A stretch of 64,000 nt of DNA from Rivularia sp. MS3. GTDB taxonomy: Bacteria; Cyanobacteriota; Cyanobacteriia; Cyanobacteriales; Nostocaceae. The position numbers and the translations under genes were made by a program. The stretch lies in the NCBI GenBank assembly GCA_019192545.1, contig JAHCMI010000007.1, forward strand, positions 1 to 64,000, written 5' to 3'. Each line of letters starts with the position of its first letter. Position 1 is the first letter of the stretch. Below, in pieces: positions 1-64,000 of this stretch. The notes beneath the pieces were generated by a model. That model had not been told where the DNA came from. It did not search any database and saw only the letters and a list, made by a program, of their open reading frames with translations.

Positions 1-50
1 TTGATTCATTATGATTAATAGATTTTTGTAACCGTCACAGCACCCTACGT
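1..50 (-). repeat. Dispersed palindromic repeat, copy A (partial)
   Basis: The end motif ACCGTCACAGCACCCTACG at about 30-49 matches the right end of six other copies found up to 14.1 kb. Only this end is clearly recognisable; the rest may lie beyond the window edge or be degenerate. It sits directly downstream of the cas10 stop codon. Confidence 0.6.
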
Positions 51-61
51 TTTTTGAACTT

Positions 62-3000
62 TTAACTTTTGGCTTTTGACTTTTCACTTAACTCCCTCCA
101 TTTCCACCTTTCAACTCGTTTATCAATCCAAAAAGCGGTAAATCTAAGAATTTTACCCAAGTCTTCTGGTTCAATACCTACGGGTTTGGATTTGCTATCT
201 TGAATTATTTGAATTTTCTGTTCAAAACTCAAATTTTTAGAATCTTTTAAATTATCCTCAGCCCATTTCTCTATAACTCCTTTCACCCAATTTTCCCAAC
301 TTGCTAACCATTTCTCAATTTTTATAAACACCTCATGAAGCTGCTTCTCACTATCCCGATTATCCATTATTACCTTTGCTGCTTTCGAGAATAAATAATG
401 ATTTTCGGTAATCGAAGCACGACGAGGTAATTCTTCGGCTAAACGGTATAGTAAGGGAGCAAGTTTGTCTTGATAATCCTGATAATCTTTTACCCAATCC
501 CACCACTCAGCAAGTAATTCTCCTTTCATCAATGCTTCTAACTGGTTTCCACCACCGTAGATAACCCGGAAACAAAGTCCGTCTTTACCAGTTATTTTTT
601 TTGCTCTCCCGGATTCTGCATCCCACAAACTTTCTAAAACCGTGGGTAAGGGAACGCTTTTATGAGCAAATACGATACCAGCGCTCATGGTTGCATTCTT
701 TCCCATCGTAAAATGCGGACGTTGCGGTAAGTCTTTTAGGTTTCCTACTCCTTGTTTGGGATACCAATATCCGGTAGGGAGATTTGATGTATTATTATGA
801 TTATTCTCAAATTCTTGGTAAGGGTCATCACCACCACACCAAGCAGAACGCAGAGATAGTAAATATTCCGGTAAATCTTCAATCGGTAGCATTACCATCA
901 CATCATCACCACCACTATATACAACTCGACCGCAAAAACGCTGTTCTGTCAGGTAGGGAACCAAACGATTAGAAAAGTCTAACAACGCTCGGTTTAAACC
1001 AATATGGGTAGCTGGTCCCATACGTTTATCAGTATTTTTGATAAAATTTTCAAATTGGCTATGGTTGAATTGCTCACCTGTTCTATCAACAGCATCAACT
1101 TCAACATAAAAACTATATTTCTCCAACTTCTTCCCAGAAACATAATCCCCCATTCCATCACCATCAGCGAGAAGAATCACCCACCAATCAGCGGGACTTC
1201 CTTCACCAAAACCAATAGTTTTATCTTTATGAGCTTCGTTGACTAATTCCTTAAGCTTTGCAGCGTCATCGGTTTTTAAACCCATGTCATCAGCAAGCCA
1301 TTTACTCGAAAACATGACACCGTTATAATAACCATTTGAATTGTTATTTTGATTATTAATTTGATTGTTATTTGGATTAATTTTCTTATCTGTTTTCAAT
1401 ACATGAGATGCACGACGAGTTATAGAATCAAAGAATTTACGGTATCTGTTTGAAAATTTATTTTTAATTTTGTCGCTGAGTAACTGCCTATATTGAGAAG
1501 TAATATCGTGGTTATCATCGTGAATAAATCTTGCTGATGCAATCGAACTTGAATTAGGAAATCGTATTAGCTGTTCGTAAATAATTTGATTTTCTTCAAC
1601 TAGTTGAAATTCTTTTTCTTCTTCTGGTGGAAGAGATTTAATTTTTTTGATGATTGAATTAATATCAATCCCCAAATCTTCTGCAACTCCTCCATAAACC
1701 CAAGCCATACGCTTAGTTATTTCCAAAGCATTCAGTTTTTCGGAACCGTTGAATAAACCGGGATATGCTAACTTCATTACATTCCAAAACAAGCGCATCG
1801 AACCAGAAGCTTGTCCCCTTCCTTCGCGGAATTTATGCCAATTAAATCTTGGATGAACGGCGCTAAATTTACCAGAAATAGTCGAGCGTTCCCCCGGTGC
1901 TGTAGGAATTTCCCAGTTACGAGTATATTTAACGTTGTTTAAACACAATCCCAAACGTTGCTGAATACTACCCCACCAAGTACCAACGTTAAAATATTGA
2001 TAAAAATCTGTTTCAAATTGATCGGGAAAATTTTCAACAACTGGTTGAGCAATATTATCTTGATTTTTCAACCAATTTTCATCAAAATAATTATTATCAT
2101 TTCGTTTAATTGCTAAACTAGTTTCTGGATTTCCTAAAGGTATGGCAGTCCAATATGGTTCCCATGTGTTTTGAAGTTGAACTTCCCAAAGTTTTCCCCA
2201 TTCCCAGCAACCATGTTTTTTTTCATCTGCCAAGTCTGTTAATTCCTTAAAATATAGTTCAAACTCAGGTGAATTCTGTTCAAGCTCTGAAAATACTTCT
2301 GTAACTATTGACTTTAATTCTTCCTCATTATTTTCCTGAAGAAAGTTAGTAACTTTTTCTCTAATATCTTTTCTAACTTTCTTACCAATTTCAACCCATT
2401 CTTTTTTTAATTTTGCACTAAGATAATTTCCCCATCTTCGAGCATTTTCTTTTCCAGAAACCAATACAGTAATTGTATTCGGAAAACCAGCGGTACTCAA
2501 ACTTGTAGATAACTTATTATCAAAACGTTTAACCGGATTGTTGCCATTCGGCAGCTTTTCAAAATCTGTTTCAAAGTCGGAGTATTTTTTGATAATCAAA
2601 GCATCGATAATTTCCTGATTCCACAATGATGGAACAATCAAAGCATCGGGACCGAGTTTATCTGCAATGTACCAGCATAACTTGCTGCTGAGGTAGTGAA
2701 GTAAATACGAACCAGCCCAAAAATCGACAAATTTCCGCGAAGACTTGATAAATTCCTGCACCGGAGAAAAGGAAAACAGCAATAAATAAGGAGTTTTTGG
2801 TTTATTTCCATCTTTCCAACCTCTAGGAAACATTGCACCAGTCAAAGCCGAAACCGCACTTTGATGAGAGTGTAGCGGACAATCCGGTAAAACCATATGA
2901 GCCGGAGAGAGCAACGCATCCTGTTGTTGATTCGCGAAAAATTCGGGATAAAACCGCCAAAACCACCAAAATACCTTCTTAGCTTCTGGCTCGTTCTTGA

Positions 3001-3292
3001 TAAAATCGATATTCGGTTGATTTTCAACTTTTAGTAATATATTTTGTTTTTGACCGCTGATTGGGTGACAAGCTCTAATTCCTTCAGAATTTTCTTGATT
3101 GTCTATAGACTTGAGATTGAAATGGTCGCTCGAAGCAGCAATTTCTCGTGCTTGTTTACCCTGCTGCCACCAGCTTTCTAGTTCATTAATGTTATTTTGG
3201 AGACAGCTTAACTGCGATACAATATTATTTCCCCATTCAGGTGATTCCGGCGATCGCAATAGTGCATATAACTTACGTTGGTAGAAGTCCAT
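62..3292 (-). CDS. cas10: Type III CRISPR Cas10/Cmr2-like large subunit
   Basis: This 1076-aa protein is the large subunit of a type III (probably III-B/Cmr) effector, which in known systems makes cyclic oligoadenylate when target RNA binds. The Cmr2 signature FSPVQEFIKSSRKFVDFWAG lies near residue 175. The cyclase palm shows LLADGDGMGDYV near residue 709 and an intact YSGGDDVMVM near 795, so nucleotide cyclisation is predicted to be active. Upstream, near residue 145, CPLHSHQSA looks like a degenerate HD-type motif; the DNase activity is doubtful. The gene reads leftward and its stop is 61 bases from the window edge, so other cmr genes, if present, are outside the window. No cas6 or cmr1/3/4/5/6 is visible. 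It is the only interference gene seen, divergent from array 1 with an AT-rich gap of about 500 bases. Confidence 0.93.
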   Translation of the reverse strand: MDFYQRKLYALLRSPESPEWGNNIVSQLSCLQNNINELESWWQQGKQAREIAASSDHFNLKSIDNQENSEGIRACHPISGQKQNILLKVENQPNIDFIKNEPEAKKVFWWFWRFYPEFFANQQQDALLSPAHMVLPDCPLHSHQSAVSALTGAMFPRGWKDGNKPKTPYLLLFSFSPVQEFIKSSRKFVDFWAGSYLLHYLSSKLCWYIADKLGPDALIVPSLWNQEIIDALIIKKYSDFETDFEKLPNGNNPVKRFDNKLSTSLSTAGFPNTITVLVSGKENARRWGNYLSAKLKKEWVEIGKKVRKDIREKVTNFLQENNEEELKSIVTEVFSELEQNSPEFELYFKELTDLADEKKHGCWEWGKLWEVQLQNTWEPYWTAIPLGNPETSLAIKRNDNNYFDENWLKNQDNIAQPVVENFPDQFETDFYQYFNVGTWWGSIQQRLGLCLNNVKYTRNWEIPTAPGERSTISGKFSAVHPRFNWHKFREGRGQASGSMRLFWNVMKLAYPGLFNGSEKLNALEITKRMAWVYGGVAEDLGIDINSIIKKIKSLPPEEEKEFQLVEENQIIYEQLIRFPNSSSIASARFIHDDNHDITSQYRQLLSDKIKNKFSNRYRKFFDSITRRASHVLKTDKKINPNNNQINNQNNNSNGYYNGVMFSSKWLADDMGLKTDDAAKLKELVNEAHKDKTIGFGEGSPADWWVILLADGDGMGDYVSGKKLEKYSFYVEVDAVDRTGEQFNHSQFENFIKNTDKRMGPATHIGLNRALLDFSNRLVPYLTEQRFCGRVVYSGGDDVMVMLPIEDLPEYLLSLRSAWCGGDDPYQEFENNHNNTSNLPTGYWYPKQGVGNLKDLPQRPHFTMGKNATMSAGIVFAHKSVPLPTVLESLWDAESGRAKKITGKDGLCFRVIYGGGNQLEALMKGELLAEWWDWVKDYQDYQDKLAPLLYRLAEELPRRASITENHYLFSKAAKVIMDNRDSEKQLHEVFIKIEKWLASWENWVKGVIEKWAEDNLKDSKNLSFEQKIQIIQDSKSKPVGIEPEDLGKILRFTAFWIDKRVERWKWRELSEKSKAKS

Positions 3293-3633
3293 ATATTAAT
3301 TAAGTTAAAAGTTAAAAGTTGAAAAGTAAAAATAAGAATAAACAAATAATCATATAGCCGAACTTATTCTACAAATCACAATGCAAAAAGCATATATACA
3401 AAGTGAAAATTCATAGAAAAATGTTTCAGTAAGAATAAGATTATTTATAGATACTTACTATTTACTTAAATATTTTTAATTTTTATTGCACTAAAAAAAA
3501 TCCTAGCGCTACCTATAAATTTTTTATTAGTCAAAGATATACTTCCCCAGCCAATATACTCATTCCGGAAAAACACTGATAAAGAAGCATATCATTTTTA
3601 TCTTATATATGGAAGTACTTAAAAGTTAAAAAA
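3293..3633. other. AT-rich intergenic region upstream of cas10
   Basis: This stretch contains no supported gene. It begins with short AAAAGTT-type heptamer tracts next to the cas10 start and must carry the leftward cas10 promoter, but I could not single out a convincing -10/-35 pair. Confidence 0.4.
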
Positions 3634-3708
3634 TGTAGGGTGCTGTGACAGTGACGATAATTTATCAAATATAATTAAACCAATTAAGAGATACCGTCAC
3701 GCACCATT
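3634..3708 (+). repeat. Dispersed palindromic repeat, copy B
   Basis: A 75-bp element starts with a TGTAGGGTGCTGTGAC-type end and finishes with CCGTCACGCACCATT. The ends form imperfect terminal inverted repeats (GGTGCTGTGACGGT against GGTGCGTGACGGT, one-base indel). No coding capacity, so it is MITE-like or a palindromic intergenic repeat. It lies in direct tandem with copy C. Confidence 0.75.
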
Positions 3709-3720
3709 AAAGTCAAAAAA

Positions 3721-3796
3721 CGTAGGGTGCTGTGACGGTGGCGATAATTTATCAAATATAATCAAACTAATTGGGAGATACCGTCACGCACCATTA
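3721..3796 (+). repeat. Dispersed palindromic repeat, copy C
   Basis: A second copy, closely matching copy B and lying 12 bp from it. Its right end abuts leader 1 of the CRISPR locus. The inverted counterpart, copy D, abuts leader 2, so this repeat is part of the duplicated arm. Confidence 0.8.
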
Positions 3797-3798
3797 AA

Positions 3799-4041
3799 GA
3801 ATCCAATTCTACCCCCTCTTCCCCCTCTTCCCCCTCCTCCCCCTCTCCTTTTCGTGGGATAAGCAAAGTGGCTCAAACCCCTATTCTTTCGTCCTATCCC
3901 ACAAATCACTTGCTGTGTATAGGTTTAAGGCTGATTAGTTATGGGTTTATTGATAAGAATTATCAACTATTCCGGTCAATTTTTGCATCCCACAAAAAAG
4001 TGCTGTAGAATCACTACCAGGCAAGGCTTCTAGAAGCTAGC
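3799..4041 (+). promoter_or_regulatory. CRISPR leader 1 (for array 1)
   Basis: About 240 bp immediately upstream of the first repeat of array 1. It is homologous along its whole length to the reverse complement of 10158-10394. Shared blocks include a C-rich tract (CCCCCTCTTCCCC), CACAAATCACTTGCTGT, an inverted repeat TTGATAA-gaa-TTATCAA at 3950-3966, TTTTGCATCCCA, GTGCTGTAGAATCACT, and GCTAGC at the leader-repeat junction. Leaders drive pre-crRNA transcription and direct new spacers to the first repeat. The inverted repeat is a candidate protein-binding or promoter site. Confidence 0.85.
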
Positions 4042-5602
4042 CTTTGAACTTCTTCGGAAGTTGAACTAATGGAAACAAGCAACGTTAGCTGCAAACTCGG
4101 GTGAGAAATTCTTTGAACTTCTTCGGAAGTTGAACTAATGGAAACCTTACTTTCTCTATCCTTCCAAATCTGTTTGGACGAGCACTTTGAACTTCTTCGG
4201 AAGTTGAACTAATGGAAACCACTTTTTCATTTGTGCTTTCTGTTGTTTTGGTAGCACTTTGAACTTCTTCGGAAGTTGAACTAATGGAAACTTTAGTTTT
4301 GCTTGTGCAGGGTTAGCTTGAAGTAGTGCTTTGAACTTCTTCGGAAGTTGAACTAATGGAAACCTTCCACTTCCAGAACCAGAAGAACTAGAGGAAGAGG
4401 CTTTGAACTTCTTCGGAAGTTGAACTAATGGAAACTTAACATGCTTTTTAGTATTTTGTACTTCAAAGCAGTCCTTTGAACTTCTTCGGAAGTTGAACTA
4501 ATGGAAACCAACGTGCCAATGCAACCCCACATCACCAGAAGAAACAGACTTTGAACTTCTTCGGAAGTTGAACTAATGGAAACGTTCCCATTTTCATGGC
4601 ATCAACAAAATAAAGATAAACTTTGAACTTCTTCGGAAGTTGAACTAATGGAAACTCTCTAAGCTCAAGTGGAGCCTCTGTAATTATATCTCGCTTTGAA
4701 CTTCTTCGGAAGTTGAACTAATGGAAACGATTCACATCTCTGTGATCGTCTGGCTCAAAACTACTTTGAACTTCTTCGGAAGTTGAACTAATGGAAACAC
4801 TCCACCCAGATTTTGTAGTGAAGTACAAAACAAAATTCCTTTGAACTTCTTCGGAAGTTGAACTAATGGAAACGTCTATGTTTATAGACTCGTAATTTCC
4901 GTTCTCAATCTTTGAACTTCTTCGGAAGTTGAACTAATGGAAACAAGCTCCCGGACCTATTTCTAAAGCTGGACTTTTATCCTTTGAACTTCTTCGGAAG
5001 TTGAACTAATGGAAACAATTGTTATTTTTACAGGTACAGTGGTATTATACTCAAAGCTTTGAACTTCTTCGGAAGTTGAACTAATGGAAACAATAATAAC
5101 TCTTGATATTTTGTTTCTTCGATATGTAATCTTTGAACTTCTTCGGAAGTTGAACTAATGGAAACTTTGCCATTAACTAATCTAACTTTAGCTCCAGCTG
5201 CTTTGAACTTCTTCGGAAGTTGAACTAATGGAAACAAGACCTTATTTCCAACCTCGTCACAGTCAATCTCGTTGACCTTTGAACTTCTTCGGAAGTTGAA
5301 CTAATGGAAACCCTCATCAAACTCTTCTATGCTGGGCTCCAGAGGGGCTTTGAACTTCTTCGGAAGTTGAACTAATGGAAACGTTGCCTCTACCCTTTGA
5401 GGAAACACCTCATTCAGGTCTTTGAACTTCTTCGGAAGTTGAACTAATGGAAACTTCACTAAAATAAATTTTGGGGTCAATTCCTTCTGCTTTCACTTTG
5501 AACTTCTTCGGAAGTTGAACTAATGGAAACAGAGTAATTTGTACTCTTTGACTTTTTCCATTACCATCTTTGAACTTCTTCGGAAGTTGAACTAATGGAA
5601 AC
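4042..5602 (+). CRISPR. CRISPR array 1: 22 repeats of 35 nt, 21 spacers
   Basis: All 22 repeats are 35 nt and identical; the unit starts CTTTGAACTTCTTCGG and ends AAGTTGAACTAATGGAAAC. Spacers are 34-41 nt. Each repeat holds a 6-bp stem AACTTC/GAAGTT closed by a TTCG tetraloop, a very stable hairpin. The 3' end ATGGAAAC resembles the 8-nt 5' handle of type III and type I crRNAs, so I infer transcription on the plus strand, away from leader 1. The distal repeat (5568-5602) is intact. Repeat unit differs from array 2 by one base (CTTTG against CTTTA). Confidence 0.98.
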
Positions 5603-5668
5603 AGCAACGGATGACTGTTGCATTTCCTTAGATAAAACTTTGAAAGTAGTAGTAAACAATCTGATCTT

Positions 5669-5722
5669 GTTGGGTTACTCTACGAGAAAGCTCCGCTTAC
5701 ACTTTATTCAACCCAACCTACA
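5669..5722. repeat. Dispersed palindromic repeat with GTTGGGTT ends
   Basis: A short element bounded by GTTGGGTT and AACCCAAC, of a kind common in cyanobacterial intergenic DNA. It lies just after array 1 and has no coding capacity. Confidence 0.5.
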
Positions 5723-5768
5723 TATATTTCTAGCTACTTCAAAATTTGAAAAATTAAATATCAAAAAC

Positions 5769-5798
5769 AGGTCGTGGAAAGCATCCGCGACCTTTTTT
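5769..5798 (+). terminator. Rho-independent terminator downstream of array 1
   Basis: A stem GGTCGTGG/CCGCGACC (8 bp with one G-U pair, 7-nt loop) is followed by a run of six T. It lies 167 bp past the last repeat and 190 bp before cas1, so it can end the pre-crRNA of array 1 and separate it from cas1-cas2. Confidence 0.75.
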
Positions 5799-5986
5799 CA
5801 TACCTATTTCCAAACTCACACATAAACTCATATAACTCACACACGTACACAAATACCCACCTGGGAATATGGAATTAAGTCAATCAAGTAAAAAGTAAAA
5901 AGCTAAAAGTAAAAAGAACTCTGATTTCTAACTTTTGACTTTTTACTTCTAAATTTTGACTTTAAATCCTTTCATTTTTCAAAACC

Positions 5987-7006
5987 ATGTCCACAATTTA
6001 TATCACCGAACGGGACGTATCTTTCAAAGTTCAAAGTCGCTATTTAAAGGTTTTCCATAACCACAAACAGCGCTTTTATATTCCCATTCGTAATATCAGC
6101 CAATTTATTGTTTTTGGTAACATTAAATTACCAAAGCAAGTAATCCAAATCGTTCGTTTAAATCAAATTCCTGTTTTGTATCTAACTCAAAGCGGTGAAT
6201 TTTTAGGGAGAGTTGAAAACCCTTCAGCAATACGACCAAAATATCTGAGATATCAACAGCAAAGTATTCATAATACCGAATTTAATCGCGCTACTGCTGA
6301 AAGTATGATTTGGGCTAAACTGCACAATCAACATACTTATTTGCAAAATTGGACTCGTAATTACACTAGCTACGAAACCAAACGCGCATTAGATTATTTA
6401 ACTTTGTTGATGGATAATCTACCAATTGCACCTTCTATCAACGATTTACAGGATTTTTGCACTGAAGCAGATAGGGTTTATTACTGTGCTTTTGGTTCCT
6501 TGCTCAAGTTCCATAGCAACGGACATGGTAGGTATACAAGTAAATTCCTGCATTTAGGAAATCAACTGTTGGTTCAATATATCTATACCTTGCTCAATAC
6601 CACTGGACTTCATCCCGATTACGCGGTTTTTCACGATGACGGATATTATGAACTACCCTTAGCTTGGGACTTTGCAGCAGAATTTGGCGCTCCGGTTGTC
6701 GATGATTTGCTGTTGAACTTTGCTCGCAATCTACATAAAACCAACGGTAACGGAAAGAAACCAACTACGCTTCTTAAGCGTTTTCTACAATCCTGGGAAG
6801 CTAAATTAAAAACTTTCATTCTGCATCCTTACGCTGGAGAAATCAGCTACCGTCAGTGCATGGATTTGCAGGTGAAAGAATACGTCAAATCTTTGTTGGG
6901 AGATGTGGAATATTATCGTCCTTTGGCTTTGAAGTTTAATCCAGAGCAAACCAGTTTCACCAAAGTAATTAAAAACCAAAAACCAGCGTTAACCTTGGTG
7001 AAGTAA
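5987..7006 (+). CDS. cas1: CRISPR integrase Cas1
   Basis: Cas1 (339 aa) is the catalytic subunit of the Cas1-Cas2 complex that cuts in new spacers at the leader-repeat junction. The three metal ligands can be placed: E160 in FCTEADRVYY, H216 in DYAVFHDD, and D228 in LPLAWDFAAEFGAPVVD, which matches the usual E-H-D pattern. The N-terminal beta-rich domain covers about residues 1-90. There is no reverse-transcriptase fusion, unlike some type III Cas1 proteins of cyanobacteria. The sequence is divergent but of normal length. The stop codon is two bases before cas2, so the two form an operon. It lies between two arrays that carry near-identical leaders, so it probably serves both. Confidence 0.96.
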   Translation: MSTIYITERDVSFKVQSRYLKVFHNHKQRFYIPIRNISQFIVFGNIKLPKQVIQIVRLNQIPVLYLTQSGEFLGRVENPSAIRPKYLRYQQQSIHNTEFNRATAESMIWAKLHNQHTYLQNWTRNYTSYETKRALDYLTLLMDNLPIAPSINDLQDFCTEADRVYYCAFGSLLKFHSNGHGRYTSKFLHLGNQLLVQYIYTLLNTTGLHPDYAVFHDDGYYELPLAWDFAAEFGAPVVDDLLLNFARNLHKTNGNGKKPTTLLKRFLQSWEAKLKTFILHPYAGEISYRQCMDLQVKEYVKSLLGDVEYYRPLALKFNPEQTSFTKVIKNQKPALTLVK

Positions 7007-7008
7007 TT

Positions 7009-7287
7009 ATGTTTTATCTTGTTTGTTACGACATCGTTAGCGATACTCGCCGCAACAAAGTGTCAAAACTTCTAGAAAGTTACGGTTTGCGAGTTCAAAA
7101 GTCAGTTTTTGAATGCGTTTTAGACGAGGAACAATACAAAAAGATTTCCAAACTATTGATGCGACTCGTCAACAAACGCGAAGACCAAGTTAGATTTTAT
7201 CCCATGTCCGCACATACTCGCTGCAAAATTGCGGTAGTTGGAACTAAACCGGAATTTAGCATTGATGATGCTGCGTTTATTGTTTAG
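7009..7287 (+). CDS. cas2: CRISPR adaptation protein Cas2
   Basis: Cas2 (92 aa) is the dimeric core that bridges two Cas1 dimers during spacer integration. The N-terminus MFYLVCYDIVSDTRRNKV carries the conserved strand-1 aspartate (D8) and the arginines that follow it; the ferredoxin-like fold continues with YGLRVQKSVFECVL and a C-terminal strand FYPMSAHTRCKIAVVG. Its ATG begins two bases after the cas1 stop, indicating a single transcript with translational coupling. The next supported gene is over 300 bases away, so the operon ends here. Confidence 0.96.
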   Translation: MFYLVCYDIVSDTRRNKVSKLLESYGLRVQKSVFECVLDEEQYKKISKLLMRLVNKREDQVRFYPMSAHTRCKIAVVGTKPEFSIDDAAFIV

Positions 7288-7500
7288 TTTCAACACCACC
7301 AGGGAATGTAATTCCCCGGCTAATAGCAAAAGTCGTCTCAAGACGACTGAACAAAATGATTAGTCTACTTAAGTAGACTTGAGCTATTAGCTTCAGAATT
7401 AATTCCGAAGCGGTTACGGAATTACAAATAGAAGTTTTTTCACCCACATGAATAAATATCAAAAAGCACGCGCTCCACCGTAGCTTATAGAAGTAAAAAA
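7288..7500. repeat. Structured intergenic repeat with nested hairpins
   Basis: This stretch between cas2 and the toxin gene has several near-perfect palindromes in a row: AAGTCGTCTCAAGACGACT at 7330-7348, AGTCTACTTAAGTAGACT at 7362-7379, and GAATTAATTCCG with CGGAATTAC at 7397-7425. The same layout recurs at 11399-11530 with different stem sequences. It probably acts as a terminator region for cas1-cas2. No ORF is supported. Confidence 0.55.
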
Positions 7501-7621
7501 TTAAAAGTAAAAAGTAAAAAGAGAATCTCTACAACTAATTTACAGGCTGTTGTTGATTGGGAGGATAAATATTACATCAATTCTTTCTTTTGCCTTTTAA
7601 CTTTTAACTTTTGACTTAAAA

Positions 7622-7879
7622 ATGGTCAAGTTTGATTTAGTTTTTACCGCAAAATTACGAAAACAACTTGATGAATTACCAAAAAAAGACCGTAAGCAAT
7701 ATGATAAAGCTTTTGAAATTTTAGCAAAATCGGGACCCGCTTATCGTAGCTTAAGAACTCATCGATATCGCTGTAAAAGTGGTGATGTTTGGAGTTCTTC
7801 AGCATCGATGGCTAAACGATTTTACTGGCGATATACGGATAAGAAAAACATTATTGTGATGTACATCGATTCGCATTGA
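7622..7879 (+). CDS. RelE/ParE-superfamily toxin-like protein
   Basis: An 85-aa protein with the look of the RelE/ParE/YafQ toxin superfamily: VFTAKLRKQLDELPKKDRKQ at the N-terminus is the two-helix opening, followed by SLRTHRYRCKSGDVWSSSAS and the closing beta strands RFYWRYTDKKNIIVMYI. Family members cut mRNA at the ribosome or poison gyrase. No antitoxin-like gene lies directly upstream; the next gene downstream (8011) has a helix-turn-helix and could be a partner, but the 131-base gap is larger than usual for a toxin-antitoxin pair. It may instead be a solitary remnant. It sits between cas2 and array 2. Confidence 0.6.
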   Translation: MVKFDLVFTAKLRKQLDELPKKDRKQYDKAFEILAKSGPAYRSLRTHRYRCKSGDVWSSSASMAKRFYWRYTDKKNIIVMYIDSH

Positions 7880-8010
7880 TTAATCAAATAGCAAAAGCAT
7901 AATTCTTAGGCTCGTAGTTGCGCTGTCTTCGCTCTTATCAAAAGACATTGGAAGGGCTAAAGCTCAACTACAAACCAAATCATTTCATTATCATCTCTTA
8001 AGGTGTAAAA

Positions 8011-8310
8011 ATGCGAAAACCAAAAACGTTAGGGAAACGCGAAATACATCTAATTACAATCTATAGTCTTTGGGATTTTCAAATGGCTCCAATCGAATTC
8101 TATACAAAATGGGACGTAAGTTACGAGCAAATCGCTTCAATCTGCTATCGTTCGGATTCCACCGTCAGGGGTTGGTTTAAACATGGAAAAAATCAACGTT
8201 ATCCGAACCGTAATGATTTATTTAATTTAGCGTTAATGGATTTTTTCTTAGAACATTTCGAGGAGATTCCCGAACATTTACGCCGATTGTTATTTTCTAA
8301 TTATACATAG
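8011..8310 (+). CDS. Small helix-turn-helix protein
   Basis: A 99-aa protein of unknown function. The segment VSYEQIASICYRSDSTVRGW at about residues 46-65 fits a helix-turn-helix of the XRE/sigma-like kind, and the following basic stretch FKHGKNQRYPNRND would suit DNA contact. The C-terminal third is acidic (FFLEHFEEIPEHLRRLLF). It could regulate the neighbouring toxin-like gene or the CRISPR locus. The ATG follows an AAGG-type ribosome site. A large palindromic repeat begins 20 bases after the stop. Confidence 0.55.
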   Translation: MRKPKTLGKREIHLITIYSLWDFQMAPIEFYTKWDVSYEQIASICYRSDSTVRGWFKHGKNQRYPNRNDLFNLALMDFFLEHFEEIPEHLRRLLFSNYT

Positions 8311-8330
8311 CAATGGGAAACAAAATATAA

Positions 8331-8390
8331 AACCTCACCCTCAATCCCTCTCCTTATTAAGGAGAGGGAAGCCGGAGGCAGGGTGAGGTT
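8331..8390. repeat. Long palindromic repeat AACCTCACCC...GGGTGAGGTT
   Basis: Outer arms AACCTCACCC and GGGTGAGGTT pair perfectly, with an inner stem TCCCTCTCCTT/AAGGAGAGGGA. This belongs to a well-known kind of bacterial dispersed palindrome. It would fold into a strong hairpin and could stop transcription from the 8011 gene. Confidence 0.7.
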
Positions 8391-8553
8391 CTGTTTTCAT
8401 TATTAACTAATTCAATTTAAGTAAATTTCACACAACAAAATATTTGTCAATATCAAGCCGACCTTTTTTATATCTTCTTCCTAAATTAATCTGAGTATAA
8501 GCAATTCAAAAGCCATTTATTCATCACAATTGCGGTACTTTTGGGAGGTAAAT

Positions 8554-8727
8554 ATGACCTATTTTAAGCAATTGCATCCCTGGTGTATAGTTCGCACTTT
8601 ACCAAGCAAGGAGTGTATTTTAATCGCGAGATTTCGCCGAAGGGATGATGCACTTGCTTACCTCGAAGTATTGCGAACAAAGATGAATAGAACTGAGTTT
8701 ATGGTGATGTTTAATCATCAAAATTGA
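8554..8727 (+). CDS. Small protein of unknown function (57 aa)
   Basis: I place the start at the ATG at 8554 because a strong ribosome site GGGAGGT lies at 8543-8549. The product begins MTYFKQLHPWCIVRTL and is basic, with RFRRRDDALAYLEVLRTKMN in the middle. Such short SPOR-like or WGR-like proteins are frequent in cyanobacteria, but I do not recognise a family. It ends three bases before a solitary CRISPR-repeat-like element, so its transcript probably runs through that element to the hairpin at 8794-8821. Confidence 0.5.
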   Translation: MTYFKQLHPWCIVRTLPSKECILIARFRRRDDALAYLEVLRTKMNRTEFMVMFNHQN

Positions 8728-8730
8728 ATT

Positions 8731-8821
8731 GCTTGACTTCCTTTGAAGTCGAACTAATGGAAACCTAACGGTTGATTTTAAGCATTCAAAATTAATACCC
8801 AATTTTTTATGATTGGGTATT
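8731..8821 (+). ncRNA. Solitary degenerate CRISPR repeat plus hairpin: candidate crRNA-like RNA
   Basis: Bases 8731-8764 match the CRISPR repeat: the 3' block GAACTAATGGAAAC is identical, the 5' half is changed. The hairpin is kept by a paired change: the canonical stem AACTTC/GAAGTT is GACTTC/GAAGTC here, with loop TTCG replaced by CTTT. A 29-nt unique segment follows, then a perfect 10-bp stem AATACCCAAT/ATTGGGTATT (8794-8821) with a T-rich tail. The layout repeat-spacer-terminator could yield one crRNA-like RNA. A decayed single-repeat remnant is the alternative. Confidence 0.5.
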
Positions 8822-8847
8822 TTCTTCAAATTTCAGGAGTTAAAAAG

Positions 8848-9240
8848 GTGCAATTTACTCGTTCGTCTAAGTTACTGGGAATTGGCTCTAGTCTACTGAT
8901 GGGAATATCTGTAATAGCAGTAACTTCTCAACCCGCGAAAGCTAACTTGTGGGATACGACTAAAGAAATTATTGAAGAGAACTTTAATGGTATTAGAGGT
9001 AATACTGTTGGTAGAATCTACGACCAAACTTTTATTGCAGAAATGTCTTCCGCTGAAGTAGATAAATACAAAGAGAGATAGGGAGGTGATTACAGCGCAA
9101 AAATTTCTGATTGGTGCAATAACAAAGCTTACGAAGCTGGTTGGAGAAATATCATCGGAACTTCAATTCCTTTTCTTAATACTACTTGGCGGGAAGAAAA
9201 CGGTAAGGTCAATTGTTATGTAAGGCACGCGGCTAAATAG
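8848..9240 (+). pseudogene. Small secreted protein, interrupted by in-frame TAG
   Basis: A GTG start at 8848 follows GGAG at 8835-8838. The first part encodes a Sec signal peptide: basic start, hydrophobic GIGSSLLMGISVIAV, and an AKA cleavage site near residue 32. A TAG at 9079-9081 stops it after 77 residues, but the same frame continues openly for 52 codons (GGDYSAKISDWCNNKAYEAG and on to a TAG at 9238-9240), giving a 130-aa protein with two cysteines in the distal part. The coding look on both sides means a single nonsense change, a sequence error, or read-through. Function unknown. Confidence 0.7.
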
Positions 9241-9289
9241 TTTTGTTAATTCAAAATTAACAAGGGAAATATTTTCATCGTCATGCTAG

Positions 9290-9326
9290 AAAAGCGTCTA
9301 AATTTTTCGGTTTAGACGCTTTCTTT
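9290..9326. terminator. Bidirectional hairpin between secreted-protein gene and array 2
   Basis: A perfect stem AAAGCGTCTAAA/TTTAGACGCTTT ends four bases before the first listed repeat of array 2. It is followed by T-rich sequence on the plus strand and preceded by weaker A/T sequence. It could end the rightward gene and the leftward pre-crRNA of array 2. Confidence 0.65.
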
Positions 9327-10157
9327 GTTTCCATTAGTTCAACTTCCGAAGAAGTTTAAAGTCGAGTTATGAAAGCTGCTAAAAAAGAGATGGCTTTGTT
9401 TCCATTAGTTCAACTTCCGAAGAAGTTTAAAGCATTTGATTGGAACGAGTTTGCATATATGTATATGTGTTTCCATTAGTTCAACTTCCGAAGAAGTTTA
9501 AAGATGACTTTAACAGAAGTGTTAGAAAACGCTATTAAGTTTCCATTAGTTCAACTTCCGAAGAAGTTTAAAGTCAGCAAGGAGCAGTCTTTATAAAAGG
9601 AGGTCCAAATCGTTTCCATTAGTTCAACTTCCGAAGAAGTTTAAAGCTAATATCAGTTTAGGTTTGGTTGCTATATTAGTGTTTCCATTAGTTCAACTTC
9701 CGAAGAAGTTTAAAGAAACGGCCTTGCTCTGCAATTTACGGAGGAAGATAATGGTTTCCATTAGTTCAACTTCCGAAGAAGTTTAAAGTTCCAGTAGTTG
9801 GCAAATTGCATTAAAAGTTATCTCTGCACGTTTCCATTAGTTCAACTTCCGAAGAAGTTTAAAGAGTTCTCACTCCATTTACTTTAATGTGAATGACAAA
9901 GCCGTTTCCATTAGTTCAACTTCCGAAGAAGTTTAAAGGAGCTTTTCACACAGCTAGAGGTTTATTCTAGTGACGTTTCCATTAGTTCAACTTCCGAAGA
10001 AGTTTAAAGGAGTTAATGTGAACTCGTCCGACAAACTCGATGTTATAGAGGTTTCCATTAGTTCAACTTCCGAAGAAGTTTAAAGCTTATCAAGGCATTT
10101 TGCCTGTTCGGATTATCCGTTGGTTTCCATTAGTTCAACTTCCGAAGAAGTTTAAAG
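9327..10157 (-). CRISPR. CRISPR array 2: 12 repeats of 35 nt, 11 spacers, inverted
   Basis: Twelve identical 35-nt repeats, written on the plus strand from GTTTCCATTAGTTCAAC to AAGAAGTTTAAAG, with 11 spacers of 34-41 nt. Read on the minus strand the unit equals that of array 1 except CTTTA for CTTTG, and every copy shares that difference. The 5' handle logic and the homologous leader at 10158-10394 put transcription on the minus strand, towards array 1. Confidence 0.98.
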
Positions 10158-10394
10158 GCTAGCCTCTGAAAGCCTAACCTAGCAGTGATTCTACAGCACT
10201 TTTTTTTTGGGATGCAAAATTTGACCGGAATAATTGATAATTCTTATCAATAAACTCATAACTAACAAGGTTCAAAGCCTTATACAGCAAGTGATTTGTG
10301 GGATACGACGAAAGAATAGGGGTTTGAGCGATTTTAGTTATCCCACGAAAAGGAGAAGGGGGGAAAGGGGGAAGAGGGGGTAGAATTGGATTCA
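10158..10394 (-). promoter_or_regulatory. CRISPR leader 2 (for array 2)
   Basis: About 237 bp homologous to leader 1 in inverted orientation, including the TTGATAA/TTATCAA inverted repeat (10235-10251), the CATCCCA block, the GCTAGC junction and the C-rich tract. The two leaders differ at scattered positions, so the duplication is not very recent or has drifted. Confidence 0.85.
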
Positions 10395-10415
10395 AACTTT
10401 TTACTTTTGACTTTT

Positions 10416-10490
10416 AATGGTGCGTGATGGTATGCGCGAATTTGTTTGATTGTGTTTGATAAATTTATTTTAACCGTCACAGCACCCTAC
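10416..10490 (-). repeat. Dispersed palindromic repeat, copy D
   Basis: A copy of the 75-bp element in the orientation opposite to copy C and in the mirror position outside leader 2. It ends one base before the stop codon of the next leftward gene (10492). Confidence 0.8.
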
Positions 10491-10491
10491 A

Positions 10492-11307
10492 TTAGATTTT
10501 TTTTCTAGCATCTGCGACGTAAGCGGAGTCTACTACGGTTCCCATGAGGTTGATTGGTGTGTTAGCGGAAGCGTAATATTTGACGTTTGGCTTGTTTGGT
10601 AATTCATCAATTGCTTTAATTCTCAGTTTTCCAGGACGAATATATACTATTATAATTGCTTGTTTGGGAAGCACTTTGACTATTTTATCGATTTGATATG
10701 CTGCTCTTTCTTGTATTAGCGTATTGATTTCATTTTCTTGTTTACCACTTTTTTCTGCATCGCTGACTAGTTGATAATTTACTAAGTCTAAAACTACAAT
10801 ATCGCTGATAATTTTAATTTTTTTAGAAGCATCTAAAATTCTTGTATCTTTAAAGTCTCGTTGAGCTAACAATAAATACTCTGCGGGATATTCATCTACT
10901 GTTATTACTTCATCTTTGGGAAGAATGTAGTCAACGGATATATTACCTAGTATTTCTTCTCTAACTAAAATTTGCTTCAGATTATCAACTTGTTTCCCTA
11001 CAATTGTACTTACGGATGTTTGTAATCTTGTTTCCACTTCGGTTTTTACCATTTGTTGGGCTTCTTTTAGACTTTGCTTAAAAAAGAAAGTGCTAACAAT
11101 TCCAACTGCTGTGACAAGTAAGCCTATTGCTGTGAGAAAAGCAGTGAAGCTATTGTTTAAGCGGGAGTGGGAATCTTGAAGAAACTTAATTTGTTCTTGG
11201 AGATATTTGATATCAATCGCAGTATTTGAAGATGTTGCTTGAGCTATGGATAAGTAGATTTTTAGGAGCCAGGTTTGAGGTAGATTGAATAAGTGAGATA
11301 GATGCAT
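10492..11307 (-). CDS. Coiled-coil membrane protein with C-terminal soluble domain
   Basis: A 271-aa protein I do not recognise. An N-terminal hydrophobic stretch is followed by a coiled coil (IKYLQEQIKFLQDSHSRLNN), a transmembrane helix FLTAIGLLVTAVGIVSTFFF at about residues 57-76, a second coiled segment, and a soluble domain of about 150 residues with alternating strands and helices (IISDIVVLDLVN, AIIIVYIRPGKL, VKYYASANTPINLMGT) that suggests a Rossmann-like fold. The plan (coiled coil, one membrane helix, alpha/beta sensor or effector domain) resembles membrane-linked proteins of nucleotide-signalling defence systems. It lies next to leader 2 of a type III locus, so an ancillary role is possible but unproven. 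Confidence 0.5.
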   Translation of the reverse strand: MHLSHLFNLPQTWLLKIYLSIAQATSSNTAIDIKYLQEQIKFLQDSHSRLNNSFTAFLTAIGLLVTAVGIVSTFFFKQSLKEAQQMVKTEVETRLQTSVSTIVGKQVDNLKQILVREEILGNISVDYILPKDEVITVDEYPAEYLLLAQRDFKDTRILDASKKIKIISDIVVLDLVNYQLVSDAEKSGKQENEINTLIQERAAYQIDKIVKVLPKQAIIIVYIRPGKLRIKAIDELPNKPNVKYYASANTPINLMGTVVDSAYVADARKKI

Positions 11308-11398
11308 AGTGATTTTAATTATTAGTAATTAACTCGATTATTTTTAATAGCTTGTTCTCAAGTCCTATTTATCTTACATCTTGCACCATTGTCGTTAA

Positions 11399-11530
11399 GC
11401 CGGAAACCCGCCTTAAAATCAATTTTAAGGCTCATATACAAAGTGCGTTAAAACGCACTAAAAGACTTGCCCAGTCTGATTTATCAGACTTTTTGTTTAA
11501 GCCTGGGAATTTATTCCAAGGCGGTTGTTG
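11399..11530. repeat. Structured intergenic repeat with nested hairpins
   Basis: A row of palindromes: CCTTAAAATCAATTTTAAGG at 11412-11431, AGTGCGTTAAAACGCACT, GTCTGATTTATCAGAC, and the outer GCCTGGGAATTTATTCC. The arrangement parallels 7300-7480. It fills most of the gap upstream of the membrane-protein gene; no ORF is supported here. Confidence 0.55.
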
Positions 11531-11627
11531 AGAATGGTGCAAGATGTGAGATTTATAGGACTTTTACTATTAGATTAGGGTTTGCAACCCCACACGGGTA
11601 GGTAAGAAAACCCACCAAATTTACTGT

Positions 11628-11697
11628 GGTGCGTGACGGTATGTACAAATTATTTGATGATGTTTGAAAGTTATCGTCACCGTCACAGCACCCTACG
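11628..11697 (-). repeat. Dispersed palindromic repeat, copy E
   Basis: Copy of the 70-75-bp element with ends GGTGCGTGACGGT and ACCGTCACAGCACCCTACG. It forms a direct tandem with copy F, mirroring the tandem B/C. Confidence 0.8.
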
Positions 11698-11710
11698 TTT
11701 TTTGACTTTT

Positions 11711-11783
11711 AATGGTGCATGACGGTATGTACAAATTATTTGATGATGTTTGATAAGTTATCGTCACCGTCACAGCACCCTAC
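11711..11783 (-). repeat. Dispersed palindromic repeat, copy F
   Basis: Nearly identical to copy E over its whole length (inner segment ATGTACAAATTATTTGATG shared). It lies 16 bases from the stop codon of the helicase pseudogene. Confidence 0.8.
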
Positions 11784-11799
11784 GTTTTTTGACTTTAAT

Positions 11800-13978
11800 T
11801 TAAACCTTAACATCCGGAATCAAAGAACTAGGTTCTCCATAATAACTAACGGTAACGCATCGTTTAGCACGAGTTGCTGATACATGAATTAATGAGCGTT
11901 CTGCATTCATTATGGCATTACGAGCGGCTTTATCGGAAGCATTTTTTAATGCCGATTGTAAGGGTAAATAATTATCATTAATTCCGGCTAAAATCACATA
12001 TTCAAATTGCAATCCTTTAACTCGATGCATTGTGGCAACTCTGACTCCTGGGTGAGATAGGTTGTCTGGTTGGCTGCGTTTGATTTGTTGGGTTTTTATT
12101 CCTATTTCGTTGAGAACTGATATATATTGATTAACTAATTGATTTGTACGGACAACAATACAGCTATTGGAAAGAGGATTTCCTTCTTCTTCTAATTTTT
12201 GCAGGTATGTTTTAATAGATGCAATTTCTTCACTAAAGCTATCAAATCCGCGTATAATTGGTTCGTCTCCGTGGAGTAATGAGCGATATCCTTTTAAATC
12301 GTCTTGATTTCCATCTAAATCGTCAACTGTGACTCCTTCCAGGACGTTGGTTGCCCATTTTCTGGTTTCGTCGGTGGTACGATAATTAATTCTGAGTTTG
12401 TGGGAGCGTCCCCGAATATCTATACCGCATCGACTGAGAACGAGTTTGCGTCCGTAAATTCTTTGATGGGGGTCGCCAACGATAAAGATATCATTTCCGG
12501 TGTCTTTGGGGGGAACTATTTCCCGAATTAACGAGAAGGTAGCTTGACTCATGTCTTGAGCTTCGTCTACGATTACGGCTTTGAAGGGTAGGGTTTCACC
12601 AGGTTTGTTTTTTAGTAGACTGCAAACGTCGCTCATTGCGTCTTCGCTTTCTTTCCAGCCTTTTTGTTGCAGAAAGGAGCGATATTCTTCAAATACTTGC
12701 CAAATTGCCGCTCTATCGGCTCGATTTAATCTGGTACCTCTTCCGCTTCTGGGAACTTTCAGATATTGTTTAAGGGAGCTTATTTTATTGGCTTGAATTA
12801 CTTCTTTCCATTCGTCTTTGTAAAATTCAAGGCTAAGTGAAGGGGTTTCTGGTTTGCAGGTGTAAGCTTTTTCCCAGAGTTCTGCAACTTGCTCATCGTA
12901 GACGATTTTGGCATTAATACCTTCACTTTTTAGAAAAGATGCTACCCAAGAATCGATATTTTCAACTTTAATACGTTTCATGGTTTCGGAGGAGCAGATT
13001 TTCCGTAGGTTGGCTTCGATATCTACCGCTAAGTTACGAGTAAACGTTGTGAATAAAATGCGTTAAGCGAAGCTCACCGAAGGTATCGCCATTATTTGTA
13101 AATCGATTTTCAGCGAGCCATTTTGCTCTATGCATTGCTACGACTGTTTTTCCGGTTCCCGCTCCACCTAATACTCTTACGGGACCTTTCCAATCACGTT
13201 CGACTAAGCGTCTTTGACTGGGATGCAAAAATACGCGCCATTTTTCTAAAGGTGCTGCGAGTATTTCTAGTAATTCAGCATCATCTTCAACGACTCGGAA
13301 GCGACGTTTGCTGTCATCGGTTTGTAATGCTGCATCAATATTATCAGTATCAACTTTCTGTTCGGTTTTCTTAAACTGTTGCGCTAGAGTTTCTTCGACG
13401 GAGTAACCAGCACCTATCATTAATAAAGCGTCTGCTGCTTCTTCTGGTAGTTGAGGAATAATTTGGTCAATATCGGTATCGGTGACGACAGCACGAATTG
13501 CTGTCAATAATTCGTTGGGGATACCAAGTCGGAGCAGATATTTATCGGGTATTTTATCGAATCTACCGGGGATTTCAGGAGCTTTCCGGCTGGTAATTTC
13601 CGTTTCGATAGCGCTAACTTGTTCGATGTCAATAATTTGTAGCGAACCGGATTCTGGGTTAATTTTACACACCCGACGTTGTGCCCAATCGTAAGCTTCA
13701 TCATGATTATCAACCCAAAGCAGGGTGTAGATATTTCCTTTGCTGGGTTTGAGGACAATAGCTCTATAAGAACCGTCCACTCGAACTGATTTTAAATTGG
13801 GGTCTTTAGCATTATTGATTTTTTCATAATTAATACCCGAACTGGTTGGGTTCTTTTTGAATTTTTCTATAAAGTCTGTAGTTCTAGCTTGAGTTCTTTT
13901 AGGTAATTTACTAAAAGCATCGAGAAAATCTGCTGATATTGCTAATTTAGGTTGATGTTTTAACATGGGTGAAGTCAA
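11800..13978 (-). pseudogene. RelE-like domain fused to UvrD-type helicase, frameshifted
   Basis: Two adjacent leftward reading frames make one superfamily 1 helicase. The first (13978 to 13034) starts with a RelE-like domain (FLDAFSKLPKRTQARTTDFI, later KSVRVDGSYRAIV) and then Walker A GGAGTGKTVVAMHRA. The second (12981 to 11800) has Walker B VIVDEAQDM, motif III IVGDPHQRIYGR, motif V MHRVKGLQFEYVIL and motif VI HVSATRAKR. The break lies at 13063-13084, a 22-bp insertion in a HIP1 octamer; taking it out restores GDRILFTTFTRNLA, a textbook motif Ia. No further stop is seen. Family members of this design are often near defence genes. With the insertion the protein loses motifs Ia-VI and should be inactive. 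Confidence 0.88.
13063..13084. mobile_element. 22-bp SDR-like insertion splitting HIP1 site
   Basis: The flanks GCG (13060-13062) and ATCGC (13085-13089) join into GCGATCGC. The insert consists of two tiny hairpins in a row, AGC-GAA-GCT and ACC-GAA-GGT. Size and nature fit the very small dispersed repeats (about 21-27 bp) known from Nostoc genomes. It shifts the helicase frame by one base. Confidence 0.65.
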
Positions 13979-14003
13979 AAGTTAAAAGTCAAAAGTAAAA
14001 AAA

Positions 14004-14075
14004 CGTAGGGTGCTGTGACGGTTACGATAAACTATCAAACATAATCAAAAAATTTGTACATACCGTCACGCACCA
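14004..14075 (+). repeat. Dispersed palindromic repeat, copy G
   Basis: Copy with ends CGTAGGGTGCTGTGACGGT and CCGTCACGCACCATT, located just upstream of the helicase pseudogene start and followed by heptamer repeats. Confidence 0.8.
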
Positions 14076-14082
14076 TTTAAAT

Positions 14083-14125
14083 TCAAAAGTCAAAAGTCAA
14101 AAGTCAAAAGTCAAAAGTCAAAAAT
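14083..14125 (+). repeat. Heptamer tandem repeat (AAAAGTC)n
   Basis: About six perfect tandem copies of AAAAGTC. Short versions of the same heptamer recur next to many genes here (for example 3302, 5888, 13982). Such short tandem heptamers are typical of heterocystous cyanobacteria. Confidence 0.85.
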
Positions 14126-14240
14126 AGAAAACATACTCCTCCTCTTCTTACTCTTCCTCTGCGCTCTCTGTCTTGGAAAGTTGCTCATGGGGGAAACCCC
14201 CAAGACCGCACTTTCCGCTGCGTACTCTGCGGTTTTTTAG
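14126..14240. repeat. Composite intergenic repeat with GGGGG/CCCCC hairpin
   Basis: Pyrimidine-rich sequence containing CATGGGGGAAACCCCCAAG (a 5-bp GC hairpin) at about 14188-14206, nested within a TCTGCG-type repeat that resumes as GCGTACTCTGCGG. It looks like one small repeat inserted into another. No gene is supported. Confidence 0.45.
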
Positions 14241-14267
14241 ATTCAATTATTCGTGTCCAACTAACAC

Positions 14268-14388
14268 AAACCACGAACCCCGAACCCCGAACCACGAACC
14301 ACGAACCCCGAACCCCGAACCACAAACTACTAACCACGAACCACGAACCACGAACCCCGAACCACGAACCACGAACCACGAACCATTA
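14268..14388 (+). repeat. Degenerate heptamer tandem array (CGAACCM)n
   Basis: About 17 tandem 7-bp units alternating CGAACCA and CGAACCC, with a few altered units. It reaches into the stop-codon region of the giant helicase gene (stop at 14386-14388). Reading frames across it give only a PNHEPRT-type repeat and are not genes. Confidence 0.85.
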
Positions 14389-17300
14389 ACTCAAATATTT
14401 CTTCCTAAACTCCTCCGGATTAACCAAAACCTCATCAATACAAAAAACTTTCCATCCACGATTTTCAAAACATTTACGACTATCAATATCTTCTTCAACT
14501 AATAAAGCTAATTTATCCGACAACCAAGCAAATTCGGCTTCGGCTATTACAACATCATTACTATCAATTAATTCATAACCAACCTCCGGTATCTTCCAAT
14601 TATGATTTTGCATATCTTTGAGTAAAGATAATGCTGTTTCATCAAATATTAATTCCTCTAATTTCTGCCAAGCTGCTGAATTTTTATATTTATTATTGAC
14701 TGCTGTAGATTGATTTGTTTTTGGTGGTTGAAGTTGATTATTTAGATTATTCTTCTTTCCTTTAACCGTGACAACATAGCTGTGGTCGATAAACTGTAAA
14801 AGATTGAAGTAGCGTAATACTCCTACCCAAGCTTTTTGTAATTCTTTATCGTTTTCTGTTGCTGTATCATCTAAGTTAATTACAGCTAACGACCCGTTAC
14901 TTTCTTGATTGCTATGTCGTTGAGAATCTATTGAAATATAGATATCGACTAATTGATTATCGTTTTTGCTGTATTCAACATGACTTAAAATCCGTTTAGA
15001 TTTTATTGGTAAAAATGCATCAACTACATGATTATTCGTAAGCTGTAAAACTTTATTTTGCCAATTAAGACGAGATTTATCATCTTTAAAATTAACTCTA
15101 TCCGTTTGGGCTATAGTTCGCATTAATGCAAAGTTAGTCCATAATTGTTTGTCGGGATTCTTTAAAAAGTTAACTAGCCAAATAAAACTGCTTTTTTCAG
15201 CCAGAGGACGTAATTGTTCGCAGTTGTATTTTTCATAGAAAGTAGTTTCTCTATTAATAAATTGCGAATTCAGACCAATATCTAATAAATCAATACAAAA
15301 ATCATTTAAATTCACATTTGTTTTATTGGACAATTGCGAATCTACATCTCCCCAGGATAAAGACCAAACATGATATTTATTACTTTTAGCAATTGCCATT
15401 CTCTGCAAAAAATCTTCACCAATCCGATGCTCGTGATATTGCCATCCATCGGTAAATATTGCAATGGGTTTTATATTAGATGAATTCTTCGCAGGATAAA
15501 AAATAAAATCGGCTCTACTAGGAATTTCTACACCTTGATTAATTCCTAGTTCAACTTGCGGTTCTATATTCCAATCTTGATTGCCAATTTTAATAAAATA
15601 TCCGGCTTTTCCGTTAACTATTTCTTTGCGGAGAATAACGGGTTGTTCTTCATGATTTTCATCTTGATAACGGTAGCGCTGTAGTGCTTCTATAAAACGC
15701 AATTCAAGTATGCTATCAAATAATGCATTTAATTTAACTTGGGATAGCGGACTTTCTGTTTCGTGGAGTTGCTGACGATGATTTAATATGGTGTTGAGTA
15801 GGTCAATTGCGGTTCTACGACTGGTTTGGTCTTGGTCGTAACCGTTGCGATAACCGTACAAGCAGTTGTAACAACCGTCGTCACAATCGCAAGCTCGTAA
15901 TATAACTAATGCTTTTTCGAGTACCGAGAAGAAAGCTTCTTTATTGCGGACTAGTTGTCTGAGATATCCCGTTCCACCGGGGATTGTATCGTGGAGGAAT
16001 AAAAAGGGTTTGCGTAATAAGCTGGGTGTGTTTTCTTGGGGTTCTTGATTAACTAAGGTTCGTAAATGGTCTACTTGACCTTTGAAATGTTGTTTTAATC
16101 CCAGTTGCAAAGCTGCTATAAATGAATGCAGTTTTCTATCGGAAGTTAAGGTATCGACGGGTAATAATATCCGAATTGCTTCTGATTCAAATTGTCGGAA
16201 TAAATAGAGAATATCGGTAAAGTCTTTTTCGGTAGCGTTTTGATTACGAGGACAAATTAAGGTATGTTCGGGTTTTTCGGGGTCGGTTTGGACTTTACCG
16301 CAATGACGACATATCCTAAATCCAGGACGGGGACGACTGACACCTGCGATTTCAAAGTTTTCTGTTTGGGAATTACCTTCTCCAAAGTTGACTTCCCGGA
16401 AGGTGACTTTTGAAATCAATTCAAATCCAAAGGGGAATTCATCATCTTGGATGACAAAGGTTTTTTCCCTTGCTTCCGGTTCAAAATCTACCAGCATTTG
16501 CTGGGTGAAAAATGCGGGTTTTCTTTCGTCTGTATCATCTCCGATACGACTTTCTCTAGCGCTAGAGTTAGCCATTACCTGACGCAATCGTACCATTTTC
16601 CGCTTGCGTCCTTTGTCCGACCACATTGTATCTCCACAGCGGGGACAGTTCGGTTGTTTGGCTACTTCTAATATTGCTGGAGCTGCATAGGAACAGTTTC
16701 TACACAATCTCCATTCTTCTATTTTTGAAAGATTGAGGTCAATTTGGTCGATTTTAACTCGCTTTCCTTCAGCATAGAAAACGTTACTGGGAGCGAGTTC
16801 TTTGAGTGCGATCGCGCTGGGACGTTCGTACTCGAAGGTAAAGGTTTCGTATTTACCCGTGGTACTATTGCCTTTAATGTTTTTCAATCGCCAAATTATC
16901 GAACGTAGAATCACACCGGGTTCTGGGAATGCATAATTGGGTAACAATCCTTCATCGGTAAAGAAATTGAGAATATTTTTATCGTTGATTGTTTTAACCA
17001 ACTCCATGATTCCGCTACGCTCTCGCTGGAGTTCTGCTAGTTCTTCTTCATGATTTTCGCTACGAGCTGCTTGTTCTTTATCTTTGATTCGTCGTCTGAG
17101 GATTTCAATTTGATTCTTTAGCAAACGACGTTCTTCAACAACTTCCTGTAAACGATTAAGGATTCTCCAACGCAATCCACCATTATCATTATTGCCTTTT
17201 TCAATAAATATTTGTAGCTGTTGTGCTGTTCTTGGGGTTATTTGGTTCTCAAATAGTTCTAAAAATGATTGTAGTAAACTTGATTGTTGGGTTTCGATAA

Positions 17301-20300
17301 AACTCAGCCAGGTGTAGGGAAAGCGCAATAAATCCCGTTTGTGTACGTTATCTAATACCTTTCCAAATCGTTCGGGAAACTGTTCTGGGTTAATTCCCGT
17401 TTCTACCCAACGGTCTAAAGCATAAGCTGTTAACTGACGCTGTAAAATTGCTGAAGCATCAAGATAAGAACCGGGAGTATCCACACCACCCGCAATCATC
17501 AGCATCGGGTCAGCCCAAAAGTATAAATCGTGGGGTTTTCCGTTCGCAATTGTACTGATAAAAGCATTACCGTCTCTTCTTCCCGCTCGACCGATACGTT
17601 GCTGGTAGTTGGCTTGATTGGGAGGTACTGAACATAATAAAACTGAAGAAAGCGTACCGATATCAATCCCCATTTCTAAAGTTGAGGTAGCTGAAATTAC
17701 GTTCGGGTCGTAGCGATGGTTGCTGTTAATAAAACGGTTTTCTAATTCTTCTCGGACTTCTCTTTCTAATAAACCAGTATGTTCTCTAGCGAAAATTCGC
17801 CAAACTTGACCTTTAGCGTAAAGGTTGCGGTAAAAGTTAAGGGGATTCCCTGCGGATTGTTGATATTGTCCCTTACATTTGGGTCTTAAACAAGGCATTT
17901 GCGTCCACCAGTTTAATTCCTGGGAAGAAACAGTAACTCGGTGTCCGCATTCGTCACATTGAAAGTATAGCGCTATGGTATCTAAATGCAGCGCTTCTTG
18001 TTCAATACCCCAAACTTTAATTCCCTTTGATGTTTGACGCTCTGCAAAAATATGGTGTTTAACTAAGCTGTTTAAAACGATATTGTAGAGATTTTCTGCT
18101 TGGTTAAGGATTAATATATTTTTTTCGTCTACAAATAACTTATAAAGCCATGTTTCGCACCAGCTTCCCGAGGATTTAATTACGGTTTCAAAACTGGAAT
18201 TGAATTTACCATGCTGAACCAAATATACTGGCGCTAGGGATGCAGCAAATCCCGGCATAAATAAAGGTTTTTGTAATAAGAAAGTGCTACCACCGCTTTC
18301 AATATAGTTATTTGTCGCTGCGTGTAAAATACCACCACGCTGACGCAAGTGATGAATAAATCCTAATAAAAATCGAGTTAATTCTTCCGGTTGTAAACCT
18401 TCTAAACCACCAATTTCATTACGTAATATTTCTAATAGTTCTGGTATTAAACTTTTAATTAAATCTGGATTTAAATAAATTGCACAGCTAGCAGTTCGTT
18501 CTAAAGAACCACCAAAAGAAGTCCTTAAACCAACTTCTGCAACCACTTCCCAATCCAATCTTTTATCAATCAATTCCACAAGATTGGCTGAAGCTTTAGC
18601 GGTTTTTTGTAAATCTTCCCATTCCTTTAACCACTCTAAATCCGAAGGCATAAAAGTAGCAACATAATCCTCATCCGAACCGATTTTATTGCGCCAATAT
18701 TGATTAAAATCAGTCCGAATCTCAGCCAAATTACATCCAGCTTTACCATTCAAATGCTGTCGTAAAGCAGTTCTTAAAGTAGTCCGAAAAGTACGAGTTT
18801 CAAAAAATCCCGCTCGATGGGCTGCATCCTGTACCGAATCCGAAAAAGTAATTAATTTGCGGTCATCATTGTAACTCGATGCAAATAACGTTCCAATCGC
18901 AGCACTAGCCAAACTCGCAGCACGAGAACCCAGAATTGATAAACCATTTTTGCTACCGCAGAACGGACAATCATGAGTAGAAATACGGCGAGGATTACCA
19001 TCCTTGGTTTTGTATACCTGAATAAGAGTTTCTTGGTCGGGTTCTACAATAGAAATTAAATTTTCGCTACTACATCCACTGCAATTGTCCCTATCGGTAC
19101 TATTAAGAGTAAGACAATCACCACATAACTTCCAACTATTCCAATTATCGAGCTTCCTTCCCTGACGATTGGGGAAAACATAGCTAATCAAAGTGTCCTT
19201 AGAAAAATAAGCTTTATAAAAATCCCGCAGATTACAGCCAATCTTCTTATCACCCGTCTTTCTTCTCAAACCTCCCCATCCCGTACTACCGCAATCCCGA
19301 CAGTGAATTACCGGGAGAGTACGAATTTTATCTTCTGCAACTTGGTCATCAGCAAATACTAACTGCGGTTCTTCCCCTACAGTAGCAACCATCCGACGCA
19401 ATTCTCGGAGCCAAAACTGCAAGCGGATATTTACCCAAGGAACCCTAGCGCTATTGTTTTGACGACGAGCAACTGCAAACAAAGCAATTAAACTATCAAA
19501 TAAAGCAGCTTGGTAAATTGGGTCATCGCTTGTGGGTAAACGCATTTTACGACCGAGTTTTTGCCAAAGTTCCGTCAGATTAATTGGTTCTTGGTCTAAA
19601 ACCTTGAGAAGATTGTGGACTATTGGTAAAGAAATCAGCTTTTCGGCTAGTTCAAACCTCCACTCGTGACTGTGAAAATCTGCCGTAATTTCTGACTCAA
19701 ACCACAACTGATATTGAGCGCAAATGTATTCTGCTATAGTTTCGTAATTTCTAGCTTTGAGAACTTCTAACTGTTCCGGTTCCGGAATAGGAAGAGGATT
19801 AATAAAAGCATCAAATAAAAACTCTTGACAGGTAAGTCTATCCTCCTCCACCAAAGCGTTTTCATCAAAAGGTTCATCAAAAACCGTAGTAGCATAACTC
19901 AACATCTCCCCCTTATTACCGCTACCACCCAAAGTTGCAGAAGTTCCCACACAAGCCAATTGATGTTTTGGAGTTTGCAATCTAGCTTTGAGACGACGAA
20001 TCAAACAAGCCAAATCCGTCCCTTGTGCTCCATCAAAAGTGTGAATTTCGTCAACCACCAAATAACGTAACGTTTCCGGACTATTACCAGACCATAATGA
20101 TTGGTCATTGGGACGAATCAGCAAATAGTCCAACATTTTATAATTCGTCAGCAGAATATCCGGGGGACAATCACGTAACATATTTTTGTCAGTGATGATA
20201 TTCTCCTCACCCATAATTGCTTTCGGTTCTCGCTCCGACTCACCCACAAACAAACCAGCAGTGATTTTTCCCCTCAAGTTGGGATTATTGTAAATAAGAC

Positions 20301-20778
20301 TTGCTAACCGCTTTGCTTGGTCAGTAGCAAGAGCATTCATCGGGTAAATAAGTAGCGCTTTAATACCCGATTCGCTTTCATGCTGATAGCAGTGGTCGAG
20401 AATAGGTAACATAAAACATTCCGTCTTACCAGAACCCGTTCCCGTAGCGACGAGGGTTGATTGGTAATAAGGTAATTTTAAGCGGTCAAAAGCTTGTTCC
20501 TGATGACGATGAGGAGGAAAAGCCATTGGTACATCGGGGAAATAGTCCGTACCTGTGGAACCGGGACGGAATGGTAAACCAATGGAAAGGTAAGGACCTT
20601 TGAATATTGCTTCTGGGGTTGATAGGAAACGTTGAATTAAATCCTCGAATCCTGGGGAAGCGGGACGGAATTCGGTTTTGAGAAAATCTTGAATGCTCTG
20701 ACGAATCTCAAAACAACTATAATAATTGGGAAAAAATAATGATTCAAGCAATCGATTCAGAACAGGTTTTCGTTTCAA
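14386..20778 (-). CDS. Giant DEAD/DEAH-type helicase with zinc clusters, DUF1998-like and nuclease-like regions
   Basis: This 2130-aa superfamily 2 helicase has Walker [13 protein letters not shown] (residues 109-120), DEAH-type box [13 protein letters not shown] near 248, SAT as GTSATLGG, and motif [13 protein letters not shown] near 1060. Many CxxC pairs ([45 protein letters not shown]) suggest zinc ribbons. [17 protein letters not shown] is the cysteine cluster typical of DUF1998/MrfA-type helicases. After it, [10 protein letters not shown] and [14 protein letters not shown] look like a PD-(D/E)XK/Vsr-like nuclease, with a second such segment at the C-terminus. Helicases of this kind occur in DISARM-like defence sets, but no methyltransferase or drmC partner is seen. 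The start is uncertain: the TTG at 20778 overlaps the divergent 20739 gene by 40 bases. Confidence 0.85.
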
Positions 20779-20984
20779 ACTTAGAACAGTTCATCAGTAA
20801 AGCTGACAAATTTATCAAAACATATTATTCGGGTGTCAGCGATGAAAATCACGTTCAAGAAATAGTGCAAGAATTAAAAAATTTAGTATTAGATACCGAC
20901 TTGAAACAATTGGAAGTTGATTATCAGTATTATTGTGAAATTAAAGACCTGATGGGGGATTGCGATGATTCGGCTTGGTTTTGA
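20739..20984 (+). CDS. Small acidic protein of unknown function
   Basis: An 81-aa acidic protein ([20 protein letters not shown] at the start, [20 protein letters not shown] in the middle), probably all helical. It is divergent from the giant helicase and its 5' end overlaps that gene's proposed start, which implies either antiphase regulation or a later helicase start. It ends 20 bases before the stop codon of the convergent NACHT gene. No family is recognised; small acidic proteins beside helicase-nucleases sometimes act as modulators, but that is a guess. Confidence 0.5.
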
Positions 20985-21004
20985 CCGGATATGAAAAGGT
21001 CTAT

Positions 21005-24000
21005 TTATTCTTCCACAGCACCTAATGCTTTGAGCGTGGTAATTTCAGCTTCGCTTAAGCCTTTGATACCCGTGATGTTCATGTTAAAACAAGGCTTTTC
21101 ACTTTTGAATATGGCAATACAATCACCAGTTTTAAAATCCCAAATTCTAATGCTATCATCTCCACTTGATGAAGCCAAAAGACTGCCATCACTATTAAAA
21201 GCAACAGAAAGAACTGAGTTAGTATGTCCTTGCAAAACTCGTAAACATTCACCACTACTAGCATCCCATACTCTAAGCTTTTGGTCGCGACTAGCACTAA
21301 CAATTGTCTGACTGTTTGGACTCACTGCAACTGCAAAAACCGCATATTCATGTCCATGCAAAGTTTTTAAACATTCGCTGTTAGAAATATCCCAAATTTT
21401 CACCGTACAATCAGTACTGGGGCTAACAAGCGTTGTCGTGGAACTAAAAGCTACCGACTGTACCCAATCTGTATGTCCTTGAAAAACCTGCAAGCATTCA
21501 CCAGTAATAATATCCCACAATCTGATAGTTTTATCATCGCTTGCAGTTGCCAAAATTTGACCATCAGGACTAAAATTTACTGAGCGTACAGTGCTTAAAT
21601 GTCCTGATAAAACTTTGAGACAATCACCTGTATTAATATCCCATAGCCTAATAGTTTTATCATGACTTCCGCTAGCAATAATTTGACTATTAGGACTAAA
21701 AGCAACCGAATTTACCCAATTAAAATGACCTTGCAATGTTTGAATGCATTGATTTTCATTCAAATCCCAAATTTTGATTGTTTTATCATCGCTACTACTT
21801 GCAAGTAAACTACCATCGGTATTAAGCACAATACAACTTACAGAACCTGTATGTCCTTCCAAAGTTTTGAAACATTTACCAGTTGAAATATCCCATTGAC
21901 GTATAACCTCGTCGTTACTACCGCTCCAAATTGTTTTACTATCATGACTAAAAACAATTGAACGTATCCAATAGCTTTGTCCTTGTAACGTTCTGTGACA
22001 TTCACCCGTTACCACATCTAGTATTCTTACCGCTTGTTTTGCGCTTCCAGTAGCAATAGTTTGACTATTAGGATTAAACTTAACTGAAAGAATCCGGCTA
22101 CCATCACCTAGAAAGGTTTTTAAACATTTTCCGGTATTTAAATCCCATAGTTTAGTAGTTTCATCGTGACTTCCACTAATAATAGTATTACCATCATGGC
22201 TAAAAGCTATCGTACTAACAATATTTGTATGTCCTGATAAAGTTTTCAAACATTCACCTATATCAGCGTCCCATACTTTTATAGTTTGGTCGTGACTACC
22301 ACTGATAAAAATCGAATTTTGGGGATGAGAAGCAACAGAAGTGACTTTACCAGTATGTCCGTGAAAAATTTTTACGCATTCACCACTATGTATATTCCAT
22401 TGGCGAATTGTTTTATCGTAACTACCGCTAATTAATGTTTCACCATCAGCACTAAAAGCAACCGAACGCACTCTATCATTATGACCTTGAAAAACCTGCA
22501 AGCATTCATAGGTGCAAACATTCCATAATTTCACAGTCCTATCATGACTACCGCTAGCGATAAATCTACCATCTGGACTAAAAGCAAGCGATTTAACCCA
22601 TTCTTCGTGTGCTTTATAAATAACCTTTATACATTCACCAGTTTTGAAATTCCATAATCTAATCGTATCGTCACGACTTCCACTAGCAAATATTTGACCG
22701 TCTGGGCTAAAAGCAATACAATCTGCACCGCGACCATGCCCTTTAAGATTATAAATTTCTTTACCGCTTTTATCCCATAAATTAATTACGCCATTATTAT
22801 CACTAGTTGCCAAAATACCGTCAGGACTAAACTCAATTGACCAAACACGTCCTAGAAACTTCGCAAAAATTGAATAACTCAAATTTGTTTGCTCGAAATT
22901 AATCTGTTTCAAACTAGCATCGCTAAAATCTGCCCCTTTAATTACTGCACCCGAAAAATCCCTCTCCTCCAAAGCAGATTTATCAACCTTCACAGCCAAA
23001 GTAGCCGCATTCCCCCCAACATAACCAACTTCATCCTCACTTCTCCCCCGTGTCATCTCAATAGCCTTAACCAGCGCTTCATTATCTCCTACCATTCCCA
23101 ACATCAAATCCAATACCGCTTTGGTTAGTGGAGCTTTGCCAAAATTTTCCCTCAATTTCTCCAAAGATTCTGTAATAAATTCCTTCAACGGAGCAATCGC
23201 AATACAATTTCCTTCGTTATCTAATTGACGCTGAAAATAATTAGACCAAGTATATTCAGTAGGTGCAGCATTTATATATAAACGAGATTGCGCTTGTGCT
23301 AATTCCGTAAAATCATCAGCCAATGCTCCTAACTCAGCCGCAAATTTATACGCTACAAAAAATTCCAATAAAGAACGATGAGCGGGTGTATAGTCCCCAT
23401 TAGCATTACGAATCAGCATCGTCTGCCCCATCATATCGTAGTGCCAATGATCCAAGTCATTTTGTTCCTGCACTATAGAACCAAACAAGCGCCGAATCCT
23501 ATCGGGAAACAACTTATAGTTAATGCTCATTTGGTCGGTGGAAAGCATTTCCCAAGATAATTCGCACAAGAAATACAGTTTATCTGCCAAAGAAGTAAAT
23601 GTGCGTTCGGCTTTGATATCCCGTTCCATTTTTCGTCGCACAGCATACAAATAAACCCGCGACATATCCACAGGTTTACCGGCTTCAATATCTGGTAATG
23701 CTTCTAAAATTAAATCGGTCATTACCGGACGACGAGCCAAGTCTAATAATTGCGGATTTCCCATCGCTTGGTCAACGGTTGCAGTTTTTGTTTGATGTAA
23801 CAATACTTGTTTTATTTGCTCGTCGTTGAATTTCTCCAATTCCAACACTTCAAACTGGGGTGTTTCTCCAGTTAAGTTTTTAGTCGAAGCTTGTAACTCT
23901 GCATTCATTAGAGCGCGTCCTTCTTGAGCTTCGGGAAAATGTTCCGTGCGACAAGTTAAAATCACCTTGGCACCGGGAACTACAACTTTGGCTAATTCCC

Positions 24001-25465
24001 AGAAATTATTAATCATCTGCTGACGGTCAACTTTTGCAGCCATCTCATCAAAACCGTCAAAAATTAGCAGCAGCTTACCCATGCGATTCAACTGGTCGAA
24101 GACATCGCTATTGATGCGGATATTATGCTGAGTAAAAAAGAACCCTGCTAAAACATTTTCTACATTCAAAGCTTTCGCAAAATCCCGTAACGTAATTACA
24201 ACAGGTAAACGGGGACGCTCTAAGCCTCGTTTTTGAGCATCTTTGTAGCGTTGTAATGCAGTCCAAGCATAGTGAAAAGCAAACCAAGTTTTACCAGTAC
24301 CGAATTCACCCAGTATAGAAATATGCTCCTTTGCGGGGTCATCCAACCATAAATCTATATAGCCATCAATCCATCCATCCTCTTCCTCATAACGGCTGAC
24401 ACCTATGCGTCTTTTGGTAACTGAGTCAAGTTCTTCTTTGGTACAGGCTAAAGGTACGTATCTTTTATGAATTTTGCGACGTTGAATTTCCGCTTCCAAC
24501 CAATTAACGTAACCACTAAAATCAGCATCTAAGTCAATCAGTTCGTCAAAAGTATAGCAATCAAGAAAACGGCTTCTTTCCTTTTGAACTTCCCTACGTG
24601 CTGCTCCAGAAATTCGACGAGTAGTTACCAGCCAACCTTCATCAGTCTTTTGCTCCTGCACCTGTGAACGCAAAGTTATTACATCGCTAAGTCCGATTTC
24701 TCCTGCAATTCCACGCACAAGAATGCGGTCAAAGCTACGTCTTACAGGAATATTTATGATAAATTCAAAATATTCTTCTGCCCAAACTTCATAATTTTCA
24801 AAGCTGTAACCCAAAGTTTCAAACCAGCCGCGCATTTGTTGAGCTAATGCTACAGCCCTACATTTATTCTCGTCTCCCAAATACTGTGTTTCTACATCAC
24901 CCGGTAATGCTGGATAATTCTGTGATGCTAATCGTGCAATTTCTGTACGAATACCTTCCAAAGTTGGCATTCTATCAAGCTGCTCTTGAATATTTTTGAT
25001 ACTTGTATGTAAAGAACCAATTTGCTGGCTCATAATCGTATCTGCTGGATTGCGGGTACGTTTAGCTACTTGCGAAAACACGATATAAAAAGCTGCAATT
25101 TCCCGCTTAATATCAATTCTTAAACTTTTGATTTCATCACCCACAGCATAAGCATTAACAAAAGCATCTACTTCAGACAGCAATATTGAAGGGTTATTGT
25201 GGTCAAATGCTTTGCGAAACGCCACTTTAATTTCCTGCTGTCGAAACAACTCCAAAATCGGCTTCGGTTTACCAACACCATATTCTACAAGTGTGTAAGC
25301 ATATACTCCGCTAAAATCCCCCGGTGGATGCTCTGGGTCAATTTTAAACTGCTTGAGTAACTTAATTACGGTTTCATTACGCTGAACCTTTTCTTTGATA
25401 ACAGGTTGAGCGATGCCACTAATTGCATTAAACAGCAAATCCAGATTGATTGGAATTGGGTTCAT
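21005..25465 (-). CDS. NACHT NTPase with 14 WD40 repeats (STAND/NLR-like)
   Basis: A 1486-aa STAND-type protein, read from the ATG at 25465 (an in-frame TTG three codons earlier is possible). Residues 1-200 are helical. Residues about 205-330 (YFEFIINIPVRRSFDRILVR, RFLDCYTFDELIDLDADFS) have a restriction-nuclease-like look common in cyanobacterial NACHT proteins. NACHT follows, with Walker A GEFGTGKTWF near 388 and Walker B LLLIFDGFDEMA near 470. A short pentapeptide-like stretch (DFSGAVIKGADFSDASLKQI) leads into 14 WD40 repeats of about 42 aa, enough for two seven-bladed propellers. Related NACHT proteins sense phage and trigger abortive responses; this neighbourhood of helicases and nucleases fits that. 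Many WD repeats are similar (SGSHDKTIRLWD, SGSHDQTIKVWD), so the sensor may be evolving by repeat exchange. Confidence 0.9.
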   Translation of the reverse strand: MNPIPINLDLLFNAISGIAQPVIKEKVQRNETVIKLLKQFKIDPEHPPGDFSGVYAYTLVEYGVGKPKPILELFRQQEIKVAFRKAFDHNNPSILLSEVDAFVNAYAVGDEIKSLRIDIKREIAAFYIVFSQVAKRTRNPADTIMSQQIGSLHTSIKNIQEQLDRMPTLEGIRTEIARLASQNYPALPGDVETQYLGDENKCRAVALAQQMRGWFETLGYSFENYEVWAEEYFEFIINIPVRRSFDRILVRGIAGEIGLSDVITLRSQVQEQKTDEGWLVTTRRISGAARREVQKERSRFLDCYTFDELIDLDADFSGYVNWLEAEIQRRKIHKRYVPLACTKEELDSVTKRRIGVSRYEEEDGWIDGYIDLWLDDPAKEHISILGEFGTGKTWFAFHYAWTALQRYKDAQKRGLERPRLPVVITLRDFAKALNVENVLAGFFFTQHNIRINSDVFDQLNRMGKLLLIFDGFDEMAAKVDRQQMINNFWELAKVVVPGAKVILTCRTEHFPEAQEGRALMNAELQASTKNLTGETPQFEVLELEKFNDEQIKQVLLHQTKTATVDQAMGNPQLLDLARRPVMTDLILEALPDIEAGKPVDMSRVYLYAVRRKMERDIKAERTFTSLADKLYFLCELSWEMLSTDQMSINYKLFPDRIRRLFGSIVQEQNDLDHWHYDMMGQTMLIRNANGDYTPAHRSLLEFFVAYKFAAELGALADDFTELAQAQSRLYINAAPTEYTWSNYFQRQLDNEGNCIAIAPLKEFITESLEKLRENFGKAPLTKAVLDLMLGMVGDNEALVKAIEMTRGRSEDEVGYVGGNAATLAVKVDKSALEERDFSGAVIKGADFSDASLKQINFEQTNLSYSIFAKFLGRVWSIEFSPDGILATSDNNGVINLWDKSGKEIYNLKGHGRGADCIAFSPDGQIFASGSRDDTIRLWNFKTGECIKVIYKAHEEWVKSLAFSPDGRFIASGSHDRTVKLWNVCTYECLQVFQGHNDRVRSVAFSADGETLISGSYDKTIRQWNIHSGECVKIFHGHTGKVTSVASHPQNSIFISGSHDQTIKVWDADIGECLKTLSGHTNIVSTIAFSHDGNTIISGSHDETTKLWDLNTGKCLKTFLGDGSRILSVKFNPNSQTIATGSAKQAVRILDVVTGECHRTLQGQSYWIRSIVFSHDSKTIWSGSNDEVIRQWDISTGKCFKTLEGHTGSVSCIVLNTDGSLLASSSDDKTIKIWDLNENQCIQTLQGHFNWVNSVAFSPNSQIIASGSHDKTIRLWDINTGDCLKVLSGHLSTVRSVNFSPDGQILATASDDKTIRLWDIITGECLQVFQGHTDWVQSVAFSSTTTLVSPSTDCTVKIWDISNSECLKTLHGHEYAVFAVAVSPNSQTIVSASRDQKLRVWDASSGECLRVLQGHTNSVLSVAFNSDGSLLASSSGDDSIRIWDFKTGDCIAIFKSEKPCFNMNITGIKGLSEAEITTLKALGAVEE

Positions 25466-25628
25466 TTCGCACAAATGGTAAACAAGGGGTGTCAGCAGTC
25501 ATTACCATTAAAAACTATACACCGCAATACACTAGTCAAACTTTATACTTTTTCAAGTATTGCTTTATCTTAAATTAAAGTAGTACTTGTTTACTAAATA
25601 TCTGTTTGTATGTATAATCCGTAGAATT

Positions 25629-26225
25629 TCATCTCACTGCATTGGTTAAAATTCCCAGAATTTTCTTAATATCTTTGATATAGTATTCGCTCAAATCAAT
25701 AAAAATAGTCTTACCTTCTAATTTTAAGAACTGCCAGATTGTTCCAATAGTAATTACACCATAAATAGTTTTAATTTCATTTCCCTGCATTTCATTAAAT
25801 AACTGTGCTGCAACCATTTCTGCTATACACTGACCTAAGCCAGATTTAAGGTTTTCGTTTTTTGTTTCAACTAAAGTAATTACAGGTGCTTTAATAAAAA
25901 GCTGTTCTTGAGAAAGACTAATAAGAAAATCACAAAAGCCATTTAATCCTCTCGTGTTATCAACATTAAAATCTATTCCCGAAAATAAACTTATTTTGTA
26001 ATTTAGTTTTCTTCTAACTTCAAGTAAAATTGGGCTGATTATCATTTCCGAGCGTGCCTTTTCCGTATTAATTGCAACAGCTAAATCTATATTTTCTTTC
26101 AAAATTGTTGCAAGCAATTCGCTCTCTGACTCTTCAGAAATATCGGCGAATATTTGGGAACCTTCAATAACAGTCAATCCAAAATATTGGATTACTTGAG
26201 CTAGTTTAAAATCACTATAAGCCAT
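25629..26225 (-). CDS. PD-(D/E)XK nuclease-like protein of unknown function
   Basis: About 198 aa from the ATG at 26225. The core [12 protein letters not shown] (D), then [12 protein letters not shown] (ExK) and [14 protein letters not shown] (Q after a turn) matches the PD-(D/E)XK fold with all key residues present. Similar stand-alone proteins are widespread in cyanobacteria without known function. It lies 164 bases upstream of the NACHT gene in the same orientation, and could share its regulation. A defence-linked nuclease is plausible but unproven. Confidence 0.6.
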
Positions 26226-26237
26226 TGGTTCAGCCAA

Positions 26238-26510
26238 AAAACATTAATGCAAGTCTTATCTATATTTTAATACATTAATCATTTAATTATTTTATATAAA
26301 TAAAACTTTTAATAAACTCAATTATAAAAAAGTATAGAGACAGTAAAGTAAATTAAGAAAAATCGCTATTTTTAAGAAAGATTATAAAAGTACTCATTTA
26401 ATATAAATACATATTTGCTATCGCAGAGGGTGAAAAGTTAATGAGAATAAACTAATGGAAAGCAACATAGAAGTTTGTCGTTCAACAACCATCAAATTAT
26501 TAGACACTAC
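26238..26510. other. AT-rich intergenic region left of the IS
   Basis: This stretch holds no supported gene. It is AT-rich, presumably contains the promoter of the 25629-26225 gene, and is interrupted at its right side by the IS end. Confidence 0.4.
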
Positions 26511-27911
26511 CAGGGTAAGCGCGTCTCAAATCCTATTGACATATAGGTTTTGAGACATGATTATGGTGATATAAGCAAGCAGTAAGAATCGTTAACATAT
26601 AGTTATTATCCATAGCTGCTCGATTGGATTTTTGACGATTACTACGCTTGAATGATTGCTCCAAATTCAATGCGTTAAGTGCAATTCGCCTCAGTAATGA
26701 CAGATTTTGTGGAGCGTGGCCAGTACGAATACGGCAAGTGTCTTCATTGAAAGTAACATCTAAAGTCCAATGCAGGCCGTTTTCAATACCCCAATGTAAG
26801 CGGATGGCTTGTGCTAATTTACGAGCATCACAATCCAAACTAGTTAAATAAAATTGAACTTCACGAGTTGTTTTATTCCAGAGATGTCGAACTCGAACCA
26901 CCATAACAACGCATTTAAGACCGACCCAATCTGAGTGATTATGTAAAGGTGGTAATTGAGAAATCGGAATGCACCAAACCTGTCTTTTTTCGGTACGGTG
27001 ATGACCTTTTTCTATCCTTCGATCATAACTATGAATAACACCTTTAAATCCTTGCAGTGATTGCTGCTCAAACCAATCTTTTACTTGTCTGTGAAGTGTA
27101 GGATGATTTCCTTTAAGTGCTAGAACATAATCCGCTTTTTGATTAAAAATCTGAGATGCAATTGCTGTTTGAGTACCCATTGCATCAATAGTAATGATAC
27201 ATCCTGCAATATCTAATAATTCCAATAATGCTGGAATTGCTGTAATTTCATTTGATTTATCCGCTACTTTCACTTGTCCTAAAACAAGGCGATATTTACT
27301 TGACCATGCACTTACTAAGTGTAAAGCGGACTTATTCTGTTCCCTATCATAAGAACCTTTAAGAGTTTTACCATCGATGGGAATTACTTGCGCTCCACAG
27401 CATTCCACTATTGATTCTATCCAATGTCTAAAGCATTGCTCAAACACTTTTGGATTAATACGTTCAAATACTCGCCTAAATGTATCTGGACTTGGGATAC
27501 CTTCAGGTAAACTTAAAAACTGTTCGAGCCATTCATATTTACTTAATCCATAATTTTCCATATCCTCCCATCCCTTACCTCCTGCAATTACTGATAATAT
27601 TCCAATGATTAGAATATCTTGTAATAAATGAACACGAGTTCTTTCTACACGGGGGTCTTCTACGGAACTAAAAATTTCTCCTATTCTTTCTGTTAATACG
27701 GTCGCCGACGCTATACTCAAAGCTTTGGAGCTTTTAACCTCTTTAGATGGAGATTTGAAACCGAATACCACAAGATTATCCCTGATCAAAAGTAGATGCC
27801 TTAATTTTCAGCGTACTACTTAACATATTTACAACTCAAATATGTTTGATTCATCATACTTTTGCTAAATAATCTGTATTCTCATACACCTTTTTAGATG
27901 CGCTTACCCTG
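26511..27911. mobile_element. ISAs1-type insertion sequence, about 1.4 kb
   Basis: Both ends share the inverted repeat CAGGGTAAGCGC(G/A)TCT: 26511-26526 on the left and the complement of 27896-27911 on the right. CAGGG ends, size and transposase agree with the ISAs1 family. The flanking bases (GACACTAC left, GGTGAAAA right) show no target duplication, so the copy may have been rearranged or the duplication decayed. Confidence 0.85.
26533..27789 (-). CDS. ISAs1-family DDE transposase
   Basis: A 418-aa transposase. The N-terminal domain (VEDPRVERTRVHLLQDILII, then GKGWEDMENYG) is typical of the DDE_Tnp_1-associated region. The catalytic core has VIPIDGKTLKGSYD (first D), ITIDAMGTQ (second D) and the C-terminal HWGIENGLHWTLDVTFNED with the glutamate in Y/H-(2)-R-like context. 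Length is slightly above the family average because of the N-terminal extension. It fills nearly the whole IS and has no visible stop or shift, so it may be active. Confidence 0.93.
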   Translation of the reverse strand: MIRDNLVVFGFKSPSKEVKSSKALSIASATVLTERIGEIFSSVEDPRVERTRVHLLQDILIIGILSVIAGGKGWEDMENYGLSKYEWLEQFLSLPEGIPSPDTFRRVFERINPKVFEQCFRHWIESIVECCGAQVIPIDGKTLKGSYDREQNKSALHLVSAWSSKYRLVLGQVKVADKSNEITAIPALLELLDIAGCIITIDAMGTQTAIASQIFNQKADYVLALKGNHPTLHRQVKDWFEQQSLQGFKGVIHSYDRRIEKGHHRTEKRQVWCIPISQLPPLHNHSDWVGLKCVVMVVRVRHLWNKTTREVQFYLTSLDCDARKLAQAIRLHWGIENGLHWTLDVTFNEDTCRIRTGHAPQNLSLLRRIALNALNLEQSFKRSNRQKSNRAAMDNNYMLTILTACLYHHNHVSKPICQ

Positions 27912-27941
27912 GGTGAAAAAGTATTCAATACAAAGTCAATC

Positions 27942-28190
27942 ATGAAAGCTAACTCTCAATTAGACCTAGATAAAATCTCTGAATGTAGTGATAAATTAGA
28001 GGAAATATTAGAAAACTATGGAATGGATGTTTTTTGTGAAGCTGTTACTGAATTATTTAACTATCATCCTTTAACAAAACCAACTAATTACAGTTATAAA
28101 AGTTGGATGGTTTTGATGCTTCCCAATGATTTTGAACCGGATTCTGTTGTGGGGATAGAAAATATTATGTTGACAGCAAGCGATGTGTAA
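27942..28190 (+). CDS. Small hypothetical protein
   Basis: An 82-aa acidic protein starting MKANSQLDLDKISECSDKLE, with NYGMDVFCEAVTELFNYHP in the middle. No family is recognised. It begins 31 bases right of the IS end, so its promoter may be partly within the IS or lost. It converges with the 28205 gene, 14 bases apart. Confidence 0.45.
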   Translation: MKANSQLDLDKISECSDKLEEILENYGMDVFCEAVTELFNYHPLTKPTNYSYKSWMVLMLPNDFEPDSVVGIENIMLTASDV

Positions 28191-28204
28191 ACAAACATAA
28201 AAAT

Positions 28205-28744
28205 TTAAATATACTCTATTTGAAAATCGCGAGGATTTTGCAAAATAAACACATCATTTTCTTTCACCAAATCTCCCATACAAACAACAGGTAGGCGTTC
28301 TTGATAAGCTTTGATAGCCAAAATATAATTATAGTCGGTAAATTCTGTTTTGATTTTGCGTAATTTCTCAAAAACTGAGCAAACAATTGTTATTTCACCG
28401 CTTAATTTATCTTTGTGAGGAGTTGCAATTTGCGTGACAAAGCCTTGAATTTTCAAATGAGGATAATTATTAATAAATTCGTTTAAAATTTCAAGCTGTG
28501 AAAGATTTTCTGAGGTTGCTAGTGTTTCAATGGCTTCACGAATTCTCGGAAGATAATCTCTCACATTTTTTGTATTTGGTAGTAAGATTTCAAATTCACC
28601 TTGTCCTACTACTTGCTTATGCCAAATTGTAGCATTGTCAAGAAATGGTCTGTCTTCGTACCAACCGTGAGATTGCAAATACTCTTTGAGTTGTTGTGGT
28701 TCTATATTTTCGATTATTGGAGCATCTTGTACTGTAATTTTCAT
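28205..28744 (-). CDS. Hypothetical protein downstream of DUF4365 gene
   Basis: A 179-aa protein of unknown function. Its N-terminus (QLKEYLQSHGWYEDRPFLDN, then WHKQVVGQGEFEILLP) is shared by many cyanobacterial proteins found paired with DUF4365 genes; the C-terminal half contains IVCSVFEKLRKIKTEF and a hydrophobic strand. It overlaps the DUF4365 frame by 4 bases (ATGA), so the two are translationally coupled and should act together. A nuclease-immunity or nuclease-accessory role is conceivable. Confidence 0.55.
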   Translation of the reverse strand: MKITVQDAPIIENIEPQQLKEYLQSHGWYEDRPFLDNATIWHKQVVGQGEFEILLPNTKNVRDYLPRIREAIETLATSENLSQLEILNEFINNYPHLKIQGFVTQIATPHKDKLSGEITIVCSVFEKLRKIKTEFTDYNYILAIKAYQERLPVVCMGDLVKENDVFILQNPRDFQIEYI

Positions 28745-29239
28745 GGTTGTATCCCTTGACCAATGTCTTGCATAATTGACTCAAGAACAGCGACACTAAA
28801 TTTATTATTTCTCGGTATGCTAACAGTTACAGTCGATTTGTTTTGTGTTTCTGGCATTCCTCGTAGTGATAACCAATAGCCGCAATACCTCATACAAAGT
28901 TCTTGTTCTGATTGTCTCACCCAGTCGCCTAAGTTGTCGGGAAGTAAAACAACTACTAAAATTCTTGGAATAGCAAAATCAACCATTCGCAAATCATCGT
29001 AGTTTTTTAGCTTGATAGGATAGCGTAGCAGCTTATCCGTCAGAACATCCCTTGATGTTGATTTTAACTGCAATTCTAAGCGAGGCGCACGAATACGACA
29101 AGATTGTACCTCTAGCAGCAATTCCCCAGTCTACGCTGTCGTCATCTACTGCTGGTCTGTAGAGAGAATAACCTGCAACACTAGTTACGGCTTGAAGATA
29201 TGCGTTGCTAAATTGTTCTTTCTGTTGATTGATTTCCAC
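28741..29239 (-). pseudogene. DUF4365 protein, frameshifted
   Basis: The N-terminal half (EINQQKEQFSNAYLQAVTSV, then DDDSVDWGIAARG) is read from 29239. The C-terminal half (IRAPRLELQLKSTSRD, LKNYDDLRMVDFAIPRILVV, GYWLSLRGMPETQNKSTVTV) is in another frame. Together they give a complete DUF4365 protein of about 165 aa, a family predicted to have a PD-(D/E)XK-like fold (D in DDDSVDWGI, QLK as the ExK-like core). The shift lies at about 29105-29125, and total length is one base off a multiple of three. It is either an inactivating indel or a sequencing error. Confidence 0.82.
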
Positions 29240-29427
29240 TTAATATTTTGTTTAATTTGAATGCAATTTTGAGTTTACACAATTCCTGCATCGTTTCTCA
29301 AATTGAGAAGCTATTTTTCGGAAATTTCCTGAAATGAATAAAATGAAAATACTTGATTAAAAAAATGTATAAACTTGAAAAACATTATATATAAAGCAAG
29401 CCAGGTTGAAAAATAACGGTGAGAACA

Positions 29428-29787
29428 ATGACAAATCAAACCGAACAAAACTCAACCGCTAAAATCCGCGCTCTCAACGATAAATTCCGTCAAACATTTG
29501 ATGCCAAACTAGGAAAAGTAATCATCACACACGGAGTCGGTTGTTTAAATACAAATCAGCTACAACAGTTAATTCAAGCGGTAAAGCAATTTAGCGATTT
29601 CAATGAAAATAACGACCCTTGGAAAGAACATGATATGGCTAAAATAGAGCTATTTGATGAACAGTTTTACTTTAAAATAGATTACTTTGACCGACAAAAA
29701 TATCAACAAGGTATCGGCTCAGAAGAACCATACAACGTTGATAAAACGTTTCGAGTCATGACGATTATGCTTGCAAGCGAATACTAA
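29428..29787 (+). CDS. DUF3768 family protein
   Basis: About 119 aa from the ATG at 29428 (a GTG three codons upstream is less likely). KIRALNDKFRQTF, then NNDPWKEHDMAKIEL, FYFKIDYFDRQ and the ending VMTIMLASEY are hallmarks of DUF3768, a small family frequent on plasmids of proteobacteria and cyanobacteria, with no known activity. It stands alone, convergent with the 29845 gene. Rightward transcription could end at the imperfect hairpin GACGCTTGCG/CGTAAGCGTC at 29798-29825. Confidence 0.75.
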   Translation: MTNQTEQNSTAKIRALNDKFRQTFDAKLGKVIITHGVGCLNTNQLQQLIQAVKQFSDFNENNDPWKEHDMAKIELFDEQFYFKIDYFDRQKYQQGIGSEEPYNVDKTFRVMTIMLASEY

Positions 29788-29797
29788 TTTATCAGAA

Positions 29798-29828
29798 GAC
29801 GCTTGCGATAACTTTCCGTAAGCGTCTC
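29798..29828 (+). terminator. Hairpin terminator after DUF3768 gene
   Basis: AGACGCTTGCG at 29797-29807 pairs with CGTAAGCGTCT at 29817-29827 (one mismatch/G-U region), 9-nt loop. The T tail is short, so activity is plausible but not certain. Confidence 0.5.
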
Positions 29829-29844
29829 TTAAGATATAAGCAAA

Positions 29845-30090
29845 TCAAAATTCTATCTCTTCAGAATCTTGATTACTTCTATTTTCCTCAATCATTTGAT
29901 TAAATTCTTCAGAATTAACAAGTTTTTCGGTTTCTTCGTTTTCTTTATCTCGTTCTTCCATTCTTTTCAAATCATCGCTAGTCGGGTAATATAGTTGGTC
30001 AACATCAAGCTTTCCTTCTGCCAATAATTCTCCCGATGTTTTATCTTGATAAGGATTACGAATTGAAATATATTCTTTCTTTTGAGTCAT
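29845..30090 (-). CDS. Small charged hypothetical protein
   Basis: About 81 aa, rich in E, K and D (KRMEERDKENEETEKLVNSE), probably helical or disordered. The start is set by AAAGGAGG on the minus strand: it touches an upstream ATG with no spacing, but lies 9 bases before the ATG at 30090, which I take as the start. It is the last gene of the leftward plasmid-core group, 48 bases after the 1259-aa gene. Confidence 0.55.
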   Translation of the reverse strand: MTQKKEYISIRNPYQDKTSGELLAEGKLDVDQLYYPTSDDLKRMEERDKENEETEKLVNSEEFNQMIEENRSNQDSEEIEF

Positions 30091-30138
30091 TTTACACATC
30101 CTCCTTTTTTGATACTGAATTTAATTTAAGCGAAAATA

Positions 30139-33100
30139 TTAGTAACCATTCTCCACATTATTCTCTATTTTTACCGATTGATTTCCAGCGATTCGAGCGT
30201 AAATAGAAGGTGCTATCTGTTGAAAATGTTGAACATCTGCTTCACTTAAACCATTAGCTTCAATTTCTTCAACAGTATTACCAATTGACAGCGCTTGATA
30301 CTCCCCATCAGAATACTTAACTTGCATTTTCGGATTAGATGAACCATTAGTCCATAAAGTAATCTCTTGTGTTTGAGGATTCCAGCTTACTGTATTTAAC
30401 TTCCCTTCTACTGTTGTTTTATCCTGAGTAGAAAGAAAAGCATGAATAATCGGTGCAACTTCTAATGTACGATTAGCTTGGATTTGTTGTGCTAATAAGA
30501 ATTTATTTTCGGAAGGCTCATTCTGTGGAATTATACTCCACTCTTCGGGATACTCTATTGTACTCGCATCGATTACAACTTTTGCTGCTGAAGGTGGAGC
30601 AGCGGTAATTTTACCTTTGACGGTGTAACCCTGTAACGGAATCTTATGAGCTTTCAATATTGCTGAAAGTTTATCGAATGATTCGGGTTTTAATTCTCCC
30701 AACTTCCTGTCTTTAATCATTGCAACCCCGACATCTGGTTTCTGAGGATTTCTACTTGGTTTAACGGAAATAGTCACAGTAGCTTGGTAACTTTGTTTGT
30801 TCCAATCCACATCAACGAAAGCTCCCGATTTTAACTTATTCACCTCGATTGAATTACCTTTCGGTGTAGTAATAGTTACCCCGGTACTTGCTTCACTAGT
30901 TATCGTAGCTTTGGCGATCGCACTTACAGGAAGTTGAGCATCAGAGGCTGAAAGCATTCCTAATTTCTTATCTTCTGCGATTAACCAACGTCCCTGTAAT
31001 GATGAATCAATATAGCTAGGAGCTAATTCAATTTGTATCGGAACTGTCTCCCCTTTCCAAACTTTTCCTTTATGTTCGGAAGCATCTCTATGAGTTCCTA
31101 CAACCGTAAGTTCGGTAAACTGAAGTTGGTGAAGTTGCTCCTTTATTTCTTCCCCAAAAATAGCAAAAACTGCACCGGCACGTTTATTAATATCGTACTC
31201 TTCTTTAACTCGTTTAGTTGATAGATTCCACATCGCTGCTGCTACCACTAATCTTTCTTTCTCTCGAATATGTTCTCTCGTTTTGGCAGCATATTCATAA
31301 GCTAATTTAAAAGCAGCTTTTTCGTGAGAAGAATTAAGAGCAGGATTGATATCGATATCAAGTTTACCAAGCTCAATCCAATTGTTTTTATTTTTATGGT
31401 GTAGTGTTTGAAAAGTCTCTTTATTCTTAATAATAGAAGCTTCCGTTAACAATCCCAACTGCTTTTTTGCTGGTACAACTTGCCCACGTTTATTAATTGT
31501 AGTTTCTCCCGGTACTACAGCAAATGCTTTATAGTGATTCTTGTCTTTAAGTAGAGAAATTTGCATCTGAGTAAGAGAATAAGCTTGAGGATGTTTGGTA
31601 TCTTTTTGATTTAATTTAATTTTTATCTGGTTCCCCTTCTTAGATTTCGCCACCATCCTTAAATTCGGTTGATGTCGATTTGCTTCTACTTCCTGCTTAA
31701 TATCATGGGCTGCTCGAATTAATCTTTCATATTGTTGCTTGTAAGTTGCTGCAATCTCAAGCTGTGAAGAATTAAAATCAATACCTCTAAATAAATATTT
31801 AAACTGAGATAGCGGACGAGGGGTAAGAGCATTACTTTCAAAATGCTGGTTAGTTTCTTGAACTAATAAATCAATTGCGGTATGTAGATTACTTCTAATC
31901 GGTTTATCTAAATAAGCCCATTTTTCATTACGGTCTTCAAGAGCATAAACTTGAGGATAAGCACATAATTCTGTACATAATTTGATTATTTCTGGGTCGC
32001 TACGTAACGCGCTTTTACCGCTTTGTCCCTCAATCTTCAATTGCTGGTCAATTACACCAGATAAATTATGAAATAACTGCCGTGCTTTTGCTAATCCTTC
32101 GGAAACTTGTTCGGGTGTGATAGTATTATTTATTTCTGATTCCTGTAGTGGTATTAAATAATCTTGAAAAGAATTATTTGAACTTTGATTTTCAAAATTT
32201 AAACGATAATTGTATTCACTAAAATCATTTAATAACTCTCGTAAATGTTCTGCTTCTTTAGGTAGATTATAAGAAGCGCATCGAGCAAGATTAGCTGATA
32301 AACTTGCTAAAAATGTTCTTTGCTCGTTAACAGGAATTTGACTACACTCAGATTCAATTGCAATTGCTTTCATCGCTAAGTTAGCTACAATTCCGATATT
32401 GTCTTGAGCAGCTTCTAAAGCTATCTTCTCAAAACTTCCACAGTAAGCTGCTTTCTGAGGTAAAACACTTTCTGGATAACGGTTTTCTGGTTGAGTTTTG
32501 AACTCAATTTCTTGTGTGGTGCTGGGAAAATCTTGAGCTAGTGCAGTTAAAGGTTTATCACCATCACAGTCACTATTAAGAGCGGTAGCTGTGCGACGAT
32601 TAAGTTTAATACTACCGGGATTGACTTCTTCCCCTTCCAATAAGCGATTCGTAAGTACTGCCATGACGTTTGTATTACCGACTGGGGGACGATGATATAA
32701 AACTTTCGCACCGTCAGGTTTGGTATGGTCACAAATCTCCCAATCTTTCAAACGGTTGCAAGTCATCAGCATCGAAGACTGAAATCTGATAACTCTTCCG
32801 GTAGCGCAATCCCGATATTGTTCTTGAAGATGTTCTGACAGAAAATTGATAACCTTTGGTGTTTCGATAATTTGTAGATGTCCTTCTAAATCAGCTTTGA
32901 GAAGCTGGTACATTAATTCGGTGTCTTTATCCCCAAAAGCTTCGTCAACCACATTTCCAAAATCATCCAAATCGAAATCATGGATTAACTTAGTTCCGGT
33001 TTCTCTTTTAAAATCACCTTCTAGCCTTCTTTCCACCGTTTGAATATAATCTAATGCAACCTTACGCGGGTCATTCGCAATATTATCTAATTGTGCCAAA

Positions 33101-33918
33101 CGCTGTTGTACCCTGGGTAAAGCATCATTTTTCGCACCTTCAGGCAATCCTATCCAGTATTGAGCGCCCGTTGCAGCTTCTACCGTGCGGGCATTTTCGC
33201 GATTACCAATACCGATTGTAAGAGTATATTCTCCCGGTTCCACTTCTATTTGTCGATTAATTCTTATCCCGGTTTTTTCGTTATAAAGTTTATTTTTGCG
33301 TCCTTTACCCAATTGAGATTTAGAAAGTACTAAATCATAACCACTTCCAATATTAGAAAGATTAACTGGTGCTAAAGTGCCTTTTATTGTTTGATTTGCG
33401 TTAATTCCCTCCTGGACTTTAATAATTCCTCTTACTTGGAACTGAGTAGAAGGAATATTACCCAACTTTTCGTGTAATTTATGGTCAATCCGTCCATCTC
33501 CATCTCCTACAAGTAACAAAGCCTTCTGTTCTGGTAAAACTCCCCCACACTCCCCGGTTTCATCATTTACTACCAACACTTTAATATCTTCGACTTCAGA
33601 AAAATACTCGCATTCGCCAAATAGCAAAGAACCATATGCAGCACCAAAATGTGGTTCGTCAAAAATTTGTAACCGCAATCCTGGTTCATCAGAAAAGTAT
33701 AGTCGGTCTTTTTTAGAAAACTGAAGATACTTACCTTGATGCTTAGTCAAATCATCCTCAGTTGAGATTCCAGGATAAACAATGCCGATACTCCACTTCA
33801 CATCATTACCATAAAGATATTCAGCAGCAGTATTTTCCAAAGTTTCAATTAAAGGTTTACCATCAACTTCTATAGGTTTACCTGTTTTGGTACAGAAATA
33901 TTCTAGAGCAATTGACAT
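30139..33918 (-). CDS. Large plasmid protein with RNA polymerase-like DxDGD motif
   Basis: A 1259-aa protein. N448 to D454 reads NSDCDGD, matching the NADFDGD active-site signature of RNA polymerase beta' (D450, D452, D454 would hold magnesium). The context matches too: YHRPPVGNTNVMAVL then NPGSIKLNRRTATAL stand where beta' has its NRAPTLHR and HPLVC blocks. After it, DNIGIVANLAMKAIAIES resembles the IG-x-x-x-N segment of cell-type RNA-dependent polymerases. A lysine-rich stretch (GYDLVLSKSQLGKGRK, 194-208) could be the first double-psi barrel. The last third holds two similar beta-rich modules. I infer a single-chain, two-barrel polymerase (YonO/QDE-1-like), possibly a plasmid transcriptase or primase. 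It is near partition genes and leftward; upstream gap is 60 bases with a CCTGCCCC repeat. Family-level assignment is inference. Confidence 0.6.
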   Translation of the reverse strand: MSIALEYFCTKTGKPIEVDGKPLIETLENTAAEYLYGNDVKWSIGIVYPGISTEDDLTKHQGKYLQFSKKDRLYFSDEPGLRLQIFDEPHFGAAYGSLLFGECEYFSEVEDIKVLVVNDETGECGGVLPEQKALLLVGDGDGRIDHKLHEKLGNIPSTQFQVRGIIKVQEGINANQTIKGTLAPVNLSNIGSGYDLVLSKSQLGKGRKNKLYNEKTGIRINRQIEVEPGEYTLTIGIGNRENARTVEAATGAQYWIGLPEGAKNDALPRVQQRLAQLDNIANDPRKVALDYIQTVERRLEGDFKRETGTKLIHDFDLDDFGNVVDEAFGDKDTELMYQLLKADLEGHLQIIETPKVINFLSEHLQEQYRDCATGRVIRFQSSMLMTCNRLKDWEICDHTKPDGAKVLYHRPPVGNTNVMAVLTNRLLEGEEVNPGSIKLNRRTATALNSDCDGDKPLTALAQDFPSTTQEIEFKTQPENRYPESVLPQKAAYCGSFEKIALEAAQDNIGIVANLAMKAIAIESECSQIPVNEQRTFLASLSANLARCASYNLPKEAEHLRELLNDFSEYNYRLNFENQSSNNSFQDYLIPLQESEINNTITPEQVSEGLAKARQLFHNLSGVIDQQLKIEGQSGKSALRSDPEIIKLCTELCAYPQVYALEDRNEKWAYLDKPIRSNLHTAIDLLVQETNQHFESNALTPRPLSQFKYLFRGIDFNSSQLEIAATYKQQYERLIRAAHDIKQEVEANRHQPNLRMVAKSKKGNQIKIKLNQKDTKHPQAYSLTQMQISLLKDKNHYKAFAVVPGETTINKRGQVVPAKKQLGLLTEASIIKNKETFQTLHHKNKNNWIELGKLDIDINPALNSSHEKAAFKLAYEYAAKTREHIREKERLVVAAAMWNLSTKRVKEEYDINKRAGAVFAIFGEEIKEQLHQLQFTELTVVGTHRDASEHKGKVWKGETVPIQIELAPSYIDSSLQGRWLIAEDKKLGMLSASDAQLPVSAIAKATITSEASTGVTITTPKGNSIEVNKLKSGAFVDVDWNKQSYQATVTISVKPSRNPQKPDVGVAMIKDRKLGELKPESFDKLSAILKAHKIPLQGYTVKGKITAAPPSAAKVVIDASTIEYPEEWSIIPQNEPSENKFLLAQQIQANRTLEVAPIIHAFLSTQDKTTVEGKLNTVSWNPQTQEITLWTNGSSNPKMQVKYSDGEYQALSIGNTVEEIEANGLSEADVQHFQQIAPSIYARIAGNQSVKIENNVENGY

Positions 33919-33978
33919 GATTTCTTAAGCCTACGAATGCTTCTCCCCTGCCCCCTGCACCCTGCCCCCTGCCTCTTA

Positions 33979-34707
33979 TCACGGTTCTACAAACTTACGC
34001 TTTGTCGGCGGAGTAGCCCAAACAAAACAATGTCCTGACTTTGCTTTACGTCCGTACTGAGATAAAATCACACCTAACCTTTGAGCATCTTTTATGCATT
34101 CTCCATTCTCCAGATAACCCCTATTCCAATCAATCAAATTTCTGGCGAATTTTCCTTCTCTAGACATCGCCCATTTCATTGCTTCCAACTCATTCCATGT
34201 CAAAGTATTGGACTGCACCTTTGTATATCCACCGCTTATCATCCCTGCAATCCAAGGAGGCGTTAAAATTCCGAAAATTGCTCCAACTCCCAGGGTGAAA
34301 AATAATAATAAACCTGCCGGAAGTACAGAAGTTAAAAGTTTTCGGCTTTCTGTAAACTGTGCTTTACGAATTAGAGCATGAGCAGCTCTATCAATAGCTA
34401 CTTTCTGACGCTCTACCGCAACTTTTTCCACTTGGTGTAAATTGCGAGCCAAATCTTGATTCCAAGTCTCGAACAGCAGTTGCAGAACTTCCGGCGCATC
34501 TTTTAGCATTACTTCTAATTGTCCGGTAGCGACCAAAATCAGAAATAAAGGGTCATCCTGGGATAAACCGCAGCTCACAGCAAAACTCAATACTTGCTTT
34601 TTAAACTCTTCGCTTTTACCATTTAGAGCTTCAGCCAGAAACTTATTAACTTGGTCATTTTCTTCCCGATTTGAGTTTTTATCACCGGGAGCAACTTCCT
34701 GTGTCAT
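33979..34707 (-). CDS. Membrane protein of plasmid core, unknown function
   Basis: A 242-aa protein. Residues 1-120 are soluble and helical (KFLAEALNGKSEEFKKQVLS, HQVEKVAVERQKVAIDRAAH), followed by a hydrophobic hairpin VLPAGLLLFFTLGVGAIFG and WIAGMISGGY at about 127-160, and a C-terminal domain with LTWNELEAMKWAMSREGKFA and two cysteines. Similar proteins accompany partition genes on cyanobacterial plasmids (perhaps DUF6753, not certain). Its ATG overlaps the stop of the ParA-like gene (ATGA at 34704-34707), so the two are co-translated. It may anchor the ATPase to the membrane. Confidence 0.55.
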   Translation of the reverse strand: MTQEVAPGDKNSNREENDQVNKFLAEALNGKSEEFKKQVLSFAVSCGLSQDDPLFLILVATGQLEVMLKDAPEVLQLLFETWNQDLARNLHQVEKVAVERQKVAIDRAAHALIRKAQFTESRKLLTSVLPAGLLLFFTLGVGAIFGILTPPWIAGMISGGYTKVQSNTLTWNELEAMKWAMSREGKFARNLIDWNRGYLENGECIKDAQRLGVILSQYGRKAKSGHCFVWATPPTKRKFVEP

Positions 34708-35735
34708 TTAACCAATCCCGTTTCGGAGAACGCTGTATGGACTTCTGCAAGAAAATTCTTGACTCGCTGTCTCGATATCACCTTTATTTGAGGATGAGAA
34801 AGCGCACTATTAAAAGTAATCCCTAACCTATCAATCACATTTCTTTCCCAGAATGGAAATTTTGGGAAATCCATCTCTTTAAATTTATGAGTCTCTTTAG
34901 CAGTGAGAAAATCTGGCATTTCATCTACATAATCCCACTCATCGCACAATCCCAAATTTTTTACAAATACATGAGTTACCCTATCTCCTAAATCATTCAG
35001 AGATTTGATAAAGAAATCAACAGAATCTACACCTCCCGTACATACAAACCATTTCACAAAAGTAATTTGATATTCCTTACCTATCTCATCCAAATCATTC
35101 GTCTTTATCCAGTCAGTTACCTTTGAATAAACTTGAGCAGGTAAATTAACAATCACGGATTTTTCAAATGCCAAATCAAAAATGTGGTCGGCTTGATTGG
35201 CTTTTTTATCATCATCGCTAAATATTGCTGAATGCACATTATCATAAATATGAGAAATATCTTCATTACTCTTATCTGCATCCACAATTGCGACTTTATG
35301 TTTTATAGAAGCGCAATATTCTATTAGGGCTCTACTAACAAACGACTTGCCTGCGCCCCCTTTTTCACCGCCTATGATATGAATAGTTGTAGGAGTTTTG
35401 ACTAGTTTTTCTTGATGGGTAACAGTGTTATTTGTGTTAGTAGATATTGGAGCAGTAATTACAGATTTATCTTCATCTGAATTAGATTGTAATAATTCTG
35501 TATGGGGTAAACTTGAATCACCCTCCAATTCTTTAGCCCAATCTTGAGCAGAAGTTTCACCAGATGGGTTAATTTCATTCTCAGTATTTGAATTTTCAGT
35601 TATCTGAGGTTTTTCTTGCATTGTTATAGATATACCTTGTGAATTATTATTTGAAGCAGTAGAAGAATTAGTGTTTTTCTTTGGTCTACCTCTCTTTCTT
35701 TTTTCCGACTGTTGATTTTCTGCTGTATCGCTCAT
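34704..35735 (-). CDS. ParA/MinD-like P-loop ATPase
   Basis: A 343-aa protein. The N-terminus is low-complexity with an AT-hook-like KRKRGRPKK at about residues 12-20. Residues 118-320 are a deviant-Walker ATPase: HIIGGEKGGAGKSFVSRALI (KGG-x-GKS), then VAIVDADKSNEDI as the A'/switch motif, and VIVNLPAQVYSKVTDW. This class positions plasmids or conjugation complexes (ParA, VirC1, MobD). The downstream membrane protein is coupled to it. A ParM/ParR pair lies upstream, so this ATPase is more likely to serve relaxosome or conjugation positioning than basic partition. Confidence 0.8.
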   Translation of the reverse strand: MSDTAENQQSEKRKRGRPKKNTNSSTASNNNSQGISITMQEKPQITENSNTENEINPSGETSAQDWAKELEGDSSLPHTELLQSNSDEDKSVITAPISTNTNNTVTHQEKLVKTPTTIHIIGGEKGGAGKSFVSRALIEYCASIKHKVAIVDADKSNEDISHIYDNVHSAIFSDDDKKANQADHIFDLAFEKSVIVNLPAQVYSKVTDWIKTNDLDEIGKEYQITFVKWFVCTGGVDSVDFFIKSLNDLGDRVTHVFVKNLGLCDEWDYVDEMPDFLTAKETHKFKEMDFPKFPFWERNVIDRLGITFNSALSHPQIKVISRQRVKNFLAEVHTAFSETGLVK

Positions 35736-35765
35736 TTGATAAATCCCCGCTTTGATGATAATAAA

Positions 35766-36206
35766 TTATTCAGAAAACGAACCTAAACTACCCCATTCTC
35801 CATTCCCTACTTCAACTTCCAACTGTCCGACAAGCTTTGTTTCATTTTTGTGAGAAACATTGGAATTTTTTTCAGCTTTAAGCTCATTTGATTTACCTGT
35901 TTGAGCTAAATTATCATTGCTTATAAGTGAGTTATAAAACCGCTCCAGTCCTAAAGACGAGCAAATATAATCAGCGTGAAGCAATAACTCTCTAACAGCA
36001 TCTCTACCTAGTTGTTGTTTAATGTTCAAAGGAATTACATCATCTTCAAGTAACATTAAAGGCAGCCAATAGGGACGAATAGCTTGCATTATCAAAGTAT
36101 TGACAGAGCTTAGTTGATGATGTCTTAGATAATTTAAAACTTTTTCTTCTGGAGTTCCCACAAAAGGTTGAAATCTGATGCTGTAGTCAACTCTTCGTTT
36201 CTTCAA
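35766..36206 (-). CDS. ParR-like partition adaptor
   Basis: A 146-aa protein starting with a basic segment MKKRRVDYSIRF and followed by helices (EEKVLNYLRHHQLSSVNTLI) in the style of ribbon-helix-helix ParR adaptors; the C-terminal third is disordered and acidic. The start is one base after the parM stop, so it is coupled. ParR proteins bind centromere iterons and cap ParM filaments. Assignment rests mostly on position and size; the sequence itself is too divergent for certainty. Confidence 0.65.
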   Translation of the reverse strand: MKKRRVDYSIRFQPFVGTPEEKVLNYLRHHQLSSVNTLIMQAIRPYWLPLMLLEDDVIPLNIKQQLGRDAVRELLLHADYICSSLGLERFYNSLISNDNLAQTGKSNELKAEKNSNVSHKNETKLVGQLEVEVGNGEWGSLGSFSE

Positions 36207-36207
36207 C

Positions 36208-37341
36208 TTACGCTACCTCATCAACCGAACTTGAACTAGACATGAAATACAAAAACATCCCATAAGCATCTGTAAGTCTGGTTCCTAATTTGTACGTATC
36301 TACAGCATCGGGAACCACAACCCCACCGTGCCAGATGCAAGGTGTAGCAGAATAACGAGAATTGAGTTCTTTTTTCAAATAATCTGCCGTACCTCCACAA
36401 AAAACTATTTCATCAACATCGCGGGGAACTACGTTATTTAACCAAGATATTAACGTTGCGATATAAAGATTTTTCGCTTCTTTCATTGCCTTTACCAGCG
36501 CTGCTACTTCCTCATTGCGAGCTGCAACTGTAGTGCTACGAGTTAACTTATACAAAGGGGTTGGATTGATATCGTACCCACTGGCAATTATAGTTCTACA
36601 TAAATCAGATTCCGACAACCCGCTGGTTTTAGTCATAACGGTTTCTATCATCCGCACCATACCTAAATCCGAAGTTTTACCGCTGTCTAATGCTCCCCGA
36701 TAGCTTACTAAAACTGAAGCATTGCGATATCCAATCATGATAATTGCGCTTTTGCGCTGCCCAATTTCTACTCCTACTCGCTTGGAATGAAGTAAAAATA
36801 CTCCCGCACCTTCTGGATAACAATTAAATCTTCCTAACTCCAGTGACATATTTCCTGAAGGAGTTTCAAAGCTTGTAAGAAGGGAGCGCAAAATATGTTC
36901 AAATTTCTTTCTGGATTCATATTCGCTAGCTGGAAGCAATACAGCCAAATCAAATTTAAAACAACTACCCAGTTTTAATTTTTGCGCTAAAACCCAAACA
37001 CTTGCCAAAACTTTGTACAAACCTCGTTCATACTTAAGCTCTTTTAATCCAGCATTAGCATAAAAGCGCGATGCAGCTAAATATCCAACCGCTGCATACT
37101 TTCCACCAAATCCCACCCAAGCAGCATTTGTAGGTTCGCATATTCCTAAATTATTTTGCGATAAGTCATCAATCGCAGCTTTAGGTACTGCGATTACTTC
37201 CGGTTCCATAAATAAACTCCCAGGTTTACCGTCAGCGCTTGCATAAATTGCTTTTAAACCACTACCACCAATGTCAGCCGCGAGAGTTAATTGAACCGGA
37301 GTACTATTTTTTTGTACTGTTTTTCGATTATTTTTACCCAT
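36208..37341 (-). CDS. parM: ParM/StbA-like actin-type partition ATPase
   Basis: A 377-aa actin-fold protein. The phosphate-1 motif LTLAADIGGSGLKAIYASA is at about 17-35; an internal segment RKSAIIMIGYRNASVLVSYR would be phosphate-2, and DEIVFCGGTADYLKKEL the adenosine motif (G-G-T). These, the length and the coupled small downstream gene identify a type II partition system, whose filaments push plasmid copies apart. The upstream 37362-37411 iterons fit a centromere that also serves as operator. The ATG at 37341 has no strong ribosome site. Confidence 0.85.
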   Translation of the reverse strand: MGKNNRKTVQKNSTPVQLTLAADIGGSGLKAIYASADGKPGSLFMEPEVIAVPKAAIDDLSQNNLGICEPTNAAWVGFGGKYAAVGYLAASRFYANAGLKELKYERGLYKVLASVWVLAQKLKLGSCFKFDLAVLLPASEYESRKKFEHILRSLLTSFETPSGNMSLELGRFNCYPEGAGVFLLHSKRVGVEIGQRKSAIIMIGYRNASVLVSYRGALDSGKTSDLGMVRMIETVMTKTSGLSESDLCRTIIASGYDINPTPLYKLTRSTTVAARNEEVAALVKAMKEAKNLYIATLISWLNNVVPRDVDEIVFCGGTADYLKKELNSRYSATPCIWHGGVVVPDAVDTYKLGTRLTDAYGMFLYFMSSSSSVDEVA

Positions 37342-37354
37342 GTTTTATGAAGAA

Positions 37355-37415
37355 GAAATTGTGAGTAAATATTGAGTAATAGTGAGTAAGCTGTGAGGGA
37401 TAAATGAGGGATTGA
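37355..37415. repeat. parC: Helically phased iterons, candidate parC centromere
   Basis: Five TGAG(T/G)(A/G)A heptamers start at 37362, 37373, 37383, 37394 and 37405, with steps of 11, 10, 11 and 11 bp. They all lie on one face of the helix, as ParR-binding iterons do, and begin about 20 bp before the parM start codon, where they would also act as operator. Confidence 0.65.
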
Positions 37416-38285
37416 TAATTTTATCTAATACCATTTTTTGAATAAATTACCTCCTATATTCCTCACCAAATACTCGTTACATAGTTTTTGATAACTACTT
37501 CATTGTACAATTCTTATAGCAATGCTTTGAGGTTTTATTCGGTCGTCTTTGTGGCTCTGAATACAGCGTAATTGTGTTGGAATAAAATAATTAAATCATT
37601 TAGCTCGGTTTATTGCGCTCCAAATATATTCCAGCCTGTTGATAAGTTCATTTGTAAACACACTACACAATTTTTTTATTTACGGCTTGAATAATTATTG
37701 CGCTGAAATTAAACCCCAGTTTTCGTTCAATTAATTTCTTTCAAGCGTCTTACTAGAATCGGTATTAACAATGCTTATCACTCCAAATAATAAATCAATC
37801 TCGTTTGATTTGTAGTTAGCAATTTTAATTTTCAACATTTTTGATTCTTGATAACTTTAACAATCTTTCTATTTAGTAACTAATGAGGAGTAGAAGCGGC
37901 AATCTAGCAATAGGAAGATTATTTTTTCTCGCATTTACAGCAAAAACCTATCGTATTAAAAATTATTTTTGGGTTAAATAGAATAAATATTGAATAAAAC
38001 ACTGTAGCTATTGCTATGAATAAATCTTAAGCATATAAAGGCAGAAAAAATTTTGTGTATAATTACATTAATTTAAAACAGTAAATGCTAAAAATAGTAC
38101 ATAAGCTTTGCTGCGAAATCAGATTAATTAGAAGGAAATACATAGAGTATATGTAACTTATAAATGTAGTCTTAAATTCATACGTAAGCTGATAAGCTTG
38201 CTTTAAAGGTAAAATTTAGTTGCATCTACTGCGTAAATTCAAAAACTTTGCTTCCGAATAACGTATTATTTTATGAGGTGACATA
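37416..38285. other. Long AT-rich non-coding region between parM and Uma2
   Basis: About 870 bp with no supported ORF. It separates divergent parM and the Uma2-MobV pair, so it must hold the rightward promoter, and it is the best place in the window for oriV or oriT. I found no clear iteron family or strong hairpin beyond the phased heptamers at its left end. Confidence 0.4.
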
Positions 38286-38918
38286 ATGTTTGCTGTTGTC
38301 ACGCCCAAAGAAATTCATTTACCCCCTGGAACGGTTTTAAAATTACCCGGTAGTTGGGATGAGTATCAATCCCTATCCGTACAGCTAGGGGACCGTTCTT
38401 CTCCCCGCATCAAATATCGACCCGGAGAAATTATGTTGATGGCACCGCTACCAGAACACGGACGTAAAGCGAGCTTAATTGCTGATGTGGTCAAAGTTTT
38501 GCTCGATTATCTAGAGCAGGAATATGAGTCATTTACTCCAATTACAATGGAGTTATCTTCCATAAGCGGTATTGAGCCGGATTACTGCTTTTATATTGAT
38601 AATTGGATGGCGATCGCCGGAAAAAATAGAATTGATTGGAGTGTTGAACCACCACCGGATTTAGCTATCGAAGTAGACGTAACAAGCTATACGGATATCA
38701 ATGATTATCTACCCTACCGCGTACCGGAAGTTTGGTTATTTAAAAAGAACCAGCTTAAAATTTACGGTTTGGAAGATGATAAATATGTTGAAAAAACTAA
38801 CAGCCGTTATTTCCCAAATATCAATATTTTAGAAATTGTAAACGAATGTTTCCGAATTGCTTACGAGCGAAATACTAGCGCTGCAATTCGAGATTTGAGA
38901 CGCAAATTGGATTCGTAA
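38286..38918 (+). CDS. Uma2 family endonuclease-like protein (DUF820)
   Basis: A 210-aa Uma2-type protein, a family greatly expanded in cyanobacteria, with PD-(D/E)XK fold. The core is visible: GIEPDYCFYIDNW (EPD), then PPPDLAIEVDVTSY (E-x-D, standing in for ExK) and YRVPEVWLFKKNQLKIYGL. The activity of these proteins in the cell is unknown. The ATG follows GAGGTGA at 38275-38281. It is 37 bases upstream of the relaxase gene and probably in the same transcript. Confidence 0.9.
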   Translation: MFAVVTPKEIHLPPGTVLKLPGSWDEYQSLSVQLGDRSSPRIKYRPGEIMLMAPLPEHGRKASLIADVVKVLLDYLEQEYESFTPITMELSSISGIEPDYCFYIDNWMAIAGKNRIDWSVEPPPDLAIEVDVTSYTDINDYLPYRVPEVWLFKKNQLKIYGLEDDKYVEKTNSRYFPNINILEIVNECFRIAYERNTSAAIRDLRRKLDS

Positions 38919-38955
38919 GAAGGTAAAAACTATAAATAAAAAATAATAAAAAGCG

Positions 38956-40623
38956 ATGATACCGCTAGCCGTCTGTAAAATCCAGAAAATCAAAAGCTGG
39001 GGAATGCTCAAAGGCAATGAAGCCCATACTGCAAGAGAAAGAGATACCCCTAATGCAAACTCAGAAGTAACCAATATACGAATTATTGGCGATTCTTCCA
39101 ATCTAGATTTAGCAACTTTAGTAAGACACGCAATCGGTTCGCAAAAAATTCGTTCAAATGCTGTTCTTGCAGTAGAAATGTTGCTCAGTGCAAGTGCTTC
39201 CTATTTCCGTCCCAATGCACTTCAAGAAGCAGGAACTTATGAAAAACAGCGTTTAGACAACTTTGTGGAAGCGTCTGTTGATTGGTTGTATTCTTCTTGG
39301 GAAAACCGAGTAGTTAGAGCAGAGTTACATCTTGATGAAATTACACCTCATATTCACGCTTATATCGTTCCGTTAGACGATAAAGGTAAACTTAACTGTC
39401 GGGGATTGTTTGGTGGAAAAATGAAATTATCCGAATTGCAAGACAGTTTTGGAAGGGCTGTCGAACATTTAGGTATCTCTCGCGGGATTAAAGGTAGCAA
39501 AGCAACTTACACCACGCTCAAAAAATACTATGCTGCGGTAAATCAAGATTCCCAACTTATAAATTTAGAATGCTTTCTTCCGAAAAATAGGGTGTCTGAA
39601 ACAAGCGAAGAGTATCGACAGCGAATAATTCAAATTTTGAATCCAGAGTTTGAAATAATTAATTACCAGCTCAATCAACGTTCTCGCTTGCTCAAGCAAT
39701 TTAACGAGTTAAAACGAACTGCAATACAAAACGAAAAACTTCGCCAAAAATTAGAGTCAGAATTACGAATCCTCAAAACAACTATTGAACGTGAAGAATT
39801 GCCTTTAGGCTTGGTTGCTTATGAATTAGGGATAAATTTAGATAACCAATGGTTGTCCAAAGCCAACGCTATCGACTTAGTGATGCGAGTCAATCAGTGC
39901 AAATTTGATGATGCACTTATCTGGTTACGCGACAAATTCGGAGAGGAGCAGATGCTAGCTGCGGTAACTAATCAAGTAGCTAGTAGAGCTTTAAATATTT
40001 CACATCAATATCCGACAAAAGTATTCGTACCACCAGTACCCGATAAAAGTCTTTGGAAAGAAGTTGAGAAATATTTCCAAAACCATTACTGTATTCCCCA
40101 CAAATTGACACAAACACTTAATCAGCGTGGTTTGCTATATGCAGATAGTAATAGTAACGCCGTATTTTTGGCACGAAATCTTTCTTTTGAAACTACCGGA
40201 GCTTATCTATGCTCATTGAAAAATACCGCGAATGCTTTTAGTTTATATCCTGGAAGTAAACGTTCTGGTGGTTGGTTTCATCTGAGTATGGGAAGAAGCT
40301 CTGATAATCCTGTAACAGCAGCAATGTTAACTGCTTCGCCAATTGAATCGTTATCTCTAGCGATATTAAACGCTCCTCATACAGACAGAACTCTTTATTT
40401 ATCCATTGACCAAATTTATTCAAATAGTCTTCTAGAACAGCACATCCCTATACCTGTGCAATTTCTACAAAATGTACCGAATGTAGTTATTACTATCCCC
40501 AATAAAAATGTAGCAGCCATTCAAAAGCTTTTACCTCATTCAACCAAATTACAGCCAAGAACTACTTGGAATAAAGAATTACAACAACGTCTAGGAGTTA
40601 AAAACTATGCCACGTTGGAATAG
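38956..40623 (+). CDS. mobV: MobV-type relaxase with C-terminal TOPRIM-like domain
   Basis: A 555-aa mobilisation relaxase that nicks and attaches to oriT DNA. The HUH motif ELHLDEITPHIHAYIVPLDD (H-x-D-E-x-T-P-H-x-H) is at about residues 124-143, and the N-terminus MIPLAVCKIQKIKSWGMLKG with AHTARERDTPNANSE matches Mob_Pre motif I. The linker is coiled (residues 230-280). The C-terminal half (YFQNHYCIPHKLTQTLNQRG, then ESLSLAIL and TLYLSIDQI) looks like DUF3991/TOPRIM, common in cyanobacterial MobV. The stop at 40623 is directly followed by the IsrB-like element. Confidence 0.92.
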   Translation: MIPLAVCKIQKIKSWGMLKGNEAHTARERDTPNANSEVTNIRIIGDSSNLDLATLVRHAIGSQKIRSNAVLAVEMLLSASASYFRPNALQEAGTYEKQRLDNFVEASVDWLYSSWENRVVRAELHLDEITPHIHAYIVPLDDKGKLNCRGLFGGKMKLSELQDSFGRAVEHLGISRGIKGSKATYTTLKKYYAAVNQDSQLINLECFLPKNRVSETSEEYRQRIIQILNPEFEIINYQLNQRSRLLKQFNELKRTAIQNEKLRQKLESELRILKTTIEREELPLGLVAYELGINLDNQWLSKANAIDLVMRVNQCKFDDALIWLRDKFGEEQMLAAVTNQVASRALNISHQYPTKVFVPPVPDKSLWKEVEKYFQNHYCIPHKLTQTLNQRGLLYADSNSNAVFLARNLSFETTGAYLCSLKNTANAFSLYPGSKRSGGWFHLSMGRSSDNPVTAAMLTASPIESLSLAILNAPHTDRTLYLSIDQIYSNSLLEQHIPIPVQFLQNVPNVVITIPNKNVAAIQKLLPHSTKLQPRTTWNKELQQRLGVKNYATLE

Positions 40624-40637
40624 AGAGCGCATTCACT

Positions 40638-40844
40638 GACCCCGGACTAAAGTCACGGGGATTGTAAAGAGCAAACTTTACGTAGCAGTGCAATAGCCCA
40701 AGAGACTAATCCTGATACGCACCTCCAAGTGCTTCTCCAGCTTGGATTATTTGCAAGGTTATTTGTTTAGCCGTTGGGTAGAGCCAAGACATTTTGGATT
40801 AGTTGGGCGAGGAGACTAATTACTTAGACTCGGAGGGTTATACC
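40638..40844 (+). ncRNA. Candidate omega-RNA (HEARO-like) of the IsrB-like element
   Basis: About 200 non-coding bases directly upstream of the RRXRR/RuvC gene, as expected for omega-RNA of IscB/IsrB systems. It starts with a stem CCCCG/CGGGG around GACTAAAGT (40640-40660), then GTAAAGAGCAAACTTTAC (40664-40681), and further short stems. The guide would come from the sequence just left, that is the end of mobV. I have not folded it by computer. Confidence 0.55.
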
Positions 40845-41048
40845 ATGCAACGAGTACCAGTTATTAATAAAGAGGGATACCCCCTGATGCCAACAAAACC
40901 AAGTAGGGCGAGGCGTTGGCTAAAAAGCGGTAAAGCTGTTATCTGGAAAAACAAGCTTAATGTGTTCGCAATCCAATTAACAGTAGATGCTGCCAAAGGC
41001 GATACACAGCCCTTAGTGGTTGGTATCGACCCCGGTAAGCTATATACC
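40845..41048 (+). CDS. IsrB-like RNA-guided nuclease, exon 1 (RRXRR and RuvC-I)
   Basis: Exon 1 begins at ATG 40845, with CGGAGGG at 40831-40837 as ribosome site. It encodes the RRXRR/PLMP domain (INKEGYPLMPTKPSRARRWL, then KSGKAVIWK) and RuvC-I as LVVGIDPGK, and stops being colinear after ACC at 41048, where GTGCG opens a group II intron. Joined to 43565, the frame reads GIDPGKLYTGIAIQS, matching IscB/IsrB proteins. Such proteins are transposon-encoded ancestors of Cas9 that use omega-RNA. Without splicing, translation stops at 41066. Confidence 0.82.
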
Positions 41049-43564
41049 GTGCGATTCGTTGGCTAGAGATTATGAGATGAAATGCCCATAAGGGATTAGC
41101 CGCTTGGGAAAGGAAAGAACATATGTTCTTATCAGAACCTTGACAACTTAACAACCATGAGGGTGCAAGTCCCTCCCTGTAGGTACAACGGTGACGACAC
41201 ACAGCGCCCTTTATAAAGGGAGTTTCCCTACCCCGGAGACTAGCTATCAATGGAGGTAAAGCGGGAGTGAAAGCGATAATTAGCTGGAAATCCGATTCGG
41301 TTATATCGCAAGTTAGAGCTTATGGGTAGTAATCGTCAAAAAAGACGACATATCGAATGGTGCGTTTGAATCATCGTCAGCTTAAACCAGCAAAAACGGA
41401 TTGATTAGCTGGAGACAAAATGTCAAAGGATAGAGGGTTAGCAGCCAGTAAACTGACTAACAAGTACCCCCACTAAACCCGGTGAACCAGTACCAGCCCT
41501 AAAAGTTCAAAGAAAGGTTTAACCAAAAGCGTTAAACAAATGGTTGTTAGGAACGAAGTAACCCATCTCTCGGTTCTCATATGGTCGATTATGAGTAGGT
41601 GCTAACCATATACCAGTTTTGGGAAGGATTGAATCAGAAGCAAACGCCTGGAGTAATGTCCAGGACAAGCTGACGGATTCACGATTAAGTGGATAAGTAA
41701 AGTTGTAAGTAGTAATAAATATGTCTAATACACGAGAAAACTCGATGGTAGAATGGAAGAACATCAACTGGCGTAAAGTTGAGAGAGTAGTCTTCAAGTT
41801 ACAAAAACGAATTTACAGAGCTTCTGAACGTGGTGACGTTAAAACTGTCCGCAAACTCCAAAAGACTCTGATGAAGTCTTGGTATGCAAAGCTACTAGCC
41901 GTTAGAAAGGTAACTCAGGACAATAAAGGACGGAAAACTGCTGGAATTGATGGGAAGAAATCTTATACACCCCGGCAAAGACTCCAACTTGTTAATGAAC
42001 TGAGGCTAAGTTCAAAGGCGAAACCGACAAGAAGGGTATGGATACCTAAACCCGGAAAATCGGAAAAAAGACCTTTAGGCATTCCTACTATCTACGATAG
42101 AGCTTTACAAACAAGCGTAAAAATGGCTTTGGAGCCAGAATGGGAAGCTAAGTTTGAACCAAATAGCTATGGTTTTCGTCCCGGACGCTCATGCCATGAT
42201 GCTATCGAAGCAATTTACACTGCGGTTAATCAGAAGTCAAAATACGTTCTGGATGCCGATATCGCAGGATGCTTTGATAACATCAATCATGAAGCACTAA
42301 TGAGAAAAGTCAATACTTTTCCAACATTACAACGACAAATCAATGCATGGTTGAGAGCAGGAGTTATAGATTGGAGTGGATACGCCAATCGAGCTAAAGG
42401 CTTCAGTGAAACAAACAAAGGCACACCACAGGGAGGCACTCTAAGCCCTCTATTAGCAAATATCGCACTACATGGAATGGAAAACCGAGTTAAACAATTC
42501 GCTGATACTCTCCCCACCAGAAACGGTTTTGGTAAAAGAGATAATAGGAAAAGTTTGACTTTAATTAGGTACGCTGACGACTTTGTGGTCATTCACGAAA
42601 ACCTAGAAGTTATCCAAAAATGTAAGGCAATTGTCGCTGACTGGCTCAAAGACATCGGATTAGAACTTAAACCAAGCAAAACCAAGATATCACATACACT
42701 CATTGTTCAAGAAGGAAATAGTGGTTTTGATTTCTTAGGTTTCAACATTAGGCAATATCAAGTCGGGAAACACAATTCCGGCAAACGGTCAAATGGTGAA
42801 AAACTTGGTTTCAAGACTATCATCAAACCCAGCGCCAAAAGTATTCAAAACCATTATCGTAACATTGCGAGCATAATCGACCAACACTCCAATGCTCCTC
42901 AAGCAGCATTAATTTCCCGGCTTAATCCGGTAATAAGAGGTTGGGCGAATTACTTCTCTACAGTATGTAGTCAAGAAAAGTACTCGCTGTTAGATAATTT
43001 AATGTGGAAGAAACTGTGGGCTTGGGCAAAATATCGTTGTCCTGGAACAGGAAGAAGAAAGATTGTCAACAAATATTGGGGGACAATCGAAGGAGATAAT
43101 TGGGTCTTTTTGTGTAAACAAGATAAATATATTTTGTCATTAGAGAAGTATTCCAAAACGGAAATACAACGACACATTAAAGTGAAAGATATCTCCTCTC
43201 CTTACAACGGAAACACAATATTTTGGAGTACTAGAAGAGGTCGTAGTCCTGAAATGCCAGCAAAAATCACTAGATTATTGAAGGCACAAAAAGGAAAATG
43301 TAATCACTGCGGATTGTACTTCCGAGAAGAAGACGAAATGGAAGTTGACCATATTATCCCGAAGAAAAAAGGAGGTTCCAACAAAAAGGATAATCTGCAA
43401 CTTCTACATAAGCACTGCCACGATACCAAAACCGCTAATGACGGTTCTTTGGATAGAAGTACCCATGACAAAGGGCTACCTAATCGAGGAGCGGAATGAG
43501 GGGAAACTTTCACGTTCCGTTTTGTAGGAGAGTTGAGGTTGGTGACAACCTCTTCGACTCCATC
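41049..43564 (+). mobile_element. Group II intron inserted in IsrB-like gene
   Basis: The 5' end GTGCGATTC (41049) fits the GUGYG rule. The 5' ribozyme part spans to about 41720. The reverse transcriptase ORF follows, and domain V lies at 43489-43523 (GAGCGGAATGAG, GGGAAAC, TTTCACGTTCCG), with the ORF stop inside it. Domain VI, GGAGAGTTGAGG paired with CCTCTTCGACTCC, follows. I place the 3' end at 43564 because this restores the host frame; the precise base is uncertain by one. Confidence 0.85.
41721..43499 (+). CDS. ltrA: Group II intron reverse transcriptase/maturase with HNH domain
   Basis: A 592-aa intron-encoded protein. RT motifs are complete: RRVWIPKPGKSEKRPLGIPT, SYGFRPGRSCHDAI, YVLDADIAGCFDNI, GTPQGGTLSPLLANI, and the catalytic LIRYADDFVVI near residue 290. 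The maturase (X) domain follows (FDFLGFNIRQY, then LNPVIRGWANYFSTV). The C-terminal endonuclease is HNH-type: CNHCG, EVDHIIPKKKGGSNKKDNLQ, LLHKHCHDTKT. All domains are intact, so retrohoming should be possible. The last codons lie in domain V of the intron RNA. Confidence 0.95.
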   Translation: MSNTRENSMVEWKNINWRKVERVVFKLQKRIYRASERGDVKTVRKLQKTLMKSWYAKLLAVRKVTQDNKGRKTAGIDGKKSYTPRQRLQLVNELRLSSKAKPTRRVWIPKPGKSEKRPLGIPTIYDRALQTSVKMALEPEWEAKFEPNSYGFRPGRSCHDAIEAIYTAVNQKSKYVLDADIAGCFDNINHEALMRKVNTFPTLQRQINAWLRAGVIDWSGYANRAKGFSETNKGTPQGGTLSPLLANIALHGMENRVKQFADTLPTRNGFGKRDNRKSLTLIRYADDFVVIHENLEVIQKCKAIVADWLKDIGLELKPSKTKISHTLIVQEGNSGFDFLGFNIRQYQVGKHNSGKRSNGEKLGFKTIIKPSAKSIQNHYRNIASIIDQHSNAPQAALISRLNPVIRGWANYFSTVCSQEKYSLLDNLMWKKLWAWAKYRCPGTGRRKIVNKYWGTIEGDNWVFLCKQDKYILSLEKYSKTEIQRHIKVKDISSPYNGNTIFWSTRRGRSPEMPAKITRLLKAQKGKCNHCGLYFREEDEMEVDHIIPKKKGGSNKKDNLQLLHKHCHDTKTANDGSLDRSTHDKGLPNRGAE

Positions 43565-44434
43565 GGGATAGCAATTCAATCTAGAAATTGTACCCACTGG
43601 TTGGGGCATCTTTACTTACCTTTTCAAAAAATAAAAGACAGGATGGAGCAGCGTCGCATGATGCGACGAGGAAGAAGAGGTAGACGGATTAACCGCAAAG
43701 TTCCTTTCTGCCAACGCGCACACCGTCAAGCACGTTTTGATAATCGTCGTCAGTGCAAAATACCGCCATCAATCAAGGCTAACCGCAATCTTGAATACCG
43801 TGTACTTGAGGTGTTAAGCAATATTTTCCCGCTACTGGAAGTTGTCATAGAAACAATTAAAGCACGGGGAGATAAAGCATTTAGTCCTGTAATGGTTGCT
43901 CAAAAATGGCAGCTTAATCGACTCAGTAAAGATTACATGGTGCAGGTTAAAGAAGGTTGGGAAACTGCACAACTGAGAACTCTGCTAGGACTTAAAAAGC
44001 AGAAAACCAATAAATCAGACGCGGTAATTGAAACTCACGCGGTTGATGGTATTGCCCTTGCCTGTAGCGAGTTCGTTAAGTATCAAATAACCAGTCTTAA
44101 CTCTAGAGCCTGGGTTGGTGAAGTCAATATTACGCCATGTCCATTAACTGTTATTCGCCGTCCGCCAATATCTCGTAGACAGTTACATTTAATGGTTCCC
44201 AGCATTGGCAATAAACGCCGTAAATATGGCGGTACAGTTACCCGTCACGGCTTGAGAAAAGGTGACTTTGTAGAGGCTACACTTGGCAAGAAAACTGTTA
44301 GAGGTTGGGTAAGCGGTGATACCAAAACACAAGTTTCTGTATCTGATGCTAACTGGAAGCGGTTAGGACAGTTCAGTAAAAACAAAGTTCGGTTAATTCA
44401 ACGTTCAATCGGCTTAATAGCCACGCAGCAATAA
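43565..44434 (+). CDS. IsrB-like RNA-guided nuclease, exon 2 (bridge helix, RuvC-II/III)
   Basis: Exon 2 continues GIAIQSRNCTHWLG. An arginine-rich bridge helix (RRMMRRGRRGRRINRK) follows, then RuvC-II with the glutamate in LLEVVIETI and RuvC-III in DAVIETHAVDGIALA (H and D). Only about 70 residues separate them and contain no HNH signature, so this resembles IsrB rather than IscB. The C-terminal domain (PPISRRQLHLMVPSIGNKRR, then GTVTRHGLRKGDFVEA) matches the PLMP/TAM-binding region. The joined protein is about 357 aa, typical for IsrB. IsrB nicks rather than cuts DNA in characterised cases. No tnpA is present, so the element depends on outside transposase. Confidence 0.8.
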   Translation, partial: GIAIQSRNCTHWLGHLYLPFQKIKDRMEQRRMMRRGRRGRRINRKVPFCQRAHRQARFDNRRQCKIPPSIKANRNLEYRVLEVLSNIFPLLEVVIETIKARGDKAFSPVMVAQKWQLNRLSKDYMVQVKEGWETAQLRTLLGLKKQKTNKSDAVIETHAVDGIALACSEFVKYQITSLNSRAWVGEVNITPCPLTVIRRPPISRRQLHLMVPSIGNKRRKYGGTVTRHGLRKGDFVEATLGKKTVRGWVSGDTKTQVSVSDANWKRLGQFSKNKVRLIQRSIGLIATQQ

Positions 44435-44456
44435 ATTACTGCGTGGCGTTTTTCCT

Positions 44457-44482
44457 CCCAGGTTTACAAAACCTGGGTTTCC
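44457..44482 (+). terminator. Right-end hairpin of IsrB-like element
   Basis: CCCAGGTTTACAAAACCTGGG at 44459-44479 forms an 8-bp stem followed by TTTCC. Such hairpins mark the right end of IS200/IS605-type elements and could also stop transcription. The element would then span about 40.63-44.5 kb including the intron. Confidence 0.55.
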
Positions 44483-44501
44483 AAACTACCGCGAGGTTTT
44501 T

Positions 44502-44768
44502 ATGAATGAAATACCGCCATTTCAACAAAATCAAAATAAAAAACATCAAGCTAATTGCAAGAATGCACAAAAATCTTTTCAAACAGCAATTTCTCTTGAT
44601 TCTGAAATCGCTTTAGGCTATGAAGGGCGAGGTATGAGTCTAATTTGTCAGAAAAATATAGCGGAAGGTAAAAAATCTCTTCGCCATGCTAAAACCCTTT
44701 ATTTACAGCAAGGTAAAAAGCAAGAAGCTAAAAATATAGATTTAATTTTGAAATATACGAATAATTAA
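44502..44768 (+). CDS. Small TPR-like protein
   Basis: An 88-aa protein. KNAQKSFQTAISLDSEIALG then YEGRGMSLICQKNIAEGKKS reads as one or two tetratricopeptide-like helical repeats. It could be a relic of a larger TPR protein or a stand-alone helical adaptor. It lies right after the IsrB-like element and before a very strong terminator. Confidence 0.5.
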   Translation: MNEIPPFQQNQNKKHQANCKNAQKSFQTAISLDSEIALGYEGRGMSLICQKNIAEGKKSLRHAKTLYLQQGKKQEAKNIDLILKYTNN

Positions 44769-44783
44769 GGTTTTACTATGATA

Positions 44784-44835
44784 ACGGTCAGTAGCTATTG
44801 ATTATTGAATAGCTATTGACCGTGGTTTTAATTTT
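44784..44835 (+). terminator. Strong hairpin terminator
   Basis: ACGGTCAGTAGCTATT at 44784-44799 pairs with AATAGCTATTGACCGT at 44808-44823 with one mismatch, followed by GGTTTTAATTTTT. It ends the rightward transcript that starts at Uma2. Confidence 0.8.
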
Positions 44836-45184
44836 TATCACATCAAACTTGTGTCAAAATAGGTCAAAAAATATTTATTTTACAAGTAAAAATATAGATA
44901 ATAAATCGAAATATAGTATTTAAATTTTTGTGTAGTATTAGTTTATTCATATTAACTTAAGCTACAGTTAAGTCAGCGTTTAATAGCTTATCAAAAGCTA
45001 ATTATTTATGGTTGGTACTGCTCCCAACGATAAATATAAAATCAACAAAATTTGAAATAATATAAACGGGTGTATCTACTAAAAACAGGGAGAGAAAATA
45101 ACAATCTAGTTATTATACTAGGCTGTGGAAACGATTAGATGGAAGAACACTAGAAGTATTTGTTCTCATTAATTCTCACAAATT
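44836..45184. other. AT-rich intergenic region
   Basis: This stretch of about 350 bp holds no supported gene. It should contain the promoter of the 45185 gene. TAAGCTACAGTTAAGTCAGC and nearby bases show no clear sigma-70 pair that I can defend. Confidence 0.35.
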
Positions 45185-46024
45185 ATGAATCTATCTAATA
45201 CTCTTAAACCAGTAGAAACTAACCGTTCGCAAAGAATTGTTTATCCAAATAGTAATTTAAAAATACCAAACACTACTTTATCTAGGTGGCGATGGAGACA
45301 TCATTATTGGGCGACTTATCGACTTCCAGATGGTACGAAAGTAATGAGCGCTCGTCAAACGGCACGATTAGTTGGACAATTACAAGGGGATGTTATAGAT
45401 TTTGTGCAATCCAATAATTTAGAAACAATAGATGTCAGAATTCCTTCAAAAGTTGTGATTAATGCAGTAACTTTACCTGCAATCGCAACTTATTTACGGC
45501 ATCTTCTCGAAGCAGGTAAATTAAAGCATCATCGATTATCTTTATGTCGTGAAGAATGGGAAGATTTTATAGAGGGATTAAATTTTAAATCACAGAAAGA
45601 CTTTGTTTTACCAAATCCCTGCTTTTTTAAAAGTAGTTCTTTAGTAAAAAGAGCAAATCCAATTCAAATTCAACTTGATGATGAGATTAATTTGGAAGTT
45701 TTGGTGTTAGCAACTGGAGAATATCAGATTTCATATGCACAGGGATTGAAGTGTATTGAAATGAATTATGACTGGTTGATGGACAATTCACCTAAAAAAG
45801 CCAGAATGCTTTCTAAAATGAAGATATCTCACCAAGCTATCGAATGTCGATTTATTACCGAACTTGGAGTAGTACAAGTGCATACTTTTAGTTGTAATGA
45901 TTGGCTCAGAATATGGGAATATTTTGCAAAGAAGAACAATAAAACTGCTATTAAGGTTTTGAAAGCTTGTGCGGAAGAGAATATTCCGACGAGGGTTGAG
46001 AAGGTTCTGTTTAGTGGTTTTTAA
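45185..46024 (+). CDS. Hypothetical protein of plasmid type
   Basis: A 279-aa protein of unknown function. The N-terminal part has RWRWRHHYWATYRLPDGTKV followed by MSARQTARLVGQLQGDVIDF, which may be a DNA-binding helical segment; the rest mixes helices and strands without a known motif. It stands alone between two hairpin regions. Basic and tryptophan-rich N-terminal stretches suggest nucleic acid contact, but I assign no function. Confidence 0.5.
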   Translation: MNLSNTLKPVETNRSQRIVYPNSNLKIPNTTLSRWRWRHHYWATYRLPDGTKVMSARQTARLVGQLQGDVIDFVQSNNLETIDVRIPSKVVINAVTLPAIATYLRHLLEAGKLKHHRLSLCREEWEDFIEGLNFKSQKDFVLPNPCFFKSSSLVKRANPIQIQLDDEINLEVLVLATGEYQISYAQGLKCIEMNYDWLMDNSPKKARMLSKMKISHQAIECRFITELGVVQVHTFSCNDWLRIWEYFAKKNNKTAIKVLKACAEENIPTRVEKVLFSGF

Positions 46025-46125
46025 TGTTTTGTTTTTCAGAGACAAAATATCAGCCACATTATTTTGACGATAATTCATGCACCGAAAATATTTACATGAT
46101 TCAAAAATTTGCGTAAATCAACTTA

Positions 46126-46176
46126 TTAGATAATAATGTCGTCGAACTGTGTAACGTGAATTGCTTGCATTGTCAT
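46126..46176 (-). pseudogene. Possible start of a lost quinone-oxidoreductase-like gene
   Basis: After GGAGG on the minus strand, an ATG at 46176 opens a 16-codon frame MTMQAIHVTQFDDIII. It resembles the first residues of zinc-dependent quinone reductases. The rest is missing. It could be a remnant at a deletion edge, or chance. Confidence 0.3.
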
Positions 46177-46223
46177 CTTTATTCCTCCATTTATTACAAA
46201 TACAATCTCAATAATTTAATTAA

Positions 46224-46901
46224 CTAAACTTTGCTTGTTTCTAGTTTTGAAGCTTGTAGAAATGTCGGAGCAAGCCTTGCATAATCTCCGCCGAATTGAT
46301 GCGTACCGATATTGTGTAGCAAAATACCCATTTGTTCTATACCACGGGCATTCTTCAGCGCACCTGTATCAAAGGGTTCAAAACCTGCATCTCTTACCAG
46401 TTGAAAGACAACTTCTTTTGCCGCGTCATCATCACCAGCTACGAAAACTGCTGGTTTAACCGGATTATTAGACCACTGATTACTATCTAAGACAGTCGAG
46501 GGCATGGTACTAAATGCCTTGACTACACGAGCTTTGGGCAAACATTTTTGCAGCTCTTCAGAAGTCGAACTAGATTGCATAAACTCTAAATCGTGATAGT
46601 GTTCAAACTGTTCGCTGACCTTGAGGGGATTCATAGTATCGATAACAATCTTGCCTTCTAAATCCCCTACTTGAGCTAAAATATTATCCAAATTGAGCCA
46701 ATAGACAGAAAATAATACTGCTTCGCCAAAATCTGCTACTTGCTTGAGCGTACCCCGATTTGCTGCTGCTACTTCTAGCATAAATTTATCAAGTTTTTCT
46801 TGATTCCCCTGTTTGGTAAGCATCAGTTCGTGTCCTGCATCATACCAAGGTTTAGCTAAAGTACGACCGATGTTACCTGCGTTAAGAATACCAATTTTCA
46901 T
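46224..46901 (-). CDS. NAD(P)-binding F420 reductase-like protein
   Basis: A 225-aa Rossmann protein of the NADP-oxidoreductase/F420-dependent family (pfam03807 type). The opening MKIGILNAGNIGRTLAKPWY has a degenerate glycine motif (N-A-G-N-I-G instead of G-x-G-x-x-G), so cofactor binding may be altered. IVIDTMNPLKVSEQFEHYHD and VVKAFSTMPSTVLDSNQW are family signatures. It is the most downstream member of a leftward group with the SnoaL-like gene (46956). Two paralogues lie at 48833 and 49539. Likely an electrophile or quinone stress enzyme; substrate unknown. Confidence 0.8.
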   Translation of the reverse strand: MKIGILNAGNIGRTLAKPWYDAGHELMLTKQGNQEKLDKFMLEVAAANRGTLKQVADFGEAVLFSVYWLNLDNILAQVGDLEGKIVIDTMNPLKVSEQFEHYHDLEFMQSSSTSEELQKCLPKARVVKAFSTMPSTVLDSNQWSNNPVKPAVFVAGDDDAAKEVVFQLVRDAGFEPFDTGALKNARGIEQMGILLHNIGTHQFGGDYARLAPTFLQASKLETSKV

Positions 46902-46955
46902 GATGTTTGCTCCTTTTGGTTTTAAAGTAATAGTGATTAAATAGAAACGTCTGGT

Positions 46956-47384
46956 CTAAGCTGCTTTACGTGCTAGTGCAACACCAGCAGTATTTTCGTA
47001 AAATTGACCACCCCCAATCAGACCATCTCGCATATCGAAACGAGCAATCCAATCACTATCGGCAATCTTTCCGGTTTGACGATGGCGAAAGGTAAAGTGA
47101 CCTTCTACAAAAACACACTCACCAGCATCGCTGTAGCGCTTTGGTTCAAATTCAAGTGCTTCAAATTCTGAAAACAAAAGTGTAGTCAATCTGATGTAGC
47201 CTTCTTTACCTTTATGGGTGCAACCAGCCCAAGGAATTGCTTCTCGCAGAATCTCATTACCACCACTACCGACAATCCACTTAAAGTTAGGTTGAGCGTA
47301 GGATTGAAAAGCACGGTCAAAATCACCTGCATATTGTGCTTCTAGAAACTTTTGTACTGTTTGAATGTTGGTTAATGTTTTCAT
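46956..47384 (-). CDS. SnoaL-like/NTF2-fold protein
   Basis: About 142 aa from the ATG at 47384, which follows GGAG on the minus strand. NIQTVQKFLEAQYAGDFDRA, then FKWIVGSGGNEIL and EGHFTFRHRQTGKIADSDWI are typical of SnoaL-like proteins with the NTF2 cone fold, a class containing ketosteroid-isomerase-like enzymes. It is 54 bases upstream of the reductase gene and 28 bases downstream of the monooxygenase remnant, so the three form an operon probably under the LysR regulator at 47884. Confidence 0.8.
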   Translation of the reverse strand: MKTLTNIQTVQKFLEAQYAGDFDRAFQSYAQPNFKWIVGSGGNEILREAIPWAGCTHKGKEGYIRLTTLLFSEFEALEFEPKRYSDAGECVFVEGHFTFRHRQTGKIADSDWIARFDMRDGLIGGGQFYENTAGVALARKAA

Positions 47385-47412
47385 CTTAATTTCTCCGTAA
47401 GTTTGTATCGTC

Positions 47413-47764
47413 TTAGTAAGCAATTTGCATTATGGTTGTTGTTGGTGGTTCAGCTAGAACTTCCTTTAATACCACCAATCCAGCTTTGAAATATTCGGTT
47501 TGTTCGTGGAAATCAACAGCATCAATTGAATTCCAACGGTCGTAAAGATAGAAAATAGTTGAATCGTTAGCATCACGATTGACGTGATAGGTAATATTTC
47601 CTGCTTCCTGACGCGATTTCTCTACAACAGTTTGCATTGCTGCTTCCAAACGGTCACCTGCTGCTTTGTCTTTGACACGAACGGTGGTAAGTAAAGCAAA
47701 GGGCTGCCAAATGATTATCTAATGTTGACTGTAATCTTTGTTGGAGAGTTTGTTGTCCGCTCAT
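47413..47764 (-). pseudogene. Putative quinol monooxygenase (ABM domain), frameshifted
   Basis: The C-terminal frame (VVEKSRQEAGNITYHVNRDA, then IFYLYDRWNSIDAVDFHEQT) is an antibiotic-biosynthesis-monooxygenase domain as in YgiN. Its beginning lies in another frame: ATG at 47764, MSGQQTLQQRLQSTLDN, then after about 47700 the frame ALLTTVRVKDKAAGDRLEAA joins. Total length is one base off a multiple of three. Restored, it would be about 117 aa, normal for the family. Either an indel mutation or sequence error. Confidence 0.75.
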
Positions 47765-47883
47765 TTCTAGACCTCTTTTTCTTTAAATTCTTTTAATTGG
47801 AATGTTGTTTTTGCATCCATGACTAAACTTTATCTAGTTTTCTTGGATTGATAAATACCCAAAATTGCAATAGACTGTTGACT

Positions 47884-48843
47884 ATGAAATCAACAATCGA
47901 CCTCGAATCCCTCGAAATTTTCCGCGCTGTTATTGATGCTGGGAGCTTTACCGCAGCAGGTGAGATGCTTGATAAAGACAAAGCGCACGTTAGCCGAGTC
48001 GTTAGTCGCTTAGAAAAACGCTTGGGTGTACAGCTCCTGAAACGCTCAACCCGAAGCTTAAGCATCACTGAAATCGGTCGCGACTTGTACGAGCGAGCTT
48101 GTGGCATTTTAAATGCATTGGAAGAGACACAAGCCTGCATTGCTCAAGCTCATGGAGAACCTCGCGGACTGCTTAAAGTAACCGCAGGAACGGAGTTTGG
48201 GTTAATGCGAGTCAATTGTTGGATATCGGAATATCTCAAACGATATCCCCAAGTGCAGGTGGAAGCAGATTTTTCTAATCGTATAGTAGATGTGATTCAC
48301 GAAGGTATTGATGTTGCGATTCGGGTAGGACCATTAGTGGATTCGGAGTTATCTGTTCGTCCTTTGGGCTACATTCGCTATGGTTTGTACGCGAGTTGTG
48401 CCTACGCTCATGCGCGGGGAGAACCTGAATCTTTACAAGCTTTATCAGAACATTCACTGATTATGTTTTCTCCCAGGGGTAAACCTGTCTGGTCATTAGT
48501 GAATGGTAAACAAAGGCAGGAGATTACTGGGGAAGCGCTATGTATAATTAACAATAATTTGGCAGTTAGAGATTTAGCAGCAGACGGACTAGGTATTGCT
48601 TTGTTACCGCATTTTCAGGCAGCACCATTAGTTTCCCAAGGAAGATTGACTCAAATACTCAAAGATTGGGAAAGAGTACCCGTACCCGTGTCAGCAATTT
48701 TTACCTCTAGTCGTTACATGACACCCAAAGTCAGAGCGTTTGTTAATTTAGCTGTAGCGGATTTCAAAGCATCTTCGGAAATACGCACACCCGCTTCACA
48801 CGGGTGTGCGCGGAGCCGCACTCAAATTAAAATTAAGCAATAG
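47884..48843 (+). CDS. LysR-family transcriptional regulator
   Basis: About 319 aa from the ATG at 47884. The winged HTH is clear (LESLEIFRAVIDAGSFTAAG, then KAHVSRVVSRLEKRLGVQLL). The effector domain follows, with HEGIDVAIRVGPLVDSELSV typical of the group that includes regulators of aldehyde or quinone stress. It is divergent from the monooxygenase-SnoaL-reductase group (120-bp gap), which it probably controls. The last 20 codons run through a GC-rich hairpin (CGCACACCCG/CGGGTGTGCG at 48783-48811), which may be an inserted repeat or a terminator, and the end overlaps the convergent gene by 11 bases. Confidence 0.9.
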   Translation: MKSTIDLESLEIFRAVIDAGSFTAAGEMLDKDKAHVSRVVSRLEKRLGVQLLKRSTRSLSITEIGRDLYERACGILNALEETQACIAQAHGEPRGLLKVTAGTEFGLMRVNCWISEYLKRYPQVQVEADFSNRIVDVIHEGIDVAIRVGPLVDSELSVRPLGYIRYGLYASCAYAHARGEPESLQALSEHSLIMFSPRGKPVWSLVNGKQRQEITGEALCIINNNLAVRDLAADGLGIALLPHFQAAPLVSQGRLTQILKDWERVPVPVSAIFTSSRYMTPKVRAFVNLAVADFKASSEIRTPASHGCARSRTQIKIKQ

Positions 48844-49500
48844 GTTTCACTTCCGGTTGAATTAGTTGAAAACAGGTCATATGGTCGTGACCTTCAGCTA
48901 CTAATTTGACAATCAAGCTACCCATAGCTTCAAGCTGACGAGCAAATTCTATGTCACCAAGATCGACTGGTTCGCTGCCTACTTCCTCGATAAGTGATGC
49001 CGCTTTTTTTCGTGCAGCAGCGTTACCACCACAAAACGGTGTGGTATGTTGACGACCGTCCATCATGATTGGCGCAGGGGATGCCCATAGCTTGGTGGGA
49101 CATAGGTTGAACGCTTTGATAACATGAGCTTTGGGAGCTTCAGCAGCAATTGCCTCAGCGAGTGACTTGCCATCGTAAGTAGCGACAGTATAAATACCTT
49201 GGGAAAACCCTGGTACGGGATTAGTCATATCGAAAATAATTTTGTCAGCAAAAGCATCAGAACCTCCTGAAGCAGCAATAGTTTCAATAGCTACTTGGTG
49301 TGGTGTGGCAAGAGAACTACTACTTCTGCCTCAGCAACCGCCTGCGTTTGGCTAGCAGCAATAGCTCCGTGCCCGAGAGTTTTTGCAAAAGCTGATGCTT
49401 TGTCGAAATCTTTACCGCTAATAATCAGGTCGTGATTGGCTACCCATTTTCCTGCAAGCGCACCAGCCATGCTACCGTAACCAATAAATGCAATTTTCAT
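48833..49500 (-). pseudogene. NAD(P)-binding F420 reductase-like protein, frameshifted
   Basis: Starts at 49500 with MKIAFIGYGSMAGALAGKWV and breaks at LLPHHTK near 49290. Dropping to another frame gives LATPHQVAIETIAASGG, then IIFDMTNPVPGFSQGIYTVA and the remainder to 48833. A single missing base restores a continuous protein of about 222 aa (total length is one base short of a multiple of three). Paralogue of the genes at 46224 and 49539. As written, the product is a 69-aa fragment. Confidence 0.85.
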
Positions 49501-49538
49501 CTTGTTTTCTCCCGTTTCAATTATAATTTTTTATCAAA

Positions 49539-50168
49539 TTATGCTTTTGCAGTCGTTCTAAAAGCATGAAGCTTTACGAATGCTTGTTCGGGAGTTAACC
49601 TGACATTCCAAAGTGGACTGCCTGGGTCGAGAGATTTTGATTCTGCTACAGTTCCAACTTTGAAGGGAATCAAGCCCGAATCTTCGATAAGCTGTCTGAC
49701 TACTTGCTCGTCCTTCTCTTCATCTACAGCGTAGGTCATAACAAGGCTTGGTTCTAGAACATTACTATATTGCTCTACATACCCAGTCCACAATGTAGTA
49801 AAAGCTTTGGCAATACGAGCGTTGGGAATTTTCTGCTGCATTATTACACCAGCAACTTCATTTTCTCCAATAAGTTGCTTCAAATTGCCATTTTCATCGC
49901 TATAAAGCGGATTGGTTGTATCAATTACGAGTTTGTCGTCAAGGTGATTTGTCATCTGGGCGATTGCCGAGTCAACCGTGCGGTAATTTACGGCTAGAAT
50001 GATAACTTCGCCAAATGCTGCTGCTTGGGTAACTGCGCCTATTTGATAATTACCAGCCTCAATATTCTCAGGATTGCGAGACGATAACATCACCTCATGA
50101 CCTGCTCTTTTAAATAATTCTCCGTATGTTTTACCAATTGCTCCTGCACCAATTATGCCAATTTTCAT
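49539..50168 (-). CDS. NADPH-dependent F420 reductase-like protein
   Basis: A 209-aa Rossmann protein with an intact dinucleotide motif MKIGIIGAGAIGKTYGELFK and the arginine after strand 2 (MLSSRNPENI) that usually selects NADP. LVIDTTNPLYSDENGNLKQL and KAFTTLWTGYVEQYSN follow the family pattern. It is the intact member of three paralogues here. It is in the same orientation as the quinone oxidoreductase upstream (47 bases apart), so likely one transcript, probably set by the LysR regulator at 51886. Confidence 0.85.
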   Translation of the reverse strand: MKIGIIGAGAIGKTYGELFKRAGHEVMLSSRNPENIEAGNYQIGAVTQAAAFGEVIILAVNYRTVDSAIAQMTNHLDDKLVIDTTNPLYSDENGNLKQLIGENEVAGVIMQQKIPNARIAKAFTTLWTGYVEQYSNVLEPSLVMTYAVDEEKDEQVVRQLIEDSGLIPFKVGTVAESKSLDPGSPLWNVRLTPEQAFVKLHAFRTTAKA

Positions 50169-50215
50169 CTTGTTTCTCCTTTTTTATTTCATTAATTGAT
50201 TGAATTGTGCGATCG

Positions 50216-51205
50216 CTATATCTTGAGTAAAATTTTGCCCATGTTGTTACGGTCTTCTATAAGCTGATGGGCTGCTATAGCATCTTCTAGAGGAAATATC
50301 TGAGAAATTTGGGGCTTGAGCCATTCTTCCCTAATAGCTTGCCAAACTGCATTAGCTCTCATAATTCTTTCTTCACGATTAGCAATATAATCAAATAAAT
50401 CTGCACCATGAAGAGTTCGAGAACGATAAAGTAAATCGAAAGGATTGATATTGTCTGGCATACCACCAGCAATTCCATAGGTAACAATATGTCCCCGTGT
50501 CGCAACCGCTTCAAAGTCACCTGGCAAAGTTGTTTTACCTACTCCGTCTATGATTAAATCTGCACCTTTACCATTAGTAAGTTTTTTGACTCGCTCGACA
50601 AAATTTTCTTGGGTATAGTTAATAATCTCTGAAGCCCCTAATGCCAATGCTCTCTGTGCTTTATGCTCGCTAGATGCAGTACCGATAACAAATGCACCTA
50701 GATATTTTGCCCACTGTACAAGATTTAACCCCATTCCCCCTGCTGCTGCATGAACTAAGACAGTTTTTCCAGGCTCAAGCCGCACAAAATCGTTCATCAT
50801 ATAGTGAGTTGTTAAACCCTGGGCTGTCATAGCTGCTGCCGTCTCAAAAGAGATATCATCGGGAAGAGGAATGAGTTTCCAAGCCGCAATGGGAATGTAT
50901 TCAGCATATGCACGGTCTAAACCAGCCTCTTCTTCCTGCATAAAGCTAACGCGATCGCCTACTTTTACTTCGGTTACACCTTCTCCAATAGCAATCACTT
51001 CACCAGCCCCTTCAGGTCCAGGAATAAAGGGAGTAGGAACAGGTGGATTGGGATACCAACCGCGACGCATCGCTACATCGATAAAATTTACTCCTGCATA
51101 GTGGATTTTAACTAAAGCTTGTCCTGGCTTTGGTTGGGGAATTTCTGTTTCGATTAATTTAAGAACTTCTGCTGCACCGTGTTCGGTTGCTTGAATGGTT
51201 TTCAT
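50216..51205 (-). CDS. Quinone oxidoreductase (zinc-free alcohol dehydrogenase type)
   Basis: A 329-aa medium-chain dehydrogenase/reductase, start at ATG 51205 after GGAG. The sequence IHYAGVNFIDVAMRRGWYPN and PGPEGAGEVIAIGEGVTEVK are signatures of quinone reductases (QOR type); there are no zinc-binding cysteines. VLVHAAAGGMGLNLVQWAKY is the NADPH-binding Rossmann motif, and IGTASSEHKAQRALALGASE the specificity loop. It reduces quinones or enals with NADPH. Lies in a leftward group with the SnoaL-like gene 51277 and F420-like genes. Confidence 0.92.
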   Translation of the reverse strand: MKTIQATEHGAAEVLKLIETEIPQPKPGQALVKIHYAGVNFIDVAMRRGWYPNPPVPTPFIPGPEGAGEVIAIGEGVTEVKVGDRVSFMQEEEAGLDRAYAEYIPIAAWKLIPLPDDISFETAAAMTAQGLTTHYMMNDFVRLEPGKTVLVHAAAGGMGLNLVQWAKYLGAFVIGTASSEHKAQRALALGASEIINYTQENFVERVKKLTNGKGADLIIDGVGKTTLPGDFEAVATRGHIVTYGIAGGMPDNINPFDLLYRSRTLHGADLFDYIANREERIMRANAVWQAIREEWLKPQISQIFPLEDAIAAHQLIEDRNNMGKILLKI

Positions 51206-51276
51206 AGTTATATTGCTCCGTAACGTCAATAATTTAAAATTTTGCTGTAGCGCGAGAATGAATCGGATTGCACTGC

Positions 51277-51777
51277 TTAATCAAATTTGTTAGCTTCTAA
51301 ACCGCGAATAATCGGTTCTGGAGTAAAGTTCTGGGGATAGTGCATTCCCCGTTCGCGAATCAAATACATAGTCAAATCCATCGTGTGGTCTGCGACCCAA
51401 AAGCGCGTTACCTGCCCATCAGTAATCCACAGGATGAAATACTCAATTGAAGTGCCGATTCTGCCAGTAGGTTCTAACCCAAAAAATTCCTTGTCATGCT
51501 TCCAATTTAAATTGACAGCAATGGTAGCGCGATTTACACCGTAAATTTCGTCTACCAAATCCAATCGAGGTCGAAATCCAGATTGGAATTGAGCAGCCCA
51601 ATTTTTGAGTGCTTCTCTACCAATCAATGGCATTGTGCCAACAGTGCTACGTACTTCCACATCAGGAGCAATTACTTCATCCCAAAGACCAAGATTGCGC
51701 TCGTTAAAACCCTTGTAAATTTGGCGACCGATGCGTTCGGATTGAGCAATAGCATCAACAACTTCTTGTGAATTCAT
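51277..51777 (-). CDS. SnoaL-like/NTF2-fold protein
   Basis: A 166-aa protein: GRQIYKGFNERNLGLWDEVI, then GREALKNWAAQFQSGFRPRL and SIEYFILWITDGQVTRFWVA match the SnoaL/polyketide-cyclase-like NTF2 fold. It heads the leftward operon with the quinone oxidoreductase, and is divergent from the LysR gene at 51886 (108 bp between starts), the classic arrangement for LysR control. Substrate unknown. Confidence 0.82.
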   Translation of the reverse strand: MNSQEVVDAIAQSERIGRQIYKGFNERNLGLWDEVIAPDVEVRSTVGTMPLIGREALKNWAAQFQSGFRPRLDLVDEIYGVNRATIAVNLNWKHDKEFFGLEPTGRIGTSIEYFILWITDGQVTRFWVADHTMDLTMYLIRERGMHYPQNFTPEPIIRGLEANKFD

Positions 51778-51885
51778 AATTTTTATTTCCTTTTCTTTGT
51801 TTCTAAATACAGAATAATCTTTGAATAAAGTAAGATAAATAGGCTAAAAGTTATTTTATTATTTACTATTAGTTACTAATAAGAA

Positions 51886-52791
51886 ATGAAAAGCCTGAGT
51901 AATATCAAAACCTTTGTCCGAGTTGCCCAAACCAAAAGCTTTATCGAAGCAGCTAATATATTAAGTCTTTCTCCTCCAGCTACTAGTAAAGCAGTCGCGA
52001 AGTTGGAAGAAGAGTTAGGAGTTAAACTACTACACCGAACTACCCGCAGCGTCAGTTTGACTAATGAAGGAGAAAGATTTTATGAAGTAGCTCAAAGACT
52101 TTTAGAAGAAATGGATGACTTAGTTCAAGAGTTAAAAGATACGAAAACAGAACCCAGCGGACGACTAAAAGTTAGTATGTCTGCTGCCTATGGCAGAATG
52201 TGGGGAACAATTTTATTAACTCAGTTTTTACAAGCTTATCCTCAAATATCCGTTGACCTTTCTCTTGATGATAGAGACGTTGATTTAGCTGCTGAAGGTT
52301 TTGATGTAGTAATTCGCGTTGGAGAATTAGCTGATAGCGCTAATTTAATTGCCAGAAGGTTATTTCTTGACCCTTTAATTACCTGTGCGACTCCTGAATA
52401 TTTAGAACACTATGGAAGACCGCAACATCCGGAGGAATTAGCTCAATACAACTGCTTAAATTTCCGCAATCGCAAAACGGGTCGTCTGGTACCTTGGTTT
52501 TTTACTATTGATGAACAAATTGAACGCAGAAATTTCACGGGTACGCTAACTATTGATGATGGGGAAGCCGTAGGTCAAGCTGCTATGTTAGGTATGGGTA
52601 TTAGTCAAATGCCTGGTTTTATGGCTATAAACGCTTTAACTGAGGGTAAATTAGAAGAAGTTTTAGCTGATTATAGACCGGACGAAGTGCCTTTTACAGC
52701 GCTTTATTTAGAACGACGACTAGTTTCACCACGGATTCAGGCTTTTATTGATTTTATGGTTCTTAAGGGTGCTGTTTGGGCTGCTCGATGA
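51886..52791 (+). CDS. LysR-family transcriptional regulator
   Basis: A 301-aa LysR protein. The HTH covers MKSLSNIKTFVRVAQTKSFI through PPATSKAVAKLEEELGVKLL, and the effector domain has LAAEGFDVVIRVGELADSAN and ALYLERRLVSPRIQAFIDFM, typical of the CrgA/AaeR-like subgroup. It is divergent from the SnoaL-quinone reductase operon. An inverted repeat TTAGT-t-ACTAA at 51869-51879, seven bases before the start codon, is a candidate autoregulatory site; no clear ribosome site is seen. Confidence 0.92.
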   Translation: MKSLSNIKTFVRVAQTKSFIEAANILSLSPPATSKAVAKLEEELGVKLLHRTTRSVSLTNEGERFYEVAQRLLEEMDDLVQELKDTKTEPSGRLKVSMSAAYGRMWGTILLTQFLQAYPQISVDLSLDDRDVDLAAEGFDVVIRVGELADSANLIARRLFLDPLITCATPEYLEHYGRPQHPEELAQYNCLNFRNRKTGRLVPWFFTIDEQIERRNFTGTLTIDDGEAVGQAAMLGMGISQMPGFMAINALTEGKLEEVLADYRPDEVPFTALYLERRLVSPRIQAFIDFMVLKGAVWAAR

Positions 52792-52912
52792 TTGATTCGC
52801 CACTTTTTAATGCCAAAAGCCCTGCTGACGGACTATAAGAGCGTGGATTGTATTCCCTGGCTCAATAAGACAACATTAGCAGTCGGAGCAAAATAATTTA
52901 ATATTTTAATAA

Positions 52913-53422
52913 CTACAGGTTTATTCCCAACAACTGCAATATTGCCTTTATTGGTGCCTTTTGTGCCTCCAACATCTGCACCTGGGATAATAACCTTTTT
53001 GGAATATAAGTACTTTTAGAAATTGTTTTTTCACCACCTTTTAGCTGCCAGTCATACCAAGCCTGCTGGTACTGTTTACCATTTTTCTTAGTAACTATTC
53101 GCATCTGAATTCTGCCAGTACCGTCACCTTTACATCGGCGAATGTTTAAAGATGGCTGATAATATCTGATTGATTGACTTTCTAACTTTATAAGGATAGA
53201 AATATCTGAGACTTGAAACCAAGCAATCTGAACATTACCTACATTTCCTAATTCTCTACACCGCTCATGACGAAACCATCTGCGATTAAGATTTACTGTT
53301 GAACCAATGTAGAGAATTTGTTTATTGTCACTGATTGCAAAGTAAATAGCTGGACATTTAGGTAAAGCTCTATTCCAACCTAACGGCAATGAGGGAAGCT
53401 TGAATGGGTCTATAATATTCAT
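52913..53422 (-). CDS. GIY-YIG nuclease-domain protein
   Basis: About 169 aa from the ATG at 53422. The domain is at the N-terminus: AIYFAISDNKQILYIGSTVN (variant GIY as AIYF, YIG intact), followed by the arginine in NLNRRWFRHERC and the glutamate/asparagine region SQSIRYYQPSLN. The C-terminal part (GKQYQQAWYDWQLKGGEKTI) looks like a DNA-binding extension. Such stand-alone proteins resemble intron-type or repair nucleases, common on cyanobacterial plasmids. No neighbour explains its role. Confidence 0.8.
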   Translation of the reverse strand: MNIIDPFKLPSLPLGWNRALPKCPAIYFAISDNKQILYIGSTVNLNRRWFRHERCRELGNVGNVQIAWFQVSDISILIKLESQSIRYYQPSLNIRRCKGDGTGRIQMRIVTKKNGKQYQQAWYDWQLKGGEKTISKSTYIPKRLLSQVQMLEAQKAPIKAILQLLGINL

Positions 53423-53440
53423 TTTGAAAAGGATTTTCAA

Positions 53441-53672
53441 TACAGTATTTTAAATAGTTATCGAGAATTAAAACATCGATAAACTATATATTTATTTTAC
53501 TATAAATAGCCTATAAATAATTTATATTTATTTCAATGAATATAAATTATTGACGACTTAAATCAATCTTATTTTGGATATTAATTAACAGTAATTCTAT
53601 TCTTAAAACGCGCCACATCTTAGTTATAAGCTAGCAATTATAATATTTATTTCAATGGAACCTTCGCCTCAT
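53441..53672. other. AT-rich gap between GIY-YIG and ASCH genes
   Basis: No gene supported; about 230 bp of AT-rich sequence with short TTATA/TATAA palindromes (AATAAATTTATAT-like). It follows the truncated end of the methyltransferase segment, so it may be a rearrangement junction. Confidence 0.35.
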
Positions 53673-54686
53673 TTAATTAGTCGCTCTCATAGTATAGTGT
53701 TGCACTGCGGGTATATGTTTCCCTTCATCCGCGCAAGGGTCAAGAGTAATTTGTCCCAACACCTGAATAACAAGCTCAGATATATGAGGTGGAGTGTACC
53801 ATTCGTCTGATGAAAATGATTTACTAGTTGCTCCCTGTTCCCTACCCCCTGCATTAGATTTTAAATAATCTTCTGATGGAATAGGAATAGTTGTTTCCTT
53901 AGCCTCTATTAATTCTGCTATTTCACAATTGGATAAGAGAGCATCAACAGAGATATTAAATAGTCCTTGTTTACCTTTAACAGCAAACGGTTCTGTTATT
54001 GGTTGAATATTTTTTAACTTCCATGCATAACGTCCAACTTCCCAATCCCCACTCTTTATTTCTGTTTCTGACTGTTCTTTAATAAACGAGCGTGTTATGG
54101 GGATGCAATCCACTAAATCACAAATGGCGTTACGCCGAAGGCGTTTAGCTCCGCTAATCGCCTTCCCACATGGAAAATTAATTTCATTCCAAGCGGGTAA
54201 TTCGACGCTACTGCAAATCTTCCGATACTGTTGATATTGCTTTTTAGTAAGTTTGGCTGTAGAGCAAATTAATAGCTTACCTCTATAGTTGGTTTTCCAG
54301 CTTCTAGTCTCATACTTTTTTAGACCCAAAGCAATCAAAGAGCAATAAGGCTGCCACAAACTTATTGCTTTCAAAGAATGATTAGATAAACTAAGGTCAG
54401 ATTCTTGCTCTCGTTGAATCAAGCTTTGAGGAGTTGAGGTTAATTCTTCTATATCTGCCGATTTGACCGTTACTGATTCAGAAAATTTTGAATCAGATTG
54501 TTCAAATAAACTTTTGTTTTGAGGAGCTAAAGTTTCGTCTTCCTCTTTCAAAGCTTTGTTTTGCTCTATTTCAGAAAGACCGTTGGGTTCGTCCCAAGCA
54601 GGGTCATAAAAAACTTTATCCCAGTCGCGTTGGCAACCTTGTTTCTCAAAGTCCTGATATAATTCAACGTCAAAAAGAGTTGTCAT
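53673..54686 (-). CDS. ASCH-domain protein with truncated adenine methyltransferase tail
   Basis: A 337-aa protein with three parts. Residues 1-100 are acidic and low complexity. Residues 105-250 are an ASCH domain (SLKAISLWQPYCSLIALGLK, then YETRSWKTNYRGKLLICSTA, and CDLVDCIPITRSF), which in other proteins binds modified RNA or DNA. Residues 305-330 (SSDEWYTPPHISELVIQVLG, then LDPCAD) are the start of a phage-type DNA N6-adenine methyltransferase that is cut off after QHYT; the catalytic DPPY-type motif is missing. A 27-bp in-frame insertion (54130-54156) adds nine residues, SGAKRLRRN, inside the ASCH domain. The AGGREQGATS stretch comes from a repeat. Confidence 0.8.
   Translation of the reverse strand: MTTLFDVELYQDFEKQGCQRDWDKVFYDPAWDEPNGLSEIEQNKALKEEDETLAPQNKSLFEQSDSKFSESVTVKSADIEELTSTPQSLIQREQESDLSLSNHSLKAISLWQPYCSLIALGLKKYETRSWKTNYRGKLLICSTAKLTKKQYQQYRKICSSVELPAWNEINFPCGKAISGAKRLRRNAICDLVDCIPITRSFIKEQSETEIKSGDWEVGRYAWKLKNIQPITEPFAVKGKQGLFNISVDALLSNCEIAELIEAKETTIPIPSEDYLKSNAGGREQGATSKSFSSDEWYTPPHISELVIQVLGQITLDPCADEGKHIPAVQHYTMRATN
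54130..54156. mobile_element. 27-bp SDR-like insertion splitting HIP1 site (in frame)
   Basis: Flanks GCG (54127-54129) and ATCGC (54157-54161) combine to GCGATCGC. The insert is two small hairpins, ACGCC-GAA-GGCGT and TTAGC-TCC-GCTAA. It has the same insertion point in the octamer as the helicase insert and a related double-hairpin design. Confidence 0.65.
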
Positions 54687-54976
54687 TTTTATATCCTTCC
54701 TTACAAATGAATCTTCTACGAACTGGAAGCAAACACACTTGATTCTTAAATAGAAGCAAAAATAAGAACTATTGAACTATTGCTATGTAGCCGTCAACTA
54801 TTTAACTTGATATTTTTTAGTTCGGGAATAACAAGCTTTCTTTATTGCACTTAGTCGCAACACGAGGTCACAACCGACTTAATCTGATAGCATTGAATTA
54901 TTCGCCAAGAATCTCCATTATGAATTACTGACTTATAGAATTATATAATTAAACGGTTAAAAATTATATCTATTAT

Positions 54977-55330
54977 ATGAAGATGGATTACAGAAAAGCT
55001 TTTATTCAAACACTGAAAAAATTTGGTATTCCTGCAAAATCTTTGGCACTTAGTAGTGGAGTACAAGAATGTCAGATTAGCCAATTTAGGAAAGGTAAAG
55101 ATTTAATGGCTGAAACTCTTTTTAGCTTGATAGCTGCACTACCAAGTGATGCAAAGATTTATTACTTTTCTCTTTTAAATGGGGAGTCGATGTTAGACGC
55201 GGTTGATTTGCGATCGCTAATTGGTTCGATGTCGATTGAGCGCAAGTCTGAGGTATTGAATTTAATTGCTAGCTCCTTGGTAGAAAACGAAGCAAAAACT
55301 GAATCTGCTTCGTTAGCACGAGCCGTGTGA
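54977..55330 (+). CDS. Small XRE-like HTH protein
   Basis: A 117-aa protein. FIQTLKKFGIPAKSLALSSG then VQECQISQFRKGKDLMAETL is a lambda-repressor-like HTH with the usual S-x-F/I-S-x-F/W-R-x-G pattern. The C-terminal half (IERKSEVLNLIASSLVENEA) is helical and may dimerise. It stands in a converging position to the conjugation operon end at 55351, so it could regulate that operon. An AT-rich gap of about 290 bases lies upstream, in which I see no other gene. Confidence 0.7.
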   Translation: MKMDYRKAFIQTLKKFGIPAKSLALSSGVQECQISQFRKGKDLMAETLFSLIAALPSDAKIYYFSLLNGESMLDAVDLRSLIGSMSIERKSEVLNLIASSLVENEAKTESASLARAV

Positions 55331-55350
55331 TAATCAAACGTATAAAAACT

Positions 55351-56967
55351 TTAATTCTTTTTATTTTGTATTGCATCACCCCAAAAGGAAGTAATAGCAG
55401 GAGCAAACACCGACGTATCTTCACTGCTAGCAGGTTGTGCAAAATACTTAGCGCGATTAGTAATAGCCAAAATTCTATCAGTATCCCTGACATACAACGG
55501 CACCATAGAGTCCCGTTGTTCCAGTAATTCATTCAAACCAATATTCATTTTAAGCCCTTGGTGAAACAATTTCCGAGCAGCCTTCTCCACCATCCGAGCT
55601 AATTCTGCACCAGTACAGTTAACAGTATTATTGAGAATAATTCGCCATTCCTTCTGTGTCAGCACATCACTATCCTTATAGCGCTTATCAAATCTTGCCA
55701 AATGCATCATCAAAATTTCCTTACGCTCGTAAGCTTGAGGGAATCCCACATAAAATATTTCATCAAATCTTCCCATCCTAGTTAATTCAGGGGGTAACAC
55801 ATCAATCCTATTGAGAGTAGCAACCACAAACACCGCAGTTTTTTTGTCCTGCAACCAAGTAAGTAAAGTTCCTAAAATCTGTGCAGAATTAGCATCTTCC
55901 CCGCCTGTTGATGAGTTAGAAAATAGTTTATCCAACTCATCAAAATAAAGCACTACAGGAGCGCAAGCTTCCACCCGTTTCAAAGTACGCTTCAAATACG
56001 TAGCACCACCGCTAACAACGGCTGCGGTATCTACACTGACAAGAGGAAAGCCCAGGATAGAAGCACAAACATTTGCTGCAAGAGTTTTACCAGTTCCGGG
56101 TGGTCCCACTAACAAACATCCCTTGGGAAGAGGAATATTTGATTTCCTAGCTTCAGTCGAAAAATCTAGCTTGGCTTGGAGGATGAACTTCTTGAATAAA
56201 TCCAAACCTCCGAAATCAGGTACGCTTGGCTTTGAAACAAAATTCAAATTCAAAGAACGAAAACGATAAATCTTGTAAGCTAAAAGTTGTTTTAATAAGT
56301 CATGAATATTTGTTGTTAACTCAGGACGAATAGCAATTTTTAACCCCAAGCGAATTTCTTCAATAGTTAGACCAGAAGCAGCATTTACTAGGCTCGATAT
56401 ATTAGTTTTCTGTGTCAAACATGGTAATTCTTTTTTGAGATAATCAGCAATATCATTCTCAGAAGGTAATGGATTATATAAAGTCGGAATTAAACTAGCA
56501 AGAGTTGAGGGTATTTCAACATTATCAGTGGTCAAAATGATTAGTTTTTTGAAGAAACTATTATTTTCAAGTTCATAGTAGATATTAATGATTTTTGATA
56601 TGAGTTTGTGAGAAAACAATTTATCTTCTTCTGGCGCAGTATTTCCTAAAGAAAATAAGTTTTCAAAAATAAAAATCCCTTCTCTTTCAGAATCCATTAA
56701 AAACTCAAAAACATCAAAAATATCTTGGTCGTACTTACATAAACAACTAGAATGTATAGCAGAAAAATCTATTTCCGAAGCCGAATTACAATTTACTTGT
56801 TCCATGCATCCCCAACCAGAATTCCATAAATATATAGGAACATTTTTGGGATAAGCACTGCTTCTTATAATCGAGCTTAAAACACTTAGGCGCTCTCTGG
56901 TTGAAGCAGTTACGTTAATTACAGGAACACCAGAATCGATTAATACGTTCAAATATGATAATTCCAT
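55351..56967 (-). CDS. Ycf46-like AAA ATPase
   Basis: A 538-aa AAA protein. The N-terminal half (degenerate first ATPase-like domain, residues 1-220) is followed by a proper AAA module: Walker A GCLLVGPPGTGKTLAANVCA near 285-304, Walker B VVLYFDELDKLF near 350, sensor 1 VFVVATLNRIDVLPPELTRM with the arginine finger region GRFDEIF. This is the Ycf46/Slr-type family of cyanobacteria, linked in part to carbon uptake control, although copies on plasmids may remodel conjugation complexes. It ends the leftward operon, 25 bases after the upstream gene. Confidence 0.85.
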   Translation of the reverse strand: MELSYLNVLIDSGVPVINVTASTRERLSVLSSIIRSSAYPKNVPIYLWNSGWGCMEQVNCNSASEIDFSAIHSSCLCKYDQDIFDVFEFLMDSEREGIFIFENLFSLGNTAPEEDKLFSHKLISKIINIYYELENNSFFKKLIILTTDNVEIPSTLASLIPTLYNPLPSENDIADYLKKELPCLTQKTNISSLVNAASGLTIEEIRLGLKIAIRPELTTNIHDLLKQLLAYKIYRFRSLNLNFVSKPSVPDFGGLDLFKKFILQAKLDFSTEARKSNIPLPKGCLLVGPPGTGKTLAANVCASILGFPLVSVDTAAVVSGGATYLKRTLKRVEACAPVVLYFDELDKLFSNSSTGGEDANSAQILGTLLTWLQDKKTAVFVVATLNRIDVLPPELTRMGRFDEIFYVGFPQAYERKEILMMHLARFDKRYKDSDVLTQKEWRIILNNTVNCTGAELARMVEKAARKLFHQGLKMNIGLNELLEQRDSMVPLYVRDTDRILAITNRAKYFAQPASSEDTSVFAPAITSFWGDAIQNKKN

Positions 56968-56992
56968 TGTTAATTCTTTGTTAAATTGGGTA

Positions 56993-58399
56993 CTAAACTA
57001 ATTCAAAATCTTGGTTGTTTTTAGATTCAGAAGAAACTAAATTTTGTTGTTTAGGCTGAAGTTTTGGCAGAATTTGCTCAAAATAAGTTAAATCCTTTTG
57101 ACTCATATTACTTTTGAGCTTTCCCCCATCCTTCTCTAACAGCACACCACGTCCATCTTTGGCTTCAATGTGTACGCGACCTTCTGGACTAGCTGTCCAT
57201 TTATAAGAAAAAACACCATCTATTTCAACTTCTTTTTCTTGAGCAATAGCATACTGAACTAAAGCTGAGGTTACTGTTTCAACACGAGAAAAATATTGGG
57301 CTTCTTGTTTACCTACGGGAGTAAATGTTGTCGGTAGAGGTTCATTTTTCTTAAGAGAATGTTGTAAAGTACTAATGTCTTGAATTTGCGTACTATCTAA
57401 ATTACCTTGAGAGACTTTTAACCCTAAAGGAGTTGAATGAAACTGCATTAAAAGTTTTCCCGTTGAAGAGTTGGATACTTCATATCTTGAACCTTGACGA
57501 GAAATTTGGTAATTACCAGCAGTATATTGGTTGGCTCCAGGTTGCGTTTGGAGATGAAATAAAGTTTTTAAAGATGCAGCACCTTTATGTTGTACAGAAT
57601 TCGCTTTAAACTCCTGCAATCCTAGTTTAATAGCAGAAGTTACACCTTGAACCACAGTTGAAACATTATTAACAGCTTGCTGCCACCATGAAGTATTTTT
57701 TGGTTGCTGTAGTCTTTGAGAGATTAATTCGTGATAAAAGCTTCGCTCTTGTTGCAATGCTTTTAACTCAGTTCTTAACTGTTCAACTTCAGCCAGTAAG
57801 ATATTTTTTAAAGGACTATCTTCTAAAACTTGAAGTGACTCTTTAACTCGTGTTGAGCCATTAGTAAGCGGTAAATTTGTATCCTCTTTAACTGAATATG
57901 AATGATTTTTTGATTCAGTATTTAGAAAATCAACTTCATGAATTTGGTTTAAGTCTTGACGCTCTTCACTATAATTATTTTCTTTAGCGATTTCTGGCCT
58001 TTCTTGACTTCTATTTACCGTTTGCTCACCTAATAAATTATTAACAATTACTTTACCATTCTCATTACTCTGTAAAATAACTTGTCCGTCCAATTCTACT
58101 TTTTTATTGGTTACTCCTGAAGCAACATCATCAACAGGTGTAGAGCGTAACTGTTGAAGTTCGCTAATTAATTGAGGATTTAAAAGCTGTCCCGATATTC
58201 CAGAAATTTCGTCTCTAAATTGATTATTATCTCGTCCGTAAACTAACCTATCACCATCAAATATTTTTAAATCTTGTCGTTGATTATCTCTCGAATTTTT
58301 AACATCTAGTAACGTTCGTAATAAAGTTTAAATTATCTGCTCGTAATGCTGTTGAATAGCAGTTGCATCGCCGGAGTTTAAAGTAAATATATCACTCAT
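56993..58399 (-). pseudogene. Hypothetical protein interrupted by in-frame TAA
   Basis: The likely true start is ATG 58399, overlapping the stop of the upstream gene as ATGA. It gives MSDIFTLNSGDATAIQQHYE and three more residues, then a TAA at 58328-58330. The same frame continues openly (TLLRTLLDVKNSRDNQRQDL and onward) through 57% coding-like sequence to 56993, total 469 codons. The long downstream part has a coiled coil (AEVQLRTELKALQQERSFYH-like, near residue 210) and a C-terminal beta-rich domain with GNYQISRQGSRYEVSNSSTG. Function unknown; the neighbours suggest conjugation. A shortened product from the TTG at 58093 is possible. Confidence 0.7.
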
Positions 58400-58767
58400 T
58401 GTATGAACTCCTCCTGTTTAGAAATACGGTTGAGTAAAATATGCGAATCCACGTAAAAAATTGCTAATTCTCCATCGAACATCCAAGCTATAAACTGACT
58501 CTCCTGATTACTATTTCTCGTACATTCATAGCATCCAAATTTATTAATCCTGCCAGCTAATAAACCATATTGGTCAAAGATTTCTATAACAAAAGGACAG
58601 TAACCTGTTTCAAACAATGGTTTTTCAATAGTTTCAGCTAACATATTCTGCCAAGAAGGATACTTTTGTAGAAGCAACGAAATTTCATTACTCCAATTTG
58701 TAGAGGAGGCAGGAGGCAGAGGGCAGGAGGCAGAAGGTATAGTACTTGTTTTCTTAGATATATTCAT
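58396..58767 (-). CDS. Small hypothetical protein with repeat-derived N-terminus
   Basis: A 123-aa protein. The N-terminal SASCPLPPASS is translated from a CTGCCTCCTGCC-type tandem repeat of the kind seen non-coding at 33943-33975 and 58909-58935. The conserved part (SLLLQKYPSWQNMLAETIEK, then GYCPFVIEIFDQYGLLAGRI) may be a small alpha/beta domain. It overlaps the following pseudogene by four bases (ATGA). No family recognised. Confidence 0.55.
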   Translation of the reverse strand: MNISKKTSTIPSASCPLPPASSTNWSNEISLLLQKYPSWQNMLAETIEKPLFETGYCPFVIEIFDQYGLLAGRINKFGCYECTRNSNQESQFIAWMFDGELAIFYVDSHILLNRISKQEEFIQ

Positions 58768-58939
58768 TTATTTAACCTTAAGTAAAAGGCATAATTGATA
58801 ATTTCTAGTTCTTGTAAAATGAGGTGGTTTAAGTCCCGTTACGACATTGGATTTACAGTTTAGTTTGGATTTAAGGTATTAACATTTGGTTTAAAACTTC
58901 TTTCTCTCCTGCCCTCTGCCACCTGCCTCCTGCCTTTAT
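58768..58939. other. Short gap with CCTGCC repeat
   Basis: This 170-bp gap holds no gene. It carries CTCCTGCCCTCTGCC and further CCTGCC units just after the coupling-protein stop codon, part of the repeat family that also entered the neighbouring gene. Confidence 0.5.
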
Positions 58940-60763
58940 TTAAAACACACTTGCAAGTTCTTGAGGAGAAGGTATAGTTCCGGGTTTTTCGGGTAATGGA
59001 AATAATTTTTCTGCCAATTGAACTCTTTCTAAAAACTGATTAGAACGCTCAGAATCACTTACCTTTACAGAATTATTCTCAATCAATCTTTCTCGCACTA
59101 AGTCCCATTTATCTTCTGACCAATTCATCTGCTGAATATCTGATAAGGGAACCTTTATTTTCTGCAACAACGGAACATAAGCTTCCGTACCCCTTTGATA
59201 AGCTGGGTTAATAATTACCGCTTTACCAGTACCCATTTTGGCAAACTGTGCGGGTTCTAATAAATGTCGTTTTTGATGATGCTCGTTAGTACTACGAGAA
59301 CCTCCCCCTTTACCCATACTGCGAGATTTGGAATTAAACTGAATTTCCATTTCTCCCAGATAATCGCTGAACAACTTCGCTGATTCCGTATCTTGGGGAT
59401 TAAATATAAACTTAGTCGCAGTACCCCCAAAGATTGCTCTTGTTAACTCCTTACCGTAAACTTTCTCTAGTTGAGCAATATTCTGATATCCTAAAATCCC
59501 TACAAACCCATCTTCCCTATTTTCGTTAAGCCAATTTACTAGTGCTGGTAGATACAAAGTTGGTAATTCGTCCAAAGCCACAATTAAAGGGTCAGAACGC
59601 GGTACGGTGCGCGATACATTGCGAGTCACAATCATATGTAAGATAGCCGCAAGTAAGGGACCAACAATATCTCGGTTATTTCTATCCAGCCCAAATACAA
59701 TCAACTGCTTTCCGTCTAAATTCAACGGTAATGTCGTTTTACCGCAAAAAGCACCTACAAAGTCGCGTTTGAGAAAACGCTGAAACATTCTTTGTGCGGT
59801 ACCAATAATCGAAACTGCTGTTTTCTCGGAATCCTTAACGCTGATAAGTTGAGAAAGCGGACGAGAAGTCCACACTTTGAGTTTATCTTTAGAAGCAGCT
59901 TCCATACGTGCTGCCAAGTTCGGTAAAGATAAAATAGCTTGCGCCATCATCAAATCGCAATACTTATCGTCCCCAGTCAAAGCTTTAACAGCCTTTGTTA
60001 CCAGTAAAATACCTTCTACCAAACTATCACCAGCTTCTTCAAAAAATTTATCGCTGCTATTGTTGCTGCGGTCAAAATTACGAGAAATAACGTGCGTCAA
60101 TTGTCCTGCTGCAATAGCGTCTTCTGAGTCTTTTAGTAAATCTAGAGGATTACAAGTTTCGCTTTCAGGAAATCCTGGAGCGAATACTCGTACCTTATAA
60201 CCGCGTTTCATAGCATAAGCTACAGCTCGTTTAGTTTGCGCGGGGTACTTAAAATCATAAAGACACATTGGAAATCCTTGGTCAAAAGCACTTCTCACTA
60301 AGGGGTCTATCACAGAGAAAGTTTTACCAGAACCAGCTGCACCGATAGCAGCAATCCCCCTTTGAACTGATGGTACATATAAGGTTCTATCTGGTTGAGA
60401 TAACCTATGTAGTTGTTGAGTAAAAGAAGGTTTAGTTTTGATTAAACCAGCATCACGCCAATGTTTTTCAAGCTTGGAAGTAATGAAAGTTGGAGTACCC
60501 ACATAAAGCGCTACTGAGTTTCGGATTGGCTTGGCAATCTGAAAAGTAGCTTTATGTTTAGCCTTGTTTTTCTCGCGTTTACCTCCCCAGTAACTGGTTG
60601 CTACTTTACCTTTATGATTGCGACCGGACAGGAAGTTGAAAATGGCGATCGCCAAAAAACAGCCCATAAGAATTAACCCAGATTCCGACTTAATTAAATC
60701 CGCTAGTCTTTCAATCTGTAAAGTTGGTGGTGTCGTAGTTGTCTGTAATCTAATAGTTGTCAT
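58940..60763 (-). CDS. traD: Type IV coupling protein (VirD4/TraD-like)
   Basis: A 607-aa inner-membrane ATPase that passes the relaxase-DNA complex to the secretion channel. One N-terminal membrane helix (GLILMGCFLAIAIFNFL) is seen; the motor has Walker A IAAIGAAGSGKTFSVIDPLV near residue 140 and Walker B DPLIVALDELPTLYLPAL near 390. The TraM/TraD-type sequence GFVGILGYQNIAQLEKVYGK and FGGTATKFIFNPQDTESAKL follow. It overlaps the upstream membrane-protein gene by 4 bases (ATGA). With MobV this gives a full transfer system in principle. Confidence 0.92.
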   Translation of the reverse strand: MTTIRLQTTTTPPTLQIERLADLIKSESGLILMGCFLAIAIFNFLSGRNHKGKVATSYWGGKREKNKAKHKATFQIAKPIRNSVALYVGTPTFITSKLEKHWRDAGLIKTKPSFTQQLHRLSQPDRTLYVPSVQRGIAAIGAAGSGKTFSVIDPLVRSAFDQGFPMCLYDFKYPAQTKRAVAYAMKRGYKVRVFAPGFPESETCNPLDLLKDSEDAIAAGQLTHVISRNFDRSNNSSDKFFEEAGDSLVEGILLVTKAVKALTGDDKYCDLMMAQAILSLPNLAARMEAASKDKLKVWTSRPLSQLISVKDSEKTAVSIIGTAQRMFQRFLKRDFVGAFCGKTTLPLNLDGKQLIVFGLDRNNRDIVGPLLAAILHMIVTRNVSRTVPRSDPLIVALDELPTLYLPALVNWLNENREDGFVGILGYQNIAQLEKVYGKELTRAIFGGTATKFIFNPQDTESAKLFSDYLGEMEIQFNSKSRSMGKGGGSRSTNEHHQKRHLLEPAQFAKMGTGKAVIINPAYQRGTEAYVPLLQKIKVPLSDIQQMNWSEDKWDLVRERLIENNSVKVSDSERSNQFLERVQLAEKLFPLPEKPGTIPSPQELASVF

Positions 60764-61317
60764 TTTTTAGTTTTTCCGATAGGTGTCCAAGTTTCGTGGA
60801 AGTGTGTATACCTGCCAAGGTCAAAACAATATTTATTAAGAGATAGCATAGAATTCATGTTTGTTTTTTGAGTAAAAATTAGACAGGGAAAAGGCATAAA
60901 AGTATAGTTCTTAACGTGAATAAATTTTTGAGAAGCTGGTAGCTTTGGGTCAGCTATTATCTGTAGAAAACGCTCCCCTTCTGAATGATAAACTTCATAT
61001 AAACAGCCACCGACACCACATAATTTAGGTGAACGATAATCAAATACAAATAACTCACCACCGCTATCTAATGATATTTTCAGAACTTTGATTGATTTTT
61101 TGTCTAACTTAGTTTCTGGAAGAGAAGATTTTACTTGTGCAAGTAGAGGTTGAGGAACTACATCTACAGCATTTTGCCAATTATATTCAAAATCTTTTAC
61201 TTTTTTATTAGATGATGGTGTTTTCAGCATCCATAATAAAATAGGAGCCGAAATAAAAAACAAAATTATACATGATATTTGAAAACGAATAATCTTGTTA
61301 TGGAGTTCTTTTTTCAT
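60760..61317 (-). CDS. Small single-span membrane protein of the transfer operon
   Basis: A 185-aa protein with one N-terminal membrane helix (ISCIILFFISAPILLWML at about residues 14-31) and a soluble, presumably outer domain with SLDSGGELFVFDYRSPKLCG and four cysteines. It overlaps traD by ATGA, so it is co-translated. Likely a transfer or surface protein; no family recognised. Confidence 0.6.
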   Translation of the reverse strand: MKKELHNKIIRFQISCIILFFISAPILLWMLKTPSSNKKVKDFEYNWQNAVDVVPQPLLAQVKSSLPETKLDKKSIKVLKISLDSGGELFVFDYRSPKLCGVGGCLYEVYHSEGERFLQIIADPKLPASQKFIHVKNYTFMPFPCLIFTQKTNMNSMLSLNKYCFDLGRYTHFHETWTPIGKTKK

Positions 61318-61340
61318 ATTAAAGATAATAGTTAATTTTT

Positions 61341-63179
61341 TTATTTATTATCGATACAATCCATTGCTTCCATCGCTTTTCTATATCCATCTAAAACTGT
61401 AATCCCATGTTTATTAACAGAATCACTTTCCGAGGAATTACTAATTTCTGAATCAATTGGAATACTTGCACCGCCAAAATGCATTTGACCGACACGTTCA
61501 ATTAATCTTTCACCTGTAAATGCTTTGGATGTAGTTGGGTCAATTTGTTTTGATGCATTATTTAATAATTGATTCGTATCGGATGCAATTAAATTCTGTT
61601 GTTCTGTAGGTGAAAAATATTGCATCATTTCTTCACCTGTAACTTCTTCACCTTTATCTAATCGAGTAAGAAATTTTGCTCCACCTGATTTACCTTCAAT
61701 GATTTTTCTCACATCAGGATGGTATGACATAAATTGCATTGCACCGAGAGAGCGACCGCAATTACCCTTACCATCACAAAGATAATTTCCTACAGAGTCG
61801 TAATTATCTTGAATATCAGAAAGCCCAGTGCTTAAAGCATCGATATTAGTACCTGATGTATGTCGTTTGTTACAACTACCTTTATTAGGTAATAATAGAC
61901 TAGATGAATTACTACTCGAAGTTATAGGAGAGTTATTAAAAGTAAATCCGCTACTTTTCAATCTTGTGGGAGTAGAAGTAGAATCTTCTCCACCTCCATT
62001 TATCAAACCTAGAAATATAGCGTCTTGTTCTCGATAACTCATAAATGGAACTGGACCGATAAAATAGGGTGTACATCCCAAATCAACAAAATTATTCCGC
62101 ATACACACCCGAAAGAACAAACCTTGAGACATCATTCCATCTACTTCCGATACATCCCAAACCGCGACCTTAAAAGCATCACCAAATAAATGTCTTCCTG
62201 TAGGCTCTTTCCCATTGTTTACCGAACCAAGGATTCCCCTACCACCTTTAACTAACTGATATTTACCGCTAACCCAAGCTTTCCCTTTGACTGACTTAGA
62301 ACCAGATACCTCTACATGAGCACAATCTTTTCTACAAGGTACGGCGAAACCTTCTTGTTTACTTCCTGAAATAGTCTTTTGTCGTAACTGCTCATCAGTT
62401 CCAAAAGCAACATCAACTATTCCGACTTCCCCACCTATAGTGTTAATGGGATTGGGGAATTGGGAGAAAGGAACCGAATCTAATCCTGGAACAGAATCGA
62501 TATAAGCTCCTTGCCATTTTTCAAATTCTTCAATTGGTGTTGTAGATAGTCCAGGAATGGAATCGACATTGTAGTAAGTTAAATCAACCTTAGAAAAACT
62601 AAGTTTACCCAGGTGAGGAGATTTTTCGAGTAAATTACCAATCCTTTTATTTCCATCAACTGAGCCAGATAAATTCTGAGAAAGTAAATATTCTACAGGC
62701 TTGACTTCACTAATAGGGATATTTTTTAACTCAGGAATTGCAGAAACTAAACTACCTAAAGTTTGTAATTTCATAATACTAAATTCTTCTAAACTAATCC
62801 TATTTGGATGTGAATTTGTAATTTGAGAAATATCAGCCAGCGAAAAATTTTGCAACTCAAAAGAGTCTTGAAAATCGCCTAACATCATAAATTCTGAAAC
62901 GTTTTGTCCTTTCTCCCAACTGCGATTTGGATTGTAACCTAACTTTTCTTGAACACCTGGAGGTGCTTGAAACGAACCATCTATATTGATAGAAGGCATT
63001 GTAGAAAAAGTAATTTGACTCCAATCTGGGATACGAGTATTCTGCCAATTAACTGTTTGGATTCTATTTCGATTATTGGATATATCTTGAGCTTGTGACG
63101 AGACAATGATTGAACTAGAAATTATTATTGATAAACCGATACCAGAGAATAAACTATTTTTTTTATTTAATGGTTTCAT
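61341..63179 (-). CDS. Secreted protein with lysozyme-like C-terminal domain
   Basis: A 612-aa protein with a signal peptide (FSGIGLSIIISSSIIVSSQA). The middle consists of short repeated units around 'S-x-P-x-L' (SVPGLDSVPFSQFPNP, IPGLSTTPIEEF, PELKNIPISEV). The C-terminal part (YLCDGKGNCGRSLGAMQFMS, then YHPDVRKIIEGKS) recalls lytic transglycosylase/lysozyme-like domains (G-x-x-GAMQF), which VirB1 proteins use to open the wall for the transfer channel; the catalytic glutamate could not be assigned. It overlaps the upstream gene by 17 bases. Similar large proteins occur in cyanobacterial T4SS loci. Confidence 0.65.
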   Translation of the reverse strand: MKPLNKKNSLFSGIGLSIIISSSIIVSSQAQDISNNRNRIQTVNWQNTRIPDWSQITFSTMPSINIDGSFQAPPGVQEKLGYNPNRSWEKGQNVSEFMMLGDFQDSFELQNFSLADISQITNSHPNRISLEEFSIMKLQTLGSLVSAIPELKNIPISEVKPVEYLLSQNLSGSVDGNKRIGNLLEKSPHLGKLSFSKVDLTYYNVDSIPGLSTTPIEEFEKWQGAYIDSVPGLDSVPFSQFPNPINTIGGEVGIVDVAFGTDEQLRQKTISGSKQEGFAVPCRKDCAHVEVSGSKSVKGKAWVSGKYQLVKGGRGILGSVNNGKEPTGRHLFGDAFKVAVWDVSEVDGMMSQGLFFRVCMRNNFVDLGCTPYFIGPVPFMSYREQDAIFLGLINGGGEDSTSTPTRLKSSGFTFNNSPITSSSNSSSLLLPNKGSCNKRHTSGTNIDALSTGLSDIQDNYDSVGNYLCDGKGNCGRSLGAMQFMSYHPDVRKIIEGKSGGAKFLTRLDKGEEVTGEEMMQYFSPTEQQNLIASDTNQLLNNASKQIDPTTSKAFTGERLIERVGQMHFGGASIPIDSEISNSSESDSVNKHGITVLDGYRKAMEAMDCIDNK

Positions 63180-63912
63180 AACTTTTATTTCCTAATTCTA
63201 TTAAGCGGTTGACTAACTGTAAAGAGATTCCATTTTTACGAGCAGCCATATTTATTTGTTCTCCTGCTCTAATCGAAACTAAAAAGTTTCTAACTCTCGG
63301 AATTAAAGGAGATTTTAACGAAATTAAACGCTGCTGTTGTGCAACAATAAATCCTCTATTTATTAACTGTAAATTTATAGTATCTGTAGTGTTTCCAAGT
63401 CTATTGATATTAAACTCTTCATTATCATTTGTAATCTCAATTGTGTGAACTTTAGGTGTTACATCCGCCATTGCTACTCGAAAAACGTAAACCCTTCGCT
63501 TTGTACTACCTTTGGTTACTACTGTCAATAAACTTGTGGTGGTAGAAGGTAATTGTTTAAAATCCAAGGGTTTAATTCTTCGTAAATGCAATACAGTTGC
63601 ACCAGTATCTTCTTCACATTCTTTTCCCAATCCAGATAAACAACCATCTACATCTAAAGAAGCAATACCAGGATTATCCAACCATACTTTTTCTATTGTT
63701 TCACCAGTAGGGATAAATGAAACATTAACTCCATATCCAGAGGATAATTTAATCAACGGTATTGCGCTTTTACTATTTCCAGTTGCTACAAAACTGCTTA
63801 TTCGCTCTTTCCTAAAATTGATTTCACCAGCTATTACTTTCATTGAAATATTAGTAAAGCTAATTAAGATGAATATAGAAATTACCGCAGCTTTTTTCAT
63901 GATAATTCTCAT
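63163..63912 (-). CDS. VirB9/TraK-like secreted transfer protein
   Basis: A 249-aa protein with signal peptide (AAVISIFILISFTNISMKV). SGYGVNVSFIPTGETIEKVW, then LHLRRIKPLDFKQLPSTTTS and GSTKRRVYVFRVAM resemble the N-terminal pattern of VirB9/TrbG or the TraK secretin-like protein (gE-I-x-x-V, then strand-rich domain). I keep the ATG at 63912, because it overlaps the upstream stop as TGATG; the ATG at 63900 is possible. Part of the T4SS core. Confidence 0.6.
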   Translation of the reverse strand: MRIIMKKAAVISIFILISFTNISMKVIAGEINFRKERISSFVATGNSKSAIPLIKLSSGYGVNVSFIPTGETIEKVWLDNPGIASLDVDGCLSGLGKECEEDTGATVLHLRRIKPLDFKQLPSTTTSLLTVVTKGSTKRRVYVFRVAMADVTPKVHTIEITNDNEEFNINRLGNTTDTINLQLINRGFIVAQQQRLISLKSPLIPRVRNFLVSIRAGEQINMAARKNGISLQLVNRLIELGNKSYETIK

Positions 63913-64000
63913 CAGTCACTAAATTGAAAAGATTGATTTACAAATATCTGCACCCGCGTATTGGCAGGAACATACCAAACCTTTTGCTGCTGTTTAATTT
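63912..64000 (-). CDS. C-terminus of VirB10/TrbI-like protein (partial)
   Basis: The last 28 codons of a gene that enters from the right edge: KVWYVPANTRVQIFVNQSFQ and three more residues, ending TGA at 63912-63914. The P-A-N-T/GT-x-V-x-V/I-F-V-N pattern is the usual ending of TrbI/VirB10 proteins. The stop overlaps the next start as TGATG. Start lies outside the window. Confidence 0.6.
   Translation of the reverse strand, partial: IKQQQKVWYVPANTRVQIFVNQSFQFSD

Follow-up and report, generated by a model that had tools for sequence, protein, structure and literature searches.

A predicted single-chain two-barrel RNA polymerase carried by mobilizable cyanobacterial plasmids

Main finding

A gene of Rivularia sp. 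MS3 encodes a protein that, judging from its sequence and modelled fold, belongs to the single-chain two-barrel polymerases of the YonO/QDE-1 class and is probably catalytically active. The class assignment draws on the conservation of six key sites, on an AlphaFold2 model with its Foldseek matches and on a match to the YonO profile that control profiles failed to reproduce. Homologues were found in 79 plasmid records. On balance, we favour an active plasmid-borne RNA polymerase with two double-psi barrels that most likely transcribes plasmid DNA without relying on the host polymerase. Published work already mentions YonO-like proteins from cyanobacteria; we did not find their plasmid setting described in the literature. 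The earlier statement that such proteins have no described role in cyanobacterial plasmids needs a qualifier (Forrest et al.).

The window is the whole stretch analysed, 64,000 nucleotides long (contig JAHCMI010000007.1 of assembly GCA_019192545.1, positions 1 to 64,000). The gene and the segments of its product discussed below are as follows.

30139..33918, minus strand: gene of the polymerase-like protein, a stop-free ORF of 1259 aa with an ATG start
33304..33384, minus strand: K179 (KGT) and K205 (KG), residues 179-205, the proposed first-barrel lysines
32683..32691, minus strand: R410-P-P412, counterpart of YonO R492-S-P494 (R410 in 114/117 and P412 in 117/117 ORFs)
Residues 410-421: RPPVGNTNVMAV
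Residues 433-447: NPGSIKLNRRTATAL
Residues 448-454: NSDCDGD loop
32557..32571, minus strand: catalytic loop D450-C-D452-G-D454, aligned by hhalign to YonO DxDGD
Residues 506-518: DNIGIVANLAMKA
32380..32394, minus strand: G509-IVA-N513, counterpart of YonO G593...N597 (G509 in 116/117 ORFs)
32014..32016, minus strand: K635 (KS motif), counterpart of YonO K628 (K635 in 116/117 ORFs)

Read on the plus strand, 30139-33918 holds no open frame. Across the gene, dN/dS is 0.13 between the window and its closest relative (L042, 85-90% identical), which indicates purifying selection.

Conserved residues in the cyanobacterial family

The catalytic loop of cellular RNA polymerases reads NADFDGD. The preliminary description had reported an ORF with an RNA polymerase-like motif, NSDCDGD at residues 448-454, identical to that loop at five of seven positions. 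ORF, position and identities are all correct, although that description gave no strand, and the motif is kept across a large cyanobacterial family. We assembled 80 genome loci, fetched by peptide patterns without the NSDCDGD loop, and 128 ORFs with a BLAST hit, 117 of them spanning the catalytic loop. D450, D452 and D454, whose conservation had been proposed as a check on the polymerase interpretation, are present in 116, 116 and 117 of these 117 ORFs, respectively. All six key sites (K179, K205, D450, D452, D454 and K635) are intact in 108 of the 109 ORFs (106 distinct sequences) that span them; the sole exception, L040 from Leptolyngbya boryana, has lost catalytic residues. An alignment of 16 diverse members contains 23 invariant columns, including K179, G180, T181, K205, G206, N424, D450, D452, G453, D454, G509 and K635. 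Lysines at about residues 200-208 had also been singled out: K205, conserved, does lie in that range but K179, likewise conserved, lies outside it (each is present in 113 of 114 spanning ORFs). A chance match to NADFDGD is ruled out by family conservation together with the fold.

One site departs from the pattern of YonO. The column at residue 632, before K635, holds D in 112, Q in four and N in one of the 117 ORFs, and the window protein has Q where D625 of the YonO DxxK motif is invariant in five YonO-type proteins. Since this site is not among the three metal ligands, Q632 counts against strict YonO orthology and not against the class. The glutamine, the L. boryana copy with its lost active site and the partition genes adjoining the polymerase gene could be taken to mean that the fold was kept for a non-catalytic DNA-binding or segregation factor. 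The intact sites in 108 of 109 ORFs and the low dN/dS across the gene speak against such a role, which we consider highly improbable.

Fold and profile evidence

An AlphaFold2 model of residues 1-1135 (pLDDT 84.5, pTM 0.79) was compared with the PDB by Foldseek. Each of the 24 matches at E<=0.001 is a two-barrel RNA polymerase, so the double-psi-barrel check set by the preliminary description came out in favour of its polymerase interpretation, as did the conserved aspartates. The best match is QDE-1 (4.6e-11), followed by maize RDR2 (7.3e-11); phage gp64, gp62 and gp96 and the crAss-like virion polymerase (1.8e-5) are also among them. TM-scores to QDE-1 and RDR2 are modest (0.25-0.35 by query length) and rmsd values large (7.8-16.9), hence these matches describe a common core only. 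That the enzyme would be a two-barrel, PolD-like DNA polymerase replicating the plasmid appears extremely improbable, as no PolD is found among the best 50 PDB fold matches listed and the motifs follow YonO and RdRP.

Profile comparison by hhalign aligned residues 347-527 with the YonO family of SP-beta (probability 91.2, E 1e-6, score 67.1), while the reversed family scored 19.7 and 30 column-shuffled controls at most 24.5. Within this alignment, DNIGIVANLAMKA pairs with the YonO IGxxSN segment, in line with its earlier description as resembling the segment after DxDGD. Six motifs are collinear with YonO. The two lysine motifs were paired by eye, K179 and K205 following the order of YonO K271-G272 and K316 outside the hhalign alignment, and the equivalence of K635 and YonO K628 runs via a group of relatives, A6, linked to the window family at E 8e-90. 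One member of this group, L025, exceeds the cut-off of the Pfam RdRP model PF05183 (25.9 vs 23.8 bits), to which the window protein gave no match at E<=1. Nor did the window protein match Pfam, PHROG or NCBIfam models at the thresholds used, and no polymerase was found in the PDB with a sequence profile built from the family. Identity as a defence protein was rejected, no PADLOC model matching at E<=0.001.

C-terminal region and longer relatives

30142..31686, minus strand: beta-rich C-terminal region, residues 745-1259 (AF2 pLDDT 73.7, pTM 0.42)

This region matched no PDB fold at E<=0.001, and the window segment has no Pfam match. We rejected a named DNA-binding domain, for which there was neither a fold match at that threshold nor a convincing Pfam match. 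Among nine C-terminal parts scanned, only that of a longer relative, L080, matched above a cut-off, with two cpYpsA stretches (5.4e-61). L080 also carries a macrodomain match (PDB phmmer 2.6e-5; Pfam Macro 0.062, below cut-off). Polyvalent proteins of conjugative elements, which combine several effector domains in one transferred protein, are a possible parallel for L080; effector domains as in L080 were not found in the window protein. AlkB-like and NADAR-like motifs glimpsed by eye in another relative, L039, were not supported and were dropped.

Gene neighbourhood and a candidate nick site

29845..30099, minus strand: 84-aa protein, immediately following the polymerase gene, with a homologue in 1/80 loci (L042)
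33979..34707, minus strand: DUF6753 protein (PF20538 6.2e-98), 60 bases upstream of the polymerase gene
34704..35735, minus strand: ParA/CobQ-type ATPase (PF01656 1.4e-5), overlapping the DUF6753 gene by 4 bases
35766..36206, minus strand: small protein where a ParR adaptor would be expected, by position alone
36208..37341, minus strand: ParM-like actin (FcmB actin-like 4.9e-8, below cut-off; homologues annotated as ParM/StbA family)
37657..37665, minus strand: candidate relaxase nick site TAGTGTG/TT (putative oriT), between relaxase and ParM
38956..40623, plus strand: MobV family relaxase (NF041497 147.8 bits, cut-off 100; PF01076 2.8e-25)
58940..60763, minus strand: type IV secretion coupling protein of TraD/TrwB type, on the same contig (PF10412 1.7e-26)

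The polymerase gene closes a same-strand row (ParM-like, small protein, ParA/TraL-like, DUF6753, polymerase) that is divergent from the MobV relaxase gene and may be an operon. The ATPase is weakly like conjugal TraL (PRK13886 1.6e-8, far under its cut-off). Neither the small protein nor the ParM-like actin has a Pfam match, and the NCBIfam match of the former is at chance level only. A DUF6753 gene lies within 3.4 kb of all four polymerase copies found in the Rivularia sp. MS3 genome; at 9 of 45 fully flanked loci of the family, none of the four partner genes is present. A repeat search of 27900-41700 for a promoter of the plasmid's own returned weak families only among the 20 direct and 25 inverted repeats listed, and no plasmid promoter motif was identified. 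Type III CRISPR genes are also present on the contig.

The candidate nick site resembles that of pMV158, TAGTGTG/TTA (table in PMC5090054); a MOBV origin of transfer would show TAGTGnG/TT and inverted repeats close to a MobV gene. Of the 14 loci with the full gene row, 12 have the site at the same place and in the same orientation. The motif is found three times in the window against 1.56 expected and is, taken alone, not rarer than chance; perfect inverted-repeat arms of at least 6 flank the site in 8 of the 12 loci that have it, the arms in the window being only 4. As the candidate site is oriented toward the row, the row would enter a recipient first. The site is absent from all 11 other MobV-ParM intervals, in loci without the full row, and consequently a leading-region reading is valid for one group of loci only.

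Possible function

We propose that the polymerase, which mobilizable plasmids and integrated elements of cyanobacteria carry, would be made from the plasmid segregation gene row, in a part predicted to arrive first in a new cell. One barrel would contribute K179 and K205 and the other D450, D452 and D454, the presumed holders of the catalytic metal; lysines and aspartates would meet as both barrels build one active site within the single chain. The enzyme could then provide host-independent transcription of plasmid DNA on arrival or for upkeep.

A bolder version, possible but tentative, would have a cell-type RNA polymerase encoded in the leading region, made early or DNA-delivered, transcribe or prime the incoming single strand, with the segregation genes set up ahead of, and without need for, host transcription; the SLOG and macro domains carried by at least one longer relative could counter NAD/ADP-ribose defence.

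The same enzyme class and the leading-region position suggested by the candidate nick site would also suit a primase-like RNA polymerase, one that takes over from the host primase and primes complementary-strand synthesis when the plasmid enters or replicates. The annotation of the complete plasmid pTCL26-01_B includes a DnaB helicase and, in about 82 percent of the record, names no primase, which is consistent with such a role. However, the conserved row includes neither a helicase nor a DNA polymerase, and YonO, which by profile is the nearest bacterial-side relative that has been studied, works as a processive transcriptase (PMC5467207); we find primer synthesis doubtful.

Copying of RNA for silencing, regulation or signal amplification is in our view unlikely. 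QDE-1 and RDR2 as best fold matches, the RdRP match of L025 and the type III CRISPR genes on the contig may point to an RNA-dependent enzyme, but the annotated regions viewed at family loci name neither an Argonaute nor a Dicer-like or RNase III gene, QDE-1 structures with DNA templates exist (PDB entry titles) and YonO is DNA-dependent.

Among bacterial-side polymerases with two barrels in a single chain, those with a studied role that we found in the literature come from phages (YonO, the P23-45 pair and the crAss-like virion polymerase); a lineage found on plasmids of many cyanobacteria and linked with segregation and mobilization genes would put such an enzyme to another use. This raises the question whether these plasmids produce their own transcripts, synthesize their own primers, or steer their early period in a new host free of its polymerase. 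The family also supplies more single-chain two-barrel enzymes for studying the origin of double-barrel polymerases.

Comparison with known systems

CyRepX, a plasmid Rep of cyanobacteria, is likewise found on large cyanobacterial plasmids; this identity was set aside since CyRepX is described as helicase-domain-like, not polymerase-like (PMC10899382).

Cellular beta' (RpoC) shares five of the seven loop residues. Bacterial beta' fold matches appear only at E 3.2e-3 or worse, and beta and beta' are two separate chains whereas both barrels lie in one chain here. Fold matches and motifs follow QDE-1 and YonO, which rules out membership of beta' and makes QDE-1, RDR and YonO the nearest relatives.

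Polymerases of Thermus phage P23-45 type and crAss-like phi14:2 gp66 are similar in fold (E 1.8e-7 to 1.8e-5) and are also encoded by mobile elements, but they are virus genes, some with products packed in virions (PMC10770324). A tblastn search of 50,697 phage records found no homologue of the window protein (E<=1), none of the relative L031 at E<=0.01 was seen in phage records, and no family member was confirmed in the viral contigs searched. These empty searches led us to reject a phage gene, although PHROG 34895 matches 9 of 16 family members, which counts against the rejection and implies that some phage relative exists.

QDE-1 and the eukaryotic RDR enzymes (PF05183) give the best fold matches, and the relative L025 exceeds the Pfam cut-off. 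The window protein differs in being a bacterial plasmid gene product without a PF05183 match, and no silencing partner is named in the annotated regions viewed around family loci.

YonO of Bacillus phage SP-beta is likewise one chain, with the ordered motifs KG, K, RxP, DxDGD, G(xxx)N and (D)xxK, the middle three of which are statistically aligned with the window protein. At 839 aa (SPBc2 record) YonO is smaller than the 1259-aa window protein, which has the additional beta-rich C-terminal region and Q for D before the last K. While YonO has a phage late-gene role, its cyanobacterial counterpart sits in a plasmid segregation and mobilization setting.

The polymerase gene and its conservation

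The open reading frame that the preliminary description placed at 30139-33918 is real: it runs on the minus strand from 33918 to 30139 and encodes 1259 aa with zero internal stops. The contig containing the window, C131 (177,853 bp), also carries within the window genes for a MobV relaxase, a ParM-like actin, a ParA/TraL-like ATPase, a DUF6753 protein and a type IV coupling protein. From these genes, together with homologues of the polymerase on 79 of 72,556 plasmid records (tblastn), we infer that C131 is a plasmid. The match covers at least 80% of the query in 37 of the 79 records, with identity below 60% throughout. The polymerase was found in 30 of 386 cyanobacterial genomes by a single-sequence survey and in 40 by a profile that also reached more distant groups, while a scan of genome contigs yielded 218 relatives, of which 80 were retained, every one with a cyanobacterial title. 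The window's own genome bears four copies, on contigs C131, C108, C157 and C103, the C108 copy being a single open frame that is listed in two parts. Several copies per genome were also seen on megabase contigs, some titled chromosome, which suggests integrated elements:

L045, L049-L052, L055, L067, L070, L081 and L092: multi-copy loci of Calothrix PCC 7103, PCC 7716 and NIES-267

Twenty-three columns are invariant across 16 diverse members, including K179-G180-T181, K205-G206, N424, D450, D452, G453, D454, G509 and K635. Conservation was then counted on the 128 ORFs that BLAST matched; the catalytic loop is spanned by 117 of them. The three aspartates on which the preliminary description had relied are kept across these homologues (D450 and D452 in 116/117 each, D454 in 117/117), as are K179 and K205 (each in 113 of the 114 spanning ORFs) and K635 (116/117). 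All six sites are kept in 108 of the 109 ORFs spanning them (106 distinct sequences). The sole departure carries K179 to I, K205 to R, D450 to N, D452 to G and K635 to A; this copy appears to be either dead or re-purposed:

L040:8001-10775: family member of Leptolyngbya boryana pLBX in which substitutions remove two catalytic aspartates and three lysines

Comparison of the window gene with L042, its nearest relative, gives a dN/dS of 0.13 over about 1,260 codon pairs, the two L042 gene pieces having been compared separately and a few pairs near the break counted twice. The gene is likewise split into two ORFs in L061, L068, L073, L074, L077, L081 and L082; several of the split relatives lie on draft or metagenome contigs, and decay or assembly error may explain them.

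Predicted fold and relation to YonO

An AlphaFold2 model of residues 1-1135, built with 24 relatives in the input, reached a pLDDT of 84.5 and a pTM of 0.79. Fold matches to QDE-1 and RDR2 have modest TM-scores (0.25-0.35 by query length) and large rmsd (7.8-16.9), indicating that the part in common is the core; bacterial beta' chains matched only at E 3.2e-3 and above. A viral structure library gave 19 matches at E<=0.001, two named RNA-dependent RNA polymerase, one from P23-45 and most without an informative name. The C-terminal 515 residues, modelled separately (pLDDT 73.7, pTM 0.42), gave zero fold matches at E<=0.001. The window protein almost certainly adopts the two-barrel polymerase fold, and we infer that its lysines face the aspartates.

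Five YonO-type phage proteins, the SPBc2 YonO among them, were aligned and compared with the window family by hhalign. Window residues 347-527 were aligned (probability 91.2, E 1e-6), with a score of 67.1 versus 19.7 for reversed YonO and 24.5 for the best of 30 column shuffles. The D450-D454 loop is paired with the YonO DxDGD loop and RPP with RSP, and the segment after the loop, earlier said to be YonO-like, bears this out, GIVAN falling on IGxxSN. The match is weaker with the more diverse alignment A1 (probability 77.7, E 1.9e-5). K179 and K205, which lie outside the aligned part, were paired by eye with YonO K271 and K316, following their order. A second cyanobacterial group of nine proteins, A6, matches both the window family (E 8e-90) and YonO (E 2.9e-6, DxxK motif included), and its member L025 scores above the curated cut-off of the Pfam RdRP model. 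That model, PF05183, matches in 7 of 292 cyanobacterial genomes, 5 above cut-off.

Two of the 16 members match PHROG 4291 (RNA-dependent RNA polymerase; best 1.5e-8); this model also matches in 8 of 14 control genomes, where the matches are taken to be ordinary RNA polymerase, and is thus weak evidence for the sub-class. Against this relationship, no family model matched the window protein alone, and PDB searches with sequence profiles returned no polymerase at a useful level, one profile giving none and another RDR2 only (E 0.37). Nine of the 16 members are matched by phrog_34895, a family of unknown function (best 1.8e-64), which implies a relative in some phage of that library; tblastn of the window protein gave no match in 50,697 phage records (E<=1). 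The yonO gene is a single gene in SPBc2 and two annotated pieces in Bacillus phage phi3T (L129-L130).

Gene row and candidate nick site

Six genes of one strand, separated by short gaps, run from 37341 to 29845 and, judging by this arrangement, likely form an operon.

Genes of the same-strand row
37341-36208, minus strand: ParM-like
36206-35766, minus strand: gene between ParM-like and ParA/TraL-like
35735-34704, minus strand: ParA/TraL-like
34707-33979, minus strand: DUF6753
33918-30139, minus strand: polymerase
30099-29845, minus strand: gene after the polymerase

Neighbours were counted at the 45 of 80 loci flanked on each side by at least 7.9 kb, using the window's proteins as tblastn queries (E<=1e-3). 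ParM-like genes were found at 31, DUF6753 at 23, ParA-like at 20 and MobV at 16; 36 loci have at least one of these partners and nine have none. Among the 386 genomes surveyed, 23 of the 29 with DUF6753 also match the polymerase profile against 3.0 expected if independent, an excess inflated by shared ancestry and shared plasmids. At least 12 of 36 DUF6753 places lie within 10 kb of a listed polymerase place and at least 18 within 40 kb, the polymerase list being incomplete and the 36 remaining from 50 listed places once 14 weaker or partial rows had been set aside. In the window's genome, a DUF6753 gene lies no more than 3.4 kb from each of the four polymerase copies.

MobV-to-ParM intervals were compared in the window and 24 loci. 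The motif TAGTGnGTT was present in 12 of the 25 intervals, each time on the strand reading from MobV towards ParM and the polymerase: in 12 of the 14 with all four partner genes (window and 13 loci) and in 0 of the 11 others, the 12 not being independent, as some are near-duplicates. Perfect flanking arms of at least 6 bases accompany 8 of the 12 sites (the window's arms have only four bases) and 1 of the 26 further distinct copies of the motif across the loci. The relaxase of pMV158 cuts at TAGTGTG/TTA, and a related relaxase at TAGTGCG/TTA (PMC5090054). Within the window, the motif alone is found 3 times versus 1.56 expected, which is not significant. In conjugation the cut strand goes in 5' end first; given the orientation of the candidate nick site, the row from ParM to the polymerase would therefore enter first, the polymerase gene trailing the predicted nick by about 3.7 kb.

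Other genes of the window

Druantia DruE gives the best PADLOC matches (8.7e-112) for a 2130-aa helicase-like protein at 14386-20778. Two short ORFs at 28205-29121 match parts A and B of the PADLOC candidate system PDC-M02; the part B ORF matches just the two ends of longer profiles and hence looks internally shortened. Type III CRISPR genes, Cmr2/Cas10 and Cas1, lie on the same contig (62-7006), and a Cmr/Cas1/Cas2 set is also found on the homologous plasmid pTCL26-01_B. At 40803-43499, a short ORF (87 aa) contains a GIDPGK-like stretch, perhaps IscB-like, and is followed by a group II intron type reverse transcriptase of 592 aa whose end is HNH-like (by eye); this is possibly an interrupted gene.

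Proposed role

Two barrels in one chain would together make up a metal-dependent nucleotidyl transfer site of the usual type, with magnesium held by D450, D452 and D454 and with K179 and K205 assisting. The catalytic step is proposed because of homology to YonO, whose Asp-to-Asn mutant formed complexes but did not extend RNA (PMC5467207). By this analysis the window protein very probably makes RNA. Plasmid DNA would be the template, as the setting and YonO suggest, and transcription dedicated to the plasmid is a fairly probable function. Action soon after transfer, a further step from the nick site, would give the enzyme an early-entry role, which we consider rather unlikely.

Long relatives and known systems

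Family ORFs reach about 2,600 aa. Nine C-terminal parts were scanned for domains, and L080 alone gave a match above cut-off, to two circularly permuted YpsA (cpYpsA) SLOG stretches (5.4e-61); its macrodomain is matched in PDB at 2.6e-5 and in Pfam at 0.062, below cut-off.

L080:8001-15908: family member of more than 2,600 aa, its polymerase part followed by two cpYpsA SLOG stretches and a macrodomain

Such fusions resemble the polyvalent proteins of conjugative elements. These are said to be few in cyanobacteria, in a text that contains neither the term YonO nor double-psi (PMC5512222). Among the papers listed by the literature searches, mostly from outside the subscription literature, no paper describes a cyanobacterial plasmid-encoded enzyme of the YonO-like class, and an earlier mention is possible. 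Forrest et al. (PMC5467207) mention that main genomes of firmicutes and cyanobacteria contain YonO-like proteins.
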